DNA from: a virus
Direction: 5' to 3' (one strand)
DNA: 46,425 nucleotides
Virus record (IMG/VR): IMGVR_UViG_3300046524_000595
Span: 1 to 46,425 of that record
Positions 1-46,425 of the stretch are shown one piece after another (position 1 is the stretch's first letter; every line of letters begins with the position of its first letter). The notes beneath the pieces are model-generated. The model saw only the letters and a list, made by a program, of their open reading frames with translations. It did no database searches and was not told where the DNA came from. Both the position numbers and the translations under genes were made by a program.

Positions 1-295
1 AGTTTTCTAACAATAATTAAGCTTTTCAAGCTTTTAGTTGATTTTCTCGGAGGGGTGAACTACTGCTTAGATGGTGGCGATATGCAATGGTGCCACTATT
101 TTGAGCTTATTGCGATGGCTTTGTCCATGTCCAATTGCCACTGTCTGGCCATCTCTGGATAATGTGATATTGATCACACTTTATTGCCAGGGCAACTTTT
201 TTCTGCAAAAAGGCCTAAATATTTTCTGCGTAGTTCGTCAGCCGACGATTACTAACATGGCTTGAGTGTGACAATTCATAAGACCTATTCTTTGT
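1..295. other. AT-rich intergenic region at left edge
   Basis: No convincing gene is visible here. A 64-codon open frame at 71-265 lacks a well-placed ribosome binding site and has no recognisable composition. The stretch is clearly richer in A+T than the flanking genes and contains the CRP-like palindrome at 163-178. It probably holds promoter elements of an upstream gene outside the window, of uppP, or of both. Confidence 0.4.
163..178. promoter_or_regulatory. CRP/Vfr-like palindrome
   Basis: The sequence TGTGATATTGATCACA is a perfect palindrome with TGTGAT half-sites 4 bp apart, which fits the TGTGA-N6-TCACA consensus of CRP-family regulators (Vfr in Pseudomonas). It lies in an AT-rich gene-free stretch (1-295), about 300 bp upstream of uppP. 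It could equally serve a gene beyond the left edge. No -35/-10 pair could be assigned with confidence. Confidence 0.35.
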
Positions 296-394
296 GATCA
301 AAAGATCGTCCGATCGCGGCCCGAACCTTCGGCAACTCCTACAGGAGAATGCATTACAAATGTAGGAGCTGCCGAAGGCTGCGATCTTTTGATC
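296..394. repeat. REP pair (inverted Pseudomonas REP repeats)
   Basis: Two inverted copies of the common Pseudomonas REP sequence face each other. The right copy (361-394) begins TGTAGGAGCTGCCGAAGGCT and ends in a run before GATC. The left copy (296-343) is its degenerate reverse complement and carries a short insertion. The spacer is about 17 bp. Such paired elements (REPINs) sit between genes and are mobilised by RAYT transposases encoded elsewhere. This one separates the AT-rich edge from uppP and marks the host as a fluorescens-type Pseudomonas. Confidence 0.75.
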
Positions 395-483
395 TTCATA
401 TACGCCAATTGTGTAACTTCAGATACTCAACCCCTGAGTGTTATTACCCGGTCGCTCATCAAGAGCGCTCTGACGGAGGATTA

Positions 484-1317
484 ATGGATTTCTGGACCCT
501 TTTCCAGGTGTTGATATTAGGTGCGGTAGAAGGCCTGACCGAGTTCTTGCCGATCTCGAGTACCGGCCACCAGATCATCGTCGCCGACTTGCTGGAATTC
601 GGCGGTGAACGCGCCATGGCCTTCAACATCATTATTCAACTGGGTGCCATTCTTGCCGTCGTCTGGGAGTTTCGACCGAAGATCTTCGAAATCGTCAAAG
701 GCCTGCCCACCGAACGTAATGCACAACGCTTCACCCTCAACTTGCTCATCGCTTTTCTGCCCGCCGTGGTCTTGGGCGTATTGTTCGCCGACGCGATCCA
801 CGAATACCTGTTCAACCCGATCACCGTCGCCGTGGCACTGGTCGTCGGCGGCATCATCATGTTGTGGGCCGAACAGCGCAGCCATGTGATCAGCGTCGAA
901 CACGTCGACGACATGCGCTGGTCTCACGCACTGAAAGTCGGATTCGTACAATGCCTGGCGATGATTCCCGGCACCTCGCGCTCCGGCTCGACCATCATCG
1001 GCGGCCTGCTGTTCGGCCTGTCGCGTAAAGCCGCCACCGAATTCTCGTTCTTCCTCGCCATGCCCACCATGGTCGGCGCCGCCGTCTACTCCGGCTACAA
1101 GTACCGCGACCTGTTCCAACCCAACGACCTGCCAGTCTTCGCCCTCGGCTTCGTCACCGCATTTATCTTCGCGATGATCGCCGTGCGTGGGTTGCTGAAG
1201 TTTATTGCCAACCACAGTTATGCCGCGTTCGCGTGGTATCGGATCGCGTTTGGTTTGTTGATTCTGGCAACGTGGCTGTTTGGCTGGGTCAACTGGACCG
1301 CAGCAGCGGCCGCCTGA
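484..1317 (+). CDS. uppP: undecaprenyl-diphosphatase UppP (BacA)
   Basis: This integral membrane enzyme removes a phosphate from undecaprenyl diphosphate, recycling the lipid carrier for peptidoglycan and other envelope polymers. It also confers bacitracin tolerance. The 277-aa product has the two family signatures: the E-x3-E motif followed by PISSTGH at residues 16-29, and PGTSRSGST at 162-170. Several hydrophobic helices follow. The start at 484 is chosen because GGAGG lies at 476-480 and the family begins with MDFW-like residues. The reading frame stays open upstream to 349, inside the REP repeat, which is not coding. The gene is host-encoded and converges on dusA. Confidence 0.96.
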
Positions 1318-1324
1318 ATGCTGA

Positions 1325-1350
1325 CGCCAGGCGGAGCAATCCGCCTGGCG
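1325..1350. terminator. bidirectional hairpin between uppP and dusA
   Basis: An 11-bp perfect stem (CGCCAGGCGGA with its complement) closes on a GCAA tetraloop, a GNRA fold. It lies exactly between the stop of uppP (1317) and the stop of dusA (1369). Neither side is followed by a long T run, so it may act as an mRNA 3'-end stabiliser or a weak or Rho-assisted terminator for both convergent genes. Confidence 0.55.
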
Positions 1351-1368
1351 CAGTGTAAGAGGAGGGGA

Positions 1369-2379
1369 TTAACGCCCTTCAAGCAACTCGGCAGCCTGAT
1401 CCAGCAACGCCAGCGGATCCTTGGCCTTGTGAATATCCACCGACAACAACTGACGGAATTTCCGAGCCCCCGGGAACCCCGTACCCAGGCCCAGCACATG
1501 CCGCGTGATGTGATGCATCGCACCACCCGCCAGCAAATGCTCGGCTATATAAGGACGCAACTGCGCCAACGCCTCAGCCCGACTGATCACCGGCGCCGAA
1601 CTGCCGAACAACTGCTGATCCACCTCCGCCAGCAAATACGGATTGTGATAAGCCTCACGCCCCAACATCACCCCATCAAAAGTCTGCAAATGCTCATGGC
1701 AGGCCTCCATCGTCTTGATCCCGCCATTCAGCACAATCTCCAACTCCGGAAAATCCGCCTTCAGCTGCGCCGCCACGTCATAGCGCAACGGCGGAATGTC
1801 ACGATTCTCCTTCGGCGACAACCCCTCCAGAATCGCAATCCGCGCATGCACGGTGAAACTGGTGCACCCGGCATCGCGGACGGTGCCGACGAAATCGCAC
1901 AGCTCCGCGTAACTGTCCCGACCGTTGATGCCAATGCGATGCTTCACCGTTACTGGGATCGTCACTGCGTCTTGCATCGCCTTCACACAATCCGCCACTA
2001 ACTGCGGGTGACCCATCAGGCACGCGCCGATCATGTTGTTTTGTACACGATCGCTTGGGCAGCCGACGTTTAGGTTCACTTCGTCGTAACCGTGCTCCTG
2101 GGCCATGCGTGCGCAGGCGGCCAGATCCAACGGAACGCTACCGCCGAGTTGCAAGGCGAGAGGGTGCTCGGCTTCGTTGTGACGGAGGAAACGTTCGTGA
2201 TCGCCGTTTAGGAGCGCGCCGGTGGTGACCATTTCGGTGTAGAGCAGGGCGTTCTTCGACAGGAGGCGTAGGAAGAAACGGCAATGGCGGTCCGTCCAAT
2301 CCATCATGGGTGCAACACTAAAGCGCCGAGACAGCGTAGGCATTGGTTTTACTGGGCTAAGGCTCTGATTCTGTACCAT
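1369..2379 (-). CDS. dusA: tRNA-dihydrouridine(20/20a) synthase DusA, 5' end supplied by prophage
   Basis: This FMN-dependent enzyme reduces U20/U20a in tRNA D-loops using NADPH. The family segment NVGCPSDRVQ with the catalytic Cys (near residue 107) is present, followed by GACLM, the VKHRIG and HAR substrate/FMN motifs, NGGI and GVMLGREAY. An ATG at 2379 is preferred; a TTG at 2388 is also in frame. The first 25 or so codons lie to the right of the attachment core (2299-2307), so they come from the prophage. The phage rebuilds LSRRFSVAPMMD with different codons from the displaced native copy at 40106-40183. Enzyme function is therefore probably preserved, but from a new promoter and start. 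Confidence 0.95.
   Translation of the reverse strand: MVQNQSLSPVKPMPTLSRRFSVAPMMDWTDRHCRFFLRLLSKNALLYTEMVTTGALLNGDHERFLRHNEAEHPLALQLGGSVPLDLAACARMAQEHGYDEVNLNVGCPSDRVQNNMIGACLMGHPQLVADCVKAMQDAVTIPVTVKHRIGINGRDSYAELCDFVGTVRDAGCTSFTVHARIAILEGLSPKENRDIPPLRYDVAAQLKADFPELEIVLNGGIKTMEACHEHLQTFDGVMLGREAYHNPYLLAEVDQQLFGSSAPVISRAEALAQLRPYIAEHLLAGGAMHHITRHVLGLGTGFPGARKFRQLLSVDIHKAKDPLALLDQAAELLEGR
2299..2307. other. attL core (dusA/prophage junction)
   Basis: ATCCATCAT is the sequence shared with the right junction at 40118-40126. In dusA sense it reads ATGATGGAT, codons for Met-Met-Asp of the conserved APMMDW segment. To the left is the host dusA body. To the right is phage sequence that encodes the same amino acids with synonymous changes. 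The true crossover could extend a few bases either side of this shared core. Confidence 0.75.
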
Positions 2380-2475
2380 TTTACTCAACGTGTTTTCGGC
2401 GTGTTTTAGGGCGTTTTCAGGCGTTTTTCAGGTCTCGGTGGTACGATGTACCACTTCAAAACTGACGCGTACCAC
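2373..2475. repeat. GGTAC-type arm repeats at attL
   Basis: The heptamer GTGGTAC or a close variant occurs four times. GTACCAT is at 2373-2379, GTGGTAC at 2438-2444, GTACCAC at 2448-2454 and GTACCAC at 2469-2475. The second and third form a palindrome with a 3-bp spacer. The same heptamers occur in pairs 79 bp from the right core (40039 and 40050). Placement on both sides of the core is what integrase arm-type sites look like. The leftmost copy contains the ATG used by the rebuilt dusA. Confidence 0.55.
2389..2432. repeat. four tandem 11-bp repeats before int
   Basis: Four consecutive 11-bp units read CGTGTTTTCGG, CGTGTTTTAGG, GCGTTTTCAGG and CGTTTTTCAGG. They occupy the gap between the dusA start and the integrase start. 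One helical turn per unit would place bound proteins on one face of the DNA. They are candidates for integrase arm sites, excisionase sites, or a promoter control region for dusA or int. Confidence 0.65.
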
Positions 2476-2482
2476 TTTCGAT

Positions 2483-3634
2483 ATGGCAGCTATCAGGGCA
2501 AGAAAACTGGCGGATGGGTCTGTGAGCTACACCGCTCAGATCCGCATCAAGCGTGACGGAGTGCAAGTCTACCAAGAGAGCCAGACCTTCGCCCGGAAAC
2601 AGGCCGCGCAGGCGTGGGCGCGTAAGCGCGAATCGGAACTCGATGAGCCTGGTGCGATCGAGCGGGCGAGCCGCCAGGGCGCCACTGCCAAAGAAATGAT
2701 TGATCAGTACCTGCGCGAAGTCGAAAAAGCGCGGCCGCTGGGCAAAACCAAAAAGGCCACGCTCACGGCCATCGGTGCCAGCTACTTTGGCAAGCTCAAC
2801 GATACCGACATCAATACGCAGTGCCTGGTGGACTTTGCCCTGTGGCGGATGAGTGGTGAAGGGGGAGGCGTCCTGCCGCAAACCGCCGGCAACGATTTGG
2901 CCCACCTCGGCGCTGTGCTTTCCATCGCCAAAGACGCATGGGGCTATCAAGTCGATCCGCTGGCCATGTCCGGCGCTCGGCGGGTGCTGCGCAAGCTCGG
3001 CTATAACCTCAAGAGCCGCGAGCGGGACCGCCGTCCGACACTGGATGAGCTGAGTAAGCTCATGACGCACTATCAGGATATGCAGGCCAGGCGCCGCAGC
3101 GTCACCAATATGCTGAAGGTCGTAGGCTTCGCATTGTTCTCAACCCGCCGCCTTGATGAGATCACCCGCATTCGCTGGGCGGATGTAGACGAGGCTGGCC
3201 AGCGAGTCCTGGTTCGCGACATGAAGAACCCCGGCCAGAAGATCGGTAACGACGTTTGGTGTTATTTGCCCGACGAGGCGTGGCAGATACTCCAAACGAT
3301 GCCAAAGGCCGGCGACGACATTTTCCCTTACAGCCCCGAATCTATTTCTACTTCGTGGGCGAAGGCCTGCAAGTTTTTGGGTATCGCTGACCTGCACTTT
3401 CACGACCTTCGCCACGAGGGTGTCAGCCGCCTGTTTGAAATGGACTGGGATATCCCTCGCGTGGCGAGCGTGTCGGGGCACAGGGACTGGAATTCGCTAC
3501 GTCGCTACACCCACCTGCGCGGCAAAGGTGATCGGTATGTGGGGTGGGAGTGGCACGAAAAGATATTGAGGGCACCCGTCCAACTGGGCGCCGCATCAAT
3601 GAAGTGGCTCAATAGGCGGGTTTTAAGCCGTTGA
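2483..3634 (+). CDS. int: dusA-targeting tyrosine integrase
   Basis: This site-specific recombinase integrates and excises the prophage at dusA. The 383-aa protein has an N-terminal AP2-like arm-binding region (KLADGSVSYTAQIRIKRDG), a SAM-like core-binding region (about 65-170) and a C-terminal catalytic domain. The catalytic residues seen are Arg223 (RRLDEI), His307 and Arg310 (HDLRHEG), His333 (GHRDW) and the nucleophile Tyr342 (RYTHL). The ATG at 2483 begins the conserved domain. No Shine-Dalgarno sequence precedes it, and the upstream in-frame stretch overlaps the repeat array. Its position next to the dusA 5' end matches dusA-associated integrases. Its 3' end overlaps the PrtN-like gene by 26 bp. 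Confidence 0.95.
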   Translation: MAAIRARKLADGSVSYTAQIRIKRDGVQVYQESQTFARKQAAQAWARKRESELDEPGAIERASRQGATAKEMIDQYLREVEKARPLGKTKKATLTAIGASYFGKLNDTDINTQCLVDFALWRMSGEGGGVLPQTAGNDLAHLGAVLSIAKDAWGYQVDPLAMSGARRVLRKLGYNLKSRERDRRPTLDELSKLMTHYQDMQARRRSVTNMLKVVGFALFSTRRLDEITRIRWADVDEAGQRVLVRDMKNPGQKIGNDVWCYLPDEAWQILQTMPKAGDDIFPYSPESISTSWAKACKFLGIADLHFHDLRHEGVSRLFEMDWDIPRVASVSGHRDWNSLRRYTHLRGKGDRYVGWEWHEKILRAPVQLGAASMKWLNRRVLSR

Positions 3635-3884
3635 GCTGGTTGTTTTCTTTCACAGCGGCGGCGCGCTGCAGATCCAGGTAAGCCGCCAAGTCACTGATGT
3701 GAACGCCCTTGGCGGACTTCTGGCTCGGTTCCAGCCGGGTGATGGGGATCTTGATCTGACCACTCAACACCTTGCGCTGGAACATGTCGGGCGTCAGGTG
3801 TGTGAAGTAGTCCCTGCATACCCGTTCAAGCGGGATAATTGCCTGGCCGTCGTACTGGGCCATCAGAATGAAAGCTGTGTTCAT
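3609..3884 (-). CDS. PrtN-like (pyocin activator family) protein
   Basis: The 91-aa product opens MNTAFILMAQYDGQAIIPLE and has the central segment KSAKGVHISDLAAYLD. I recognise both as the pyocin activator PrtN family. PrtN binds pyocin promoters in P. aeruginosa. Relatives in prophages lie next to int and probably act as small DNA-binding regulators or directionality factors. The gene is the last of the leftward early operon and its 3' end overlaps the 3' end of int. No pyocin P-box was identified here, so an excisionase-like role is an inference from position. Confidence 0.8.
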   Translation of the reverse strand: MNTAFILMAQYDGQAIIPLERVCRDYFTHLTPDMFQRKVLSGQIKIPITRLEPSQKSAKGVHISDLAAYLDLQRAAAVKENNQLNGLKPAY

Positions 3885-3894
3885 GATGCTCCCC

Positions 3895-4143
3895 TCACAT
3901 CCGAAACGATTGATGAATGAACCTCGGCCAGGCTTCTTCGGCTGGCTTTGCGTCGTCTGTCTGGATCTCGCAAATAAACCGGTGCCGCTCCCGGTTGCTC
4001 GCTGTCAGTGCTTGAGTGAGGGCGGGAACAGCGTTGAGGCATTGTTCGTAGGCGGTATCTCCCTTCCAACGTTGAGCCGGCAACACTTGGCAATCCGTCC
4101 GAGTTGCGTCCGCACACAGATACAGCAGCAGGAGAACAGTCAT
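3895..4143 (-). CDS. small hypothetical protein with N-terminal hydrophobic segment
   Basis: The 82-aa product starts with a short hydrophobic stretch (MTVLLLLYLCADA) that could be a signal sequence. A hydrophilic body with four more Cys residues follows. Its ATG overlaps the stop of the methyltransferase gene, so the two are translationally coupled, and it ends 10 bp before the PrtN-like gene. An overlapping frame from 4117 encodes a less protein-like sequence and is not preferred. The function is unknown. Confidence 0.65.
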   Translation of the reverse strand: MTVLLLLYLCADATRTDCQVLPAQRWKGDTAYEQCLNAVPALTQALTASNRERHRFICEIQTDDAKPAEEAWPRFIHQSFRM

Positions 4144-5942
4144 AGCGTGGCTTCCTGTTGCGCCACGCTCAGGCCGACCGCTATCGGGCGAACCCAGATC
4201 GGCATGCTGTTGAGCATGAAGGTTTCTCCGGATGCGGCCAGTAACAGCGTGGTACCCATTACGTCGGCAATTGCTTCTGCGGCATCAGGCGGTACTGCGT
4301 TGCCGATACGCTCACGCCATGCCTGATCACTCAGGCCGTCCAGCTCGAACTGTTCTTCGGGTTCGACCAGGCTTTGCAGCGCGGCCAGCTCCAGCGTGGT
4401 GAAGGGGCGATGCCAAGTACCGTCGAGACTTTCAATCACGCAGGTCAACCGTTCATTTGCCTCCGGCATGCGTGGATCCGCAACCGACCAGCGCCCGTTG
4501 TCTTGCTTGGCGCTGGCCGATACGGCGCCGCATTGCTCGTTCCAGCCGACAACGCCGTAGTGACCACCAGTCAGGTAGGCATCACCCTTCGTGCGTTTCA
4601 TGCCTGGCCGAGGATCTGCAATCGAAAGCGCGCCGCTGGCCACCTGCTGCGACCCGGTGACCGTCCAGGCGGATTTATCCCATGGGCAAACCCCCAACTT
4701 CCGACTGCTCGCTCCGGGATGCCAGTTGTGATACCGAGGATCTTGCACAGCGAACGCGCCTTGTCCCGTTGTACTGCCGGCGATGACTGTTCCGGCGGCG
4801 TTGTCGAAAGGGGTTACCAGATACTTGCCAAAACCATCACCTGGCCGGCGAGGGTCGGCAACGCTGAATGTCCCTTGCCCGGGCGACTTGACGCCGATTA
4901 CTGCGCCGCTGGTCTCGTCCCAACGCCGGACGCCGTATTGTTGGTATTGCAGGGCTCCGGCCTTGCTGCGCGGATCTGCAACAGAGAACGCGCCGTTTGT
5001 TGGACTGCTGCGACCGGCGACGGTGCCAGCAGTGTCGTGCCAGTCATGCACGCCAAGGTAACCGGCGCGATATTCTGGAACGATCACCAAGTCACGCAGG
5101 TAACCGTCTTCGATCGCCAAGTCATTCAGGCTGCGCCAGTCCTTGCCTGCGGTGACGAGGGCAAGACGCACCCACGTTTTCCACTGGAGAGCAGGTACCC
5201 GGTGCATTGGGCCGGCGGCTTCGATATCGCCGGCGAGCGGCATGCGGCCGAGGATCGAGCCGACAGACTTGAGCGTTTTCTTTTCTGGCTCATACAGGAA
5301 GGGCGGGACCTTCTCGATGTGACGGGCCACCAGCAGGAACCGTTTGCGACTCTGGGCCAGGCCGCCGATGACACCGCAATCGTGAGTGGTTTCAGCCACT
5401 GCATAGCCGAAGTGCGACAGCACCTTGTTGATCTGGTCGAGCAAGTGCCGGCCACGGGTTGCCAGTCGAGGGACGTTTTCGAAGACCAAGAGCGGAACGG
5501 CGTCGTCTTTCCAGGCTTCACCGAACAGCCAGATGCAGCGCAATGTGAGTTCGTTCAGCGCCTGATATTTCGGGGTCAGGCTCATCTTTTCCGACAACAA
5601 GCCCGATGCGCCTTTGCACGGACTGGAAATGAACACCGCGTCGGGCCTTTGGTAGTTGGCCGCACGTCGAACATCTTCGACGGTCGCCTCACGCCAACCT
5701 GGTGGTGGCTCTTTCCCATGAAAGCGGACGTACTGATCGCGAGTGAACAGATCCAGCAGCGTGCCCTTGACCCCGCTTAAGCGTTCAAAGTCGGCCAGAC
5801 CCGCCGCATCAATGTCGATGCCGCCAATGCACTGCCATTGCGCTTGGATGTTGCCCACGATGGGCTTAGATTTGTTGAAACCTTTGGCTCCGCCACCGAG
5901 GCCGCAGCAGAAATGAAAGTGTTTGAGCGTTCGCTTGAGCAT
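4140..5942 (-). CDS. C5 cytosine DNA methyltransferase with internal VADPR repeats
   Basis: The protein transfers a methyl group from SAM to cytosine C5, probably to protect phage DNA from host restriction. In the 600 aa the family motifs appear in order: FCCGLGGGAKGF (11-22, SAM binding), SSPCKGASG (106-114, catalytic Cys109), ENVPR (155-159), QSRKRFLLV (197-205) and RIGNAVPP (545-552). Where a compact target-recognition domain is expected (about 290-490) there are five degenerate repeats. Each ends in a VADPR- or IADPR-like motif, at about 321-325, 361-365, 399-403, 441-445 and 487-491. No restriction partner is adjacent. The ATG follows an AAAGGAAAAAGCACC leader. Confidence 0.93.
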   Translation of the reverse strand: MLKRTLKHFHFCCGLGGGAKGFNKSKPIVGNIQAQWQCIGGIDIDAAGLADFERLSGVKGTLLDLFTRDQYVRFHGKEPPPGWREATVEDVRRAANYQRPDAVFISSPCKGASGLLSEKMSLTPKYQALNELTLRCIWLFGEAWKDDAVPLLVFENVPRLATRGRHLLDQINKVLSHFGYAVAETTHDCGVIGGLAQSRKRFLLVARHIEKVPPFLYEPEKKTLKSVGSILGRMPLAGDIEAAGPMHRVPALQWKTWVRLALVTAGKDWRSLNDLAIEDGYLRDLVIVPEYRAGYLGVHDWHDTAGTVAGRSSPTNGAFSVADPRSKAGALQYQQYGVRRWDETSGAVIGVKSPGQGTFSVADPRRPGDGFGKYLVTPFDNAAGTVIAGSTTGQGAFAVQDPRYHNWHPGASSRKLGVCPWDKSAWTVTGSQQVASGALSIADPRPGMKRTKGDAYLTGGHYGVVGWNEQCGAVSASAKQDNGRWSVADPRMPEANERLTCVIESLDGTWHRPFTTLELAALQSLVEPEEQFELDGLSDQAWRERIGNAVPPDAAEAIADVMGTTLLLAASGETFMLNSMPIWVRPIAVGLSVAQQEATL

Positions 5943-6005
5943 GGTGCTTTTTCCTTTGCAGGCGATGGGGAGTTGCAGCTCCCCTGATTCGCCCTGTAAT
6001 TCAAA

Positions 6006-6227
6006 TTAGCGCGCGTAGCGCCGTGGCTTGTTCTTCTTCGCTTCCGCCCGTGTCGCCATCAGCTCGGCCCACTCGACAGACTTGCGCTGCTGTCGGATCC
6101 GACTACAGGTTTGGTGTTTGCGGGTGGATCGGGCGTTGCCGCAGATGTCACAGCAACTGGGCAGATCAAGCCGATGGCTCGCCATGGGCGGACGAGTGCG
6201 AGTCATAGAGTTGGCAGAGGGTTGCAT
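6006..6227 (-). CDS. small zinc-finger-like protein
   Basis: The preferred start at 6227 gives 73 aa. Its ATG overlaps the TGA of the upstream gene (ATGA arrangement). The centre has a Cys/His cluster, CCDICGNARSTRKHQTC, that could bind zinc, followed by a basic C-terminus (KKNKPRRYAR). The open frame extends further upstream to 6344 but would overlap the preceding gene. It lies in the early operon, and a nucleic-acid-binding role is plausible but unproven. Confidence 0.65.
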   Translation of the reverse strand: MQPSANSMTRTRPPMASHRLDLPSCCDICGNARSTRKHQTCSRIRQQRKSVEWAELMATRAEAKKNKPRRYAR

Positions 6228-6490
6228 CAGGCTTCCCCCAGCAATGCGCGGGTGAGTGCGTTGCGCTCGCCTTGGCGTGTCAGCTTGTTCAACGGCTGCA
6301 AGCTGGTGCGACCATTGCGGAGTTTCACGACCGCCGTTGCGCAACCGATCTCGGCAATCTTTCCTTCGCGAACGCTGAGACTGACGCTTTGCCCGGTGCT
6401 ACGGGCAGCGATGAAAGTCACTTCATCGCCGACTTTAAAGGCGTTCGTGCTAGCCTCTGTGCCGCTGCCACTTGGGTTTTGTGCTTGCAT
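6227..6490 (-). CDS. small beta-rich hypothetical protein
   Basis: The product is 87 aa. After a disordered N-terminus (PSGSGTEAST) it has the pattern VGDEVTF...G.IAEIG..TAVVKLRNGR...L, which looks like a small SH3/KOW-type barrel. The translation start is strong: AAAGGAGAAGCACC stands directly before the ATG. The same leader precedes the gene starting at 6933. The gene is coupled by overlap to the zinc-finger-like gene downstream. The function is not known. Confidence 0.65.
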   Translation of the reverse strand: MQAQNPSGSGTEASTNAFKVGDEVTFIAARSTGQSVSLSVREGKIAEIGCATAVVKLRNGRTSLQPLNKLTRQGERNALTRALLGEA

Positions 6491-6513
6491 GGTGCTTCTC
6501 CTTTGGGGTGGTC

Positions 6514-6543
6514 GGTGTCGAGGGGTTGCAGCCCCTCGGCACC
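6514..6543. other. intergenic 12-bp hairpin
   Basis: GGTGTCGAGGGG pairs with CCCCTCGGCACC across a 6-nt loop, with one G-U pair. It lies between the stop of the DUF7673-like gene (6568) and the ribosome binding site of the next leftward gene (6490). No U tract follows in the direction of transcription, so it is more likely a processing or stability element than a terminator. Confidence 0.45.
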
Positions 6544-6567
6544 ACTTCTTTTTCCGGCATGCCGGTG

Positions 6568-6933
6568 TCAGATTTCTTGTGCAGCCCAGTCTTTTTTCAG
6601 TTGCGCCCAGATCACGTGACCGTTCTCGACGTATTCATGCACCTCCATTTCCGGGCGCTGATCCATGTGCAAGAGAGCGATACAGTCTTTGAACAAGGCC
6701 GTGTCGAGGCTGCGTAGGTCCGTCAGCGCAAAAGGAAACACCTGGCCGTTGTAGAGGCTCAGCAGGAATCGGCCGATCACACGGCTTTGCCCGGAACAAC
6801 GCTGAGCCACAGGTACTAGCCGATGCAGAGCCGCGATGCCGGCGGCGCGGATCGCTGGGCGTTCACGCTTTTCGGCAGCGAACTGCTCGGAGATCAGTTT
6901 CAAAACATCAGGGCCAGCAGGTTGTACTTGCAT
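6568..6933 (-). CDS. DUF7673-like conserved phage protein
   Basis: The product is 121 aa. The stretch GQSRVIGRFLLSLYNG followed by FPFALTDLRSLD and FKDCIALLHMD resembles, from memory, the DUF7673 family found in Pseudomonas and Burkholderia prophages and plasmids. The function is not known. It is preceded by AAAGGAGAAGCACC, a strong ribosome binding site, and lies just downstream of the replication gene in the same leftward operon. Family assignment would need an HMM search. Confidence 0.7.
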   Translation of the reverse strand: MQVQPAGPDVLKLISEQFAAEKRERPAIRAAGIAALHRLVPVAQRCSGQSRVIGRFLLSLYNGQVFPFALTDLRSLDTALFKDCIALLHMDQRPEMEVHEYVENGHVIWAQLKKDWAAQEI

Positions 6934-6993
6934 GGTGCTTCTCCTTTGTGGGCTCTCGGCGTTGCAGCGCTAAGTGCGGTCAGTTACAGCGGT

Positions 6994-9708
6994 TTACGCG
7001 CACTGGAAGATCCAGCAGCGGACAGTGGTGGGTTTGTTAAACATCGCGTTGCCGGCGCCTTGTGAAGCGCGCACGGCGCTATAGACGGCCTTGTTGGATT
7101 CCAGCCATTTGTGGCTGCGGCTGTTGACCAGCAGCCCGCGCAAGGTCTTGAGGTCGGCGAGGTTCTGCCGATGCTCGCTGGCCTTTTCGGCGAACTCGTT
7201 GAGGTTGATCGCGATGAGTTTCGGGTCGGTGCTGTGGTTGACCTGCGGATCTTCGCCAAGGCTTTCGAGGTATTCGTAGACTTCCCAGAATTCGGCAACC
7301 AGCGGGTGGTCGGCACTGATCGCGGCTTGCCGCTCCAGTGCCATAACCATCAGTGCCTGATGGGTCGTGGCGACGTGGTTGTCATCGAGCGGGCACACCA
7401 GGCGCAGGCAATCGACCAGGGCCATCAACTGGCTGTGGTTCTTGATGATCCGTTCCACACGGATTTCTTTGAGCCTGCGCAATTGCTGTTCATGAACCAG
7501 TACGCGCTCGGCGAACTTGGCCATCACCTGAGCTTCGGCCCGCACAGCCAGCAACAGGAAGTGGCTCAGTTGCTCGACCGGGATCAGGTTCAGGTTGTCA
7601 GCCGCTGCACGGCTCTCGGTGGTGACTTCCGGGCGCGCAAAGTGGGATTTGATAATCCGGGTCAGGATCGCTTCGGACGCGCTGACATCGGCGTTCTGAC
7701 TGATCGCAATCGCGCCCCGAAACGGTGGTTCGTAGGTCTCGTTGCCGCTGGTTTTCATGCCTTTGGTGCCGAGCGTGCCGCCGCCGTAGAAGTCTTTCAG
7801 TTCGTCCCAGTCGAAGCCCTTGGCGTGCGCTTTATCCGGCTCGTTGCGGTCGCCTTCGATCAGCACGACAGGCATGTTCGAGACTTGGCCCATGGCACGC
7901 TGTCGGCCGGCGCGGGTCGATTTCGACGGGTCAAAACCTTCATGCTCACGGCCGAGTAGTTTCCACAGGAAGGTCAGCAGCGTGGTCTTGCCGGCACCGG
8001 CCTCGCCGGTGACCTCAAGGAACGGAAAGGATTTGTACTGCGCCCGGATCTGCTCGGCGAACAGTGAGCCAAACCAAAAGGCCAGGGCGACGATGCCCTT
8101 GGCGCCGAAGCACAGCCATAGCATCGGCAACCAGTCCGTGCGGTACTGTTTGCTGTCGCGCTGTATGTGCATGGCGATCGACTTCTGCAGCGTCTTCAGC
8201 CGCAGCTTCCCGAACTCGAAAAAGTCCTCCTTGTTCACCTGGCTTACGATGCCGCCGCGCACCGCGAGATCGCCAAAGACGTAGCAACCGTGCAGTTTGC
8301 TGTAGCCGATGAAGTCGATGGTTTCGACCGTCTTCAGGCCGAACAACTGGTCCTTCATGATCTTGTCGAGCTGCTGCCCGCTGCCGGTGAACACGGCGCC
8401 GGCGGCCATACTGAGCAAGCGTTTCTTGAACTCGCTGGCGGCAGCGACCTGGCCACCGGTGAAGGTGTTCTTCACGCTGCCACTGTCGTGCGGGAAATCG
8501 ACGCGGAAGTAGTACCAGGATTCGTCGGTGACTTCGTTGCGCTGGAAATACAGCGCTTGCGGGTAGCAGTTGGCGATTTCCACCACGCCACCGCATTGGC
8601 GCAGGGCCTTATCGCGGCGCTGCTTGTCGTTCAGCAACTGGTCTTCGTGACGCTCGGAAGACTCCAGCGCCTGCATGGCCTTGTTGAATTTCTCCAGGTC
8701 CATCTTGAACCAGTAGAGCCGGCTGTCGAAGCCGAAGTGAAACTCATGGCGCTCGCGCCATTCGTACATCAGCACGCCTTTCTCTGATGCGCTTTCGGCG
8801 ATCAGCAAGGCACCGTGGTAGCGAGCGGTGGCGAGATCCTTTTCGATCTGCTCGGCACGTTCGCTCTCGCCGTCGATGAATGCCCAGCGTTGATGCAGAT
8901 CGTTCCAATCGACCTTGCGACTGTCCGATTGCGGGATCTGTGCTGCTTCGCACTCATAGCCCAGGGCGCGAGCCTGACGCACCCAACGCTTGGTGTATTT
9001 GTGCGCGCCGGGTTCGTTGTCCAGTGCCCAAACCAGTTTGGGCAATTTGCCGCCGCGCAGCCGTGCCAGCTCTTTCAGGGATTCTTCAGGGAAAAAGGCA
9101 GACGACATTGCCGACACCGCCGCAATGCCGTTATGCACCAGGGCGATGGCATCGAAGATACCCTCGACAACCCACAGCTCTTTGACGTCCAGCAGTTCGA
9201 CGCAAGGCGGGCACCACCAAAAGCCGCGCGGGCTGTCACCGGGCTTGAATCGCGCCTTCATCTTGCCGAACCGGTGCGGCCGGTCGATCAGGCGTTCCCA
9301 GTAGCCTCCTTTCTCCAACGCAAAACGCACCGTCGCGCTGCCGGCATTCAGTTCGCCGGAGAAATACGTTTCCTGCGTAAACCAGCCCTGAATCATATCG
9401 AGCCGAAACCCACGGGCAAATTCCAGATAGGCACGGGCGGTGGCGCTGGGGTGTTGCTCGCTGGCCGGAGCGCGCTTGCTCCAGTCTTCGAACAGGTCTT
9501 CGTAGATTTCTTTGACGTGCCAGGTCTGGCCACACTTGCCCCGGCCGCAACGGATCATCCATGGGTCATCGTGAAAGGCGTACAACTCCTTTTTCTTGCA
9601 CGCCGGGCATTCGCCCTGGCGCATGTATTTGCCGGCTTTGTGCTTGAGTCCGTAGTCGGATTCAAGGCGTTGCAGGATGTCGGCGCGCAGATCGTGCTTC
9701 ATGTTCAT
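6994..9708 (-). CDS. phage replication protein: zinc finger, Toprim primase and helicase/ATPase
   Basis: This 904-aa protein probably primes and unwinds phage DNA. Residues 34-59 hold a zinc-binding pattern (CPAC, then CGRGKCG). A Toprim domain follows, with ELWVVEGIFDAIAL (177-190; the catalytic Glu is in VEG) and the acidic ALDNEPG (228-234). The C-terminal half has a Walker A motif GEAGAGKTT (568-576) and a Walker B-like VVLIEGD (614-620). This layout resembles satellite and phage primase-helicases rather than the rolling-circle protein A of P2, so replication may differ from the P2 model. It lies mid-operon, downstream of the small regulator genes. Confidence 0.9.
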   Translation of the reverse strand: MNMKHDLRADILQRLESDYGLKHKAGKYMRQGECPACKKKELYAFHDDPWMIRCGRGKCGQTWHVKEIYEDLFEDWSKRAPASEQHPSATARAYLEFARGFRLDMIQGWFTQETYFSGELNAGSATVRFALEKGGYWERLIDRPHRFGKMKARFKPGDSPRGFWWCPPCVELLDVKELWVVEGIFDAIALVHNGIAAVSAMSSAFFPEESLKELARLRGGKLPKLVWALDNEPGAHKYTKRWVRQARALGYECEAAQIPQSDSRKVDWNDLHQRWAFIDGESERAEQIEKDLATARYHGALLIAESASEKGVLMYEWRERHEFHFGFDSRLYWFKMDLEKFNKAMQALESSERHEDQLLNDKQRRDKALRQCGGVVEIANCYPQALYFQRNEVTDESWYYFRVDFPHDSGSVKNTFTGGQVAAASEFKKRLLSMAAGAVFTGSGQQLDKIMKDQLFGLKTVETIDFIGYSKLHGCYVFGDLAVRGGIVSQVNKEDFFEFGKLRLKTLQKSIAMHIQRDSKQYRTDWLPMLWLCFGAKGIVALAFWFGSLFAEQIRAQYKSFPFLEVTGEAGAGKTTLLTFLWKLLGREHEGFDPSKSTRAGRQRAMGQVSNMPVVLIEGDRNEPDKAHAKGFDWDELKDFYGGGTLGTKGMKTSGNETYEPPFRGAIAISQNADVSASEAILTRIIKSHFARPEVTTESRAAADNLNLIPVEQLSHFLLLAVRAEAQVMAKFAERVLVHEQQLRRLKEIRVERIIKNHSQLMALVDCLRLVCPLDDNHVATTHQALMVMALERQAAISADHPLVAEFWEVYEYLESLGEDPQVNHSTDPKLIAINLNEFAEKASEHRQNLADLKTLRGLLVNSRSHKWLESNKAVYSAVRASQGAGNAMFNKPTTVRCWIFQCA

Positions 9709-9714
9709 CGGGGC

Positions 9715-9948
9715 TTACTTCACTTCGCCGAGACTGTGTTTAAGGGCGCCAATCAGGCGTTTTTGCGCGGCCATCACCGGGAAGGCCGAGAGCAGCGAGC
9801 CGTGCCTTAAACCCTCGGGGATCATGCGAAAGCGATCGTCATACCAGTACTCGTTGAACTGCATCGAGTACTGGGCGCGCAGTGCCTGGAGCAAGGCTTC
9901 GGCCTGTGCGCGGGGCAGTTTTGCGGTGATGGCGATGTCGATTTCCAT
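9715..9948 (-). CDS. small hypothetical protein
   Basis: The product is 77 aa and starts MEIDIAITAKLPRAQAEALL. A predicted beta strand and helix at the N-terminus are followed by an aromatic patch (FNEYWYDDRFRM). It ends 6 bp before the start of the replication gene, so it is very probably co-transcribed with it. I do not recognise the family. The tight packing, ATG start and compact amphipathic composition support a real gene. Confidence 0.6.
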   Translation of the reverse strand: MEIDIAITAKLPRAQAEALLQALRAQYSMQFNEYWYDDRFRMIPEGLRHGSLLSAFPVMAAQKRLIGALKHSLGEVK

Positions 9949-10023
9949 AATCCACCTCGGATTTCAGGCAAAGCTCACCCAAACCCACGGGGAGCGGGGC
10001 AGGGCGGGGTGTTTAAAAAGGGG

Positions 10024-10395
10024 TTACAGAGGGTGGTGCTTGTACGCGGAATCGCGCTGGGCGAGCAGGGTCTGCGGCAGCAGCCTCGCCGGTACCGGGT
10101 AGCGCAGATCGGCACGGGTGTCGATCAAGTGCACGACCGTGCAGCCGGGACTGTTGCCCCAGTCCACGCCTATCCACTTGCGCTGATTGATCACCTGCAA
10201 TTCAGTCCAAGCGTTGTGCACCAGTCGCTCCGCCATGAAAACAGGAACCTCCAGCGACGTGGCCAAGTGACGAACGCAGTTTTCATAGAGCAGGTCCGAG
10301 TCCACCAGGTACTGCGCTTCGTGCCTTTGCAGGTAAGCGAACGCGGCACGCTGCATGCTGCTGCGGTAATCGTGGGTCAACTGATCGTGGTTCAT
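10024..10395 (-). CDS. hypothetical early protein
   Basis: The product is 123 aa, starting MNHDQLTHDYRSSMQRAAFA. The ATG overlaps the TGA of the Ogr-like gene (ATGA), indicating translational coupling. The sequence is mostly helical with a Trp-rich centre (RKWIGVDWG). I see no motif that gives a function. It lies between the late activator and the replication genes in the leftward early operon. Confidence 0.65.
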   Translation of the reverse strand: MNHDQLTHDYRSSMQRAAFAYLQRHEAQYLVDSDLLYENCVRHLATSLEVPVFMAERLVHNAWTELQVINQRKWIGVDWGNSPGCTVVHLIDTRADLRYPVPARLLPQTLLAQRDSAYKHHPL

Positions 10396-10682
10396 TGCGC
10401 ACACTCCATTTCCATTTGGTCGAGCAGGTCGGGTTGATCGTTGGCGGTCTTCATCGCAGCGCGGCGCAAGGCGATGTCAGCGATGGGCAAACGCACTGAT
10501 GGATTGGCCATGCCGCTGGGACTCATTTCGTGAGTCATCTCAAACTCAGCACGCACCGACCAGCCGCAGGCCTCGTTGGTGCATTGCAGATAGGCCACTC
10601 GCAGGAAAATGTGTGTGCCTTCGCTGGTGCGGATACGCATGCGGCCGAGGCAGTGCGGGCAAACCAGTTTGTATGTACTCAC
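10392..10682 (-). CDS. ogr: Ogr/Delta-like zinc-finger activator of late genes
   Basis: In P2-like phages Ogr activates the late promoters by binding a dyad near -55 and contacting RNA polymerase. The 96-aa protein has the N-terminal zinc-binding signature CPHCLGRMRIR with CTNEACG (Cys pairs at about 8/11 and 34/39), followed by VRAEF. The body matches Ogr/Delta in size. It is in the early operon here, not next to D as in P2. Its probable targets are the TGTA-N11-TACA dyads at 33869, 26304 and 21407. The gene overlaps the next gene by 4 bp. Confidence 0.85.
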   Translation of the reverse strand: MSTYKLVCPHCLGRMRIRTSEGTHIFLRVAYLQCTNEACGWSVRAEFEMTHEMSPSGMANPSVRLPIADIALRRAAMKTANDQPDLLDQMEMECAQ

Positions 10683-11152
10683 CCAGCGATCCCCCGACCG
10701 TGCAGTTGAATGGTGGCCAGCACTTCGGCGTAGCGGGCGGACATGTAGTGCACCAGAGCGTTGATGATTGCTTGGGCTTCGCAGGACTCAATGACACCGT
10801 CGTCGAGTGCTTTGGCAATGATCTGATCAACCATCCCGCGCTTGGCGGCGGCTTTGACTGACCGGTTGTACAACTCGACGTTGTCCAGATCCGCCGATGC
10901 TGTCAGCGGGACGAACATTCCGCCGTATTTGGCTGCGATGTAATCCGGCAGGAAGGTTGTTCCTGCTACCTGTTCGAGGCGATGAATGTGGTCATCACTC
11001 AGCGGTCGGCTGCCGGCGTTTTCATAGGCCTGGTTGTCGAATTTTTTGAGCGGCATTCCCAAGTCGGCAGCTGCGTAAATGCGGCCTCCTTGGTAAGCAC
11101 CGATCACTGCGCTGACCACGTCTTTCCTGTTGGCTAGAACTGGGCGTTTCAT
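10679..11152 (-). CDS. CII/YmfL-like phage regulatory protein
   Basis: The product is 157 aa from an ATG at 11152 (MKRPVLANRKDVVSAVIGAY); an upstream Met at 11176 is less likely. The segments AADLGMPLKKFDNQAYENAG and LSDDHIHRLEQ match the phage regulatory CII/YmfL family as I know it. The N-terminal part looks like a helix-turn-helix. It is the second gene after the Cro-like protein in the early leftward operon and probably affects the lysis-lysogeny decision. The stop overlaps the Ogr start. Confidence 0.78.
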   Translation of the reverse strand: MKRPVLANRKDVVSAVIGAYQGGRIYAAADLGMPLKKFDNQAYENAGSRPLSDDHIHRLEQVAGTTFLPDYIAAKYGGMFVPLTASADLDNVELYNRSVKAAAKRGMVDQIIAKALDDGVIESCEAQAIINALVHYMSARYAEVLATIQLHGRGIAG

Positions 11153-11181
11153 CTTCTGGTTTCCTCCCTGAGCCAACGGGC

Positions 11182-11394
11182 TTAGTTTTCAATCACGCCG
11201 TCTTTGATACCGAGCAGTACCGCGGCGCGATGAGACTCACCCCGCAGACATTTCTTCTGTCCGTTCAGCACGGCATACACCGTAGAAGGCGTGAGGTTGT
11301 GTTGATCGGCCCAATCCTTGGCAGATAGACCTTGATGCGCGAGGCGCTCGCGGGCGCCTTGGCACGCTTGCTCCGTGGGGTATCCGTTCGGCAT
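11182..11394 (-). CDS. Cro-like HTH protein
   Basis: The product is 70 aa from an ATG at 11394. Residues about 25-45 form a clear helix-turn-helix: GLSAKDWADQHNLTPSTVYA. Such short proteins are the first gene of phage early operons and act as Cro-type repressors of the CI gene and of their own operon. The gene diverges from the CI-like repressor across a 72-bp control region with repeats. Longer starts (to 11532) would run through that operator and into the repressor gene, and are rejected. Confidence 0.8.
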   Translation of the reverse strand: MPNGYPTEQACQGARERLAHQGLSAKDWADQHNLTPSTVYAVLNGQKKCLRGESHRAAVLLGIKDGVIEN

Positions 11395-11401
11395 AGTCTC
11401 G

Positions 11402-11486
11402 TTTCGTGTGATTTCGTGTGATGACAGGCGAAGTATTTCCCATGATTGTGGGAATGTCAAATCGCTATGGAGACATTTGTGGGAAT
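11402..11486. promoter_or_regulatory. lysis-lysogeny control region (operators)
   Basis: Two features lie between the divergent regulators. The first is a tandem repeat of TTTCGTGTGA (11402-11411 and 11412-11421). The second is the palindrome TTCCCA-N6-TGGGAA (11437-11454). A further TGTGGGAAT half-site is at 11478-11486, inside the first codons of the repressor. The two motif types could be sites of the Cro-like and CI-like proteins respectively. The internal half-site suggests autoregulation. Which protein binds which motif is an inference. Confidence 0.55.
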
Positions 11487-11826
11487 TGGTGATCGCCTGA
11501 AAGAAGAGCGCGAACGGTTGGGCTTCAATCAAACCGATTTCGCAGCGAAGGCTGGTGCCTCAAAAAACAGCCAATACAACTACGAGAAGGGCGAACGTAG
11601 CCCTGATGCGACCTATCTAGCCGCAGTGGCTGAGAAGGGAGTCGACGTGTTGTATGTGGTGACCGGTGAGCGCAAGCCCACGACGGTCGAAAGCATCAGT
11701 CCCGACACGGCAAAATTTCTTGAGTTCTATCAGCGCGTCACGGACTTGGATCGAGAGGTGCTGCTTCGTATGGTTTCGGCTTTTGCAAAAGCCGCGAGCA
11801 TTGATGGGAAAAAAGAGAACGACTGA
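11467..11826 (+). CDS. CI-like repressor (XRE HTH)
   Basis: This is the probable prophage maintenance repressor, 119 aa. An XRE-type helix-turn-helix occupies residues 9-65 (IGDRLKEERERLGFNQTDFA). A short C-terminal helical region follows that may dimerise. There is no LexA-like Ser-Lys protease domain, so induction is probably not by RecA-stimulated cleavage, similar to P2 C. The ATG at 11467 is used because the domain begins there; an upstream TTG at 11446 is in frame but lies within the operator palindrome. A strong terminator follows at 11864. Confidence 0.88.
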   Translation: METFVGIGDRLKEERERLGFNQTDFAAKAGASKNSQYNYEKGERSPDATYLAAVAEKGVDVLYVVTGERKPTTVESISPDTAKFLEFYQRVTDLDREVLLRMVSAFAKAASIDGKKEND

Positions 11827-11863
11827 CCTGGGCAATGACTGTTCAGGTGTGTAGGCGCAACAC

Positions 11864-11887
11864 GCCGGCCACGATGGCCGGCTTTTT
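11864..11887 (+). terminator. intrinsic terminator after the repressor
   Basis: An 8-bp perfect GC-rich stem (GCCGGCCA with TGGCCGGC) with a 3-nt loop is followed directly by TTTTT. It is about 40 bp after the repressor stop. It isolates the repressor transcript from the cargo genes downstream, which carry their own ribosome binding sites. Confidence 0.87.
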
Positions 11888-11913
11888 CATGGATATAGAA
11901 AGGAGCGGTTCGA

Positions 11914-12690
11914 ATGGCTTTGAAGCCCTGTAAGTCTTGCAAACACAAAGTAGATATTTCAGCGAAGGTTTGTCCCAGCTGTGGCGTTGCCGATCCGGGA
12001 GTCACCCTGGGCCAGAAGATCGGCGGGTTTGTCATTCTGGTAATCATCATCGCAGTGACAGTGTCGATGTGCTCTCGGGGTAACAAAGACGAGCCTGTCG
12101 AAAAGGTAACGCAGAGTGTTGCGACCAAGGCTTACACGATCACTAAAGACGATTTCCAAGAGGGACGACCTCGTAAAGTTGAAGTCGTTTTACCCAAGCG
12201 TGTAAGTGACGCGGAGCTGGCTGAAGTAGCCAAGTCCGTTCGCGCCGATACAAAGTCGAAGCCCAAGACGACATTCATCGGCTTCAGGATCGAAGGCCAA
12301 AACGACAAGGCCTACTGGGCCAATGCCAGTTTTGACCCCGACTACAAAAGCTCGCTCATCGGCCTTAGCGCGCAGGACTATGAAACTCTGAAGGGGCTGG
12401 ACCTGAAGGAGTATCCAGATCGGCTGGGTTCCTGGTTGCGCGACGGTGCTCTTGGTCATTTGGTCGTGTTGTACAAACGCGATGGCAAATATTCCATGGA
12501 CCAAATCTTTGCGAGTGGTGGGAAAAATACATATAGCTATCGAGCAGAGAAGCTTGCTGATGGTGGACTGCGCCTGGATGAGCCAGACAATATGTTCAAT
12601 GAGTACTACGTAGTCGATGCAAAGGGGAACTTGCAGGGATGGGGTGAGAACGGTGTCTACATGACCCTGCCACCGCGTCCGGTACTGTAA
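11914..12690 (+). CDS. zinc-ribbon membrane protein, phage cargo
   Basis: The product is 258 aa. The N-terminus is a zinc ribbon with two CxxC pairs (CKSC, then CPSC, within residues 6-24). A transmembrane helix follows (about 37-52, FVILVIIIAVTVSM). The rest, about 200 aa, is a soluble domain of unknown type. AAGGAG precedes the ATG. It is transcribed opposite to the late genes and lies between regulator and tail genes, the usual place for lysogenic-conversion genes. Superinfection exclusion is a possible role but rests only on context and membrane topology. Confidence 0.75.
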   Translation: MALKPCKSCKHKVDISAKVCPSCGVADPGVTLGQKIGGFVILVIIIAVTVSMCSRGNKDEPVEKVTQSVATKAYTITKDDFQEGRPRKVEVVLPKRVSDAELAEVAKSVRADTKSKPKTTFIGFRIEGQNDKAYWANASFDPDYKSSLIGLSAQDYETLKGLDLKEYPDRLGSWLRDGALGHLVVLYKRDGKYSMDQIFASGGKNTYSYRAEKLADGGLRLDEPDNMFNEYYVVDAKGNLQGWGENGVYMTLPPRPVL

Positions 12691-12895
12691 AACCCGGCGC
12701 AACTGCTACTTACATTTCCAACGTGGTGCATAGGTACGGGAGTAGCCATCTGGAAGGCGACACCCATTCAGTCCGGACCCAAATGATTTAGCGGGGCTGG
12801 TGGCACAGAAAAACGTGCTGAGAATGGGTGACTCCCGGGCGGTTCAGGTGCTGCGAATGGCGCCCCGCCCATCACAAGGAAATGGAGTACGCACG

Positions 12896-13012
12896 ATGGA
12901 AAACCTTACCCCTTTGGAGCACCTTTTTTTGCAGCTTCTCGCGAAGCTGGATGACCAGCAGCGGCAGGATGTGCTGAGGATCATGGAGGCGCTTGTGCAG
13001 TCAACGAAGTAA
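12896..13012 (+). CDS. 38-aa small protein
   Basis: A short product starts MENLTPLEHLFLQLLAKLDD and continues as a Leu-rich amphipathic helix to the end. GGAG lies 8 nt before the ATG at 12896. The frame stays open upstream to 12800, but the residues there are not protein-like. The regular heptad pattern suggests a helical dimer or a regulator of a partner protein. The function is unknown. Confidence 0.55.
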   Translation: MENLTPLEHLFLQLLAKLDDQQRQDVLRIMEALVQSTK

Positions 13013-13241
13013 GGCGTTACACGAGGTAGCTCCGGTAGCTTTCCGGGGCTTTCACGTTTGTAGGCACGTTCACGGGAGGCGCTTGTCCTTCCGCTGTGCA
13101 GCTCAAGAAACAGATGCATAAGTCGACAAACTTTATGGAGTGAGAACTCTGCAGGGCCGTATCTGAAGAGGCTTTACCGTCTATTCCACGCGGCCTGCAA
13201 CGAGTTCTCCATTGAAATGGCACACGGAAAAGGTCAGATTT

Positions 13242-13640
13242 GTGGAAGTTGAAAAAGAAGTCAAAGCGGCGAAAAAACTAGCGGTTCGAGGCCTGATCAT
13301 TGCGGTAGTAGGTTTTGTTTTTGTTTTGGTCTCGTTGCTTCTGGGGATTTACGGATGGGCGGATCTCAATGGATGGGTGACGGTAAAAAACCTTGTGGGC
13401 ACTATCTACACGAATACTCAGTTTCCAGTGCTGGGGTCCCTCTGGAAGATTGCTGCCCAGCCCAATTTGAATGAACCACTACAGCTGCAAAACCTAGGTT
13501 TTTTTGGTGAGATTGTGGTGTTTATGATCGGTGCAGCGATGGTAGGCACTGCTAATAGGACACTCACGGATGTCGCCAAAGCGTCACATGATGCGACACA
13601 GGAGCGTCGGAAAGAGCAGCTCAAGAAGCAGCAGCAATAA
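13242..13640 (+). CDS. small two-helix membrane protein
   Basis: The product has two hydrophobic helices (LIIAVVGFVFVLVSLLLGIY near the N-terminus and EIVVFMIGAAMVG later) and a highly charged C-terminal tail (QERRKEQLKKQQQ). A GTG at 13242 is preferred because AAAAGG lies 8 nt upstream; a TTG at 13212 is in frame but has no such site. It belongs to the cargo block. Membrane cargo proteins in temperate phages often alter infection by other phages, but nothing in the sequence proves that here. Confidence 0.65.
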   Translation: MEVEKEVKAAKKLAVRGLIIAVVGFVFVLVSLLLGIYGWADLNGWVTVKNLVGTIYTNTQFPVLGSLWKIAAQPNLNEPLQLQNLGFFGEIVVFMIGAAMVGTANRTLTDVAKASHDATQERRKEQLKKQQQ

Positions 13641-13695
13641 GAGTTAAAAGGACAGGCATGAAAGGAAGGCGAAGTTTTCATTGACCATTGCAAGC

Positions 13696-13722
13696 AAATG
13701 CCCGGCTATCAGCCGGGCATTT
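13696..13722. terminator. bidirectional terminator
   Basis: AAATGCCCGGC and its exact complement form an 11-bp stem with a TATCA loop, with T-rich ends on both sides. It lies between the convergent membrane-protein gene (ending 13640) and the zinc-ribbon gene (ending 13725), so it can stop transcription from both directions. Confidence 0.82.
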
Positions 13723-13724
13723 CT

Positions 13725-14072
13725 TCAAACAATGACGGTTTCGGAAAAATCGCAAGAGTCACACTTATATAAACGTGAATTCGCTCCTAATGCGCCGAAT
13801 GTCGCGTCTGGTTTCGAGGATACTAGTTTATAGGTTCTGTTATTACAGCTAGGGCAGCGCTCACCGGTGGCACTGGTTAATGAGCTGATTTTCTCTTTCA
13901 GTTGCGCATTTTCTGATAGCAGGTCTGCAAGCTTGAGCTTGACCTCTGATAGCTCGAGGCTGAGATCGGCTAGAATTCCTTTAAACTCAGCGTTCTCAAT
14001 ATTTTTGCTGATGTCTTTCAACCGCAGTGCAAGGTTTACGGCCGTTGAAACTGTAGAAATTAGGTCTGTCAT
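13725..14072 (-). CDS. coiled-coil and zinc-ribbon protein
   Basis: The product is 115 aa. The first 65 residues form a long heptad-rich helix (ILADLSLELSEVKLKLADLL), predicted to be a coiled coil. The C-terminal half is a zinc ribbon with CPSC and CDSC pairs about 32 residues apart. It is the only leftward gene in the cargo block and is flanked by a bidirectional terminator. Its composition is less GC-rich than that of the structural genes, which fits independent acquisition. The function is unknown. Confidence 0.75.
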   Translation of the reverse strand: MTDLISTVSTAVNLALRLKDISKNIENAEFKGILADLSLELSEVKLKLADLLSENAQLKEKISSLTSATGERCPSCNNRTYKLVSSKPDATFGALGANSRLYKCDSCDFSETVIV

Positions 14073-14187
14073 TCTGCTTCCTTGATGAGTGGTCTCTTCT
14101 GCTTGCAGTATAGAGTGATGAAAAAATTTCTAAGAGTGAAAATATCCGGCGTCAAACCGATCAGAGAACGATGGAAAGAGGACGCTT

Positions 14188-14646
14188 ATGAAAAGCGAGT
14201 ATTGGGTCAGCATCAGTATCAGCATGGCGCTTTTGACGTTTTCCACCGGAGCGCTCGCCGAGCGTTGCGACACAATCTTGGCAAAGCTTCAGCAGGAGCG
14301 CCATCTAACACTGGTCAAGCAGACCGAAGGCAAACAGACTACCGAATATCGTGACGGTTTAAACACCACCCTCTCTTTAAGCTGTGCACTCGGATTGCCG
14401 AACATCATGGTTTCATGGGACGGTGCGAGGCCTGACCAGCAATTCTATGAGCTGGTCGGTAGAGCTGGCAGCTTAGTTTCAAGGCGCTCTGCGTCCGATA
14501 TTGCAAAGTTTTCGGAGCAATGTCGGACGAAGGCGCTAAACGACAGCGGAGAGATTGCAAAAGTTGAGCTGAAGGGGCTTGCCATTGAATGCCAAGCTTT
14601 TGATCGCGACGGTGGGGGGACGATCATTTCTGTGTTTGCGGGATAA
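14188..14646 (+). CDS. secreted hypothetical protein, phage cargo
   Basis: The product is 152 aa with a classic signal peptide: Lys near the start, a hydrophobic core (VSISISMALLTFSTG) and an ALA-E cleavage site at about residue 24. The mature part has four Cys residues, which could form periplasmic disulfides. AGAGGA precedes the ATG. A gene expressed in the lysogen and exported to the periplasm next to tail genes is a typical lysogenic-conversion gene. I do not recognise the family. Confidence 0.75.
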   Translation: MKSEYWVSISISMALLTFSTGALAERCDTILAKLQQERHLTLVKQTEGKQTTEYRDGLNTTLSLSCALGLPNIMVSWDGARPDQQFYELVGRAGSLVSRRSASDIAKFSEQCRTKALNDSGEIAKVELKGLAIECQAFDRDGGGTIISVFAG

Positions 14647-14667
14647 CGACTATGTGGTTTGCCCCTT

Positions 14668-15948
14668 TCATGTGGGGCTTTCTTCCTTGGTTGTTTGCAG
14701 CCGTTGGAATTCTCGATTAACCGCTCTCTTAGCTGTCTTCTCTGATGCATACAGCCACCGCAACCGTCGAGGTTTGCTCTGGTCGCCAGCAGTCACTGTT
14801 TTCTCTTGCCCGGTTTTTTTGTCGCGGTAGTGAGCAATGATCCCTGTGAAGTCTCCCTTGTTCTCCTCCGCCAGATCCTCAACAGTGTCCTCCGGTAACT
14901 TGCTCTCCAGCTCAAGGCTGACGGTGTAACCGTTATCTGCGCTGAGCGTGTGTTGCACATTTCCGCCGTACCAAATGATTTCGTCTATCTCAGGCTTCAC
15001 ACCTTCCAACGTATAGGTCAACTCAGGTATCAGATCCGGTCTGCCCATGGCCAGGGTATAGCTGAGCGTCGCGCTGCCACGTTGTAGGCGATTGAACTCG
15101 GCCCGCGCGGCGCGCAGGGCTGACTGTCGGTCACTGTAGGTGTGCCGCAGATCCTTAAGGTTTTCGCCACCGCCGGCGATGGCTTCTTGTTTCTTGGCGC
15201 TGTTCACATCGTAGAAGTAAGCGCGCACGCCGTCGTAGCTATCTCGGTCTGCTTGCAGGTAGCGGTGCTGGTCGCCGTCGGCGCGGGTAAGCGTGATGTG
15301 GGGCAGCTCGGCGCCGCTGGCGGTCTTGCCACCGCCGGCGGGCAGGCACAACAGGCAACCGGCTTTGACTGTGACCACGGCGTCGAACTCTTCGCCGACA
15401 CGGCTGATCAGGTTGGCGTCGGACTCGCTGGCCTGGTCCAGTTGCAGGATAGGCAAACCGTCGAGCGCGCCGGCGATGGTGGCGGTCAGACCGTTGCCTA
15501 GGGCGATATCGCCCAACACGTCACCGAGCGTGGTGTTGCTCCAGCTACGCTCGCGTTTGGTTTTCAGGCCTTTGCGCAGATCTGCGGATCGGGCACGGAT
15601 ACTCAGCACGTCGGGCGCGCCCGAATGCTCGGTTTCATCGACGGTGTAAGTGCCCTTGTCGACCAGTCCGGTATCACTCCAGCCGAGCCACAACTGAACC
15701 ACCGCGCCTTTTCGCGGGATGGCGAGCAGTCCGTCGTGGTCGCTGAGGGTGATGCTCAGTTGATCGGCCTCGATGCCGCGATTGTCGGTCAGGTCGAGGC
15801 TCATCAGGCGCGGGCTGATCAGTTGGGCGATGTCGTTGCCGTCCACGGTGATACGGAACGCTGGCACCGGGTAAGCCGCCTCGCGTTTATAGCGCTCGAT
15901 GGTCTTGTCCAGAAAACCGGTGACGCGGGAGAGGGGGGCATCGATCAC
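14668..15948 (-). CDS. D: baseplate hub / late control protein D
   Basis: The product is 426 aa, a little longer than P2 D (about 387). It is the hub that connects the tail tube to the spike in contractile tails. Characteristic segments are SLDLTDNRGIEADQLSITL (49-67), VQLWLGWSDTGLVDKGTYTV (84-103) and a C-terminal YTLEGVKPEIDEIIWY region. It is the last gene of the FI-D operon. Its ATG overlaps the U stop. The final 60 residues are Lys/Arg-rich and may be specific to this phage. Confidence 0.92.
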   Translation of the reverse strand: MIDAPLSRVTGFLDKTIERYKREAAYPVPAFRITVDGNDIAQLISPRLMSLDLTDNRGIEADQLSITLSDHDGLLAIPRKGAVVQLWLGWSDTGLVDKGTYTVDETEHSGAPDVLSIRARSADLRKGLKTKRERSWSNTTLGDVLGDIALGNGLTATIAGALDGLPILQLDQASESDANLISRVGEEFDAVVTVKAGCLLCLPAGGGKTASGAELPHITLTRADGDQHRYLQADRDSYDGVRAYFYDVNSAKKQEAIAGGGENLKDLRHTYSDRQSALRAARAEFNRLQRGSATLSYTLAMGRPDLIPELTYTLEGVKPEIDEIIWYGGNVQHTLSADNGYTVSLELESKLPEDTVEDLAEENKGDFTGIIAHYRDKKTGQEKTVTAGDQSKPRRLRWLYASEKTAKRAVNREFQRLQTTKEESPT

Positions 15949-16385
15949 AGCAGCGCCCTCATGATGCTGACGCCAGCGCTGGTACCGGCGCCGATTAGGT
16001 CGATGCGGTCGTCATCGATGCGCTTGAGGCTGAGGGTGAATTCGATGCGGCGCGGTGTGCCGTCGCGGAAGAAGATTGTCTTGGTCTCGCTCAGGCTTTC
16101 GATGATCCATAGGCCGTAGATGCGGCCGCTGCCTTCGACCATTGGCCATGCCTTGCCGGTGTTGGCCATCAAGCGCAAGGCGTCGAGGCTCAGGGCGCTG
16201 CCGGCGAGTTCCGGCAGGATGATGCCGGGCAGGGTAATGGAGTCATCACCACGGCCGACGAACTGGCGGGCCGGCGCGGCGCCGACGCGATTGCTGCTGG
16301 CGTGGCGCCATTCGGTTTGGCGTTGCAGTTCCTGGTAGGCGGCGGTGGAGAGGCTGAAAACGAACATGCCCAGTGCAAGCATCAT
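15945..16385 (-). CDS. U: tail protein U
   Basis: The product is 146 aa, close to P2 U (about 159). U is a minor tail component needed for tail assembly. The sequence runs MMLALGMFVFSLSTAAYQEL at the start, with family-typical GRIYGLWIIESLSE and RRIEFTLSLKR later. Either of the two initial Met codons could be used. It follows the tape measure gene with a short gap and is coupled to D by a 4-bp overlap. Confidence 0.9.
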   Translation of the reverse strand: MMLALGMFVFSLSTAAYQELQRQTEWRHASSNRVGAAPARQFVGRGDDSITLPGIILPELAGSALSLDALRLMANTGKAWPMVEGSGRIYGLWIIESLSETKTIFFRDGTPRRIEFTLSLKRIDDDRIDLIGAGTSAGVSIMRALL

Positions 16386-16391
16386 GGGGGG

Positions 16392-19115
16392 TTACTCCAG
16401 GTCGGACAGTTTGCTGCGCTGGCGGGCGCTCTTTTCGCTGGAGACGCGGGCCAGCTCGGCGCGCACGGCGCGGGCGATGGCGCGCTCATCCATGCCGGGC
16501 GTGGTGTGGATGTTGATTTCGTAGCTGTCGTGGCTGTCGTAGGCAGCGGCCGGCGCCGGGCTGATGGGCGCGCGATTGTCGATCGACACTGAAGAGGATG
16601 CGGCGGCGCCGGTCGGCAACTGCGGCAGCCCAATGGCGCCGAGCGGGCCAGCCACGGTGCCGAGCGCACGTTGCCCGGCAGACACGACTTGTTTACCCAT
16701 GTCGGTGATGGCGCCCAGCGGGCCATCCTGGCCACCTTGCAGACCTTGGGTCAGCCCGGCCATGGTGAAGCCGCCGAGCGCGGTGAACACGCGAGACGGG
16801 CTGTGGATACCGAGCTTTTCCTTGAACATGTTGATGGCCGAATCAGCAATAGAACTGACGGCACTCGTGATTTGCCCTAACCCAGCGAGCAGTCCGTTGA
16901 CCAGACCGTTGACCAACATGTTGCCGAACTCGGTAAAGCGGCTCGGCAGATCCACGCCGAGGTAGCTCAGTACGCCAGCGAAGGCCTGGTAGATCAGGCC
17001 GATGGGGCTGAAGTTGGCGAGCGTGTTGAGGATGCCGCCGATGCCGCCACTGAAGCCGGCTTTGATCTCAGTCCAGGCGTTGCTGAAGTAGAGTTTCACC
17101 GCGTCCCAGTTGCTGTAGATCAGGTAAGCCGCACCGGCGAGCACGGCAACGACGGCACCGATGGCCAGCGCCACCGGGTTGGTGGCGAGGCCCCACAGGG
17201 CAATGCTGACGGTTCGCAGGGCGGTTACCAGTGCGCCGCTGAGTGTGCTGGCCAGCGTGCGAAGGCCTTGGCCCAGCATAGGGAGTGCATTGCGGGCCAG
17301 ACCGGTGATGGTCGGGGCGAGCTTTTGCATAATTCTCAGCGTGCCACCACCCTGCATGCCGAACATTGCCATGCCGTAACGAATCACGGCAAACGGGCCG
17401 AGCAGGCTGGCCATGCCGATGGCCAAACCACCGAACACGAACGACAGACCGGCAACCAGCGCAACGACTTTGACCAGGCCGCCGGCGAGTTTTGGGTTTT
17501 CCCGCGCCCAAGCGCCGACGTTGTTGGCGACTTCACCGAGAGTGTTGATCAGCTCTTTCAGCTCCGGCGCGACGGCGGCACCGAACTCGGCCATGGCGTT
17601 GGTGAAGCTGCCTTCGGCGGCTTCCATCACATTGGTCAAGGTGCTAAGTTGCTCATTGACCCGCGTACGCAGGTCGGCCTGATTCTGGAGCTTCTGCTGC
17701 ACCTCTTTGTAACCCGCCAGCCCCTTGTTCATCATCGTGTTCAGGGTGGTCATGGTTTCCGAGTCATCACCGAACAAGTCCTTGATGGTCTCGGTACGGT
17801 CTTCGTCGTTCAGCCCCTTGAGCTTTTCGACCTGGGCGAACAGGTTCTCCAGCCCGGCGAAGTTGCCTTCCTTGTTGGTGAAGCTGAATTGAATCTTCTG
17901 GCCCTTGAGTTGGCGGATCTTGTTGACGTCGTCGACCTTGTCCTTGTTCAAGCCCGCCTGAAAGATTTTGCGGAATGCGTTACCTGCGGCGCCGCCTTCC
18001 ATGCCGGCCTGATCCATCATGATCAGCAACGGGGCCAGTTCGTTGGCAGCCTCAATACCGGATTTCTTGATGGTGTCCGTCACCGGGGCGATCTTGCTGA
18101 AGCCCTGCAGCATGTTGGTTGAATCGACACCGGAGTAGAACCCGCGCTGAATGGTGTCCATCAGCGCCATCATGTCCTTCTCGGACGTGCGCGTGGCGTC
18201 CTGCATCTTGGCGGCGAACTCGGCGGCTTCGGCCACCGGCATTTTCAACTGCACGCCTAGGTACGCGGCGGCTTCGCCGGTACCGCCGAGGATGCTTTGC
18301 GCGCTGAGGCCCTGGCGCCGCAGCATGGTCATCATTTCTTGAAAATCGGCGGTGGTACCAGGCAAGCGGTCGCCCAGTTTGGTGGCGAGGTCGGTGATCT
18401 TTTGGAAGTCCTCGGCCACCTTGCCGGTGTTGTCCATCATGGACACTTTCAGTTGCGTGGCTGAGTCTTCGTTCGGTGCAAATGCGCCCACGGCTTTGGC
18501 CAGCGGGCGGCTCGCCGCGTAACCCACGCCCATCCCGGCGGCACCGTTGACCGCCATGTCACTCGCAAGGCTTTGCGTCTTCGCCAGTTTGGCGCGTTCG
18601 GCGGCCATGCGTTTTTGCTGGGCATTCAGCGCGACCAGTCGCTTGCCCTGTTCGCTGATCGTGTTGTTGGTGGCGCCGATCTGCTCGCGCAGCTGGCGTT
18701 CGTGGGTGCCGAGGTCTTTGGTGCTGATCCCTGCGCTGTACAGCTTCGAACGCAATGTCTGCAACTGTTCGGACTGCTGCTGGTGCTGTTCCTTGAGCCG
18801 CTGAGCCTCACGCACGGCCGTGCGGAAATCCTTGGCCATGGCCTTGGTCGGAACGCCTGTGGCGGCAAACTGCTGACTGAGCGCACGCACTTTGTCGCGG
18901 GCTGAGGTGAGGGCGGTTTCGGTCTGCTCAGCGGCGGCGCGCTGGGTTCGCCAAGCGCTGACGTCTTTCTGCTGAGCGTTGAGTTCCTTGAGGCGGTCGC
19001 GGGCGTCCTTGAGTGCGCGGGCAGCGCCGATGCTGCCCTTGTCGATGGCCTTCAGGGGGCCGCTCGCCCGGTCAATCGCGTTGAGCAGTACCTGAAGTTT
19101 TAAGTCATTCGCCAT
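16392..19115 (-). CDS. T: tail tape measure protein T
   Basis: The product is 907 aa, somewhat longer than P2 T (about 815); this length sets the tail length. The N-terminal 180 residues are long charged helices. A TMP-core region follows with conserved PMTVGA-like segments (LKVSMMDNTGKVAEDF), then several hydrophobic segments at about 560-680 that are thought to enter the host membrane during DNA delivery. The gene starts inside the last codons of E', in the usual P2 arrangement. Confidence 0.94.
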   Translation of the reverse strand: MANDLKLQVLLNAIDRASGPLKAIDKGSIGAARALKDARDRLKELNAQQKDVSAWRTQRAAAEQTETALTSARDKVRALSQQFAATGVPTKAMAKDFRTAVREAQRLKEQHQQQSEQLQTLRSKLYSAGISTKDLGTHERQLREQIGATNNTISEQGKRLVALNAQQKRMAAERAKLAKTQSLASDMAVNGAAGMGVGYAASRPLAKAVGAFAPNEDSATQLKVSMMDNTGKVAEDFQKITDLATKLGDRLPGTTADFQEMMTMLRRQGLSAQSILGGTGEAAAYLGVQLKMPVAEAAEFAAKMQDATRTSEKDMMALMDTIQRGFYSGVDSTNMLQGFSKIAPVTDTIKKSGIEAANELAPLLIMMDQAGMEGGAAGNAFRKIFQAGLNKDKVDDVNKIRQLKGQKIQFSFTNKEGNFAGLENLFAQVEKLKGLNDEDRTETIKDLFGDDSETMTTLNTMMNKGLAGYKEVQQKLQNQADLRTRVNEQLSTLTNVMEAAEGSFTNAMAEFGAAVAPELKELINTLGEVANNVGAWARENPKLAGGLVKVVALVAGLSFVFGGLAIGMASLLGPFAVIRYGMAMFGMQGGGTLRIMQKLAPTITGLARNALPMLGQGLRTLASTLSGALVTALRTVSIALWGLATNPVALAIGAVVAVLAGAAYLIYSNWDAVKLYFSNAWTEIKAGFSGGIGGILNTLANFSPIGLIYQAFAGVLSYLGVDLPSRFTEFGNMLVNGLVNGLLAGLGQITSAVSSIADSAINMFKEKLGIHSPSRVFTALGGFTMAGLTQGLQGGQDGPLGAITDMGKQVVSAGQRALGTVAGPLGAIGLPQLPTGAAASSSVSIDNRAPISPAPAAAYDSHDSYEINIHTTPGMDERAIARAVRAELARVSSEKSARQRSKLSDLE

Positions 19116-19224
19116 CGGTGGAACTCCGCACCCTGGCGCGCTCGCGCCAGTCCATCAGTTCTTGCAGGCCCAGTTGGTCCATATCAGCCGGCGCCCAGTG
19201 AAAAACCACGGCCAGATCGGCCAT
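19105..19224 (-). CDS. GpE' tail assembly chaperone part (frameshift product)
   Basis: This 39-codon frame encodes MADLAVVFHWAPADMDQLGL and ends WRERARVRSSTDGE, a clear GpE'-family sequence. In P2 it is made as the C-terminal part of an E+E' fusion. Here too the frame is reached from E by a -1 shift at 19275-19281, and the ATG at 19224 is in the shifted frame. The stop overlaps the T start by 11 bp. The protein probably chaperones the tape measure during tail assembly. Confidence 0.88.
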   Translation of the reverse strand: MADLAVVFHWAPADMDQLGLQELMDWRERARVRSSTDGE

Positions 19225-19232
19225 GGCGTCCT

Positions 19233-19565
19233 CTACGCAACGAGGGAGGCGTCCGTCCTCACCGACTTCTGCAACAAAAAATGCGCGACCTTGTTGCCAC
19301 AGGCGAGCAGGTCGGCCGGGTCCATGCCGGCGGCTTCGGTGGCGGTGATGCTTGGCGAAGTGATGCGCGGCAATACCTTGAGCAGGGCGGCGACGTCGAG
19401 GTTCAGCAGGTCCACCAGGTGAACGCCGCGCAGCTCACCGGAACAGGGCTTGCGCAGGGTGAGGCTGTCGATTTGATTCTTGCCGCGCAGGATCGCGGTA
19501 TCGAGGACGACGGTATTGTCATCTACTGCCGGCAGGGCTTCGGTATTGGTTTCTTCGGTGTTCAT
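19233..19565 (-). CDS. E: tail assembly protein E
   Basis: The product is 110 aa, close to P2 E (about 91), with the family segment LRKPCSGELRGVHLVDLLNL and LPRITSPSIT. It is the shorter of the two tail assembly chaperones. Near its 3' end, codons CAT TTT TTG contain the heptamer T TTT TTG, the same slippery sequence used in P2. A fraction of ribosomes should shift -1 there and continue into E'. Confidence 0.92.
   Translation of the reverse strand: MNTEETNTEALPAVDDNTVVLDTAILRGKNQIDSLTLRKPCSGELRGVHLVDLLNLDVAALLKVLPRITSPSITATEAAGMDPADLLACGNKVAHFLLQKSVRTDASLVA
19275..19281 (-). other. programmed -1 frameshift site in E
   Basis: The heptamer T TTT TTG is correctly phased (X XXY YYZ) in the E frame, 14 codons before the E stop. 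After a -1 shift the reading runs without a stop through 19224 into E' and ends at 19105. This is the conserved G/GT-like arrangement of long-tailed phages. The two frames should not be treated as separate genes or as a broken gene. Confidence 0.85.
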
Positions 19566-19598
19566 GTGCTGCTCCAGGTAATGGATTTAGGGAGTGGT

Positions 19599-20114
19599 TC
19601 AAAGGCCGATTGCGGAGCGCTGTTTCTCCAGCATGTCCACGCCGTTGACCTTCTCGATGAAGTTGAGCAGGTCGATCTCGATGATGTCTTCGTTGTCGAC
19701 GATCAGCTTGTAGTAGCTGCAGGTGGTGGTGATGCTGTGTTCGGTGTCTTCACCAGGTGCCGCGTCGCCCATCTCGATGGTTTCGTGACGGCCGCGCACG
19801 ATGATTTCCACGGCGCTTACTTCACCGGTGTCGTCCTGCTGGAACGAGCCGGCGAAGCGCAGTTGCACACCGGACGCGTTGACGCTGCCGAACTGCTTGA
19901 GCGCGATCAGATCCAGCCCACCGGTTTTCCATTCGAACTGGATTCCGTCATCCGAGAAGCCGAGGTCAGCCTTGACCGGGCCGTTCATACCGCCGCCGCG
20001 ATAGCTTTCCATCTTGCGTCCGAGCGGCGGCGGGGTGACGCTTTTGGCAACGCCCTGGTAGGTGTTGCCGTCGTTGAACAGGTTCATGTTTTTGAGTTTG
20101 CGAGGCATGGCCAT
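19599..20114 (-). CDS. FII: major tail tube protein FII
   Basis: The product is 171 aa, the same size as P2 FII (about 172). It forms the inner tube through which DNA passes. The start reads MAMPRKLKNMNLFNDGNTYQ; the Met at 20108 is an alternative start. Family segments GLDLIALKQFGSV and VRGRHETIEMGDAAPG are present. The gene follows the sheath gene with a 46-bp gap and precedes E, as in P2. Confidence 0.95.
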   Translation of the reverse strand: MAMPRKLKNMNLFNDGNTYQGVAKSVTPPPLGRKMESYRGGGMNGPVKADLGFSDDGIQFEWKTGGLDLIALKQFGSVNASGVQLRFAGSFQQDDTGEVSAVEIIVRGRHETIEMGDAAPGEDTEHSITTTCSYYKLIVDNEDIIEIDLLNFIEKVNGVDMLEKQRSAIGL

Positions 20115-20160
20115 GGCGTTGGTCTCCGGGGTACGGACTCCCCCGCAGGGGAGCGCCGAT

Positions 20161-21330
20161 TCAGGCGTTCACTTTGCTGGCGAACTGGATCAGGTAGCGG
20201 TCGGTGATGCGCTGGCGAAGAGTCAGGTCTTCCAGCGGCGGCACGGGCGTGTAGTCGTAATCGAGGTAGAGCTTGCCGGCCTTGAGCGTGTCCTTGTCGT
20301 TGATCTCTTCCGGGTACCAGCAGTCGCCGCCTATCAGGTAGCCGCTGCCGACCATTTCGCGGAATTTGGCCTTGATGCTCTCGATCATGTCGCGCACCAG
20401 GGACGGGTGCATGGGCTTGTCCACGGCCCACATCTGCGCTTCGGCCATGGTGTCGGCGAGGATCTGTGCGGTGCGGGTGTAGTTCTCGAACGCAAACAGG
20501 GGATCGTCGCTGCACGTGCGACTGCCCCAGAAGCGGAAGCCGCCCTCGTTGATCAACGTGGTGACTTCGTTGCCGTTAAGGTAATTGGCATCGGTGGCGG
20601 GGTTTTGCAGATCCCAGAACACGTCGGCGCTGATGCCGGTGACGCCGTTGACGGCGACGTTGGACAGAGTTTTGTGCCAGCCCACTTCCTGGTCAATTTT
20701 GGCGCGTAAGCCGAGGGCATGGGCAACGGCCGATGCCTTCATCGTAGCGTTGGTGGCGGTGTCCCAGTTCTGGAAGTCTGGCCAGATCACCATGGCTTCT
20801 CGGGCACCGAAGTTTTCGCGGTAGGCAACCGCTTCTTCCTTGGTCTTGCAGTCCCAGGCACTGACGTAGCAGAAGGCGCGCAACTGTTGGCCGATGCTGA
20901 CCAGCGCGGTGGCCACCGGCTGACTGTCGAGGCCTGGCACACCAAGGATGCGCGGCACCATGCCGACTTTGGCCTTGGCAGCGAGCAGGGCCTTCATGCC
21001 GGTGTACTTGCCGTCTGCGGTGGTGGTGCCGATCAGCGCGCTGATGGTTTCCGCTTCGGTGGCGCCTTCTTTGACGCGCACGACAATGGTGTATGGACGT
21101 GTCTGACCTGCGATGGCTTGCAGGCTGGCGGCGAGGGTGCCTTTAACGCCGGCCTTGCCGATGGCCGTCTGCACATTGGTGAGCAATACGGGCGTGTCGA
21201 TTGGGAATGCAGTCGCGTCGGCGTCGTCGGCCGTGCAGACCATGCCGATGACAGCGGTGGGGATGGTGCGAATAGGGCGGGTGCCGTCGTTGAGTTCGAG
21301 CACCCGCACGCCGTGAAGATAATCGGCCAT
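20161..21330 (-). CDS. FI: contractile tail sheath protein FI
   Basis: The product is 389 aa, against about 396 in P2. It forms the contractile sheath. The start MADYLHGVRVLELNDGTRPI and the later segments FWGSRTCSDDPLFAFENYTR and YLIGGDCWYPEEIN are typical. An upstream Met at 21366 is rejected because the family starts at MADYLHG. It is the first gene of the FI-FII-E-E'-T-U-D operon. An Ogr-type dyad is centred 86 bp upstream. Confidence 0.96.
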   Translation of the reverse strand: MADYLHGVRVLELNDGTRPIRTIPTAVIGMVCTADDADATAFPIDTPVLLTNVQTAIGKAGVKGTLAASLQAIAGQTRPYTIVVRVKEGATEAETISALIGTTTADGKYTGMKALLAAKAKVGMVPRILGVPGLDSQPVATALVSIGQQLRAFCYVSAWDCKTKEEAVAYRENFGAREAMVIWPDFQNWDTATNATMKASAVAHALGLRAKIDQEVGWHKTLSNVAVNGVTGISADVFWDLQNPATDANYLNGNEVTTLINEGGFRFWGSRTCSDDPLFAFENYTRTAQILADTMAEAQMWAVDKPMHPSLVRDMIESIKAKFREMVGSGYLIGGDCWYPEEINDKDTLKAGKLYLDYDYTPVPPLEDLTLRQRITDRYLIQFASKVNA

Positions 21331-21360
21331 GGTTTTGCCTGCGCAGTAAATGGGATGACG

Positions 21361-21425
21361 CTGCACAGGCTGCCGCGCGCGCGCCGAATGGGCGAGGGCG
21401 GGGAGTTGTAGAGAGGGGCGCTACA
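21361..21425 (-). promoter_or_regulatory. late promoter P-FI with Ogr-type dyad
   Basis: The dyad TGTAGAGAGGGGCGCTACA (21407-21425, TGTA-N11-TACA) is centred at 21416. A -10-like hexamer CAGCCT (minus strand, 21372-21367) ends exactly 49 bp from that centre. This predicts a transcription start near 21360 and a leader of about 30 nt before FI. The geometry is the same as at the P/O and V promoters. The dyad overlaps the hairpin at 21415-21437. Confidence 0.65.
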
Positions 21426-21437
21426 GGGTAGCGCCTC
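21415..21437. terminator. hairpin between G and FI
   Basis: GGGGCGCTA pairs with TAGCGCCTC (9 bp including one G-U) across a 5-nt loop. It lies just after the G stop (21454) and could end the V-G operon before the FI promoter. No U tract follows on the minus strand, so termination strength is uncertain. Confidence 0.4.
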
Positions 21438-21453
21438 AGGGGAATGGGGTGGG

Positions 21454-22005
21454 TTACGATTCGACGGCAGGTGTTGTGGAGTCTGGCCAACCTTCGTACA
21501 GCATTTCATCCTGGTATTCGCCGGCCTCGATTGCGCGCAGCAATGCCAGCTCACGGTCAAAGCAAGCCTGAACGTGCGCTCGCACCGCCTTGGCGATTGC
21601 AATAATTTGCACCGATCCGATCTCGACAAAACCGGTCACCGTCTTGAAGTTGCAGCGGTATTCAGGATCGAGCACAGCAGATAACCCGGTACTGGCAATC
21701 AGCGCCTGGCTGTCGCGGGTCGTCTCGATGGCCAGCCCCTCGACGATGACTCCCGTGCCCTCACGCCTGAATCGTTCGGCGGCGACAACTTCGGCCTGTT
21801 GCTCGGGGGTTATGACCGGCGAGCCTGGCGGCGAAAAATGCCAAGAGCCGTCGCTTTCGATCGCACACCAGCCCACCCTGGGCGCAGGTTCGATGCCGTC
21901 CATACAAACCCAGACCGTAGATGGGTGATAGGCTTTCGAGATATCCCCATCCACCTTGGCCAGCTCGAATACCTGATCGCCGTAGATCCGCGCATAAATA
22001 CTCAT
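21454..22005 (-). CDS. G: tail fibre assembly protein (DUF4376-like), G equivalent
   Basis: The product is 183 aa, similar in size to P2 G (about 175). The N-terminus (MSIYARIYGDQVFELAK) interacts with the fibre gene context. The C-terminal half (RDSQALIASTGLSAV...FKTVTGFVEI) is a DUF4376-type domain. This protein is expected to chaperone trimerisation of the fibre upstream. Its ATG overlaps the TGA of the fibre gene. Confidence 0.82.
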   Translation of the reverse strand: MSIYARIYGDQVFELAKVDGDISKAYHPSTVWVCMDGIEPAPRVGWCAIESDGSWHFSPPGSPVITPEQQAEVVAAERFRREGTGVIVEGLAIETTRDSQALIASTGLSAVLDPEYRCNFKTVTGFVEIGSVQIIAIAKAVRAHVQACFDRELALLRAIEAGEYQDEMLYEGWPDSTTPAVES

Positions 22006-23819
22006 GTCCACTCCTCAATATCGACCCAGCCATCGGCGCCATGCCCGCCACGCAGATGCGTCGGGCACGATGGAAGCGCCACAGCGCCACCACCACCCGA
22101 ACCTGGATTAGTCGCGTCATTGCCGGGCTGGCTTGTTCCGATAGGGTTGCCACCCGGTCCCATTTCGCTAGCCCCTCCCTCGCCAGACACTACAAAATCC
22201 AGCTTGGGTGCAATGACGCCGCCACCACCCTTACCGGTTCCATTGTTAACGGTAGCGCCGACTGCTGGTTGCGAATTGGGGGTGGAGCCGAGGTACAGCG
22301 GCGGCGCGACATTTGCGGACAGACCGCCTCCAATCCCGCCTGGACCGGTCACCAAAGAACCGAATGAAGTAGCCCCACCGTTTCCACCTTGGGCGACCAG
22401 CACACCGATACCCCCCTTGCCAATCGTCACCAGCACGCCATCGAAGCCGCTGGTGATCCATGTATCAAACGGCGCTCCCGCACCTCCGCCGCAACCAGCG
22501 GAAACCTGACTAGACGAGGTTGAAGCAGCGCCGCCGCCGGCGGCGCCTGCCCCTTGGCCTTTCACCCTGATTTTGTTGGTTCCAGGTGTGGAGTAATAAA
22601 CCTGCGTGGCGCGAATTCGACGCGTCCCGATGAGACGCCCGGTAGCCTTGCGAACTTCATCGGCCAGAACACCGACGTCAATCACGCCCTGATTAACCGG
22701 CGAGCTCCACGCCTTAATGCACCACATCACCGCGACGTTGCGCGGGCGGGTTACACCGCCGCCAGACGGGTATTGGCTATAGGCGACGCCTGCTGTCGTG
22801 TATGTGATCCCAACACCGGGATAGTCCGTGTCCTTGTAAAGATCCGCCTGCGCCTCGACCGAAGAACCGCGCACAATGTCGACCGATGCACCGCCCGTAT
22901 AGTTGGTGTCAAAGACAGCAAGCGTACCTAGCTGCGTGCTACCAATCGCCCGCCCCGTATCAATACCCCGGCCATGATCCCAGCCGCGTAGAAACTCAGC
23001 GCGCAGATCTGGTAAGCGGAATTTGCTTGCCCCCTCGTTGCCCTTGTTGAATGCCGTACCGAGGAACGTGGACAGATCCGGGTATGCCGCGATGGTCTGA
23101 ACGCTGCCATCAAGTTCAAGAAAACCGGCCGGCATTTTGTTAACCGGGAACGCCACCACGGTGCCCACGGGCATGGCTGTAGCCTTTGCAATCAGCGCAT
23201 CTACTTCAGCCGCGGTATAGGTATCCTTGATACCCATTCCAGCCAATGTGTCCGGGTTATCTCCCGACTGGACAATCCCTCTGTTGTCGATTTTGACTCG
23301 CGTGAATTGCCCAGCCTGTTTGTCCGTAGTTAGAGCTGTTTTTACGGAGTCGTCCACGTATTTTCGGGTGGCTAACACCACCGAAGGGTCAATCTTTAGC
23401 TGAATGTTTGACGTGCCGCTGGTGATGATGTGCATCCGCACCACCTGGTTGCGGCCGGAGCCTTGGGCGAGCAAAGGTTTATAGCTCGGCGCCATGTTGG
23501 CAACGGCGGAGAACACGCCGTCCTTGTCTTCGAGAGCCAGTTCGCGCATCCACCAACCGCCAACGTCGGGTGGCAATACCAGCTCGGCGATCAGGACGTT
23601 GTCATCAGTAGGCGAAACGAACAGCTGGTTCAGCTGAGCGCGGTACCGCTGATTGATCAGCTTTGTCTGCGAGGGACTGGGAACCGGGTCGGTGCCGTTG
23701 GCATCGCCAATCAGCATGTGGCTCGGCTCCCACGGAATGCCGAGGGCGTCGCAGTTGGTTTTCTTGGCGGCGCCCTGCGTCGTCAGCATGCCGCCGAAAA
23801 TAGAGTTCTGATCAACCAT
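22002..23819 (-). CDS. H: tail fibre H with collar domain and glycine-rich tip
   Basis: The product is 605 aa. Residues 1-150 (MVDQNSIFGGMLTTQGAAKK onwards) are the P2 H-type baseplate-attachment domain, with VGGWWMRELALEDKDG. A collar domain follows at about 215-300 (PVGTVVAFP, FRLPDLRAEFLRGWDHGRGI). The last 170 residues are Gly/Ala/Ser-rich with many GGGG and GAGA runs and probably form a polyglycine-helix receptor-binding tip. That tip is where host range is set and where recombination is expected. The Met at 23819 is chosen over 23831 because the family starts MVDQ. Confidence 0.92.
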   Translation of the reverse strand: MVDQNSIFGGMLTTQGAAKKTNCDALGIPWEPSHMLIGDANGTDPVPSPSQTKLINQRYRAQLNQLFVSPTDDNVLIAELVLPPDVGGWWMRELALEDKDGVFSAVANMAPSYKPLLAQGSGRNQVVRMHIITSGTSNIQLKIDPSVVLATRKYVDDSVKTALTTDKQAGQFTRVKIDNRGIVQSGDNPDTLAGMGIKDTYTAAEVDALIAKATAMPVGTVVAFPVNKMPAGFLELDGSVQTIAAYPDLSTFLGTAFNKGNEGASKFRLPDLRAEFLRGWDHGRGIDTGRAIGSTQLGTLAVFDTNYTGGASVDIVRGSSVEAQADLYKDTDYPGVGITYTTAGVAYSQYPSGGGVTRPRNVAVMWCIKAWSSPVNQGVIDVGVLADEVRKATGRLIGTRRIRATQVYYSTPGTNKIRVKGQGAGAAGGGAASTSSSQVSAGCGGGAGAPFDTWITSGFDGVLVTIGKGGIGVLVAQGGNGGATSFGSLVTGPGGIGGGLSANVAPPLYLGSTPNSQPAVGATVNNGTGKGGGGVIAPKLDFVVSGEGGASEMGPGGNPIGTSQPGNDATNPGSGGGGAVALPSCPTHLRGGHGADGWVDIEEWT

Positions 23820-24435
23820 GGGGGTACACATCCAATTCGTCGAGGGTGTAAAGGCTCACGCCGCTGTAGCCCCGGATCGCGACATCAATGTCCGGGTTGT
23901 TCCAGGGATACACGTCGATTTCATCGCCGTCGTAAACAGCGAAACCAACGAACGCGTCGAGTTTGGTTTCAAGCACGATGTCGAGACCGGTCAGGTGCCG
24001 GGTAAGGGGTTTGGCGTCGTCGATCAGCCAGACCAGTTCCTGGTACATCTCTTCCGTGATGCCGGAGTCGAGGACGCCGATGCGCAATGCGAATGTGCCG
24101 GGTGTACCGGGTGGGACGGTCTGCCACCACTCCGCGACCTCGATCAGGTAACCGAGCGGTTCCACCACGCGTCGAAGGGCGCCGATGGTGCCTTTGTGTG
24201 AGTGAACGTAGTACGCAGCTCGGCAGGCGGCGCGCTTGGCGGCTTCTGACCATTTGCTGTCCCAGCGATCCACGGAAAAAGCCCACGCCAAATAGGGCAG
24301 TAGCGACAGAGGGCATTTGTCCGGGTTGTAGAGCGTGCGCAAGGGGATCGGTACGCGCTGAATCTGCTCCAAGGCCTGCGCAGCATGGCGCTCCAAGGGT
24401 GTGGAGTTGCCTGGCAGCAGCGGTTGGTAAGCCAT
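23812..24435 (-). CDS. I: baseplate/tail protein I
   Basis: The product is 207 aa (P2 I about 176) from the ATG at 24435, which overlaps the J stop. It joins the baseplate wedge to the tail fibre. Typical segments are LLPGNSTPLERHAAQALEQI, PYLAWAFSVDRWDSKWSEA and HSHKGTIGALRRVVEPLGY. It overlaps the start of the fibre gene by 8 bp. Confidence 0.93.
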   Translation of the reverse strand: MAYQPLLPGNSTPLERHAAQALEQIQRVPIPLRTLYNPDKCPLSLLPYLAWAFSVDRWDSKWSEAAKRAACRAAYYVHSHKGTIGALRRVVEPLGYLIEVAEWWQTVPPGTPGTFALRIGVLDSGITEEMYQELVWLIDDAKPLTRHLTGLDIVLETKLDAFVGFAVYDGDEIDVYPWNNPDIDVAIRGYSGVSLYTLDELDVYPHG

Positions 24436-25346
24436 CACTCGACCCCCAACGTCAGTTGAACATGGGTGCAATACGGCGCCTGAGACTTGGTGGCGACGAT
24501 ATCGACCCAGTCCTGCAGCACGACTTTGCGGACGCCCTCGACGTGCAGCGCGGCATGCACGATGGATTCGGAAACCTCCAGTGCCAGGCGTCGTCGTTGA
24601 TGCACGAACTGGAGCAACTGGGCTTCGGCTGCGGCGAGGACCAATTCAGTTTCCGGGCCACTGCTCAGGGGGTAGATCTTGGCCTTGACCTGGTAATTGA
24701 TGATCTCGGCGCCCAAGACGGTAAGTCGATCCGCGACGGGCCGGCGGTCGTCATCACTGAGGAAGGCCCTGACCTTGTCGAGCAGTGCCTGCGATGCGGT
24801 ACCGTCGCCCAGAACGGATTGCACGGTGACCACGGCTTCGGCCGGCGCCGGGCTTTCGGCGGTGGCGTCGGCGACCTGTCCGTCAGCGGACCGGGCGTGA
24901 AAGATGTAACTGTTGCGCGGGCCGGCGGTGCTGAGGCCTTCCCATGCCATTTGCGCACGTTCGCGTAGGCTGTCGTCGCTTTCCATGAGCTTCGGCAGTG
25001 GTGGCACTGCCGTAGGGTTCGCGGCCTGAATGACCAGGCGCTTGACGTTGAAATTGGCTGCGAGCTGTTCGAGGTCGGTGCCCTTGGCCAACGCGAGCAT
25101 GTTGGCAACTGACGCCTCATTGACGCGCTGCCGCCAAACGGTTTCGCGGTAGGCATTTTCCTCGAGCAATTTGGTCAGTGGTTCGGACTCCATGCTGAGA
25201 CGAGCAGCAATCTCGGCCTGTTGCTGGGTTGGCCAGAGGCTGATGGCAAATGCCTTTCGCTCCGCGAGGATCAGTTCGTAGTCGATCTGTTCGACGACTT
25301 GCGGCGCCGGAAGCTGGCCGAGGTCAATGGCGATGAAGGTGTTCAT
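24435..25346 (-). CDS. J: baseplate assembly protein J
   Basis: The product is 303 aa, nearly identical in length to P2 J (about 302). It is the large baseplate wedge subunit. Family landmarks are FIAIDLGQLPAPQVVEQIDY at the start, LLEENAYRETVWRQRVNEA, and ERAQMAWEGLSTAGPRNSY. It overlaps W by 4 bp and I by 1 bp, so the wedge genes are translated as a coupled set. Confidence 0.95.
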   Translation of the reverse strand: MNTFIAIDLGQLPAPQVVEQIDYELILAERKAFAISLWPTQQQAEIAARLSMESEPLTKLLEENAYRETVWRQRVNEASVANMLALAKGTDLEQLAANFNVKRLVIQAANPTAVPPLPKLMESDDSLRERAQMAWEGLSTAGPRNSYIFHARSADGQVADATAESPAPAEAVVTVQSVLGDGTASQALLDKVRAFLSDDDRRPVADRLTVLGAEIINYQVKAKIYPLSSGPETELVLAAAEAQLLQFVHQRRRLALEVSESIVHAALHVEGVRKVVLQDWVDIVATKSQAPYCTHVQLTLGVE

Positions 25347-25687
25347 GCGCCTCCCCCCAAGTTCAGCGGCACACTCAGACTCAGCGGTTGGTTGCTGTCC
25401 ACGATGGTGCCTTCAAGGTCCAGCGACGCCTGGCCCTGAAGGTTCGCGCCGATGAACTGGATACGGCTGAGGCTGATGCGGGTTTCCCAGCGCATCAGGG
25501 CCATGACCGTGGCGGCGTATACCTGCAAGCGGGTGAAGTCGTTGAACGGCTGATCCACCAGCTCGGGGAGCAGGCTGCCGTATTCGCGGCGCATGACGCG
25601 GGTGCCGATGCGCGTGGTCAGGATGTCGGTGATGGACTGGGCGATGTGGTCGACCAGGCCGAGGGCTGCGCCGGTTTCTCGGTTCAT
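25343..25687 (-). CDS. W: baseplate assembly protein W
   Basis: The product is 114 aa (P2 W about 115). It is the small, lysozyme-like baseplate wedge protein related to T4 gp25. The segment RVMRREYGSLLPELVDQPFN, with the conserved Glu-Tyr-Gly-Ser, is diagnostic. It is coupled to V and J by 4-bp overlaps. Confidence 0.95.
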   Translation of the reverse strand: MNRETGAALGLVDHIAQSITDILTTRIGTRVMRREYGSLLPELVDQPFNDFTRLQVYAATVMALMRWETRISLSRIQFIGANLQGQASLDLEGTIVDSNQPLSLSVPLNLGGGA

Positions 25688-26256
25688 TCCGGTTTTCCTG
25701 TTTTCGCACCACCGGCCATAACGCCGCCGTGCGGGTGGTTAACCAGACTGATGTTGGCTGCGATCACGTCCACGGACACGGTGACTTTGCCAGTGACGTT
25801 CTGGTTTCCGGTCTGGGTGTAGTCGCCCTCATGGGTGATCGGGCCGACGATGTGGATGCCGCCCGTGCTCATCAGGTTGGTGGTACCGCCCTCGGCCAAA
25901 GTGGCGTTGAGGTGGTGCGCAACGCTGTCGTACTCGATGACGGTGCCGTCGCGGTAGGTGCAGCGGTGCAGGCCTTCGCGGTCGCCGTTGGCCGGGATGT
26001 TGTCGCTGAACAGGCCGGTCAGGACTATGCCGTTGCCGAGCTGGCCGGATGGGCTGAAGAGTATGACCTGCTCGCCTTCGGTGGGCGGGTTCCATTCGCG
26101 GTCGGCGCCGGCTCGGGCGGCGACCCATGGGAGCCAGCCGGTGGTTAGGGTTCCGGTTTTTACCTGTACGCGCGGGGGCTTCATCTGGACGGCAGCTATG
26201 GTGCCGAGGCGGATGAGGTTTTCGATCAGGCGGGAGAGGGTGGCTAGGTCGTTCAT
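25684..26256 (-). CDS. V: baseplate spike protein V
   Basis: The product is 190 aa (P2 V about 211). It is the trimeric membrane-piercing spike. An OB-fold region comes first (VQVKTGTLTTGWLPWVAARA, GEQVILFSPSGQLGNGIVL). The C-terminal repeats form the beta-helical needle, ending in NHPHGG. The start codon sits in a perfect 10-bp palindrome and has no Shine-Dalgarno sequence. The predicted late promoter starts 1 nt upstream, so the mRNA may be leaderless. Confidence 0.93.
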   Translation of the reverse strand: MNDLATLSRLIENLIRLGTIAAVQMKPPRVQVKTGTLTTGWLPWVAARAGADREWNPPTEGEQVILFSPSGQLGNGIVLTGLFSDNIPANGDREGLHRCTYRDGTVIEYDSVAHHLNATLAEGGTTNLMSTGGIHIVGPITHEGDYTQTGNQNVTGKVTVSVDVIAANISLVNHPHGGVMAGGAKTGKPE

Positions 26257-26322
26257 GGCGCCAAGTTTGGCGCCATGCGTTGGTAGGTGCAGTCTCGTAG
26301 CTTTGTATCTGTTGAGTCTACA
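26255..26322 (-). promoter_or_regulatory. late promoter P-V with Ogr-type dyad and start-codon palindrome
   Basis: The dyad TGTATCTGTTGAGTCTACA (26304-26322) has the TGTA-N11-TACA form and is centred at 26313. The -10-like hexamer CAAACT (minus strand, 26269-26264) ends 49 bp away, which predicts a start near 26257. The region 26255-26276 is a perfect palindrome (ATGGCGCCAA, 2-nt spacer, complement) that includes the V start codon. The dyad remains between V and the inserted nuclease gene, so V keeps its own promoter. Confidence 0.65.
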
Positions 26323-26351
26323 GTATTAGATATCCTATTTTTTTCGTTCGT

Positions 26352-27452
26352 TCAACGGGGCAAGGATAGTAAAAAATCGTCAGTCATTTCAAATAAAAGG
26401 TCTGTTGGGTCGCTTCCATTTTCTTTCATGCGAAGCATTTTACAGATGTCTTCGTCTTTCAAAATCAGTATCAGTTTTCCGCTTTCTCTCATTGCTCCTT
26501 GGGTCATCTTAATTGCACTTTCGTGTGCGCCTTTTCGAGTGAGCATTATTGCTACACGTCTCAACGCTTTTTCTAATAAATATTTCTCTGTGGTGAGGAC
26601 TTGCCCTTGTTTTATTTGTTCTTTGTAGTTTTTGAATTCGAAGATGATATATCTGCTGTGCATTTGCTGGATGACGAAGTTCCAGAACTCGGTAGAGGGC
26701 TTGATGCGACAGACATAGTCAAAGCGATTAAGCTCATCATCTGTTCTTTTTTGTTTGCTCCAGCCAGATAGGTGATCGTTGAAAAGATACTTCAGTATTT
26801 TTTCGCAAAGTTTTTCATACTGGCTCCAGTCGATGCTTCCAGAAGAAAGATTATGGAGTTCTTTGCACAGTCTAGATCCGGTGTTGTCTAGTGGCTCTGT
26901 TGATTTTGGGTTGGCGGTTGGAGGCGTAAGAAGTTTTGTTACCTCTTGGGCATCGGTGCTGAAATCAGGTTTTTCATCGTTAGCGGTTTTCTGGTCGCTT
27001 TTTGAGTTGTAGAAATCTTCAATTGAAACTGAGAGGTCATTTGTACCTATTTCTAATAGAGCATATAACTCCTCAGTAAGAGACGGCGATGATGATGCGA
27101 AGTGCAGAAGTAGCTGTCGATCTACTATGAACAGATCGTATGTTCTTGTTAGTTGTATTTTTTGCTCGTTTGTAAAGGTGCAGGAGGCGATTAGCATTCC
27201 TTTAGCGCTCGGGTGTTTCTCCCGTGCAAATTGAATCTGTCTTGCGGCATTAGTGAGTAGCTTTAATTGTGCTCTCTGTGTTTTGTAATATTTTGTCTCT
27301 ACTGCCCAAGTTATATCATCCTTTTGAATTAATAAATCTATATAGCTGGAGTCGGACTGAAGTATTTTGAAGCCGAAATTTTTGAGTATTTTTTCAACGA
27401 GTTTTTCGAATTTTCTTCCTGAAGCTATGGATTCTTCCATACGGCTTACCAT
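26352..27452 (-). CDS. protein with two PD-(D/E)XK nuclease-like domains, AT-rich cargo
   Basis: The 366-aa protein has two regions resembling restriction-endonuclease folds. The first is at about 12-110, with GRKFEKLVEKIL, YIDLLI (Asp39) and WAVETKYYK (Glu52, Lys54). The second is at about 208-345, with RFDYVCRI (Asp245), IIFEFKNYK (Glu272, Lys274) and MLTRKGAHESA. A low-complexity linker joins them. The gene is markedly AT-rich, with poly-T tracts on the + strand, and lies between S and the V promoter. It is therefore an independently acquired cargo gene, probably an anti-phage or exclusion nuclease. The target is unknown. The start could also be the Met at 27440. Confidence 0.75.
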   Translation of the reverse strand: MVSRMEESIASGRKFEKLVEKILKNFGFKILQSDSSYIDLLIQKDDITWAVETKYYKTQRAQLKLLTNAARQIQFAREKHPSAKGMLIASCTFTNEQKIQLTRTYDLFIVDRQLLLHFASSSPSLTEELYALLEIGTNDLSVSIEDFYNSKSDQKTANDEKPDFSTDAQEVTKLLTPPTANPKSTEPLDNTGSRLCKELHNLSSGSIDWSQYEKLCEKILKYLFNDHLSGWSKQKRTDDELNRFDYVCRIKPSTEFWNFVIQQMHSRYIIFEFKNYKEQIKQGQVLTTEKYLLEKALRRVAIMLTRKGAHESAIKMTQGAMRESGKLILILKDEDICKMLRMKENGSDPTDLLFEMTDDFLLSLPR

Positions 27453-27506
27453 CGTTTTTAGTGGATTTTGTTTTGTGGTTTGTTTTGTTGGACGGTTGAT
27501 GCGGAG

Positions 27507-27965
27507 TTACTGTATCAGGTAGTTTAGTAGATGGTCTTTAATCGAATCCAGATCCGCGTCAGTAAACCCTAGTAGTTCTCGTTGATCGTAGACAGTGTTT
27601 GGCGCTCCGCGCTCAGCGCGATCAATCAAACCATATTGATGAACCTTTGCGATACGCGCGATTCGCCCTGTGAATCCGACACTGACAGTGCTTCTATCAC
27701 CCTGCACTCTCAAAAACCTAGCTGTACGTAACTTCTGAAACATTTTGACCTTTCGCTTCATTCTTCCCTGTTTGCCGCGCAAATTGCGCTGCTTTCGCGG
27801 TGCGTATTTGCTTCCGTTTGGATTCTGCTGGGCCATGATTCGCTGTTGTTGGCTAAGACGCAACGCCTTACCGAGACTGCGGGCCAGCTTGTTGCGCGAT
27901 GCCGGCTCAAGCTGCCCAAGCAATCCCGCCGCCCAATCTTCCAGCGCTTCCAGTCGGTTTGTCAT
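27507..27965 (-). CDS. S: tail completion protein S
   Basis: The product is 152 aa (P2 S about 150) from the ATG at 27965, which overlaps the R stop. It is a virion morphogenesis/tail completion protein. The basic stretch RKQRNLRGKQGRMKRKVKMF and the GFTGRIARIAKVHQYGL segment identify the family. It is the last gene of the O-S operon before the nuclease cargo gene. Confidence 0.92.
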   Translation of the reverse strand: MTNRLEALEDWAAGLLGQLEPASRNKLARSLGKALRLSQQQRIMAQQNPNGSKYAPRKQRNLRGKQGRMKRKVKMFQKLRTARFLRVQGDRSTVSVGFTGRIARIAKVHQYGLIDRAERGAPNTVYDQRELLGFTDADLDSIKDHLLNYLIQ

Positions 27966-28438
27966 TTCGGCAGCACCCATTCGCTCCCAGTACCCTGTGC
28001 ACCTGGTATCCAGTTCGGATCAAGAAAATCAGCAGCCCGTTGAGGTTCGCCGGGATGTCGAACGGTGGTGTTGCCCTGGTCATCCTTTCCCACCACCACA
28101 CGCTCGGTCAGCGGCAGAGTCAGGCTCATATCCACTTTGCTGTTGTCGAGAATGTCAGCCTCGAATTGGATACCGTCTGCGGCTTTGCTCAGGTTCTCCA
28201 GCAACTCGGACTGATGGACGCTCAGCCAGCCGAGCAGCGGCAGCATGACGCTGTCGGGGTGGCCGGCGAAGTCGGTGAGGATGACCTGCAGGTCGAAGCT
28301 GTATTCGAACGACAGCGTTTGCGCAGCGGTGCAGCGGATCTTGCCGTTGTCGATGAAGATCAGCAGCCGGTCAGGGTTGTGCTTGAGTTCGGCCACGGTG
28401 GCGAGCAGGTGAGCTTTCAGGCTGTCGGGCTTGTTCAT
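27962..28438 (-). CDS. R: tail completion protein R
   Basis: The product is 158 aa (P2 R about 155), starting MNKPDSLKAHLLATVAELKH. The segments PDRLLIFIDNGKIRCTA and EYSFDLQVILTDFAGHPDSV are typical of the R family, which closes the head-proximal end of the tail. Its ATG overlaps the Rz1 stop, and its stop overlaps the S start. Confidence 0.93.
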   Translation of the reverse strand: MNKPDSLKAHLLATVAELKHNPDRLLIFIDNGKIRCTAAQTLSFEYSFDLQVILTDFAGHPDSVMLPLLGWLSVHQSELLENLSKAADGIQFEADILDNSKVDMSLTLPLTERVVVGKDDQGNTTVRHPGEPQRAADFLDPNWIPGAQGTGSEWVLPK

Positions 28439-28692
28439 GGCCGGGCCTGCTGGTGCTGGTAAACCATGTCGATTTGGCTTGCACAGTCCGCCCATGCGGC
28501 CTCGACGCGATCCTGATCGGTGAGTTGATCACCGTTATTGCGCGGTCTGGTTGCTGGTAGCGTGCACGGCACCACGGCCGGACAGCCACTGACGATAAGC
28601 GTCGGCGCCGGTGAGGGCGGGGCGCTCGCGCAGCCGGCGAGCAGCATCAGGCAAAAGCTGGGCAGCCCAATTGCGTAGATCGGCGTTTTCAC
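28435..28692 (-). CDS. outer-membrane spanin lipoprotein Rz1 (LysC)
   Basis: The product is 85 aa with a signal sequence ending in the lipobox LAGC (Cys at about 21). A Pro-rich segment follows (ASAPPSPAPTLIVSGCPAVV). It is embedded out of frame in the end of the Rz gene and extends past it, the usual Rz/Rz1 nesting. With Rz it fuses inner and outer membranes at lysis. Confidence 0.88.
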   Translation of the reverse strand: MKTPIYAIGLPSFCLMLLAGCASAPPSPAPTLIVSGCPAVVPCTLPATRPRNNGDQLTDQDRVEAAWADCASQIDMVYQHQQARP

Positions 28693-28978
28693 GTTTCAGA
28701 GCCTCAATGGTGAGTTCGCGCTTTGCCAAGCCTTGGCGCAATTGATCCTGTTGCGTGCGCAGGGTGGTCTGGGCGTTGCGTTCTTGTTGCAGGGTGTCGC
28801 GCAACGCGTTGGCATTGGCGAAGTTGCGTTCGGCTTGTTCTCGTGCGCGGCTGGCGTCTTGCTCGGCCAGTTGCGTGTCCTTGTTCGCCCCGCTGATGCG
28901 CAGCTCCTGGCTCCAGATCAGCAGCCCCACCGCTGCAAGCAATGCAATGCCGAGCAAGGCCTGCCGCAAGGTACTCAC
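28535..28978 (-). CDS. inner-membrane spanin Rz (LysB)
   Basis: The product is 147 aa with an N-terminal membrane helix (QALLGIALLAAVGLLIW). A long Gln/Arg/Ala-rich coiled coil follows (about 30-110) that reaches across the periplasm. It contacts Rz1, whose gene starts within this one at 28692. This is the LysB-type spanin of P2-like phages. Its start overlaps the end of the small gene upstream. Confidence 0.88.
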   Translation of the reverse strand: MSTLRQALLGIALLAAVGLLIWSQELRISGANKDTQLAEQDASRAREQAERNFANANALRDTLQQERNAQTTLRTQQDQLRQGLAKRELTIEALKRENADLRNWAAQLLPDAARRLRERPALTGADAYRQWLSGRGAVHATSNQTAQ

Positions 28979-29181
28979 GCCCGGTACCAGCCAAGCTGAT
29001 TCATGTCGCCGACGTCCATGTGCTGGATCGGGCCGCGAATGATGATGACTTTGCGCTGCGGGTTCTGGATGCAGAGCGCGTCGCGCAGCTGCACCATGTC
29101 CTGCTGATCGCTGTTCTCTGGCACTACCAGCAGATCACCGTCTTGGACATTCAGCCGCTGCACCGCGTCGAAGTCGATCAT
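28975..29181 (-). CDS. small hypothetical protein in lysis cassette
   Basis: The product is 68 aa, starting MIDFDAVQRLNVQDGDLLVV. The ATG overlaps the endolysin stop and its own stop overlaps the Rz start, so it belongs to the lysis cassette. The sequence has an alternating beta/alpha pattern with no membrane segment. In P2 no gene stands at this place. It could modulate lysis timing, but I do not recognise it. Confidence 0.7.
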   Translation of the reverse strand: MIDFDAVQRLNVQDGDLLVVPENSDQQDMVQLRDALCIQNPQRKVIIIRGPIQHMDVGDMNQLGWYRA

Positions 29182-30020
29182 GCCGCCACCGCCTGCCCGC
29201 AACCGCAGTCGTCGTGCCGTTCGTAGGCGCGCTGAAGTTTGATGTCGTACAGGTTTCGCTGGTAGTCCGGTCCGTTGTAGAGCTTGGCGAACTCGGCCCA
29301 TTTACGGCCCTTCAGCGCCTTGTGTAGCACCGGATCGGTTTCGATGAACCGGACGAACGCATCGAACTGTTGCGACTCGCCCGCGCTTATGGCGACCACG
29401 AAGTCCTGCACGCTGCTGTAGCCCAGGCGCTGCCAGTGAAAGCCCATGATCTGGAACGCGCCCCACGATGCGGATTCCAGCGCGGCGGTGTCGTCGATCA
29501 AGCGAGCGGTGGCCAGGCGCTGGTGTTCGGCGCTGCCGCCGGCATAGCCACCGGATTTCGGATTGACGATGGCCGGGTTGGCTGCGGCTAACTGATCAGC
29601 GTGGCGTTTGAGCGCGACCGGATCGTCACCTTCGTGGCGAGCCTTCGCCAGTTGGCGATACATGATGTGCCGTTCGAACAAGATCACCGGTTTGCCGTTG
29701 TCGAGGAAGCCGGCTCCTTTCGACTCAACTTCATTGACCGCGTAGACGCTGGCCAGCGGCACGCCGAGACGTTCGGCAGCGTTGACCAGGTCGGTGTTCT
29801 TCAGCAACTGCTGGCAGTCGGTGCCAGCGAGCGCGCCAAGTGTCTTGTTGCCTGCGACGCCATCGGCTACCAAACCAACCTTGAGTTGATAGGCGCGCAC
29901 GGCGTTCTCCGTGGCATCGCCATAATCGCCATCGACGTCCAGTTTTGCGCCGTGTTGGTTGAGGCTCTTTTGCAGATTGCTCACCGCTTGCGAGCGGTCA
30001 CCGTGGCGAAGTGTGGTCAT
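29178..30020 (-). CDS. endolysin: peptidoglycan-binding domain plus N-acetylmuramidase
   Basis: The product is 280 aa from the ATG at 30020. Residues 1-65 are a PG_binding_1 domain (LRHGDRSQAVSNLQKSLNQH, then LDVDGDYGDATENAVRAYQ). Residues about 85-270 match the N-acetylmuramidase family, with YAVNEVESKGAGFLDNGKPV, ILFERHIMYRQL and ASWGAFQIMGFHWQRLGY. The catalytic Glu is probably in NEVES. It degrades the cell wall at lysis after the holin acts. It is larger than P2 K and of a different enzyme type. Confidence 0.93.
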   Translation of the reverse strand: MTTLRHGDRSQAVSNLQKSLNQHGAKLDVDGDYGDATENAVRAYQLKVGLVADGVAGNKTLGALAGTDCQQLLKNTDLVNAAERLGVPLASVYAVNEVESKGAGFLDNGKPVILFERHIMYRQLAKARHEGDDPVALKRHADQLAAANPAIVNPKSGGYAGGSAEHQRLATARLIDDTAALESASWGAFQIMGFHWQRLGYSSVQDFVVAISAGESQQFDAFVRFIETDPVLHKALKGRKWAEFAKLYNGPDYQRNLYDIKLQRAYERHDDCGCGQAVAA

Positions 30021-30340
30021 AGTTGCTCTACCTTGCGGTTGAAAATCTTCTTGGCGGCCGCGCGAGTGCCCTCGACGCCGAGCAGTCCGATCACGCCGCC
30101 GAAGAAAGGCGCGGTAGTAGCCGGAATCCCCAGCAGCGACAGCCCATGACTGGCGGAAAGCGCCAGCGCGCCGCATAGGGGAGCCTCGATCACCATGCGG
30201 CGCACGGTGCCGCCGCCATAGATCACACGAAGGCTCGCGATGACCACTGCCAGCAGGCCGGAGTAGATGGCGGGCCAGTTCTGTTCGAGCCAGGCGGCGA
30301 GCCAGGCCCAGGTGTCGGGACGGTCAGGCATGCGTTTCAT
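30017..30340 (-). CDS. holin
   Basis: The product is 107 aa from an ATG at 30340; a second Met at 30331 could give a shorter form. Three hydrophobic segments can be seen (IYSGLLAVVIASLRVIYGG, LCGALALSASHGLSLLG and APFFGGVIGLLGVEG). A basic tail (AAAKKIFNRKVEQL) follows. This matches lambda-type phage holins that time lysis. A dual start three codons apart resembles holin/antiholin pairs and may regulate timing. It overlaps the endolysin start by 4 bp. Confidence 0.87.
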   Translation of the reverse strand: MKRMPDRPDTWAWLAAWLEQNWPAIYSGLLAVVIASLRVIYGGGTVRRMVIEAPLCGALALSASHGLSLLGIPATTAPFFGGVIGLLGVEGTRAAAKKIFNRKVEQL

Positions 30341-30385
30341 TCCATGATCCAGAGTGGTTGGGTTCAAGGGCGCGGTGCGGGCGGT

Positions 30386-30598
30386 TCAGTCCCATAGATT
30401 CACCATCTGCCGTTGCGGGGCGGCGGCTTGGGCTTCCGGCATTTGCACCAGAAGGCCTTGCGGCAAGGTCGGGCCGTGGTCGGCCAGCCCTGGGTTGGCT
30501 CCAAGCACGGCCTCGGTCACGCCGGCGGTGCGGCCGTAGTGACGCCAGCAAAGTGCGTCGACGGTGTCGTGCTGCTGGGCGCGAATGCCGGTGGCCAT
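30386..30598 (-). CDS. X: tail protein X
   Basis: The product is 70 aa (P2 X about 67). It is a small LysM-like tail terminator or hub-associated protein. The segment HDTVDALCWRHYGRTAG is typical of the family. The ATG at 30598 overlaps the L stop (TGATG); a TTG at 30601 in frame is not preferred. Confidence 0.92.
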   Translation of the reverse strand: MATGIRAQQHDTVDALCWRHYGRTAGVTEAVLGANPGLADHGPTLPQGLLVQMPEAQAAAPQRQMVNLWD

Positions 30599-31068
30599 CA
30601 AATCAACTCCACGGTGGTGCGGCCGAGGCCGAGGAAGTCGCGCACGGCCCAGCGCTGGTCGCGGCGCAATTCGTCGATGCTTGGTGTCAGTTCTTCGGCG
30701 TTCTGGTTGCCGCTGTTGGTGCTGTCGTAGGAGCGGTAGCGCTCGCAGATCTCCGCACCGGTCGCGGCGTAGATCGCCCGCTGATAGAGGTGAACGAGTT
30801 CAGATTTGTCCTCGATTTGTTCGGCCGGTACTACTGCGAGGGTGGCATAGCCTTCGGCCTGCTTGGTGCGGCGCCATGCGGCGAACTCACGATTCAAGGC
30901 AATGGCGGCGGCGATGGTCGCGGTTTCCAGACGGATCGGCGTGACGCTGGAGTCGATGCGTAAAGTGCCGCGCACGTCATCGAGGTCGATCGACGGCCAG
31001 AAGGGGTCGGTGTTGATGTGGCCGCTGGAGGCCGGAGTAGTGCTGCCGCCCGCTACGAATCCGCTCAT
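30598..31068 (-). CDS. L: head completion protein L
   Basis: The product is 156 aa (P2 L about 169). It is the head-completion/stabilisation protein that seals DNA-filled capsids. The segments INTDPFWPSIDLDDVRGTLR and RAIYAATGAEICERYRSYDS are recognisable. It follows M with a gap of about 100 bp that holds no gene, and is coupled to X by overlap. Confidence 0.92.
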   Translation of the reverse strand: MSGFVAGGSTTPASSGHINTDPFWPSIDLDDVRGTLRIDSSVTPIRLETATIAAAIALNREFAAWRRTKQAEGYATLAVVPAEQIEDKSELVHLYQRAIYAATGAEICERYRSYDSTNSGNQNAEELTPSIDELRRDQRWAVRDFLGLGRTTVELI

Positions 31069-31172
31069 GAATCTGCGCTCTGTTGTAGGTCGCCGGTGGT
31101 CGGGGCTTCACGTTCAGGAGGAGCGGCCTGGCCGATCCGCCCCGAGCCGGCGGGGTGCGTGGGGACGCTCGG

Positions 31173-31871
31173 TTAGCTGCCAGAAGCAGCGAGTTTGTTG
31201 AGCAGGCGTTCGGCCCGCTCCAGATCCTTTTTGCCACCGCACGCGTCGTGCAGGTCGATGGCTTTTTTCAGCAAGTCGATACCGGCTTGCACTTGGCCGG
31301 GTTGGCCGGGGCGCTCGTCGGTGATGCCTTCCAGCGTTGCGCGGCCCATGGCGAGGAATAGCTTGGCGCGTGCCTGATCGGGCATGTCCTCGGCGTCGGT
31401 CAGTTCGGCAGTGCGATGCAGGATGGCCAGGTCGAACGACTCGCCCACCTTCTGCGCCTTGAACGCGGCGGTCGCGACTTCTTCGGCGACCAGACAGCCG
31501 AGCGTGCGGGCGAAGCGGTCAGGCATGACCATCTTGTGTTGCAGCACGTACTGGGCGATGTCGAGGCCACCGCTGAAGTCGCCGGCATCGAAGCGCCAAA
31601 CCATGATGGTGGTCAGCACTTCGTCTTGGGCACCTTGGCCAGCGTCCAGCACGCCTTGCACGTAGGGGATGTATTCGGGCAGCAGCTGACGCTTGAGTTC
31701 GGCCTTGCCCTGGTTCGATTGCACCAGTTTCAGACGCAGGCGGTCTTGCAGCAGCTGGTTCAACTGATGTTCGTAGGCCGTGGCGCCGGCCATGGTTTGG
31801 GTAGGTTCAACGGCTGCCGCCTCCTTGGCGGCAGTGACGCGTTGAAAATGACGACGGCAAGGATTGGTCAT
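31173..31871 (-). CDS. M: terminase small subunit M
   Basis: The product is 232 aa (P2 M about 247) from the ATG at 31871, which has GAGGGCGG upstream. It is the terminase endonuclease/DNA-recognition subunit that acts at cos with P. Typical segments are MTNPCRRHFQRVTAAKEAAA, YEHQLNQLLQDRLRLKLVQS and TIMVWRFDAGDFSGGLDIA. Confidence 0.94.
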   Translation of the reverse strand: MTNPCRRHFQRVTAAKEAAAVEPTQTMAGATAYEHQLNQLLQDRLRLKLVQSNQGKAELKRQLLPEYIPYVQGVLDAGQGAQDEVLTTIMVWRFDAGDFSGGLDIAQYVLQHKMVMPDRFARTLGCLVAEEVATAAFKAQKVGESFDLAILHRTAELTDAEDMPDQARAKLFLAMGRATLEGITDERPGQPGQVQAGIDLLKKAIDLHDACGGKKDLERAERLLNKLAASGS

Positions 31872-31882
31872 GGTCGCCGCCC

Positions 31883-32890
31883 TCAAGCCAAGGTGATGTT
31901 TTCGGCCATGGCTGCACAGCCAAGGTCTTCGATCACATAGCTTTCGTTAACCGATTCGAAGTTCTCGATGCGGTCGCGTTTGGCGTTGTCGACGACGGTG
32001 CGGCGGCGGGTGCCTTCCTGCCAATAGATCGACAGGTTATCGAGGCGAGTGACCAGCAGGCCGTTGGGCGGGAAGTGCGGCACGCGCACGGCCGGCAGAT
32101 TGCCCAGACGTTTCTGGCTGGTGACGATGTCGGCGGCCAGGATTTCAGTCGGCGCCTGGGTTTTGTTGATGATCGGGAAGTATTTGTCGGCCAACAGCTG
32201 ACGGCCGCAGATGACCACCAGATCGGTGTCTTCCTGATACCAAGGGTCGATGAACTCGTTGACCATGCTGACAACCAGCGCGTCGATGTTTTCGAAGTCC
32301 TTACCGGCTCCGATTTCGATCTTGCCGCTGCCTGCCGCTACCTCGGCCATAACGCGGGCTTCGTTTTCGGTGCGCATTTTTTGCAACCAGCCGATGTTGA
32401 CGTCCTGCAACAGCGGGTTGGTAGCCGGGTTCGACGTGGCGGCACGGCTGGTACCGTTCCAGCCGATCATGATCCGGTTGAGTGCTTGGGCTTTGATGAT
32501 CGCGTCGCGGATACGCGCCTGGAAGTCTTTGAACTTCGCCCACTGATCCAGCTTCTGGTAACGCAGGCCGGTGTCGAAGTTGGTTTGCGTGCAGGTGTAC
32601 CCGCGATTGTCCAGGCTGCTCGGGTCACGGGGTTCGCGATCTTTCACGGTGGTGTCGGTGGTGCTGGCAATGGTGCCGTCGATGCCGATGCCGATCTTCT
32701 CGCCGGACTGCTCGGACACGCCGTAGATGTTGATCGAACTGAGGAACGAGCTGGATTCCTGAATACGGGTTTCCAGCGTCTGTGCGACGCTTGGTGCTGC
32801 GGTGAATTTAGTGGTGACATCGCTTACGCCGTGCAACTGGGCGAGCTGTTGCAGGTAAGCGTTGAACAGAACTCGTGTGTCGTTACGCAT
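31883..32890 (-). CDS. N: major capsid protein N
   Basis: The product is 335 aa (P2 N about 357). It is the HK97-fold major capsid protein of P2-like phages. Landmarks are MRNDTRVLFNAYLQQLAQLH, RIMIGWNGTSRAATSNPATN and PWYQEDTDLVVICGRQLLA. The N-terminal part is expected to be trimmed by the O protease during maturation. It stands between O and M in the same leftward operon. Confidence 0.96.
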   Translation of the reverse strand: MRNDTRVLFNAYLQQLAQLHGVSDVTTKFTAAPSVAQTLETRIQESSSFLSSINIYGVSEQSGEKIGIGIDGTIASTTDTTVKDREPRDPSSLDNRGYTCTQTNFDTGLRYQKLDQWAKFKDFQARIRDAIIKAQALNRIMIGWNGTSRAATSNPATNPLLQDVNIGWLQKMRTENEARVMAEVAAGSGKIEIGAGKDFENIDALVVSMVNEFIDPWYQEDTDLVVICGRQLLADKYFPIINKTQAPTEILAADIVTSQKRLGNLPAVRVPHFPPNGLLVTRLDNLSIYWQEGTRRRTVVDNAKRDRIENFESVNESYVIEDLGCAAMAENITLA

Positions 32891-32934
32891 GGTGATCGTC
32901 CTTCGTTATTCGGGGCTGTGGTGGGGGCTGACTG

Positions 32935-33765
32935 TCAGCAGTCGGTCACGACCGAGTTATCGCCGCCGGTTACCGGAGGGCGCGTCTTTTGGCTGTGGTC
33001 TTGGGTGGTGGAGAGCTTGGTCTTCAACTCGGTGAAGTCCTTGCTCAGTTGATCCAGTCGGGTACTCAGGCCTGCGGAGAATTTCTTCTCGGCGGTCAGT
33101 TGGTCCGGCAGGTCCTTGACGTGTTCGGCGACGGCTTCGACGGCATCACTGATCTGGGAAAACTCGCTGTCGTCCTTGGTCTGTTTGCCCTTGAGCAGGT
33201 TTTGCACCTTGCTGAAAAGCTGGGCGCCGATGCTGGGCTTTTCCTCGATCTCTTCGAATGTCAGTTCGGTTTCGACCGCCTCGGTGAACATCGAGGTCGG
33301 TGAGTAATGGCGATCCTTGAACGGATTGGCTTCGGGTTTTTGAGCGGAGAACGCGAGGACGTCGGTACCCAGGCTGGCAGGCGAGTCGGTCACCGCCAGG
33401 CCAACGATGTACGCTTCTCCTGTATCGGAGAAGCTGTCGTCAATTTCGATGGAGGTGTAAATCTTCTGCTTCGCCTTGTTCATGGCGATCAGTTCAGGCG
33501 TCGGCTCGACCTGGGCGAACAGCGCCAGTTTTTTCTGGCCGTTCATGTCCACTTCTTCTGTCTTCACTGCCAGCACGTCGCCGTAGGCCTTGAACGGACT
33601 GTCGGGCAGCACGCTGCGGTAATGCTCCAGCCAAATGCGGGCACCATAGGTGGACGGGTTGAAGTTCTTCGCAGCCTGTTCCAGCCAGCTGCGTTTGATG
33701 GTGCGCTTGTCTGAGGTAGCGCCCTCGACGGCGACGCGGAACCAGTTGCTGCGAAATTTCTTCAT
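32935..33765 (-). CDS. O: capsid scaffold/protease O
   Basis: The product is 276 aa (P2 O about 284) from the ATG at 33765. The N-terminal protease domain includes MKKFRSNWFRVAVEGATSDK, RIWLEHYRSVLPDSPFKAYG, VQTEPTPEL-like residues and the GLAVTDSPASLGTDVLAFS motif with the catalytic Ser. The C-terminal third is a helical scaffold (about 200-270). It is the first gene of the O-N-M-L-X-lysis-R-S operon and diverges from P. Confidence 0.94.
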   Translation of the reverse strand: MKKFRSNWFRVAVEGATSDKRTIKRSWLEQAAKNFNPSTYGARIWLEHYRSVLPDSPFKAYGDVLAVKTEEVDMNGQKKLALFAQVEPTPELIAMNKAKQKIYTSIEIDDSFSDTGEAYIVGLAVTDSPASLGTDVLAFSAQKPEANPFKDRHYSPTSMFTEAVETELTFEEIEEKPSIGAQLFSKVQNLLKGKQTKDDSEFSQISDAVEAVAEHVKDLPDQLTAEKKFSAGLSTRLDQLSKDFTELKTKLSTTQDHSQKTRPPVTGGDNSVVTDC

Positions 33766-33822
33766 GCCGGGAATCCTCATTGCGTAGGGCGCCTGCTGTT
33801 GGCTGAGCAGTGCGTTGCGATG

Positions 33823-33934
33823 AGGGGCATGGTCGTGACGCGCGCGAGTTGCGGCAACGAGGCGGGACTGTAAGGGCGGGGGCTACAAGGGGCGGTGCTA
33901 TTGAGTCGCGGTCGCGGGCGGCAGCATCGCGGCC
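33823..33934. promoter_or_regulatory. divergent late promoters P-P and P-O sharing one Ogr-type dyad
   Basis: One dyad, TGTAAGGGCGGGGGCTACA (33869-33887, centre 33878), lies between the divergent genes. On the plus strand the hexamer CAGCAT (33922-33927) ends 49 bp to the right. On the minus strand GACCAT (33834-33829) ends 49 bp to the left. Both distances equal those at the V and FI promoters. The predicted P transcript starts 1 nt before its ATG, while O gets a leader of about 57 nt. A second palindrome, GTTGCGGCAAC, is at 33848-33858. Confidence 0.68.
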
Positions 33935-35692
33935 ATGACTACGACCGCACTGCTACCCATCGACCCTCGCCGCCAATCCAAGTTTCTCTACTGGATGGGT
34001 TGGCGCATCTGCGAGATTGCCGAGGCTACGGGCGAAAAGGAAAAAACGCTACACAGCTGGAAGGCTCGCGATGAGTGGGACCGGGCTGACAACGTCGAAC
34101 GCATCGGCGGGGCACTGGAAGCGCGGTTGGTGCAACTGATCCTCAAGGAGGGGAAGAGCGGGGGCGACTTCAAAGAGATTGATTTGCTGCACCGGCAGTT
34201 GGAGCGGCAGGCGCGCATCCAGCGCTTTCAAGGTGGCGGCACTGAAACCGACCTCAACCCGAATCTGGCGAAACGCAACGCCGAGCCGAAGAAAAAGGCC
34301 GTTAAGAACGAGATTGACGAAGATCAGATCGAACTGCTGCGCGAGGCCTTCATTGATGGCTGTTTCGACTATCAGAAAGACTGGTACCGCGCCGGCAATC
34401 AGCGCACCCGCGTCATCCTCAAAAGCCGGCAGATCGGCGCCACTTACTACTTCGCCCGTGAGGCGTTCATTGATGCGCTGGAGACCGGGCGCAACCAGAT
34501 TTTCCTGTCGGCTTCGAAGAACCAAGCCTACCTGTTCCGGGGCTACATTCAGGCGTTCTGCCGCGAGGTAATCGGTGTCGAGCTGACCGGTGACCCCATT
34601 GTGTTGCCCAACGGCGCCGAGCTGTTTTTCCTCGGCACCAACGCCCGCACAGCGCAGGGCTATCACGGCAATTTCTACTTCGACGAGTTCTTCTGGACGT
34701 TCAAGTTTGAAGAGCTGAATAAGGTCGCCTCGGGCATGGCGATGCACAAGAAATGGCGTAAGACCTACTTTTCCACGCCGTCGAGCATGGCCCACGAGGC
34801 GTACACCTTCTGGACGGGCGAGCGCTTCAACAAGGGCAAGCCCGCCGCGCAGCATACGAAGGTTGATGTGTCCCACGGCGCGCTCCAGCAGGGCCGGTTC
34901 TGTGAGGATCGGTTGTGGCGGCAGATCGTCACGATCCTCGACGCGGAGCGGGGAGGTTGCGACCTCTTTGACATTGAAGAGCTGCGCCGCGAATACAGTC
35001 CCGAGGCGTTCGCCAACCTGCTGATGTGTGAGTTCGTCGACGACGGCGCGAGCATCTTCCCGCTGACCCTGTTGCAGTCCTGCATGGTGGATAGCTGGGT
35101 CGAGTGGGCCGAGGACTATAAACCTTTCGCCATGCGCCCGTTCGGCGACCGCCAGGTATGGATTGGCTACGACCCGGCCGAGACGGGCGACTGTTCCGGC
35201 ATGGTTGTGGTCGCGCCGCCCCTGGTACCGGGTGGCAAGTTTCGCATTCTCGAACGCCACCAATTCCGGGGCATGGACTTCGCCGCGCAGGCGGCGTTCA
35301 TCAAGAGCGTCTGCGATCGTTACTGGGTGACCTACATTGGGATCGACGTGACCGGTCTGGGCAGCGGCGTGGCCCAGCTGGTGCGCCAGTTCTTCCCGGC
35401 GGTGACCACCTTCAGCTACTCGCCCGAAGTCAAAACCCGCCTGGTACTCAAGGCCTACGACGTGATCCACAAGGGCCGGCTCGAATTCGATGCCGGCTGG
35501 ACCGACATGGCCCAGTCGCTGATGGCGATCCGCAAAACCGTCACAGCCGGCGGACGCCAGTACACCTACACCGCCGGCCGCAACGACAACACCGGCCACG
35601 CCGACCTGGCCTGGGCGCTCTTTCACGCATTGCACCACGAACCGCTTGAGGGGCAGACCACTGCCAACACCGGGCGCATGGAGATTTACTGA
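33935..35692 (+). CDS. P: terminase large subunit (ATPase) P
   Basis: The product is 585 aa (P2 P about 590). It packages DNA into the prohead. An N-terminal HTH-like region (about 12-60, MGWRICEIAEATGEKEKTLH) precedes the ATPase (VILKSRQIGATYYFAREAFI, FYFDEFFWTF). The nuclease-like C-terminal domain includes WIGYDPAETGDCSG and YIGIDVTGLGSG. No Shine-Dalgarno sequence stands before the ATG, which lies 57 bp from the Ogr dyad centre, so translation may start on a leaderless mRNA. Its last base is the first base of the Q start codon. Confidence 0.95.
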   Translation: MTTTALLPIDPRRQSKFLYWMGWRICEIAEATGEKEKTLHSWKARDEWDRADNVERIGGALEARLVQLILKEGKSGGDFKEIDLLHRQLERQARIQRFQGGGTETDLNPNLAKRNAEPKKKAVKNEIDEDQIELLREAFIDGCFDYQKDWYRAGNQRTRVILKSRQIGATYYFAREAFIDALETGRNQIFLSASKNQAYLFRGYIQAFCREVIGVELTGDPIVLPNGAELFFLGTNARTAQGYHGNFYFDEFFWTFKFEELNKVASGMAMHKKWRKTYFSTPSSMAHEAYTFWTGERFNKGKPAAQHTKVDVSHGALQQGRFCEDRLWRQIVTILDAERGGCDLFDIEELRREYSPEAFANLLMCEFVDDGASIFPLTLLQSCMVDSWVEWAEDYKPFAMRPFGDRQVWIGYDPAETGDCSGMVVVAPPLVPGGKFRILERHQFRGMDFAAQAAFIKSVCDRYWVTYIGIDVTGLGSGVAQLVRQFFPAVTTFSYSPEVKTRLVLKAYDVIHKGRLEFDAGWTDMAQSLMAIRKTVTAGGRQYTYTAGRNDNTGHADLAWALFHALHHEPLEGQTTANTGRMEIY

Positions 35693-36714
35693 TGACCGAA
35701 CAACTCGCCAACCAGACGTTGCCCGCGACGACACCCGCCCCTGGCGCGGGAACTCAGGTGTTTTCCTTCGGTGAGCCGACGCCGGTGCTGGGTGGTCGGG
35801 AGGTTTTCGATTACCTGGAGTGCTGGTTCAACGGGCGGTGGTATGAGCCACCTCTGTCGCTGGATGGGCTGGCCCGGTCGGTGGGGGCGAGCGTGCATCT
35901 GCATTCGGGACTGATGTTCAAACGCAACCTGTTGAGCAAAACGTTTATCCCGCATCCGCTGCTGTCGCGCGCTTCGTTTGAGCAGTTTGCGTTGGACTTT
36001 CTTTGCCTGGGCAATGGCTATCTTGAAGGGCGCCGCTCGCGGTTGGGTGGGGTGCACAAATTGGAAACACCCTTGGCCAAGTACATGCGCGCCGGACCGG
36101 ATGGGCAGTTCTACCAGGTGCGTGGGTGGAAGGATGAACATGCGTTTGAGCCGGACAGCATTTTTCACCTTCGTGAAGCGGATCTGCACCAGGAGATTTA
36201 TGGATTGCCGGAGTGGATCAGCGCTTTGCAGTCAGCGTTGTTGAACGAGTCGGCGACGTTGTTTCGTCGCAAGTACTACGAGAACGGGAGTCATGCCGGG
36301 TTCATCTTGTACATGACGGATGCGGCGCAGACCGAGGCTGATATTGATGCGTTGCGCAAAGCACTTAAGGAATCGAAAGGGCCGGGGAATTTTCGGAATC
36401 TATTTGTTTACTCACCGACCGGCAAAAAGGACGGGATTCAGCTGATTCCGGTGAGCGAGGTGGCGGCGAAAGATGAATTCAACTCGATCAAGAATCAGAC
36501 GCGGGATGACGTGTTGGCCAGTCTGCGCATTCCGCCGCAGTTGATGGGGATTGTTCCGCAGAACGCAGGTGGGTTTGGGTCGATTCGGGAGGCGGCGCAG
36601 ATTTATGCAGCTAATGAGCTGGAGCCCATTCAGACAAGGATGACGCAGTTGAATGATTGGATAGGGGAGGAAGTAATTAAGTTTGAAAAATATGAACTAG
36701 GAATAGGAATCTGA
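35692..36714 (+). CDS. Q: portal protein Q
   Basis: The product is 340 aa (P2 Q about 344). It is the dodecameric portal at the head vertex. Segments LECWFNGRWYEPPLSLDGLA, LGNGYLEGRRSRLGGVHKLE and RIPPQLMGIVPQNAGGFGS are typical. Its start codon overlaps the P stop by one base (TGATG). It is the last rightward gene before the AT-rich ATPase cargo gene. Confidence 0.95.
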   Translation: MTEQLANQTLPATTPAPGAGTQVFSFGEPTPVLGGREVFDYLECWFNGRWYEPPLSLDGLARSVGASVHLHSGLMFKRNLLSKTFIPHPLLSRASFEQFALDFLCLGNGYLEGRRSRLGGVHKLETPLAKYMRAGPDGQFYQVRGWKDEHAFEPDSIFHLREADLHQEIYGLPEWISALQSALLNESATLFRRKYYENGSHAGFILYMTDAAQTEADIDALRKALKESKGPGNFRNLFVYSPTGKKDGIQLIPVSEVAAKDEFNSIKNQTRDDVLASLRIPPQLMGIVPQNAGGFGSIREAAQIYAANELEPIQTRMTQLNDWIGEEVIKFEKYELGIGI

Positions 36715-36737
36715 TTTAGCTCGCGGACTAAATCGGC

Positions 36738-36755
36738 TGCGGCTGCGAGGCCGCA
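36738..36755. terminator. short hairpin between Q and the ATPase gene
   Basis: TGCGGC pairs with GCCGCA across a 6-nt loop in the 54-bp gap between the convergent stops of Q and the AAA_13-like gene. It is short and lacks a T run, so it may be a weak bidirectional terminator. Confidence 0.35.
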
Positions 36756-36768
36756 ACCGTATCTAGAC

Positions 36769-39051
36769 TCAAGCTAAGGCTTTTGTCATCCCTTCATAGT
36801 GACTTTTATCTAGTCGTTCAATTTCTTTGAAAATATCTCTAACAATATATTCCGATTCTGACGCTATGTTGTCTGCGGTGCTGTCGTCGAATTCAATTAT
36901 TTGATTGTGAGAATATTTATTGATGAATCGATAGATTCGTTCGCATGTAACTTCATCTGTAATGGCTTGATCCATTAGTCCTCTAAAGTTCCCGCGCCCG
37001 TGGGGATATTTGAATGTAAGAAAGGCTTCTAATAGCTTTCGTGCCATGTTGGCAACGGCGAATGCTGTTTCGAGCGCAAGGGTTTCTTGGTCAACATATT
37101 GCTTGAGTGTTGAGTAAAGGAAGTGGTATTCGGAGTTGAAGCCGGTCAAGCTTTTTGGCGCGTTATTGATTGTGGACGTTCTCAAGGCAGTTGGGGAAGC
37201 CTCAATATTATAGAATCGAGCACGTATAATTGGGTTCTTGTTTTCATCCTTTTTGTCATTTTTCCCCGCTAGCCAGTCACGTACTAGTTTGAAATAGTTA
37301 AAGCTGTGAGTAAGGATGAAAAGCTGCTGCGCAGTTTGGCAGTGATTCCTGAGGAAGGAATGAGCATTGAACAAATTGTTAGAGTCGAAGCTAGAGACCG
37401 GATCGTCAAAAACAACGACGGATTTTGATAGGTCTCTTTCATTTTCCGATAGCTTTGTCAGGAAGTATATAAGCCCAATAGCGTTTTTTTCGCCTTCGCT
37501 CAAATTCTTTGCGGGTGTGTTTTCTGGTGCTCTAAGTATTTGATAACCCTTGCGGATCTTGTCGAATTTCAATGAGATTTGGTTTCTACCTAGGAACTTG
37601 TGAAGTAGCTTATTAAACTCTTCCGCACCGATGCTTTCATTGTTAAGCTTCTTCTCAAGCTCGACAATCTCATCGGATATATCATTGACTGTCTTTTGCA
37701 GGTCGATCACAGGTTGTTTATGTGACTCATGTAGCTGTTGATTTTTTATAAAGTCGCAATCATTTAACTCTTCGGTTAGGAAGTGAAGTTCTAATGATGA
37801 CTTGGCACTGCTTATTTGATTCTGGAAGTTAATCGCTTTCTCATTATGTAGCGAAACTATTTTTTCAATCTGCTCGCATACCTCTTCATGGTCATGAAAA
37901 AGAGAGGGCGGAAGCTCAATCGCAGTACCTGTATCTATAAATGGGTTGTCAATTTTTTCATCAAGCGCGACTTTCCAGTTTTTGAGTCGTTCATTGATAG
38001 TGTCGGTTATGTGATCAAGCTCTTTCTCTTGTTTCGGAAGATTTGCGTAATATTCCTCGTAAAGATCCACCTGGGGGACGTGTGGGGCTTTATAAAGAAC
38101 TAGGGTGTCGATTAGCGCGTGCGCGCCTTCTAGCCTGTTCTTGAAAATTTTGAATGCTTCGCTGAAGTGCTTGTTAAGAGTTTCTAAGCGTTCTGAAGAT
38201 AGATCATTTTCACAGAATTCACACTTATTTAGCCCTTCATGTATTTGAAGTCCCTGTTCTACCCATTTTTGGATAGGTGGGTTTTCAAATAAGTGAGTTA
38301 TCTTGGTTGATGTGACAGTTTCTTTAAATAAGGAGTTGAGCTGGTTGGCGAGTTGCGAGTAGTTGTCGTGCTTTATTCTGTTGAGGGAGTGGGTTATAGC
38401 GGGTTTGAATTTCGGGGATGTTGCTTTTTGGTTTGTTTCAAATGCGTCGGGGGATAAAAGATAAGTGCCAATCTTTAGGTCTTCTAGGTGAGTACTTATT
38501 TTTGTCTGTACCTTTACGCGGTTGTAACTTACGAAGTAGTTGTCGGAGCTGTCGAGTATTTGGAATCTGCTTTTAATGCTTTTTGCTATTGCGCTTAGTA
38601 TGTTTTGATTGGTTTCTAATAGGTCGCTCTGCGCGTCTGATATGTCTTTTAATTCTTTTTCTTTTTCTTTCAGGTTGTCCTGTTTTTCTTTAAGTTGTTT
38701 CTTTTCTTCAATTTTGTCCTGCGATATCAGCAGGATGCTTTTGACGATACTGTCCCAGTTGATGTTTTCTTTTATGAAATTTGAGTTGAATACGCAGAGA
38801 TCAATAGGTCTGGATGCTAAGTTGCGATTGTTTATAGTGCCTGAGGCTGTATTTACGGTCAGTATTCCTTCTGGGAAATCCTCAATGATTTGTCCTTTCG
38901 CTATGCATTCAAATATCTTCGAGAGTGTTGACTTCCCACTACCGTTCCAACCATAGATTAGGTTGTACTGGGTAAAGTCTTCTAGGGAGGCTGGTTTTGT
39001 ATAGCTACCAAATATTCCAAAGTTCTCAAGTTTTGCTATTGACGTAATCAT
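36769..39051 (-). CDS. AAA_13 / RloC-PrrC-like ATPase, AT-rich cargo
   Basis: This 760-aa ATPase has a split ABC-type nucleotide-binding site: Walker A GWNGSGKST (34-42), signature LSEGEKNAIGL (517-527), Walker B VVVFDDPVSSFD (545-556) and a His switch ILTHS (His582). Between them are long coiled coils with a CEFC zinc-hook-like pair (Cys277 and Cys280). The C-terminus has Arg671-x3-Glu675 and His715, a pattern like the anticodon-nuclease triad of PrrC/RloC. It is much richer in A+T than its neighbours and is placed between Q and cos. A role in phage exclusion is likely; the tRNA-nuclease activity is an inference. The start at 39051 begins the conserved MITSIAKLENFG. Confidence 0.82.
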   Translation of the reverse strand: MITSIAKLENFGIFGSYTKPASLEDFTQYNLIYGWNGSGKSTLSKIFECIAKGQIIEDFPEGILTVNTASGTINNRNLASRPIDLCVFNSNFIKENINWDSIVKSILLISQDKIEEKKQLKEKQDNLKEKEKELKDISDAQSDLLETNQNILSAIAKSIKSRFQILDSSDNYFVSYNRVKVQTKISTHLEDLKIGTYLLSPDAFETNQKATSPKFKPAITHSLNRIKHDNYSQLANQLNSLFKETVTSTKITHLFENPPIQKWVEQGLQIHEGLNKCEFCENDLSSERLETLNKHFSEAFKIFKNRLEGAHALIDTLVLYKAPHVPQVDLYEEYYANLPKQEKELDHITDTINERLKNWKVALDEKIDNPFIDTGTAIELPPSLFHDHEEVCEQIEKIVSLHNEKAINFQNQISSAKSSLELHFLTEELNDCDFIKNQQLHESHKQPVIDLQKTVNDISDEIVELEKKLNNESIGAEEFNKLLHKFLGRNQISLKFDKIRKGYQILRAPENTPAKNLSEGEKNAIGLIYFLTKLSENERDLSKSVVVFDDPVSSFDSNNLFNAHSFLRNHCQTAQQLFILTHSFNYFKLVRDWLAGKNDKKDENKNPIIRARFYNIEASPTALRTSTINNAPKSLTGFNSEYHFLYSTLKQYVDQETLALETAFAVANMARKLLEAFLTFKYPHGRGNFRGLMDQAITDEVTCERIYRFINKYSHNQIIEFDDSTADNIASESEYIVRDIFKEIERLDKSHYEGMTKALA

Positions 39052-39321
39052 TGGACATCCCTTTCTTTTGTGGTTGTGTGATGCTGGCAATGTTTGACGG
39101 CTTTAGTTGAAATGATTCAGCAAGATATATTCTTCAGCTTTTGCTTTAGATGTCCTCGCCTATAAGTTATAGCACTTATGTGGCTACCCTCTCTGATCAA
39201 TTGTCATCTATACGCAATGTGCAATCGCTTGTATTTGGTAATGCAGCTCCAGTGCCGAGGTTGTGCGCTTATTTGGTGCGCGCATCGAAAGCGTGCTCAC
39301 AGAGCTGACTTGGCGCGCGCC

Positions 39322-39340
39322 GTCGTCCCCCCACCTCGCC
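39322..39340 (-). other. probable cos site (cohesive-end sequence)
   Basis: On the minus strand this reads GGCGAGGTGGGGGGACGAC and is followed by a GGCGCGCGCC block. As I recall it, P2 DNA begins GGCGAGGCGGGGAAAGCAC followed by TGCGCGC, so the match covers the GGCGAGG-GGGG core and the GCGCGC step. The orientation fits: going left from cos one meets the ATPase cargo gene, then Q and P in the opposite sense, then O, N and M. Confidence 0.6.
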
Positions 39341-39544
39341 TGCGGGCTAAATGAGTCTTTTTTTCCGCAGTCCTGCACCTGGCCAAGCGCCCCTAAAGTC
39401 GGGCGCTGTAGTAGTGGGGTCGAAGATCAAAAAGCCTGCGGATCCCTGCGAAGGGTGGGCGTCTGACAGTGCGGACCTGGCGAAGCGGAAGGCAGGTAGA
39501 CGAACCTTCCGATGCGGTTTTTTCAGGAACGCCATCGGAAAAAA

Positions 39545-39851
39545 GTAATGTGGTAATTCAAATATCGGAACACCGGCGAAAGCCCCGTATTCATTGGCTT
39601 TGCTGGCTTACTTCGGAAAGTAATTTTGAGTAATGAAAAAGGTAATGTGGCTGTAAGTGGTTGATTTATAAGGGATGCAAACAAACAAATATTACTTCCT
39701 TAAAAGGTAATTACCTTACTTCTACATTACTCAAAAATTACTTCACGCCGATCCTTTGCAGCCCAGTAAAATCAGTGCTCTCAGCCAGATTGACCGTTCG
39801 GCTTACCAAAATTACCTTTTTCCGATGCCTTTCCCGAAAAAAGAACATTAC
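39545..39851. repeat. cluster of twelve GTAAT pentamers
   Basis: GTAAT occurs on the plus strand at 39545, 39553, 39620, 39630, 39642 and 39707. ATTAC occurs at 39691, 39710, 39726, 39737, 39811 and 39847. Most carry a preceding AA/AG/GG. About 0.6 would be expected by chance in 307 bp. The left copies point right and the right copies mostly point left, giving an overall inverted arrangement. A longer inverted pair (AAGTAATTTT-GAGTAATG) is at 39618-39635 and 39726-39744. Confidence 0.65.
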
Positions 39852-40038
39852 CTATCAGGCGGTACAGCCAATCGCCTCGCCACTCACTTATGCAGATGAC
39901 GAAGAGACACTCGTGCGCAGATCGTTTTGCCCCCGACGGAGACGCTTGTAGGAAGTGCCTGGGATTGGAGCGACAGGCGAGCGTGCCGACGATGCGAGAA
40001 GAACGCCGCTTCCTGCTTGGGGAGAAAAAGAGAGTGGG

Positions 40039-40056
40039 GTGGTACGAAAATGGTAC
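40039..40056. repeat. paired GGTAC arms at attR
   Basis: GTGGTAC (40039-40045) and ATGGTAC (40050-40056) are spaced 11 bp apart and lie 79 bp left of the right core. The same heptamers flank the left core. An identical pair with the same 11-bp and 79-bp spacing stands at 44993-45010, next to another dusA-like core. Confidence 0.55.
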
Positions 40057-40105
40057 GCGCGTTTCTTGATGATGCTGGAGGCCAGAGATTTAGCGGCCTA
40101 CAGGA

Positions 40106-40183
40106 TTAGCCGCGCCGATCCATCATCGGGGCGACGGAGAAGCGGCGGGAGAGTGGGGCGGGTGTGGCGGGAATAGGGGACAT
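40106..40183 (-). pseudogene. dusA: displaced native dusA 5' end
   Basis: On the minus strand an ATG at 40183 opens a 25-codon frame: MSPIPATPAP, then LSRRFSVAPMMD. At the core it passes into phage sequence and stops at 40106. The conserved part is identical in amino acids to the rebuilt dusA N-terminus, while the codons differ. This is the original dusA start cut off by integration, and excision would restore it. Confidence 0.85.
40118..40126. other. attR core
   Basis: This is the second copy of ATCCATCAT. To its left is phage DNA. To its right is host sequence that, on the minus strand, encodes the native start of DusA. It defines the right end of the prophage. Confidence 0.75.
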
Positions 40184-40311
40184 TAGGGGTACGGAATCGG
40201 TGTGGCTGGGAGGTGGGGGAGTTTATCAGGAATGGGAGGAGGGGGCTTGGGGGCAGGAATGGCAGAGTGGGTTTACAGCGTCCTACTTCTGGACCTGCTG
40301 AGCTTGCTCGA

Positions 40312-40370
40312 CCTGCATTGGATTGAGCGAGACAAATCCAATGCAGGATTGATAGCATGTGGCTATCAAT
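40312..40370 (+). other. two tandem perfect hairpins upstream of the secreted-protein gene
   Basis: CCTGCATTGGATT pairs perfectly (13 bp) with its complement across 10 nt (40312-40347). Directly next to it ATTGATAGC pairs perfectly (9 bp) across 5 nt (40348-40370). They end 14 bp before the ribosome binding site at 40385. They may be a 5'-UTR stabiliser, an attenuator or binding sites for a dimeric regulator. Confidence 0.6.
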
Positions 40371-40397
40371 GTCCACATCCTTGCAGGAACGGAATCC

Positions 40398-41059
40398 ATG
40401 TCGAAAAAATCCATACGTTAGTGCTTTGCCTGGCCGGCCTCGTTGGCGCTATGCAGAGTGCCGTTGCAGCTGACAACCTGTTCAAGAGCTACGGCTACGA
40501 CACGCCAATCACGAAATACACCGAGGCTGGCGGTTACTATGATTGCTCGGAAGAGGTGGGCGCGCCCGCCCGGTGTATTGATGACGTGGATTTCATTGAT
40601 CAGAAATTCACCGCTGGCTTGGTGTTCAGCGGTGACAAGCTGATTATGGTTTCCCTGTTCGCGCCCTATGAGCGTGAACTGTTCGGGCGTGCCATCGGTG
40701 CGCTGGCCAAGTCGTTCGGTCTGGTCGCACTGGCTGACGGCAAGTCGATGCTTGATCTCGTCGATCTGGCGGCTAAAGCTAAAAGCAAGGATGAGTACAC
40801 CGCTAAACTCACCAACTACGAAAGTGTCGCTCTAAACGCCAATAATCTGACCTATTCGTTTATCGAGGGCGCCGCCTCGATCAAAGGGACTCCTAGCGTT
40901 TCTGGTTTGATGGCAGCCGCGCCTGCGAATGTCAGGGGGGCTGATCTGATTGTCACGGGCGAGGGCGAGGAATCGGTCATCATGATCAAGTTTTCTTTCC
41001 CGAAACTTGACGAGAACAAGCTTGTTGAGCAGACCAAAAAACCGGTCGAATCTTTCTGA
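40398..41059 (+). pseudogene. periplasmic hypothetical protein with a one-base frameshift in an A tract
   Basis: AGGA at 40385-40388 and the ATG at 40398 fit a start, but the frame ends after MSKKSIR. One more A in the A6 run at 40404-40409 would join MSKK to IHTLVLCLAGLVGAMQSAVA, a proper signal peptide cleaved at AVA-AD. The mature protein, about 195 aa, then runs unbroken to 41059. Either the run is phase-variable, the gene is inactivated, or the base call is wrong. The mature sequence (NLFKSYGYDTPITKYTEAGG onwards) is not a family I recognise. It lies between the first and second dusA scars. Confidence 0.7.
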
Positions 41060-41102
41060 GTTTGGTACTTCGGCGTTTAACACGCCTCGCTAACAGTAGA
41101 AA

Positions 41103-41150
41103 GGGATAGATTTGTTTGTTTATTTTTAGATGATAAATAAATCCGTCCCC
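41103..41150. repeat. imperfect palindrome ending GTCCCC
   Basis: The left arm GGGATAGATTTGTTTG continues into a T-rich stretch. The right arm is its imperfect complement, containing AAATCCGTCCCC. The arms pair over about 18 bp around a short loop. A related perfect palindrome, GGACAGAT-N6-ATCTGTCC, is at 43502-43523. It lies after the secreted-protein gene and could work as a terminator or as the end of a small mobile palindromic element. Confidence 0.45.
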
Positions 41151-41253
41151 GTTGTTCCTGCTTGCTCAGTACTCTGTGTTTTGTATTGATATCCTACCTT
41201 ACAAGACTGATAAGAGGTCGACTGCTGCAGAGGGAATTTGCGGAACGGTACGG

Positions 41254-41964
41254 TTATCCGCCAACACCGCTAACAATCCCACCGATGACAGATGAGAGGA
41301 GTGGATGAGAAAGGAAATCTGCGAGCTTTGACTTTGCTTCTTCCTTTTCTAGGGGGCTAGCAGTCGAGGCATCAATCTTTTCTATCAATTCAGACAGGGT
41401 AAGTGACATTACGGGGCCGGTAATTGAATGCCCGGCGATGTTGACGTTGCCCGTAACAGGGCCGTTGAATGTGAAATTTGCCATTGGTTTCTCCTGATAA
41501 AGCTTCGCGTACAAAGGGCAATCAGTGTAGTGAAGTGGGGCGACATAGCTCCACGTCCAACGCCAGTCTTTTTCCTTCGGAGCCGGATTCTCCTTAATCA
41601 ATCTTTCAGCGATTTGTCGATCAATGGGGTCTACTATTCGAATGAGTGTTGCTGCGAACCAACCGAACGTATCAAAGGCAGTCTCTGGACAGAAATTCGA
41701 ATAACAGTTGGGAGTGCTACCACCGGAAATTGAAGTAGCTAACTCTACTGTTGCAGGGCTGAGTTCATGCTTCCTCCATTTCTCTAGAGTGGAATCGTGA
41801 AGCTCTTGCGACATGCGAGACGTTGTACCCGCATCTGACAATAGCGCGGCACTTTCAAAATTGCGCGGGCAGCGATGGATACTGGCATAAGGGCAGCGCC
41901 CTGGAAGCCCCTTGCGTACGCTCTGCGCTGAGTACCAAGCAAGATCAGGGAAAGTGGGCAGCAT
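41254..41964 (-). CDS. unrecognised 236-aa protein with Cys-rich N-terminus
   Basis: The ATG at 41964 has AAGGA six bases upstream; a Met at 42006 gives an unlikely leader. The N-terminus (MLPTFPDLAWYSAQSVRKGL, then CPYASIHRCPRNFES) has a conserved-looking Trp/Cys/Pro pattern. The C-terminus has a Gly/Asn/Val repeat-like strand segment (FNGPVTGNVNIAGHSITGPV) followed by helices. I do not recognise a family. The modular look and its place between two attachment-site scars suggest accessory cargo, possibly defence-related, without direct evidence. Confidence 0.65.
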   Translation of the reverse strand: MLPTFPDLAWYSAQSVRKGLPGRCPYASIHRCPRNFESAALLSDAGTTSRMSQELHDSTLEKWRKHELSPATVELATSISGGSTPNCYSNFCPETAFDTFGWFAATLIRIVDPIDRQIAERLIKENPAPKEKDWRWTWSYVAPLHYTDCPLYAKLYQEKPMANFTFNGPVTGNVNIAGHSITGPVMSLTLSELIEKIDASTASPLEKEEAKSKLADFLSHPLLSSVIGGIVSGVGG

Positions 41965-42006
41965 TGGTGATCCTTGGGCGAAAAATAAAATGTGCGCGTA
42001 CAGCAT

Positions 42007-42376
42007 TTAGAGAACTGCGATTGAGGATAGCGCACGATTGACTCGGCAGCGAATGCGCTCTGGCGTGGCGTCTGTTACCTTCGAAAGAAGTACGTGTATG
42101 GTACTGGCAGTGCCCATGATCGGTAGTTGTTACTGCATGGTTAAACAAATTGTTATAAAGCGAAGAGGGATGGCGTTATCGCTAAGCAGGCTCGGGCTCT
42201 GGATGATTACTACACAATCCATTACCGGGCGACGGAGAAGCATCGGTAGAGCGATGCGGGTGTTAGGGCGCATTGGCGGGGGAATTAGGATTGAGGGGGT
42301 AGGCTAGTTCATAGATAGGCGGAAAAGAAAATGTACGTCAATCAAGAAGGTTGCCGTTAATAAATCTGGAGGGGTT
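42007..42376. other. intergenic region with old attachment scar
   Basis: No gene is seen in this stretch of about 370 bp. It holds the promoter side of the leftward 236-aa gene, an ATGGTAC heptamer at 42098, a degenerate ATGGTTA at 42137 (80 bp from the decayed core), the decayed dusA 5' end at 42217-42310, and the ribosome binding site of the HNH gene at 42368. Confidence 0.55.
42217..42310 (-). pseudogene. dusA: second, decayed dusA 5' end (old attachment scar)
   Basis: On the minus strand the segment contains TTCTCCGTCGCCC followed by GGTAATGGATT, aligned with the dusA codons at 40118-40150 (CGGGCGACGGAGAAGC is shared on the + strand). It also shares ACACCCGC and CTAA further on. The frame is broken by substitutions and a deletion. 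It is best read as a dusA 5' end left by an earlier integration at the same site. Confidence 0.68.
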
Positions 42377-43006
42377 GTGGAGAGTATAAGTGTTGATCGG
42401 TTGATTTATATGAGAAACACGCTATACGCGGCGTTGGATAAAAAGCGCTCTGAGCGCTGGTGCCTGACGTTGTGGAGTCGCTTTATCCGTGCAAGAGATG
42501 CTTATAGCTGCGTTGTTTGCAACTCTTCTAATAAAGTTCAAGCCCATCATCTTTTCAGGCGTACTCTATTGCCGCAGGCAAGATTTGAGTTAGGAAACGG
42601 AATCTCGCTTTGCCTAGAGTGCCACAGGCTAGCGCATGATGGATTTAACGGACGGCCCGATATGAATTTGCCTATTGGTGCCGAAGGGGGAGATGATCAA
42701 GATGAGATTACCTTTTACTACGGAAAGTTACTTGAGTCTGCAGAATCTCAAAACTTGAGTCATGAAGAGTTTTACTCGCTGAGTGATGAGATGTTGCAAT
42801 TTTTTGTGAGTGTGCAAGGGTTTGAGTTTCTGCATAGGGCTGTGCGCCAGAAAAAAATAAGCGGATTAACTATGGCCTATCAGATTTGGGCACGGGCGCC
42901 TGAGGGAATGTCGTTAGCTATTTTTAAGGCAAATGTACCTGGGTTTTCTGGTGGAGAACTTCCTGAGTTTATGGTTGGTTATCCCGCCATTTATATCTGT
43001 CGATGA
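42377..43006 (+). CDS. HNH endonuclease
   Basis: The product is 209 aa. The nuclease core is CVVCNSSNKVQAHHLF (Cys pair, then the catalytic His-His) with LGNGISLCLECHRLAHDG (Asn, second Cys pair and His). This is the zinc-stabilised HNH fold. About 50 residues precede it and 115 follow, the latter without a recognised domain. GGAGGGG stands 2-4 bases before a GTG start at 42377; an ATG at 42410 has no ribosome binding site. The gene is AT-rich relative to the host and is alone in the segment between the second and third scars, so a defence or homing role is possible. Confidence 0.82.
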   Translation: MESISVDRLIYMRNTLYAALDKKRSERWCLTLWSRFIRARDAYSCVVCNSSNKVQAHHLFRRTLLPQARFELGNGISLCLECHRLAHDGFNGRPDMNLPIGAEGGDDQDEITFYYGKLLESAESQNLSHEEFYSLSDEMLQFFVSVQGFEFLHRAVRQKKISGLTMAYQIWARAPEGMSLAIFKANVPGFSGGELPEFMVGYPAIYICR

Positions 43007-43109
43007 TTTTTCTTAGATGCCTGTGAAAACTCATATTTCCGATTTCGAAAGTGACATGGAGGTAGGTATTCTTTATCTGTTTAAATCAGTTTACGTTTAG
43101 TCATAATGC

Positions 43110-43412
43110 CCTACACCACCTTGAGCCTCCCCCTACACCTAAGACAGAATCCCCCGGCTTGTACGTCTAGCACGCACGCTCTATCGTCGCCACATCACTA
43201 AAAACCAGTGATCGGGTTTGGTAGCCCGCTTCGTGTCTAGATGCATCGCATCACCAATTTCAGTCGCTTTCGCAGGACTCGGATTTCATGGTGGTCATTC
43301 GTGGGCGCCGGGTTCTAGTGCGACCGGTCTACCAACCCGCGTATGGCCGCCACCCATCGTTTGGTAGCGTGGGTGACGGCTCCTTTTAGTAATCGCGCTA
43401 GAGGTTCCATCT
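43110..43412 (+). ncRNA. structured leader, copy 1 (alternating TTTGGTAG / CTACCAAC motifs)
   Basis: This segment is closely related to 45224-45535. It contains CGGGTTTGGTAGCCCG (43213-43228), which can fold on itself, then CTACCAACCCG (43329-43339), which is complementary to it, then a second GTTTGGTAG (43359-43367). The middle motif can pair with either outer copy, so two exclusive folds are possible. It precedes a truncated DUF6124-like gene. No promoter or transcript is proven; a cis-acting leader is inferred from conservation in two copies. Confidence 0.5.
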
Positions 43413-43511
43413 ATGTTCAAAATAACGCCCAACCCGCCAGAAACCGATCCCGCATCCCCCTACGAATCCCTCAACTCCAAAAAACTCCACGAAGCCGCCG
43501 AGGACAGATAA
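43413..43511 (+). pseudogene. truncated DUF6124-like gene
   Basis: The ATG at 43413 opens MFKITPNPPETDPASPYESL, nearly identical to the intact gene at 45536. After 30 codons the similarity stops at GCCGCCGAG, where the palindrome GGACAGAT-N6-ATCTGTCC begins and supplies a stop codon. About 90 C-terminal residues are missing. The junction suggests insertion or deletion at the palindrome after duplication. Confidence 0.75.
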
Positions 43512-43523
43512 ATAAATCTGTCC
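43502..43523. repeat. perfect palindrome at the truncation point
   Basis: GGACAGAT and ATCTGTCC form an 8-bp perfect stem with an AAATAA loop exactly where the DUF6124-like reading frame departs from its intact copy. The sequence type (AAATAAATCTGTCC) resembles the palindrome at 41103-41150, so both could be copies of one small mobile element. Confidence 0.5.
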
Positions 43524-43579
43524 ATTGTCGATAGCAGTTTTCCATCGATGATCTGTCTTCATGAGGGAAAGGTCAGCTA

Positions 43580-43634
43580 GGGCAATGCTATTGCCCCATG
43601 TATTGATGCTGTTCAGAGTGAGCTGAACAGCATC
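43580..43634. terminator. two hairpins after the YfbU-like gene
   Basis: GATGCTGTTCA pairs perfectly (11 bp) across 8 nt (43605-43634). GGGCAAT pairs perfectly (7 bp) across 3 nt (43580-43596). Both lie downstream of the leftward gene ending at 43704. No T run follows, so they may act as 3'-end stabilisers or a factor-dependent terminator. Confidence 0.4.
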
Positions 43635-43703
43635 GCCACACCTTGCCATCGCGCAAAACACAGGTTAAATGGTTGCTGATAATCAACTTTGTCGAAAGCC
43701 TAA

Positions 43704-44513
43704 TTAGCCTAATCGGCGATCTAAAATTATTTCTTGAAGAGAGTCAATGTTAAGCTCCGAGTAATGTTTAATGTGGTCACGATAAACACTCAGCAGCTTA
43801 TTGTAGGCCGTAGAGTAGTCATTCTCACTAGATATAATATGGGGGCCATATTTCCCCGTGCGCGAGTCAAGCCAGTCAACCAGCGCTGCCATTTCATTGA
43901 GCTGTAAAGAGTCTTTGGCGAACCCTGAAAAACGCAGCGGTATACTATTTCGCTTGCTGAATTTATTGATAATGTCAACAGCTTCATCACGATCATAGGT
44001 TTGATCCAAGCAGTTCTTGATGCTATTAAACATCCGAACCAACTCACTTGCGTATTTCAGATTTCGAATAGTATCAGTATTCGACTCCTTATTGAGCAGT
44101 GAAAGAATCGTATGGTTTTGAAAGCTCGTGCTAACAGTCTTGAGGCCCTCAGCATCGAGCTCAAAGAACCAGAAAAACCGATTGAGATAGATACTTTTCA
44201 CCACGTCAATCTGAGTAATCTCTGTAATTCTTCCGTCATGATACGGCTTGCTGTGAGACGAAGATGGGACGTGGACCATCAACTCAAGCTGTTCCAGTTG
44301 AAAAAACAAGCTCAGTCGCTGACCGAGAGGCAGCTCATCCGGCGATTCTTGTCCTCCTCGCTGATGTCGGGCAATGCCTTGCGAGATGTACATGCGAGCA
44401 ACATCGGAGCGGCTCGGAATGTAGGAAGTATCAACTGAGTTTCGAATTTCATCCAAGTCGTCAAGCTGTTGCTGCGGGATGCGAATTTCAAGCCTTTGAT
44501 CTTTAACGTCCAT
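43704..44513 (-). CDS. RHH-YfbU family protein
   Basis: The product is 269 aa from the ATG at 44513, which has GGAG upstream. Residues 1-45 (MDVKDQRLEIRIPQQQLDDL, then SRSDVARMYISQGI) look like a ribbon-helix-helix DNA-binding domain. The rest resembles YfbU, including LGQRLSLFFQLEQLEL, RFSGFAKDSLQLNEMAALVD and the C-terminal YNKLLSVYRDHIKHYSEL. YfbU has been linked to cell death regulation in E. coli, but its molecular role is unclear. The fusion suggests a self-regulating or DNA-associated effector. It lies alone, AT-rich, in the accessory segment. Confidence 0.75.
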   Translation of the reverse strand: MDVKDQRLEIRIPQQQLDDLDEIRNSVDTSYIPSRSDVARMYISQGIARHQRGGQESPDELPLGQRLSLFFQLEQLELMVHVPSSSHSKPYHDGRITEITQIDVVKSIYLNRFFWFFELDAEGLKTVSTSFQNHTILSLLNKESNTDTIRNLKYASELVRMFNSIKNCLDQTYDRDEAVDIINKFSKRNSIPLRFSGFAKDSLQLNEMAALVDWLDSRTGKYGPHIISSENDYSTAYNKLLSVYRDHIKHYSELNIDSLQEIILDRRLG

Positions 44514-45223
44514 AAGGACTCCAGTGCTCGCCAAAAAGGCTGTCAGATTGATGTACGGTTGTGTTCGTACACTGTACGGTGATGGTCGTACGCTGGCAAT
44601 CCTTTGGCTGCACTTTATTTCGTTCGCATACAGATTGGCGCTGAATTGTTGACTCATCCCAGTAGCTATGATTTGGGTGAGACCCGTCTCTAATAACCGG
44701 CCCGGCTTCGTTTGAGATGACTCGCGCTCTTATCAATCGTGTGAAGCGACGCCGAACTCTCTTACTCTGCTCTAAAAAAGCGTTTTGCCGCTCAGCTTAA
44801 ACAACCAGCTCCATCGTTCCTGTTTTTAGGGGCAGCTCATTTTGATAAGCCCATACCAACACGTCCGCGTGAGTACTCGCCTGTCTTGGTTTCCTACCCG
44901 TTTTGAAAAAAAACAAGCATAGCAGTGACAATGCTTGGTCCTGCTAAAGCAAGTGAGAAAAGGGGAAAAGGCTTCATTGGGTAGGAATGGTATTGGTACG
45001 AAAGTGGTACGGCGTTGTTGGTGGTTCGCTGTAGGCCACGTTTTTATTTGTCTACAGGGATAGTTTTTCTAATCCATCGTTCGGAGCGATGCAAAGTGCT
45101 TGGAAAAGGGTCGCAGTGCTCCAAGCACTGGAGACAGTAATTAAGTCGATCACCGTGCTCGTAGAGCTTTCCAAACAGAAAAAATGCGTCTGTTTAAATG
45201 AAGCCTGTTCCTGCAGTCCTAAG
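44514..45223. other. intergenic region with third dusA-type attachment scar
   Basis: I see no gene in this stretch of about 700 bp. The region upstream of the YfbU-like start contains inverted GTACG-rich repeats near 44550-44590 (TGTACGGTTG, CGTACACTGTACGG, GGTCGTACGC) that could be its operator. Further right are the paired GGTAC arms (44993-45010) and the dusA-like core at 45072. Confidence 0.5.
44993..45092. other. third attR-like site
   Basis: TTGGTAC (44993-44999) and GTGGTAC (45004-45010) repeat the 11-bp spacing of the attR arms. A core-like ATCCATCGT begins at 45072, which is 79 bp from the first arm, exactly as at 40039/40118. The following bases on the minus strand (TCGCTCCGAACGATGGAT) align with dusA TCGCCCCGATGATGGAT with one gap. 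CTACAGG before the core is also shared. This marks the outer end of an older dusA-targeted element. Confidence 0.6.
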
Positions 45224-45535
45224 CCTACACTCCCTTGCGCCTCCCCCTACACCTAAGACAGAATCCCCCGGCTTGTGCCTCTAGCCCGCAGGTTCTATCG
45301 TCCCTACGTCACTGAAAACCAGTGATCGGGTTTGGTAGCCCGTCTCCGTCAGAAGCACAAGACTACTGTCTTGCGAGGGCGTTTCTCGTCTTCGTTTTAT
45401 GGTGGTCATGCGCGGGGCGTCTTCGGATGCGCCGGGGTTCCTGACGACCGGTCTACCAACCTGCGTATGGCCTCCACCCTTCGTTTGGTAGCGAGAGTGA
45501 TGGCTCCTTTTCGTTTATCCGTCAGGAGTTACACC
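45224..45535 (+). ncRNA. structured leader, copy 2
   Basis: This is the intact-gene counterpart of 43110-43412. It shares long identical blocks (CCTACACCTAAGACAGAATC, CCAGTGATCGGGTTTGGTAG). It has TTTGGTAG (45331-45338), CTACCAACC (45453-45461) and TTTGGTAG (45484-45491), so the same alternating pairings are possible. It ends at the ribosome binding site of the DUF6124-like gene. The middle parts of the two copies differ, while the pairing motifs are kept, which argues for RNA-level function. Confidence 0.55.
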
Positions 45536-45898
45536 ATGTTCAAACCAACACCGAATCCACCAGAAACCTATCCCGCATCCCCCTACGAATCCCTCAACTC
45601 CAAAAAACTCCACGAAGCCGCCGAGCGGGCGCTCGATCACTACCTCCTTCCCGCCGGCCACATCATGGCCAGCGTCAACGAGCCCGAGCGCATGTACCTC
45701 GCCAACCCAAAGTACGACTCCGAATCCCTATTGGCCAATGCCAGTGAAACGCTGAGTTCCGCCTCGGAAATGCTCAACAATTTCGCCGCAGCACTCGAAC
45801 CCTCTCACCGCAAAACCGCTTTGGGCATTGCGCAGGTGGTGATGTTGGGGGAGTTGGCGGTGAATCAGGCGTTGGATAACGTTGAGGTTAAAGCTTAA
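45536..45898 (+). CDS. DUF6124-like Pseudomonas protein
   Basis: The product is 120 aa. MFKPTPNPPETYPASPYESL, then NSKKLHEAAERALDHYL and a C-terminal IAQVVMLGELAVNQALD, are the hallmarks of a family frequent in Pseudomonas genomes (DUF6124, from memory). It is helical and has no known function. AGGAG precedes the ATG at 45536. A long conserved leader stands upstream and a truncated paralogue with the same leader is 2.1 kb to the left. Confidence 0.82.
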   Translation: MFKPTPNPPETYPASPYESLNSKKLHEAAERALDHYLLPAGHIMASVNEPERMYLANPKYDSESLLANASETLSSASEMLNNFAAALEPSHRKTALGIAQVVMLGELAVNQALDNVEVKA

Positions 45899-46020
45899 AT
45901 CCTGTCCCACTGTGGCGAGCGGCTTGACCGTCGCCACGGTGGGGCTGGTAGCGCGCGGTGATCGAGAGGGATCACATGTCACTGCTCGGTGGTAACCGGG
46001 GCTATCGAGCACGGCAGCGC

Positions 46021-46425
46021 TCATTTTCGGTAATGCCTCGATATCTCTTTCCATATGTATTTGTATCGAAACTCAAGCCAGCGAATCAGCAGTTTGTCTA
46101 GCTGACGTCTGAAGCGGCTGCGTTCTCGGGCTTTCAATGTTTCTGCGATGTCAGCCTTCAATTGCTCCAGGTTGAACGCCGACCAAATCATCGGGATCAC
46201 GGTCTCGAGATTCGTATGGCAAACCGGTGCCACTTCTTCATAGAGGATTCGCTTGATCTCTTGCCGATCGTAATCCTCGGTTTGGCGCGCGATGAATTCG
46301 TAGTTGACCTCATTGTCGACAAACGCGTCGGATAACGACCAATAGACATCGGAGCGTTCTTTTTCAGTCGCTGATGCCCAGCTTCGCTTGGCGGGGGCAG
46401 TGTTGGAGGAGGTTGGTTTGTCCAT
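46021..46425 (-). CDS. DUF7079-like protein at window edge
   Basis: The product is 134 aa if the ATG at the last base of the window is the start; it may extend beyond. The core VYWSLSDAFVDNEVNYEFIA, then IKRILYEEVAPVCHTNLETV, resembles the DUF7079 family as I remember it, small helical proteins seen next to toxin or effector genes in several bacteria. The end is basic (FRYKYIWKEISRHYRK). The function is not known. Confidence 0.6.
   Translation of the reverse strand: MDKPTSSNTAPAKRSWASATEKERSDVYWSLSDAFVDNEVNYEFIARQTEDYDRQEIKRILYEEVAPVCHTNLETVIPMIWSAFNLEQLKADIAETLKARERSRFRRQLDKLLIRWLEFRYKYIWKEISRHYRK

What the first reader, a model, noticed from the sequence alone, without database searches (positions are those of the whole stretch)
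21361..33934. Four late promoters share an exact geometry around a TGTA-N11-TACA dyad; one dyad serves two divergent promoters
The dyads at 33869-33887, 26304-26322 and 21407-21425 are 19 bp each (TGTA-N11-TACA) and lie in front of the P/O, V and FI units, the units known to be Ogr-controlled in P2. In all four promoters a -10-like hexamer (CAGCAT for P, GACCAT for O, CAAACT for V, CAGCCT for FI) ends exactly 49 bp from the dyad centre. P and O are symmetrical about one dyad. The dyad and spacing are seen directly; binding by the Ogr-like protein at 10392-10682 is an inference from the P2 family.
Basis: partly seen in the sequence, partly recalled or inferred. Interest (0 to 1): 0.75.

Follow-up and report, generated by a model that had tools for sequence, protein, structure and literature searches.

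The report
Late-gene switches of a P2-like prophage
Three matching DNA marks sit at a fixed distance before the head and tail genes of a Pseudomonas P2-like virus, as in the textbook phage P2, and for two of the genes the distance is so exact that their messages probably begin at the very first letter of the gene.

Summary
TGTA-N11-TACA occurs exactly three times in the window (0.1 expected), before P/O, V and FI, and all four hexamers end 49 bp from a dyad centre. This is the late-promoter system of P2-like phages. An Ogr/Delta zinc-finger gene is present at 10392-10682, and the P2 and 186 records already annotate one activator site serving two divergent promoters, so the headline is known biology. 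Comparison adds four points. (1) The dyad is 19 bp (TGT-N13-ACA), against 18 bp in P2; an N13 core is already reported for phages RSA1/RSY1. (2) Across related phages the dyad-to-ATG distance is locked for P (111/111 unique promoters at 56-58 bp, 90% at 57) and V (134/134, 82% at 57). It varies for O (60-120 bp). ATG lies 7 bp after the -10-like hexamer, so P and V mRNAs are probably leaderless. The P2 record places the V start on the A of ATG; in P2 and 186, P has a leader of about 22 nt. (3) V promoters conserve only the dyad, a TGC at -35, CANCAT at -10 and ATG. (4) Where a gene separates P and O, each has its own correctly spaced dyad. No transcript ends were mapped.

The parts
33869..33887 (.). 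Dyad TGTAAGGGCGGGGGCTACA (centre 33878), shared by divergent promoters P (+) and O (-); putative Ogr site
33922..33927 (+). -10-like hexamer CAGCAT of the P promoter (ends 49 bp from the centre)
33935..35692 (+). P (terminase large subunit); ATG is 57 bp from the dyad centre and 7 nt after the hexamer; inferred leaderless start
33829..33834 (-). -10-like hexamer GACCAT of the O promoter
33854..33857 (-). -35-like TTGC of the O promoter, 17-bp spacer between the -35 and -10 hexamer positions
   Evidence: T, T, G each 100% in 39 clusters
32935..33765 (-). O (capsid scaffold/protease); likely true start ATGAAG at 33765 with GAGGA Shine-Dalgarno (first ATG of the ORF is 33780)
26304..26322 (.). 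Dyad TGTATCTGTTGAGTCTACA (centre 26313) of the V promoter
26289..26292 (-). -35-like CTGC of the V promoter
26264..26269 (-). -10-like hexamer CAAACT of the V promoter
25684..26256 (-). V (baseplate spike); ATG 57 bp from the dyad centre, 7 nt after the hexamer; inferred leaderless start
   Evidence: P2 homologue annotated with its start on the A of ATG
21407..21425 (.). Dyad TGTAGAGAGGGGCGCTACA (centre 21416) of the FI promoter
21367..21372 (-). -10-like hexamer CAGCCT of the FI promoter
20161..21330 (-). FI (tail sheath); ATG 86 bp from the dyad centre, so about a 29-nt leader
10392..10682 (-). ogr-like gene, C4 zinc-finger activator (Ogr_Delta), GTG start

Best explanation
These are the four Ogr-dependent late promoters (pP, pO, pV, pF) of a P2/phiCTX-like Pseudomonas prophage. 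Inferred mechanism: the phage's Ogr zinc-finger protein, encoded in the early region, binds the TGTA-N11-TACA dyad about 56-57 bp upstream of each start. From there it recruits host RNA polymerase (sigma-70 type) to a weak promoter made of a partial -35 (TTGC/CTGC in O and V) and a -10 that lacks the TATAAT core but keeps A(-11) and T(-7) (CANCAT). One dyad feeds P and O because the site is palindromic and each promoter lies at the same distance on either side. For P and V the start codon sits where transcription begins, so these mRNAs are leaderless; O and FI carry leaders. Shown: dyads, spacing, conservation, gene identities, the ogr gene. Inferred: Ogr binding, start sites, leaderless translation.
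For: Three exact dyads against 0.1 expected, all before late operons. Ogr_Delta domain with the C-X2-C-X22-C-X4-C motif. After clustering promoter sequences at 85% identity (39 P, 106 V, 39 O, 30 FI), the conserved islands are the dyad, a -35-position element and the hexamer at 44-49; in V the rest is close to random. Dyad centre to ATG is 56-58 bp in 111/111 unique P and 134/134 unique V promoters, with 57 in 90% and 82%, while O ranges 60-120 bp. The spacer from hexamer to ATG is 7 nt in 101/117 P and 113/137 V. P and V lack a Shine-Dalgarno core. The P2 record gives the V start on the A of ATG and pP/pO starts 55.5 bp either side of the shared site. In relatives where P and O are separated by an inserted gene, each keeps a dyad: 57-58 bp from P and 82-98 bp from O.
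Against: No transcript ends or binding data exist for this phage. The hexamers are poor matches to TATAAT and a consensus scan finds no promoter there. The P2 consensus quoted in the literature has N12, not N13. Related sequences are not independent. Leaderless translation of abundant late mRNAs in Pseudomonas is unproven here.
Confidence: 0.9

Rival explanations
1. The dyads are bound by some other regulator (a host factor or the phage repressor), not by the Ogr-like protein.
For: Binding is not tested here. Ogr of P2 and the window protein share only 19% identity in the alignment.
Against: The genes are exactly those under Ogr/B control in P2 and 186. The sites lie almost only before late operons. 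ogr is 95-97% identical in four checked relatives that carry the same dyads. The geometry matches the annotated P2 starts.
Confidence: 0.05
2. P and V are not leaderless: transcription starts further upstream (for instance from a read-through or second promoter) and the 57-bp rule reflects shared ancestry only.
For: The sequences are related, and leader length was not measured. In P2 and 186, P has a leader of about 22 nt.
Against: Unique V promoters differ almost completely between dyad, -35, -10 and ATG, yet keep 56-58 bp, while O in the same phages varies from 60 to 120 bp. The P2 record puts the V start on the ATG. A rearranged J gene in L236 also starts 57 bp from a dyad.
Confidence: 0.17
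3. The dyad-to-gene geometry is a chance pattern picked out by eye.
For: The hexamers match TATAAT at only 2-3 of 6 positions.
Against: 0 of 100 shuffles reach three dyads. The same hexamer position is conserved in 30-106 clusters per promoter.
Confidence: 0.01

Closest known systems
P2 late promoters pP, pO, pV, pF with activator Ogr
   Same: Same four operons, same divergent sharing of one activator site, same distance to start (55.5-57.5 bp), leaderless V in the GenBank record.
   Different: P2 and 186 sites are 18 bp (TGT-N12-CCA or -CAA at the annotated positions; consensus TGT-N12-ACA quoted in PMC3931495); here 19 bp, TGTA-N11-TACA. P2 P has a leader of about 22 nt; here none is expected. 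P2 ogr lies after gene D; here it lies in the early region.
186 late promoters p12, pV, pJ with activator B
   Same: Divergent p12/pV share one B site; the orf32 (V homologue) upstream reads CATTCT-7 nt-ATG.
   Different: 18-bp site TGT-N12-CCA; the P homologue has a leader of about 22 nt by the record's annotation.
phiRSA1/phiRSY1 (Ralstonia) Ogr motif TGTTGT-N13-ACAACA (PMC5694545)
   Same: Inner TGT-N13-ACA core; four putative late promoter regions, as here.
   Different: The window lacks the outer TGT/ACA half-repeats and has A/T at the fourth position; the passages read do not report leaderless starts.
Pseudomonas phages Dobby and Sirocco (Citexvirus)
   Same: Same TGT-N13-ACA type of dyad, V ATG at 56-57 bp, FI at 86 bp; Ogr 43-47% identical.
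   Different: P is annotated from an upstream GTG only 36 bp from the dyad; the in-frame ATG downstream fits the rule better.

Membership tests
Ogr/Delta-dependent late promoters of Peduoviridae | Phage-encoded Ogr/Delta C4 zinc-finger activator | tested here: met
   PF04606 5e-16; C-X2-C-X22-C-X4-C
Ogr/Delta-dependent late promoters of Peduoviridae | TGT...ACA dyad before the P, O, V and FI operons | tested here: met
Ogr/Delta-dependent late promoters of Peduoviridae | Dyad centred about 55 bp upstream of the transcription start | tested here: inconclusive
   Spacing to the -10-like hexamer fits a start at 56-57 bp; starts not mapped
Ogr/Delta-dependent late promoters of Peduoviridae | One site activates divergent pP and pO | tested here: inconclusive
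   Sequence symmetry met; P2 and 186 annotated so; activity not testable here
Ogr/Delta-dependent late promoters of Peduoviridae | Transcription requires Ogr | not testable with these tools
   needs an ogr deletion or in vitro transcription
P2-subtype activator site (TGT-N12-ACA, 18 bp) | 12 bp between TGT and ACA | tested here: not met
   All three sites have 13 bp; TGT-N12-ACA is all but absent from the upstreams of relatives. So not filed as P2 subtype
phiRSA1-type site TGTTGT-N13-ACAACA | Inner TGT-N13-ACA | tested here: met
phiRSA1-type site TGTTGT-N13-ACAACA | Outer TGT and ACA repeats | tested here: not met
   Window flanks are GACTGTA...TACAAGG, CTTTGTA...TACAGTA and AGTTGTA...TACAGGG
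Leaderless mRNA (P, V) | 5' end at the start codon | not testable with these tools
   Inferred from fixed geometry; the P2 V record supports it

The most novel reading that the evidence does not exclude
In the phiCTX-like Pseudomonas branch of P2-like phages, both the packaging operon (P, Q) and the baseplate operon (V...) are translated from leaderless mRNAs whose start codon is set directly by the Ogr dyad, about 57 bp away. P became leaderless in this branch, or gained its leader in coliphages, while O and FI kept leaders. Late head and tail output would then depend on leaderless initiation for two of the four operons.
Probability: 0.65. Interest if true: 0.5.

Novelty: new member of a known kind. 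Interest (0 to 1): 0.37.

Why it matters
It extends a textbook activator circuit (Ogr, P2) to a large, little-studied set of Pseudomonas prophages with a precise and testable rule: 49 bp to the -10, 57 bp to the start. The same rule exposes probable leaderless late mRNAs and gives a way to correct doubtful starts (for example P of phages Dobby and Sirocco). Phages in which an inserted gene separates P from O provide a natural test of how a palindromic site drives two promoters.

Tried and rejected
Consensus sigma-70 scan: finds neither these promoters nor more sites than shuffles do. The GGCGCC inverted repeat around the V -10 (perfect 11-bp arms in the window, 26254-26277) was tested for covariation in 79 V promoters; only a weak excess was found, so it is not claimed. 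A conserved extra exact dyad in four relatives (TGTACCGASCGGCTGTACA and a variant) lies inside the coding sequence of the gene next to ogr, 181 bp from ogr in three of them, so it is taken as coding conservation. The relaxed pattern TGT-N13-ACA gives 10 hits in the window against 7.8 expected, so three letters per arm are not enough. A P2-protein scan returned only close coliphage copies. Literature searches for leaderless P2-like late mRNAs found nothing relevant in the open-licence library. My first Shine-Dalgarno estimate used a long anti-SD and gave a misleading value for P; the core CCUCC test replaced it.

Full report
What was checked. The pattern TGTA-N11-TACA occurs three times in 46,425 bases, at the stated coordinates, with 0.10 expected and none of 100 shuffles reaching three. 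With only three letters per arm (TGT-N13-ACA) there are 10 hits against 7.8 expected, so the fourth letter and the position carry the signal. Reading the sequence, CAGCAT at 33922-33927 (P), GACCAT on the minus strand at 33829-33834 (O), CAAACT on the minus strand at 26264-26269 (V) and CAGCCT on the minus strand at 21367-21372 (FI) each end exactly 49 bp from their dyad centre (33878, 26313, 21416).

What it is. The window is an IMG/VR virus record. The genes behind the dyads are P (terminase large subunit), O (scaffold/protease), V (baseplate spike) and FI (sheath); 10392-10682 encodes an Ogr/Delta zinc-finger protein with C-X2-C-X22-C-X4-C. In named genomes the closest relatives of O are in Pseudomonas species; among named phages the nearest are Citexvirus phages such as Dobby and Sirocco. 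This is a P2/phiCTX-like Pseudomonas prophage.

What is already known. The GenBank record of P2 annotates one activator site for pO and pP, starts at 3016 (P) and 3127 (O), the V start at 10308, which is the A of the V ATG, and the F start at 17626-17628. The midpoint of the two divergent starts is 3071.5, which coincides with the centre of the TGT-N12-CCA site, so each lies 55.5 bp from it. The 186 record has one B site for p12 and pV. The consensus TGT-N12-ACA is quoted in PMC3931495, and a TGTTGT-N13-ACAACA version for phiRSA1/phiRSY1 in PMC5694545.

Comparative test. O-protein relatives (80 loci), Dobby-type relatives, V-protein relatives and prophages in named genomes were combined (264 sequences). 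In the window plus the first 80 loci, 116 of 127 exact dyads lie before P/O, V or FI. In 48 whole records I sum 142 hits against 24 for the reversed control pattern. With the start codon taken as the in-frame ATG nearest the homologous start, the dyad centre lies 56-58 bp from the ATG in 111 of 111 unique P promoters (57 in 100) and 134 of 134 unique V promoters (57 in 110) that have a TGT-N13-ACA site in range. For O the distance runs from 60 to 120 bp and for FI it is 83-87 bp. Some upstreams, mainly of more distant relatives, lack a TGT-N13-ACA site altogether (listed) and are outside this count.

Footprint. With promoters aligned on the dyad centre and clustered at 85% identity, 106 V promoters conserve only four islands: TGTA...TACA; T22 G23 C24 (88, 88, 82%), which is position -34 to -32; a hexamer at 44-49 (mostly CACCAT/CAACAT) with A at -11 (85%) and T at -7 (84%); and the ATG at 57. 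O promoters have TTG at -35 to -33 in 100% of 39 clusters and GACCAT or GAACAT, with a 17-bp spacer. So the late promoters look like weak sigma-70-type promoters with canonical spacing, although a consensus scan does not see them. The base at 57 is usually a purine after a pyrimidine: CA in P and V, TG or CG in FI, less uniform in O.

Leaderless starts. In P and V the ATG follows the hexamer by 7 nt (101 of 117 and 113 of 137), and neither gene has a Shine-Dalgarno core (2% with strong pairing). In coliphage relatives V also shows CANNCT-7 nt-ATG, agreeing with the annotated P2 V start. For P this differs from P2 and 186, where the records place a leader of about 22 nt. O has a likely start at 33765 with GAGGA upstream, because relatives lack the first ATG of the ORF. 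That these mRNAs are leaderless is inferred, not measured.

Natural experiments. In six of the distinct upstreams examined (L011, L051, L068, L069, L070, L276) a related ~400-codon gene separates P and O by about 1.5 kb. P then has its own dyad at 57-58 bp with CAGCAT or a one-base-shifted version, and O keeps its own at 82-98 bp with GACCAT. The inserts are homologous to one another, so this may be one or a few events rather than six. In L236 the J gene, apparently at the head of a rearranged operon, starts 57 bp from a TGTA dyad. Both fit a rule in which every late operon needs one dyad at fixed distance.

Verdict. Observation confirmed and interpretation supported. The system is a new member of the P2-type Ogr-controlled late promoters. 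The 19-bp dyad excludes the P2 (18-bp) subtype and resembles the N13 core of phiRSA1. The additions that may interest a specialist are the locked 57-bp rule, the probable leaderless P and V mRNAs, and the partial -35. Not shown: Ogr binding, start sites, dependence on Ogr, leaderless translation.

Noticed in passing
L006:13643-14990: A V promoter plus about the first 26 codons of V is duplicated about 1.2 kb upstream of the intact V, with an insert in between; a relic that may show how cargo genes enter at the V promoter.
   Followed up: partly
window 26254-26277: Perfect 11-bp inverted repeat CATGGCGCCAA-GT-TTGGCGCCATG overlaps the V -10 and start codon; many relatives have GGCGCC on both sides of the -10, but covariation is weak.
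   Followed up: partly
L011:6271-7473, L051:2882-4048 and homologues in L068, L069, L070, L276: Gene of about 390-400 codons inserted between P and O, with no confident Pfam family, carrying a CPEC motif.
   Followed up: partly
window 26352-27452: Mrr-like nuclease cargo gene between S and V (Pfam Mrr_cat; weak PADLOC PDC-M36A match).
   Followed up: no
window 36769-39090: AAA_13 ATPase next to Q, strong match to PADLOC candidate defence family PDC-S06.
   Followed up: no
window 349-1317 and 2390-3634: A host-type undecaprenyl-diphosphate phosphatase gene lies near a tyrosine recombinase gene, probably marking the chromosome-prophage border.
   Followed up: no
L085:5607 and L086:5169: P of phages Dobby and Sirocco is annotated from a GTG 36 bp from the dyad; the in-frame ATG downstream, at the expected distance, is more likely the start.
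   Followed up: partly
L341-L345: Comamonadaceae relatives have a TGT-N13-ACA site 60-62 bp before O but none near P, so the P/O sharing seems to differ there.
   Followed up: no
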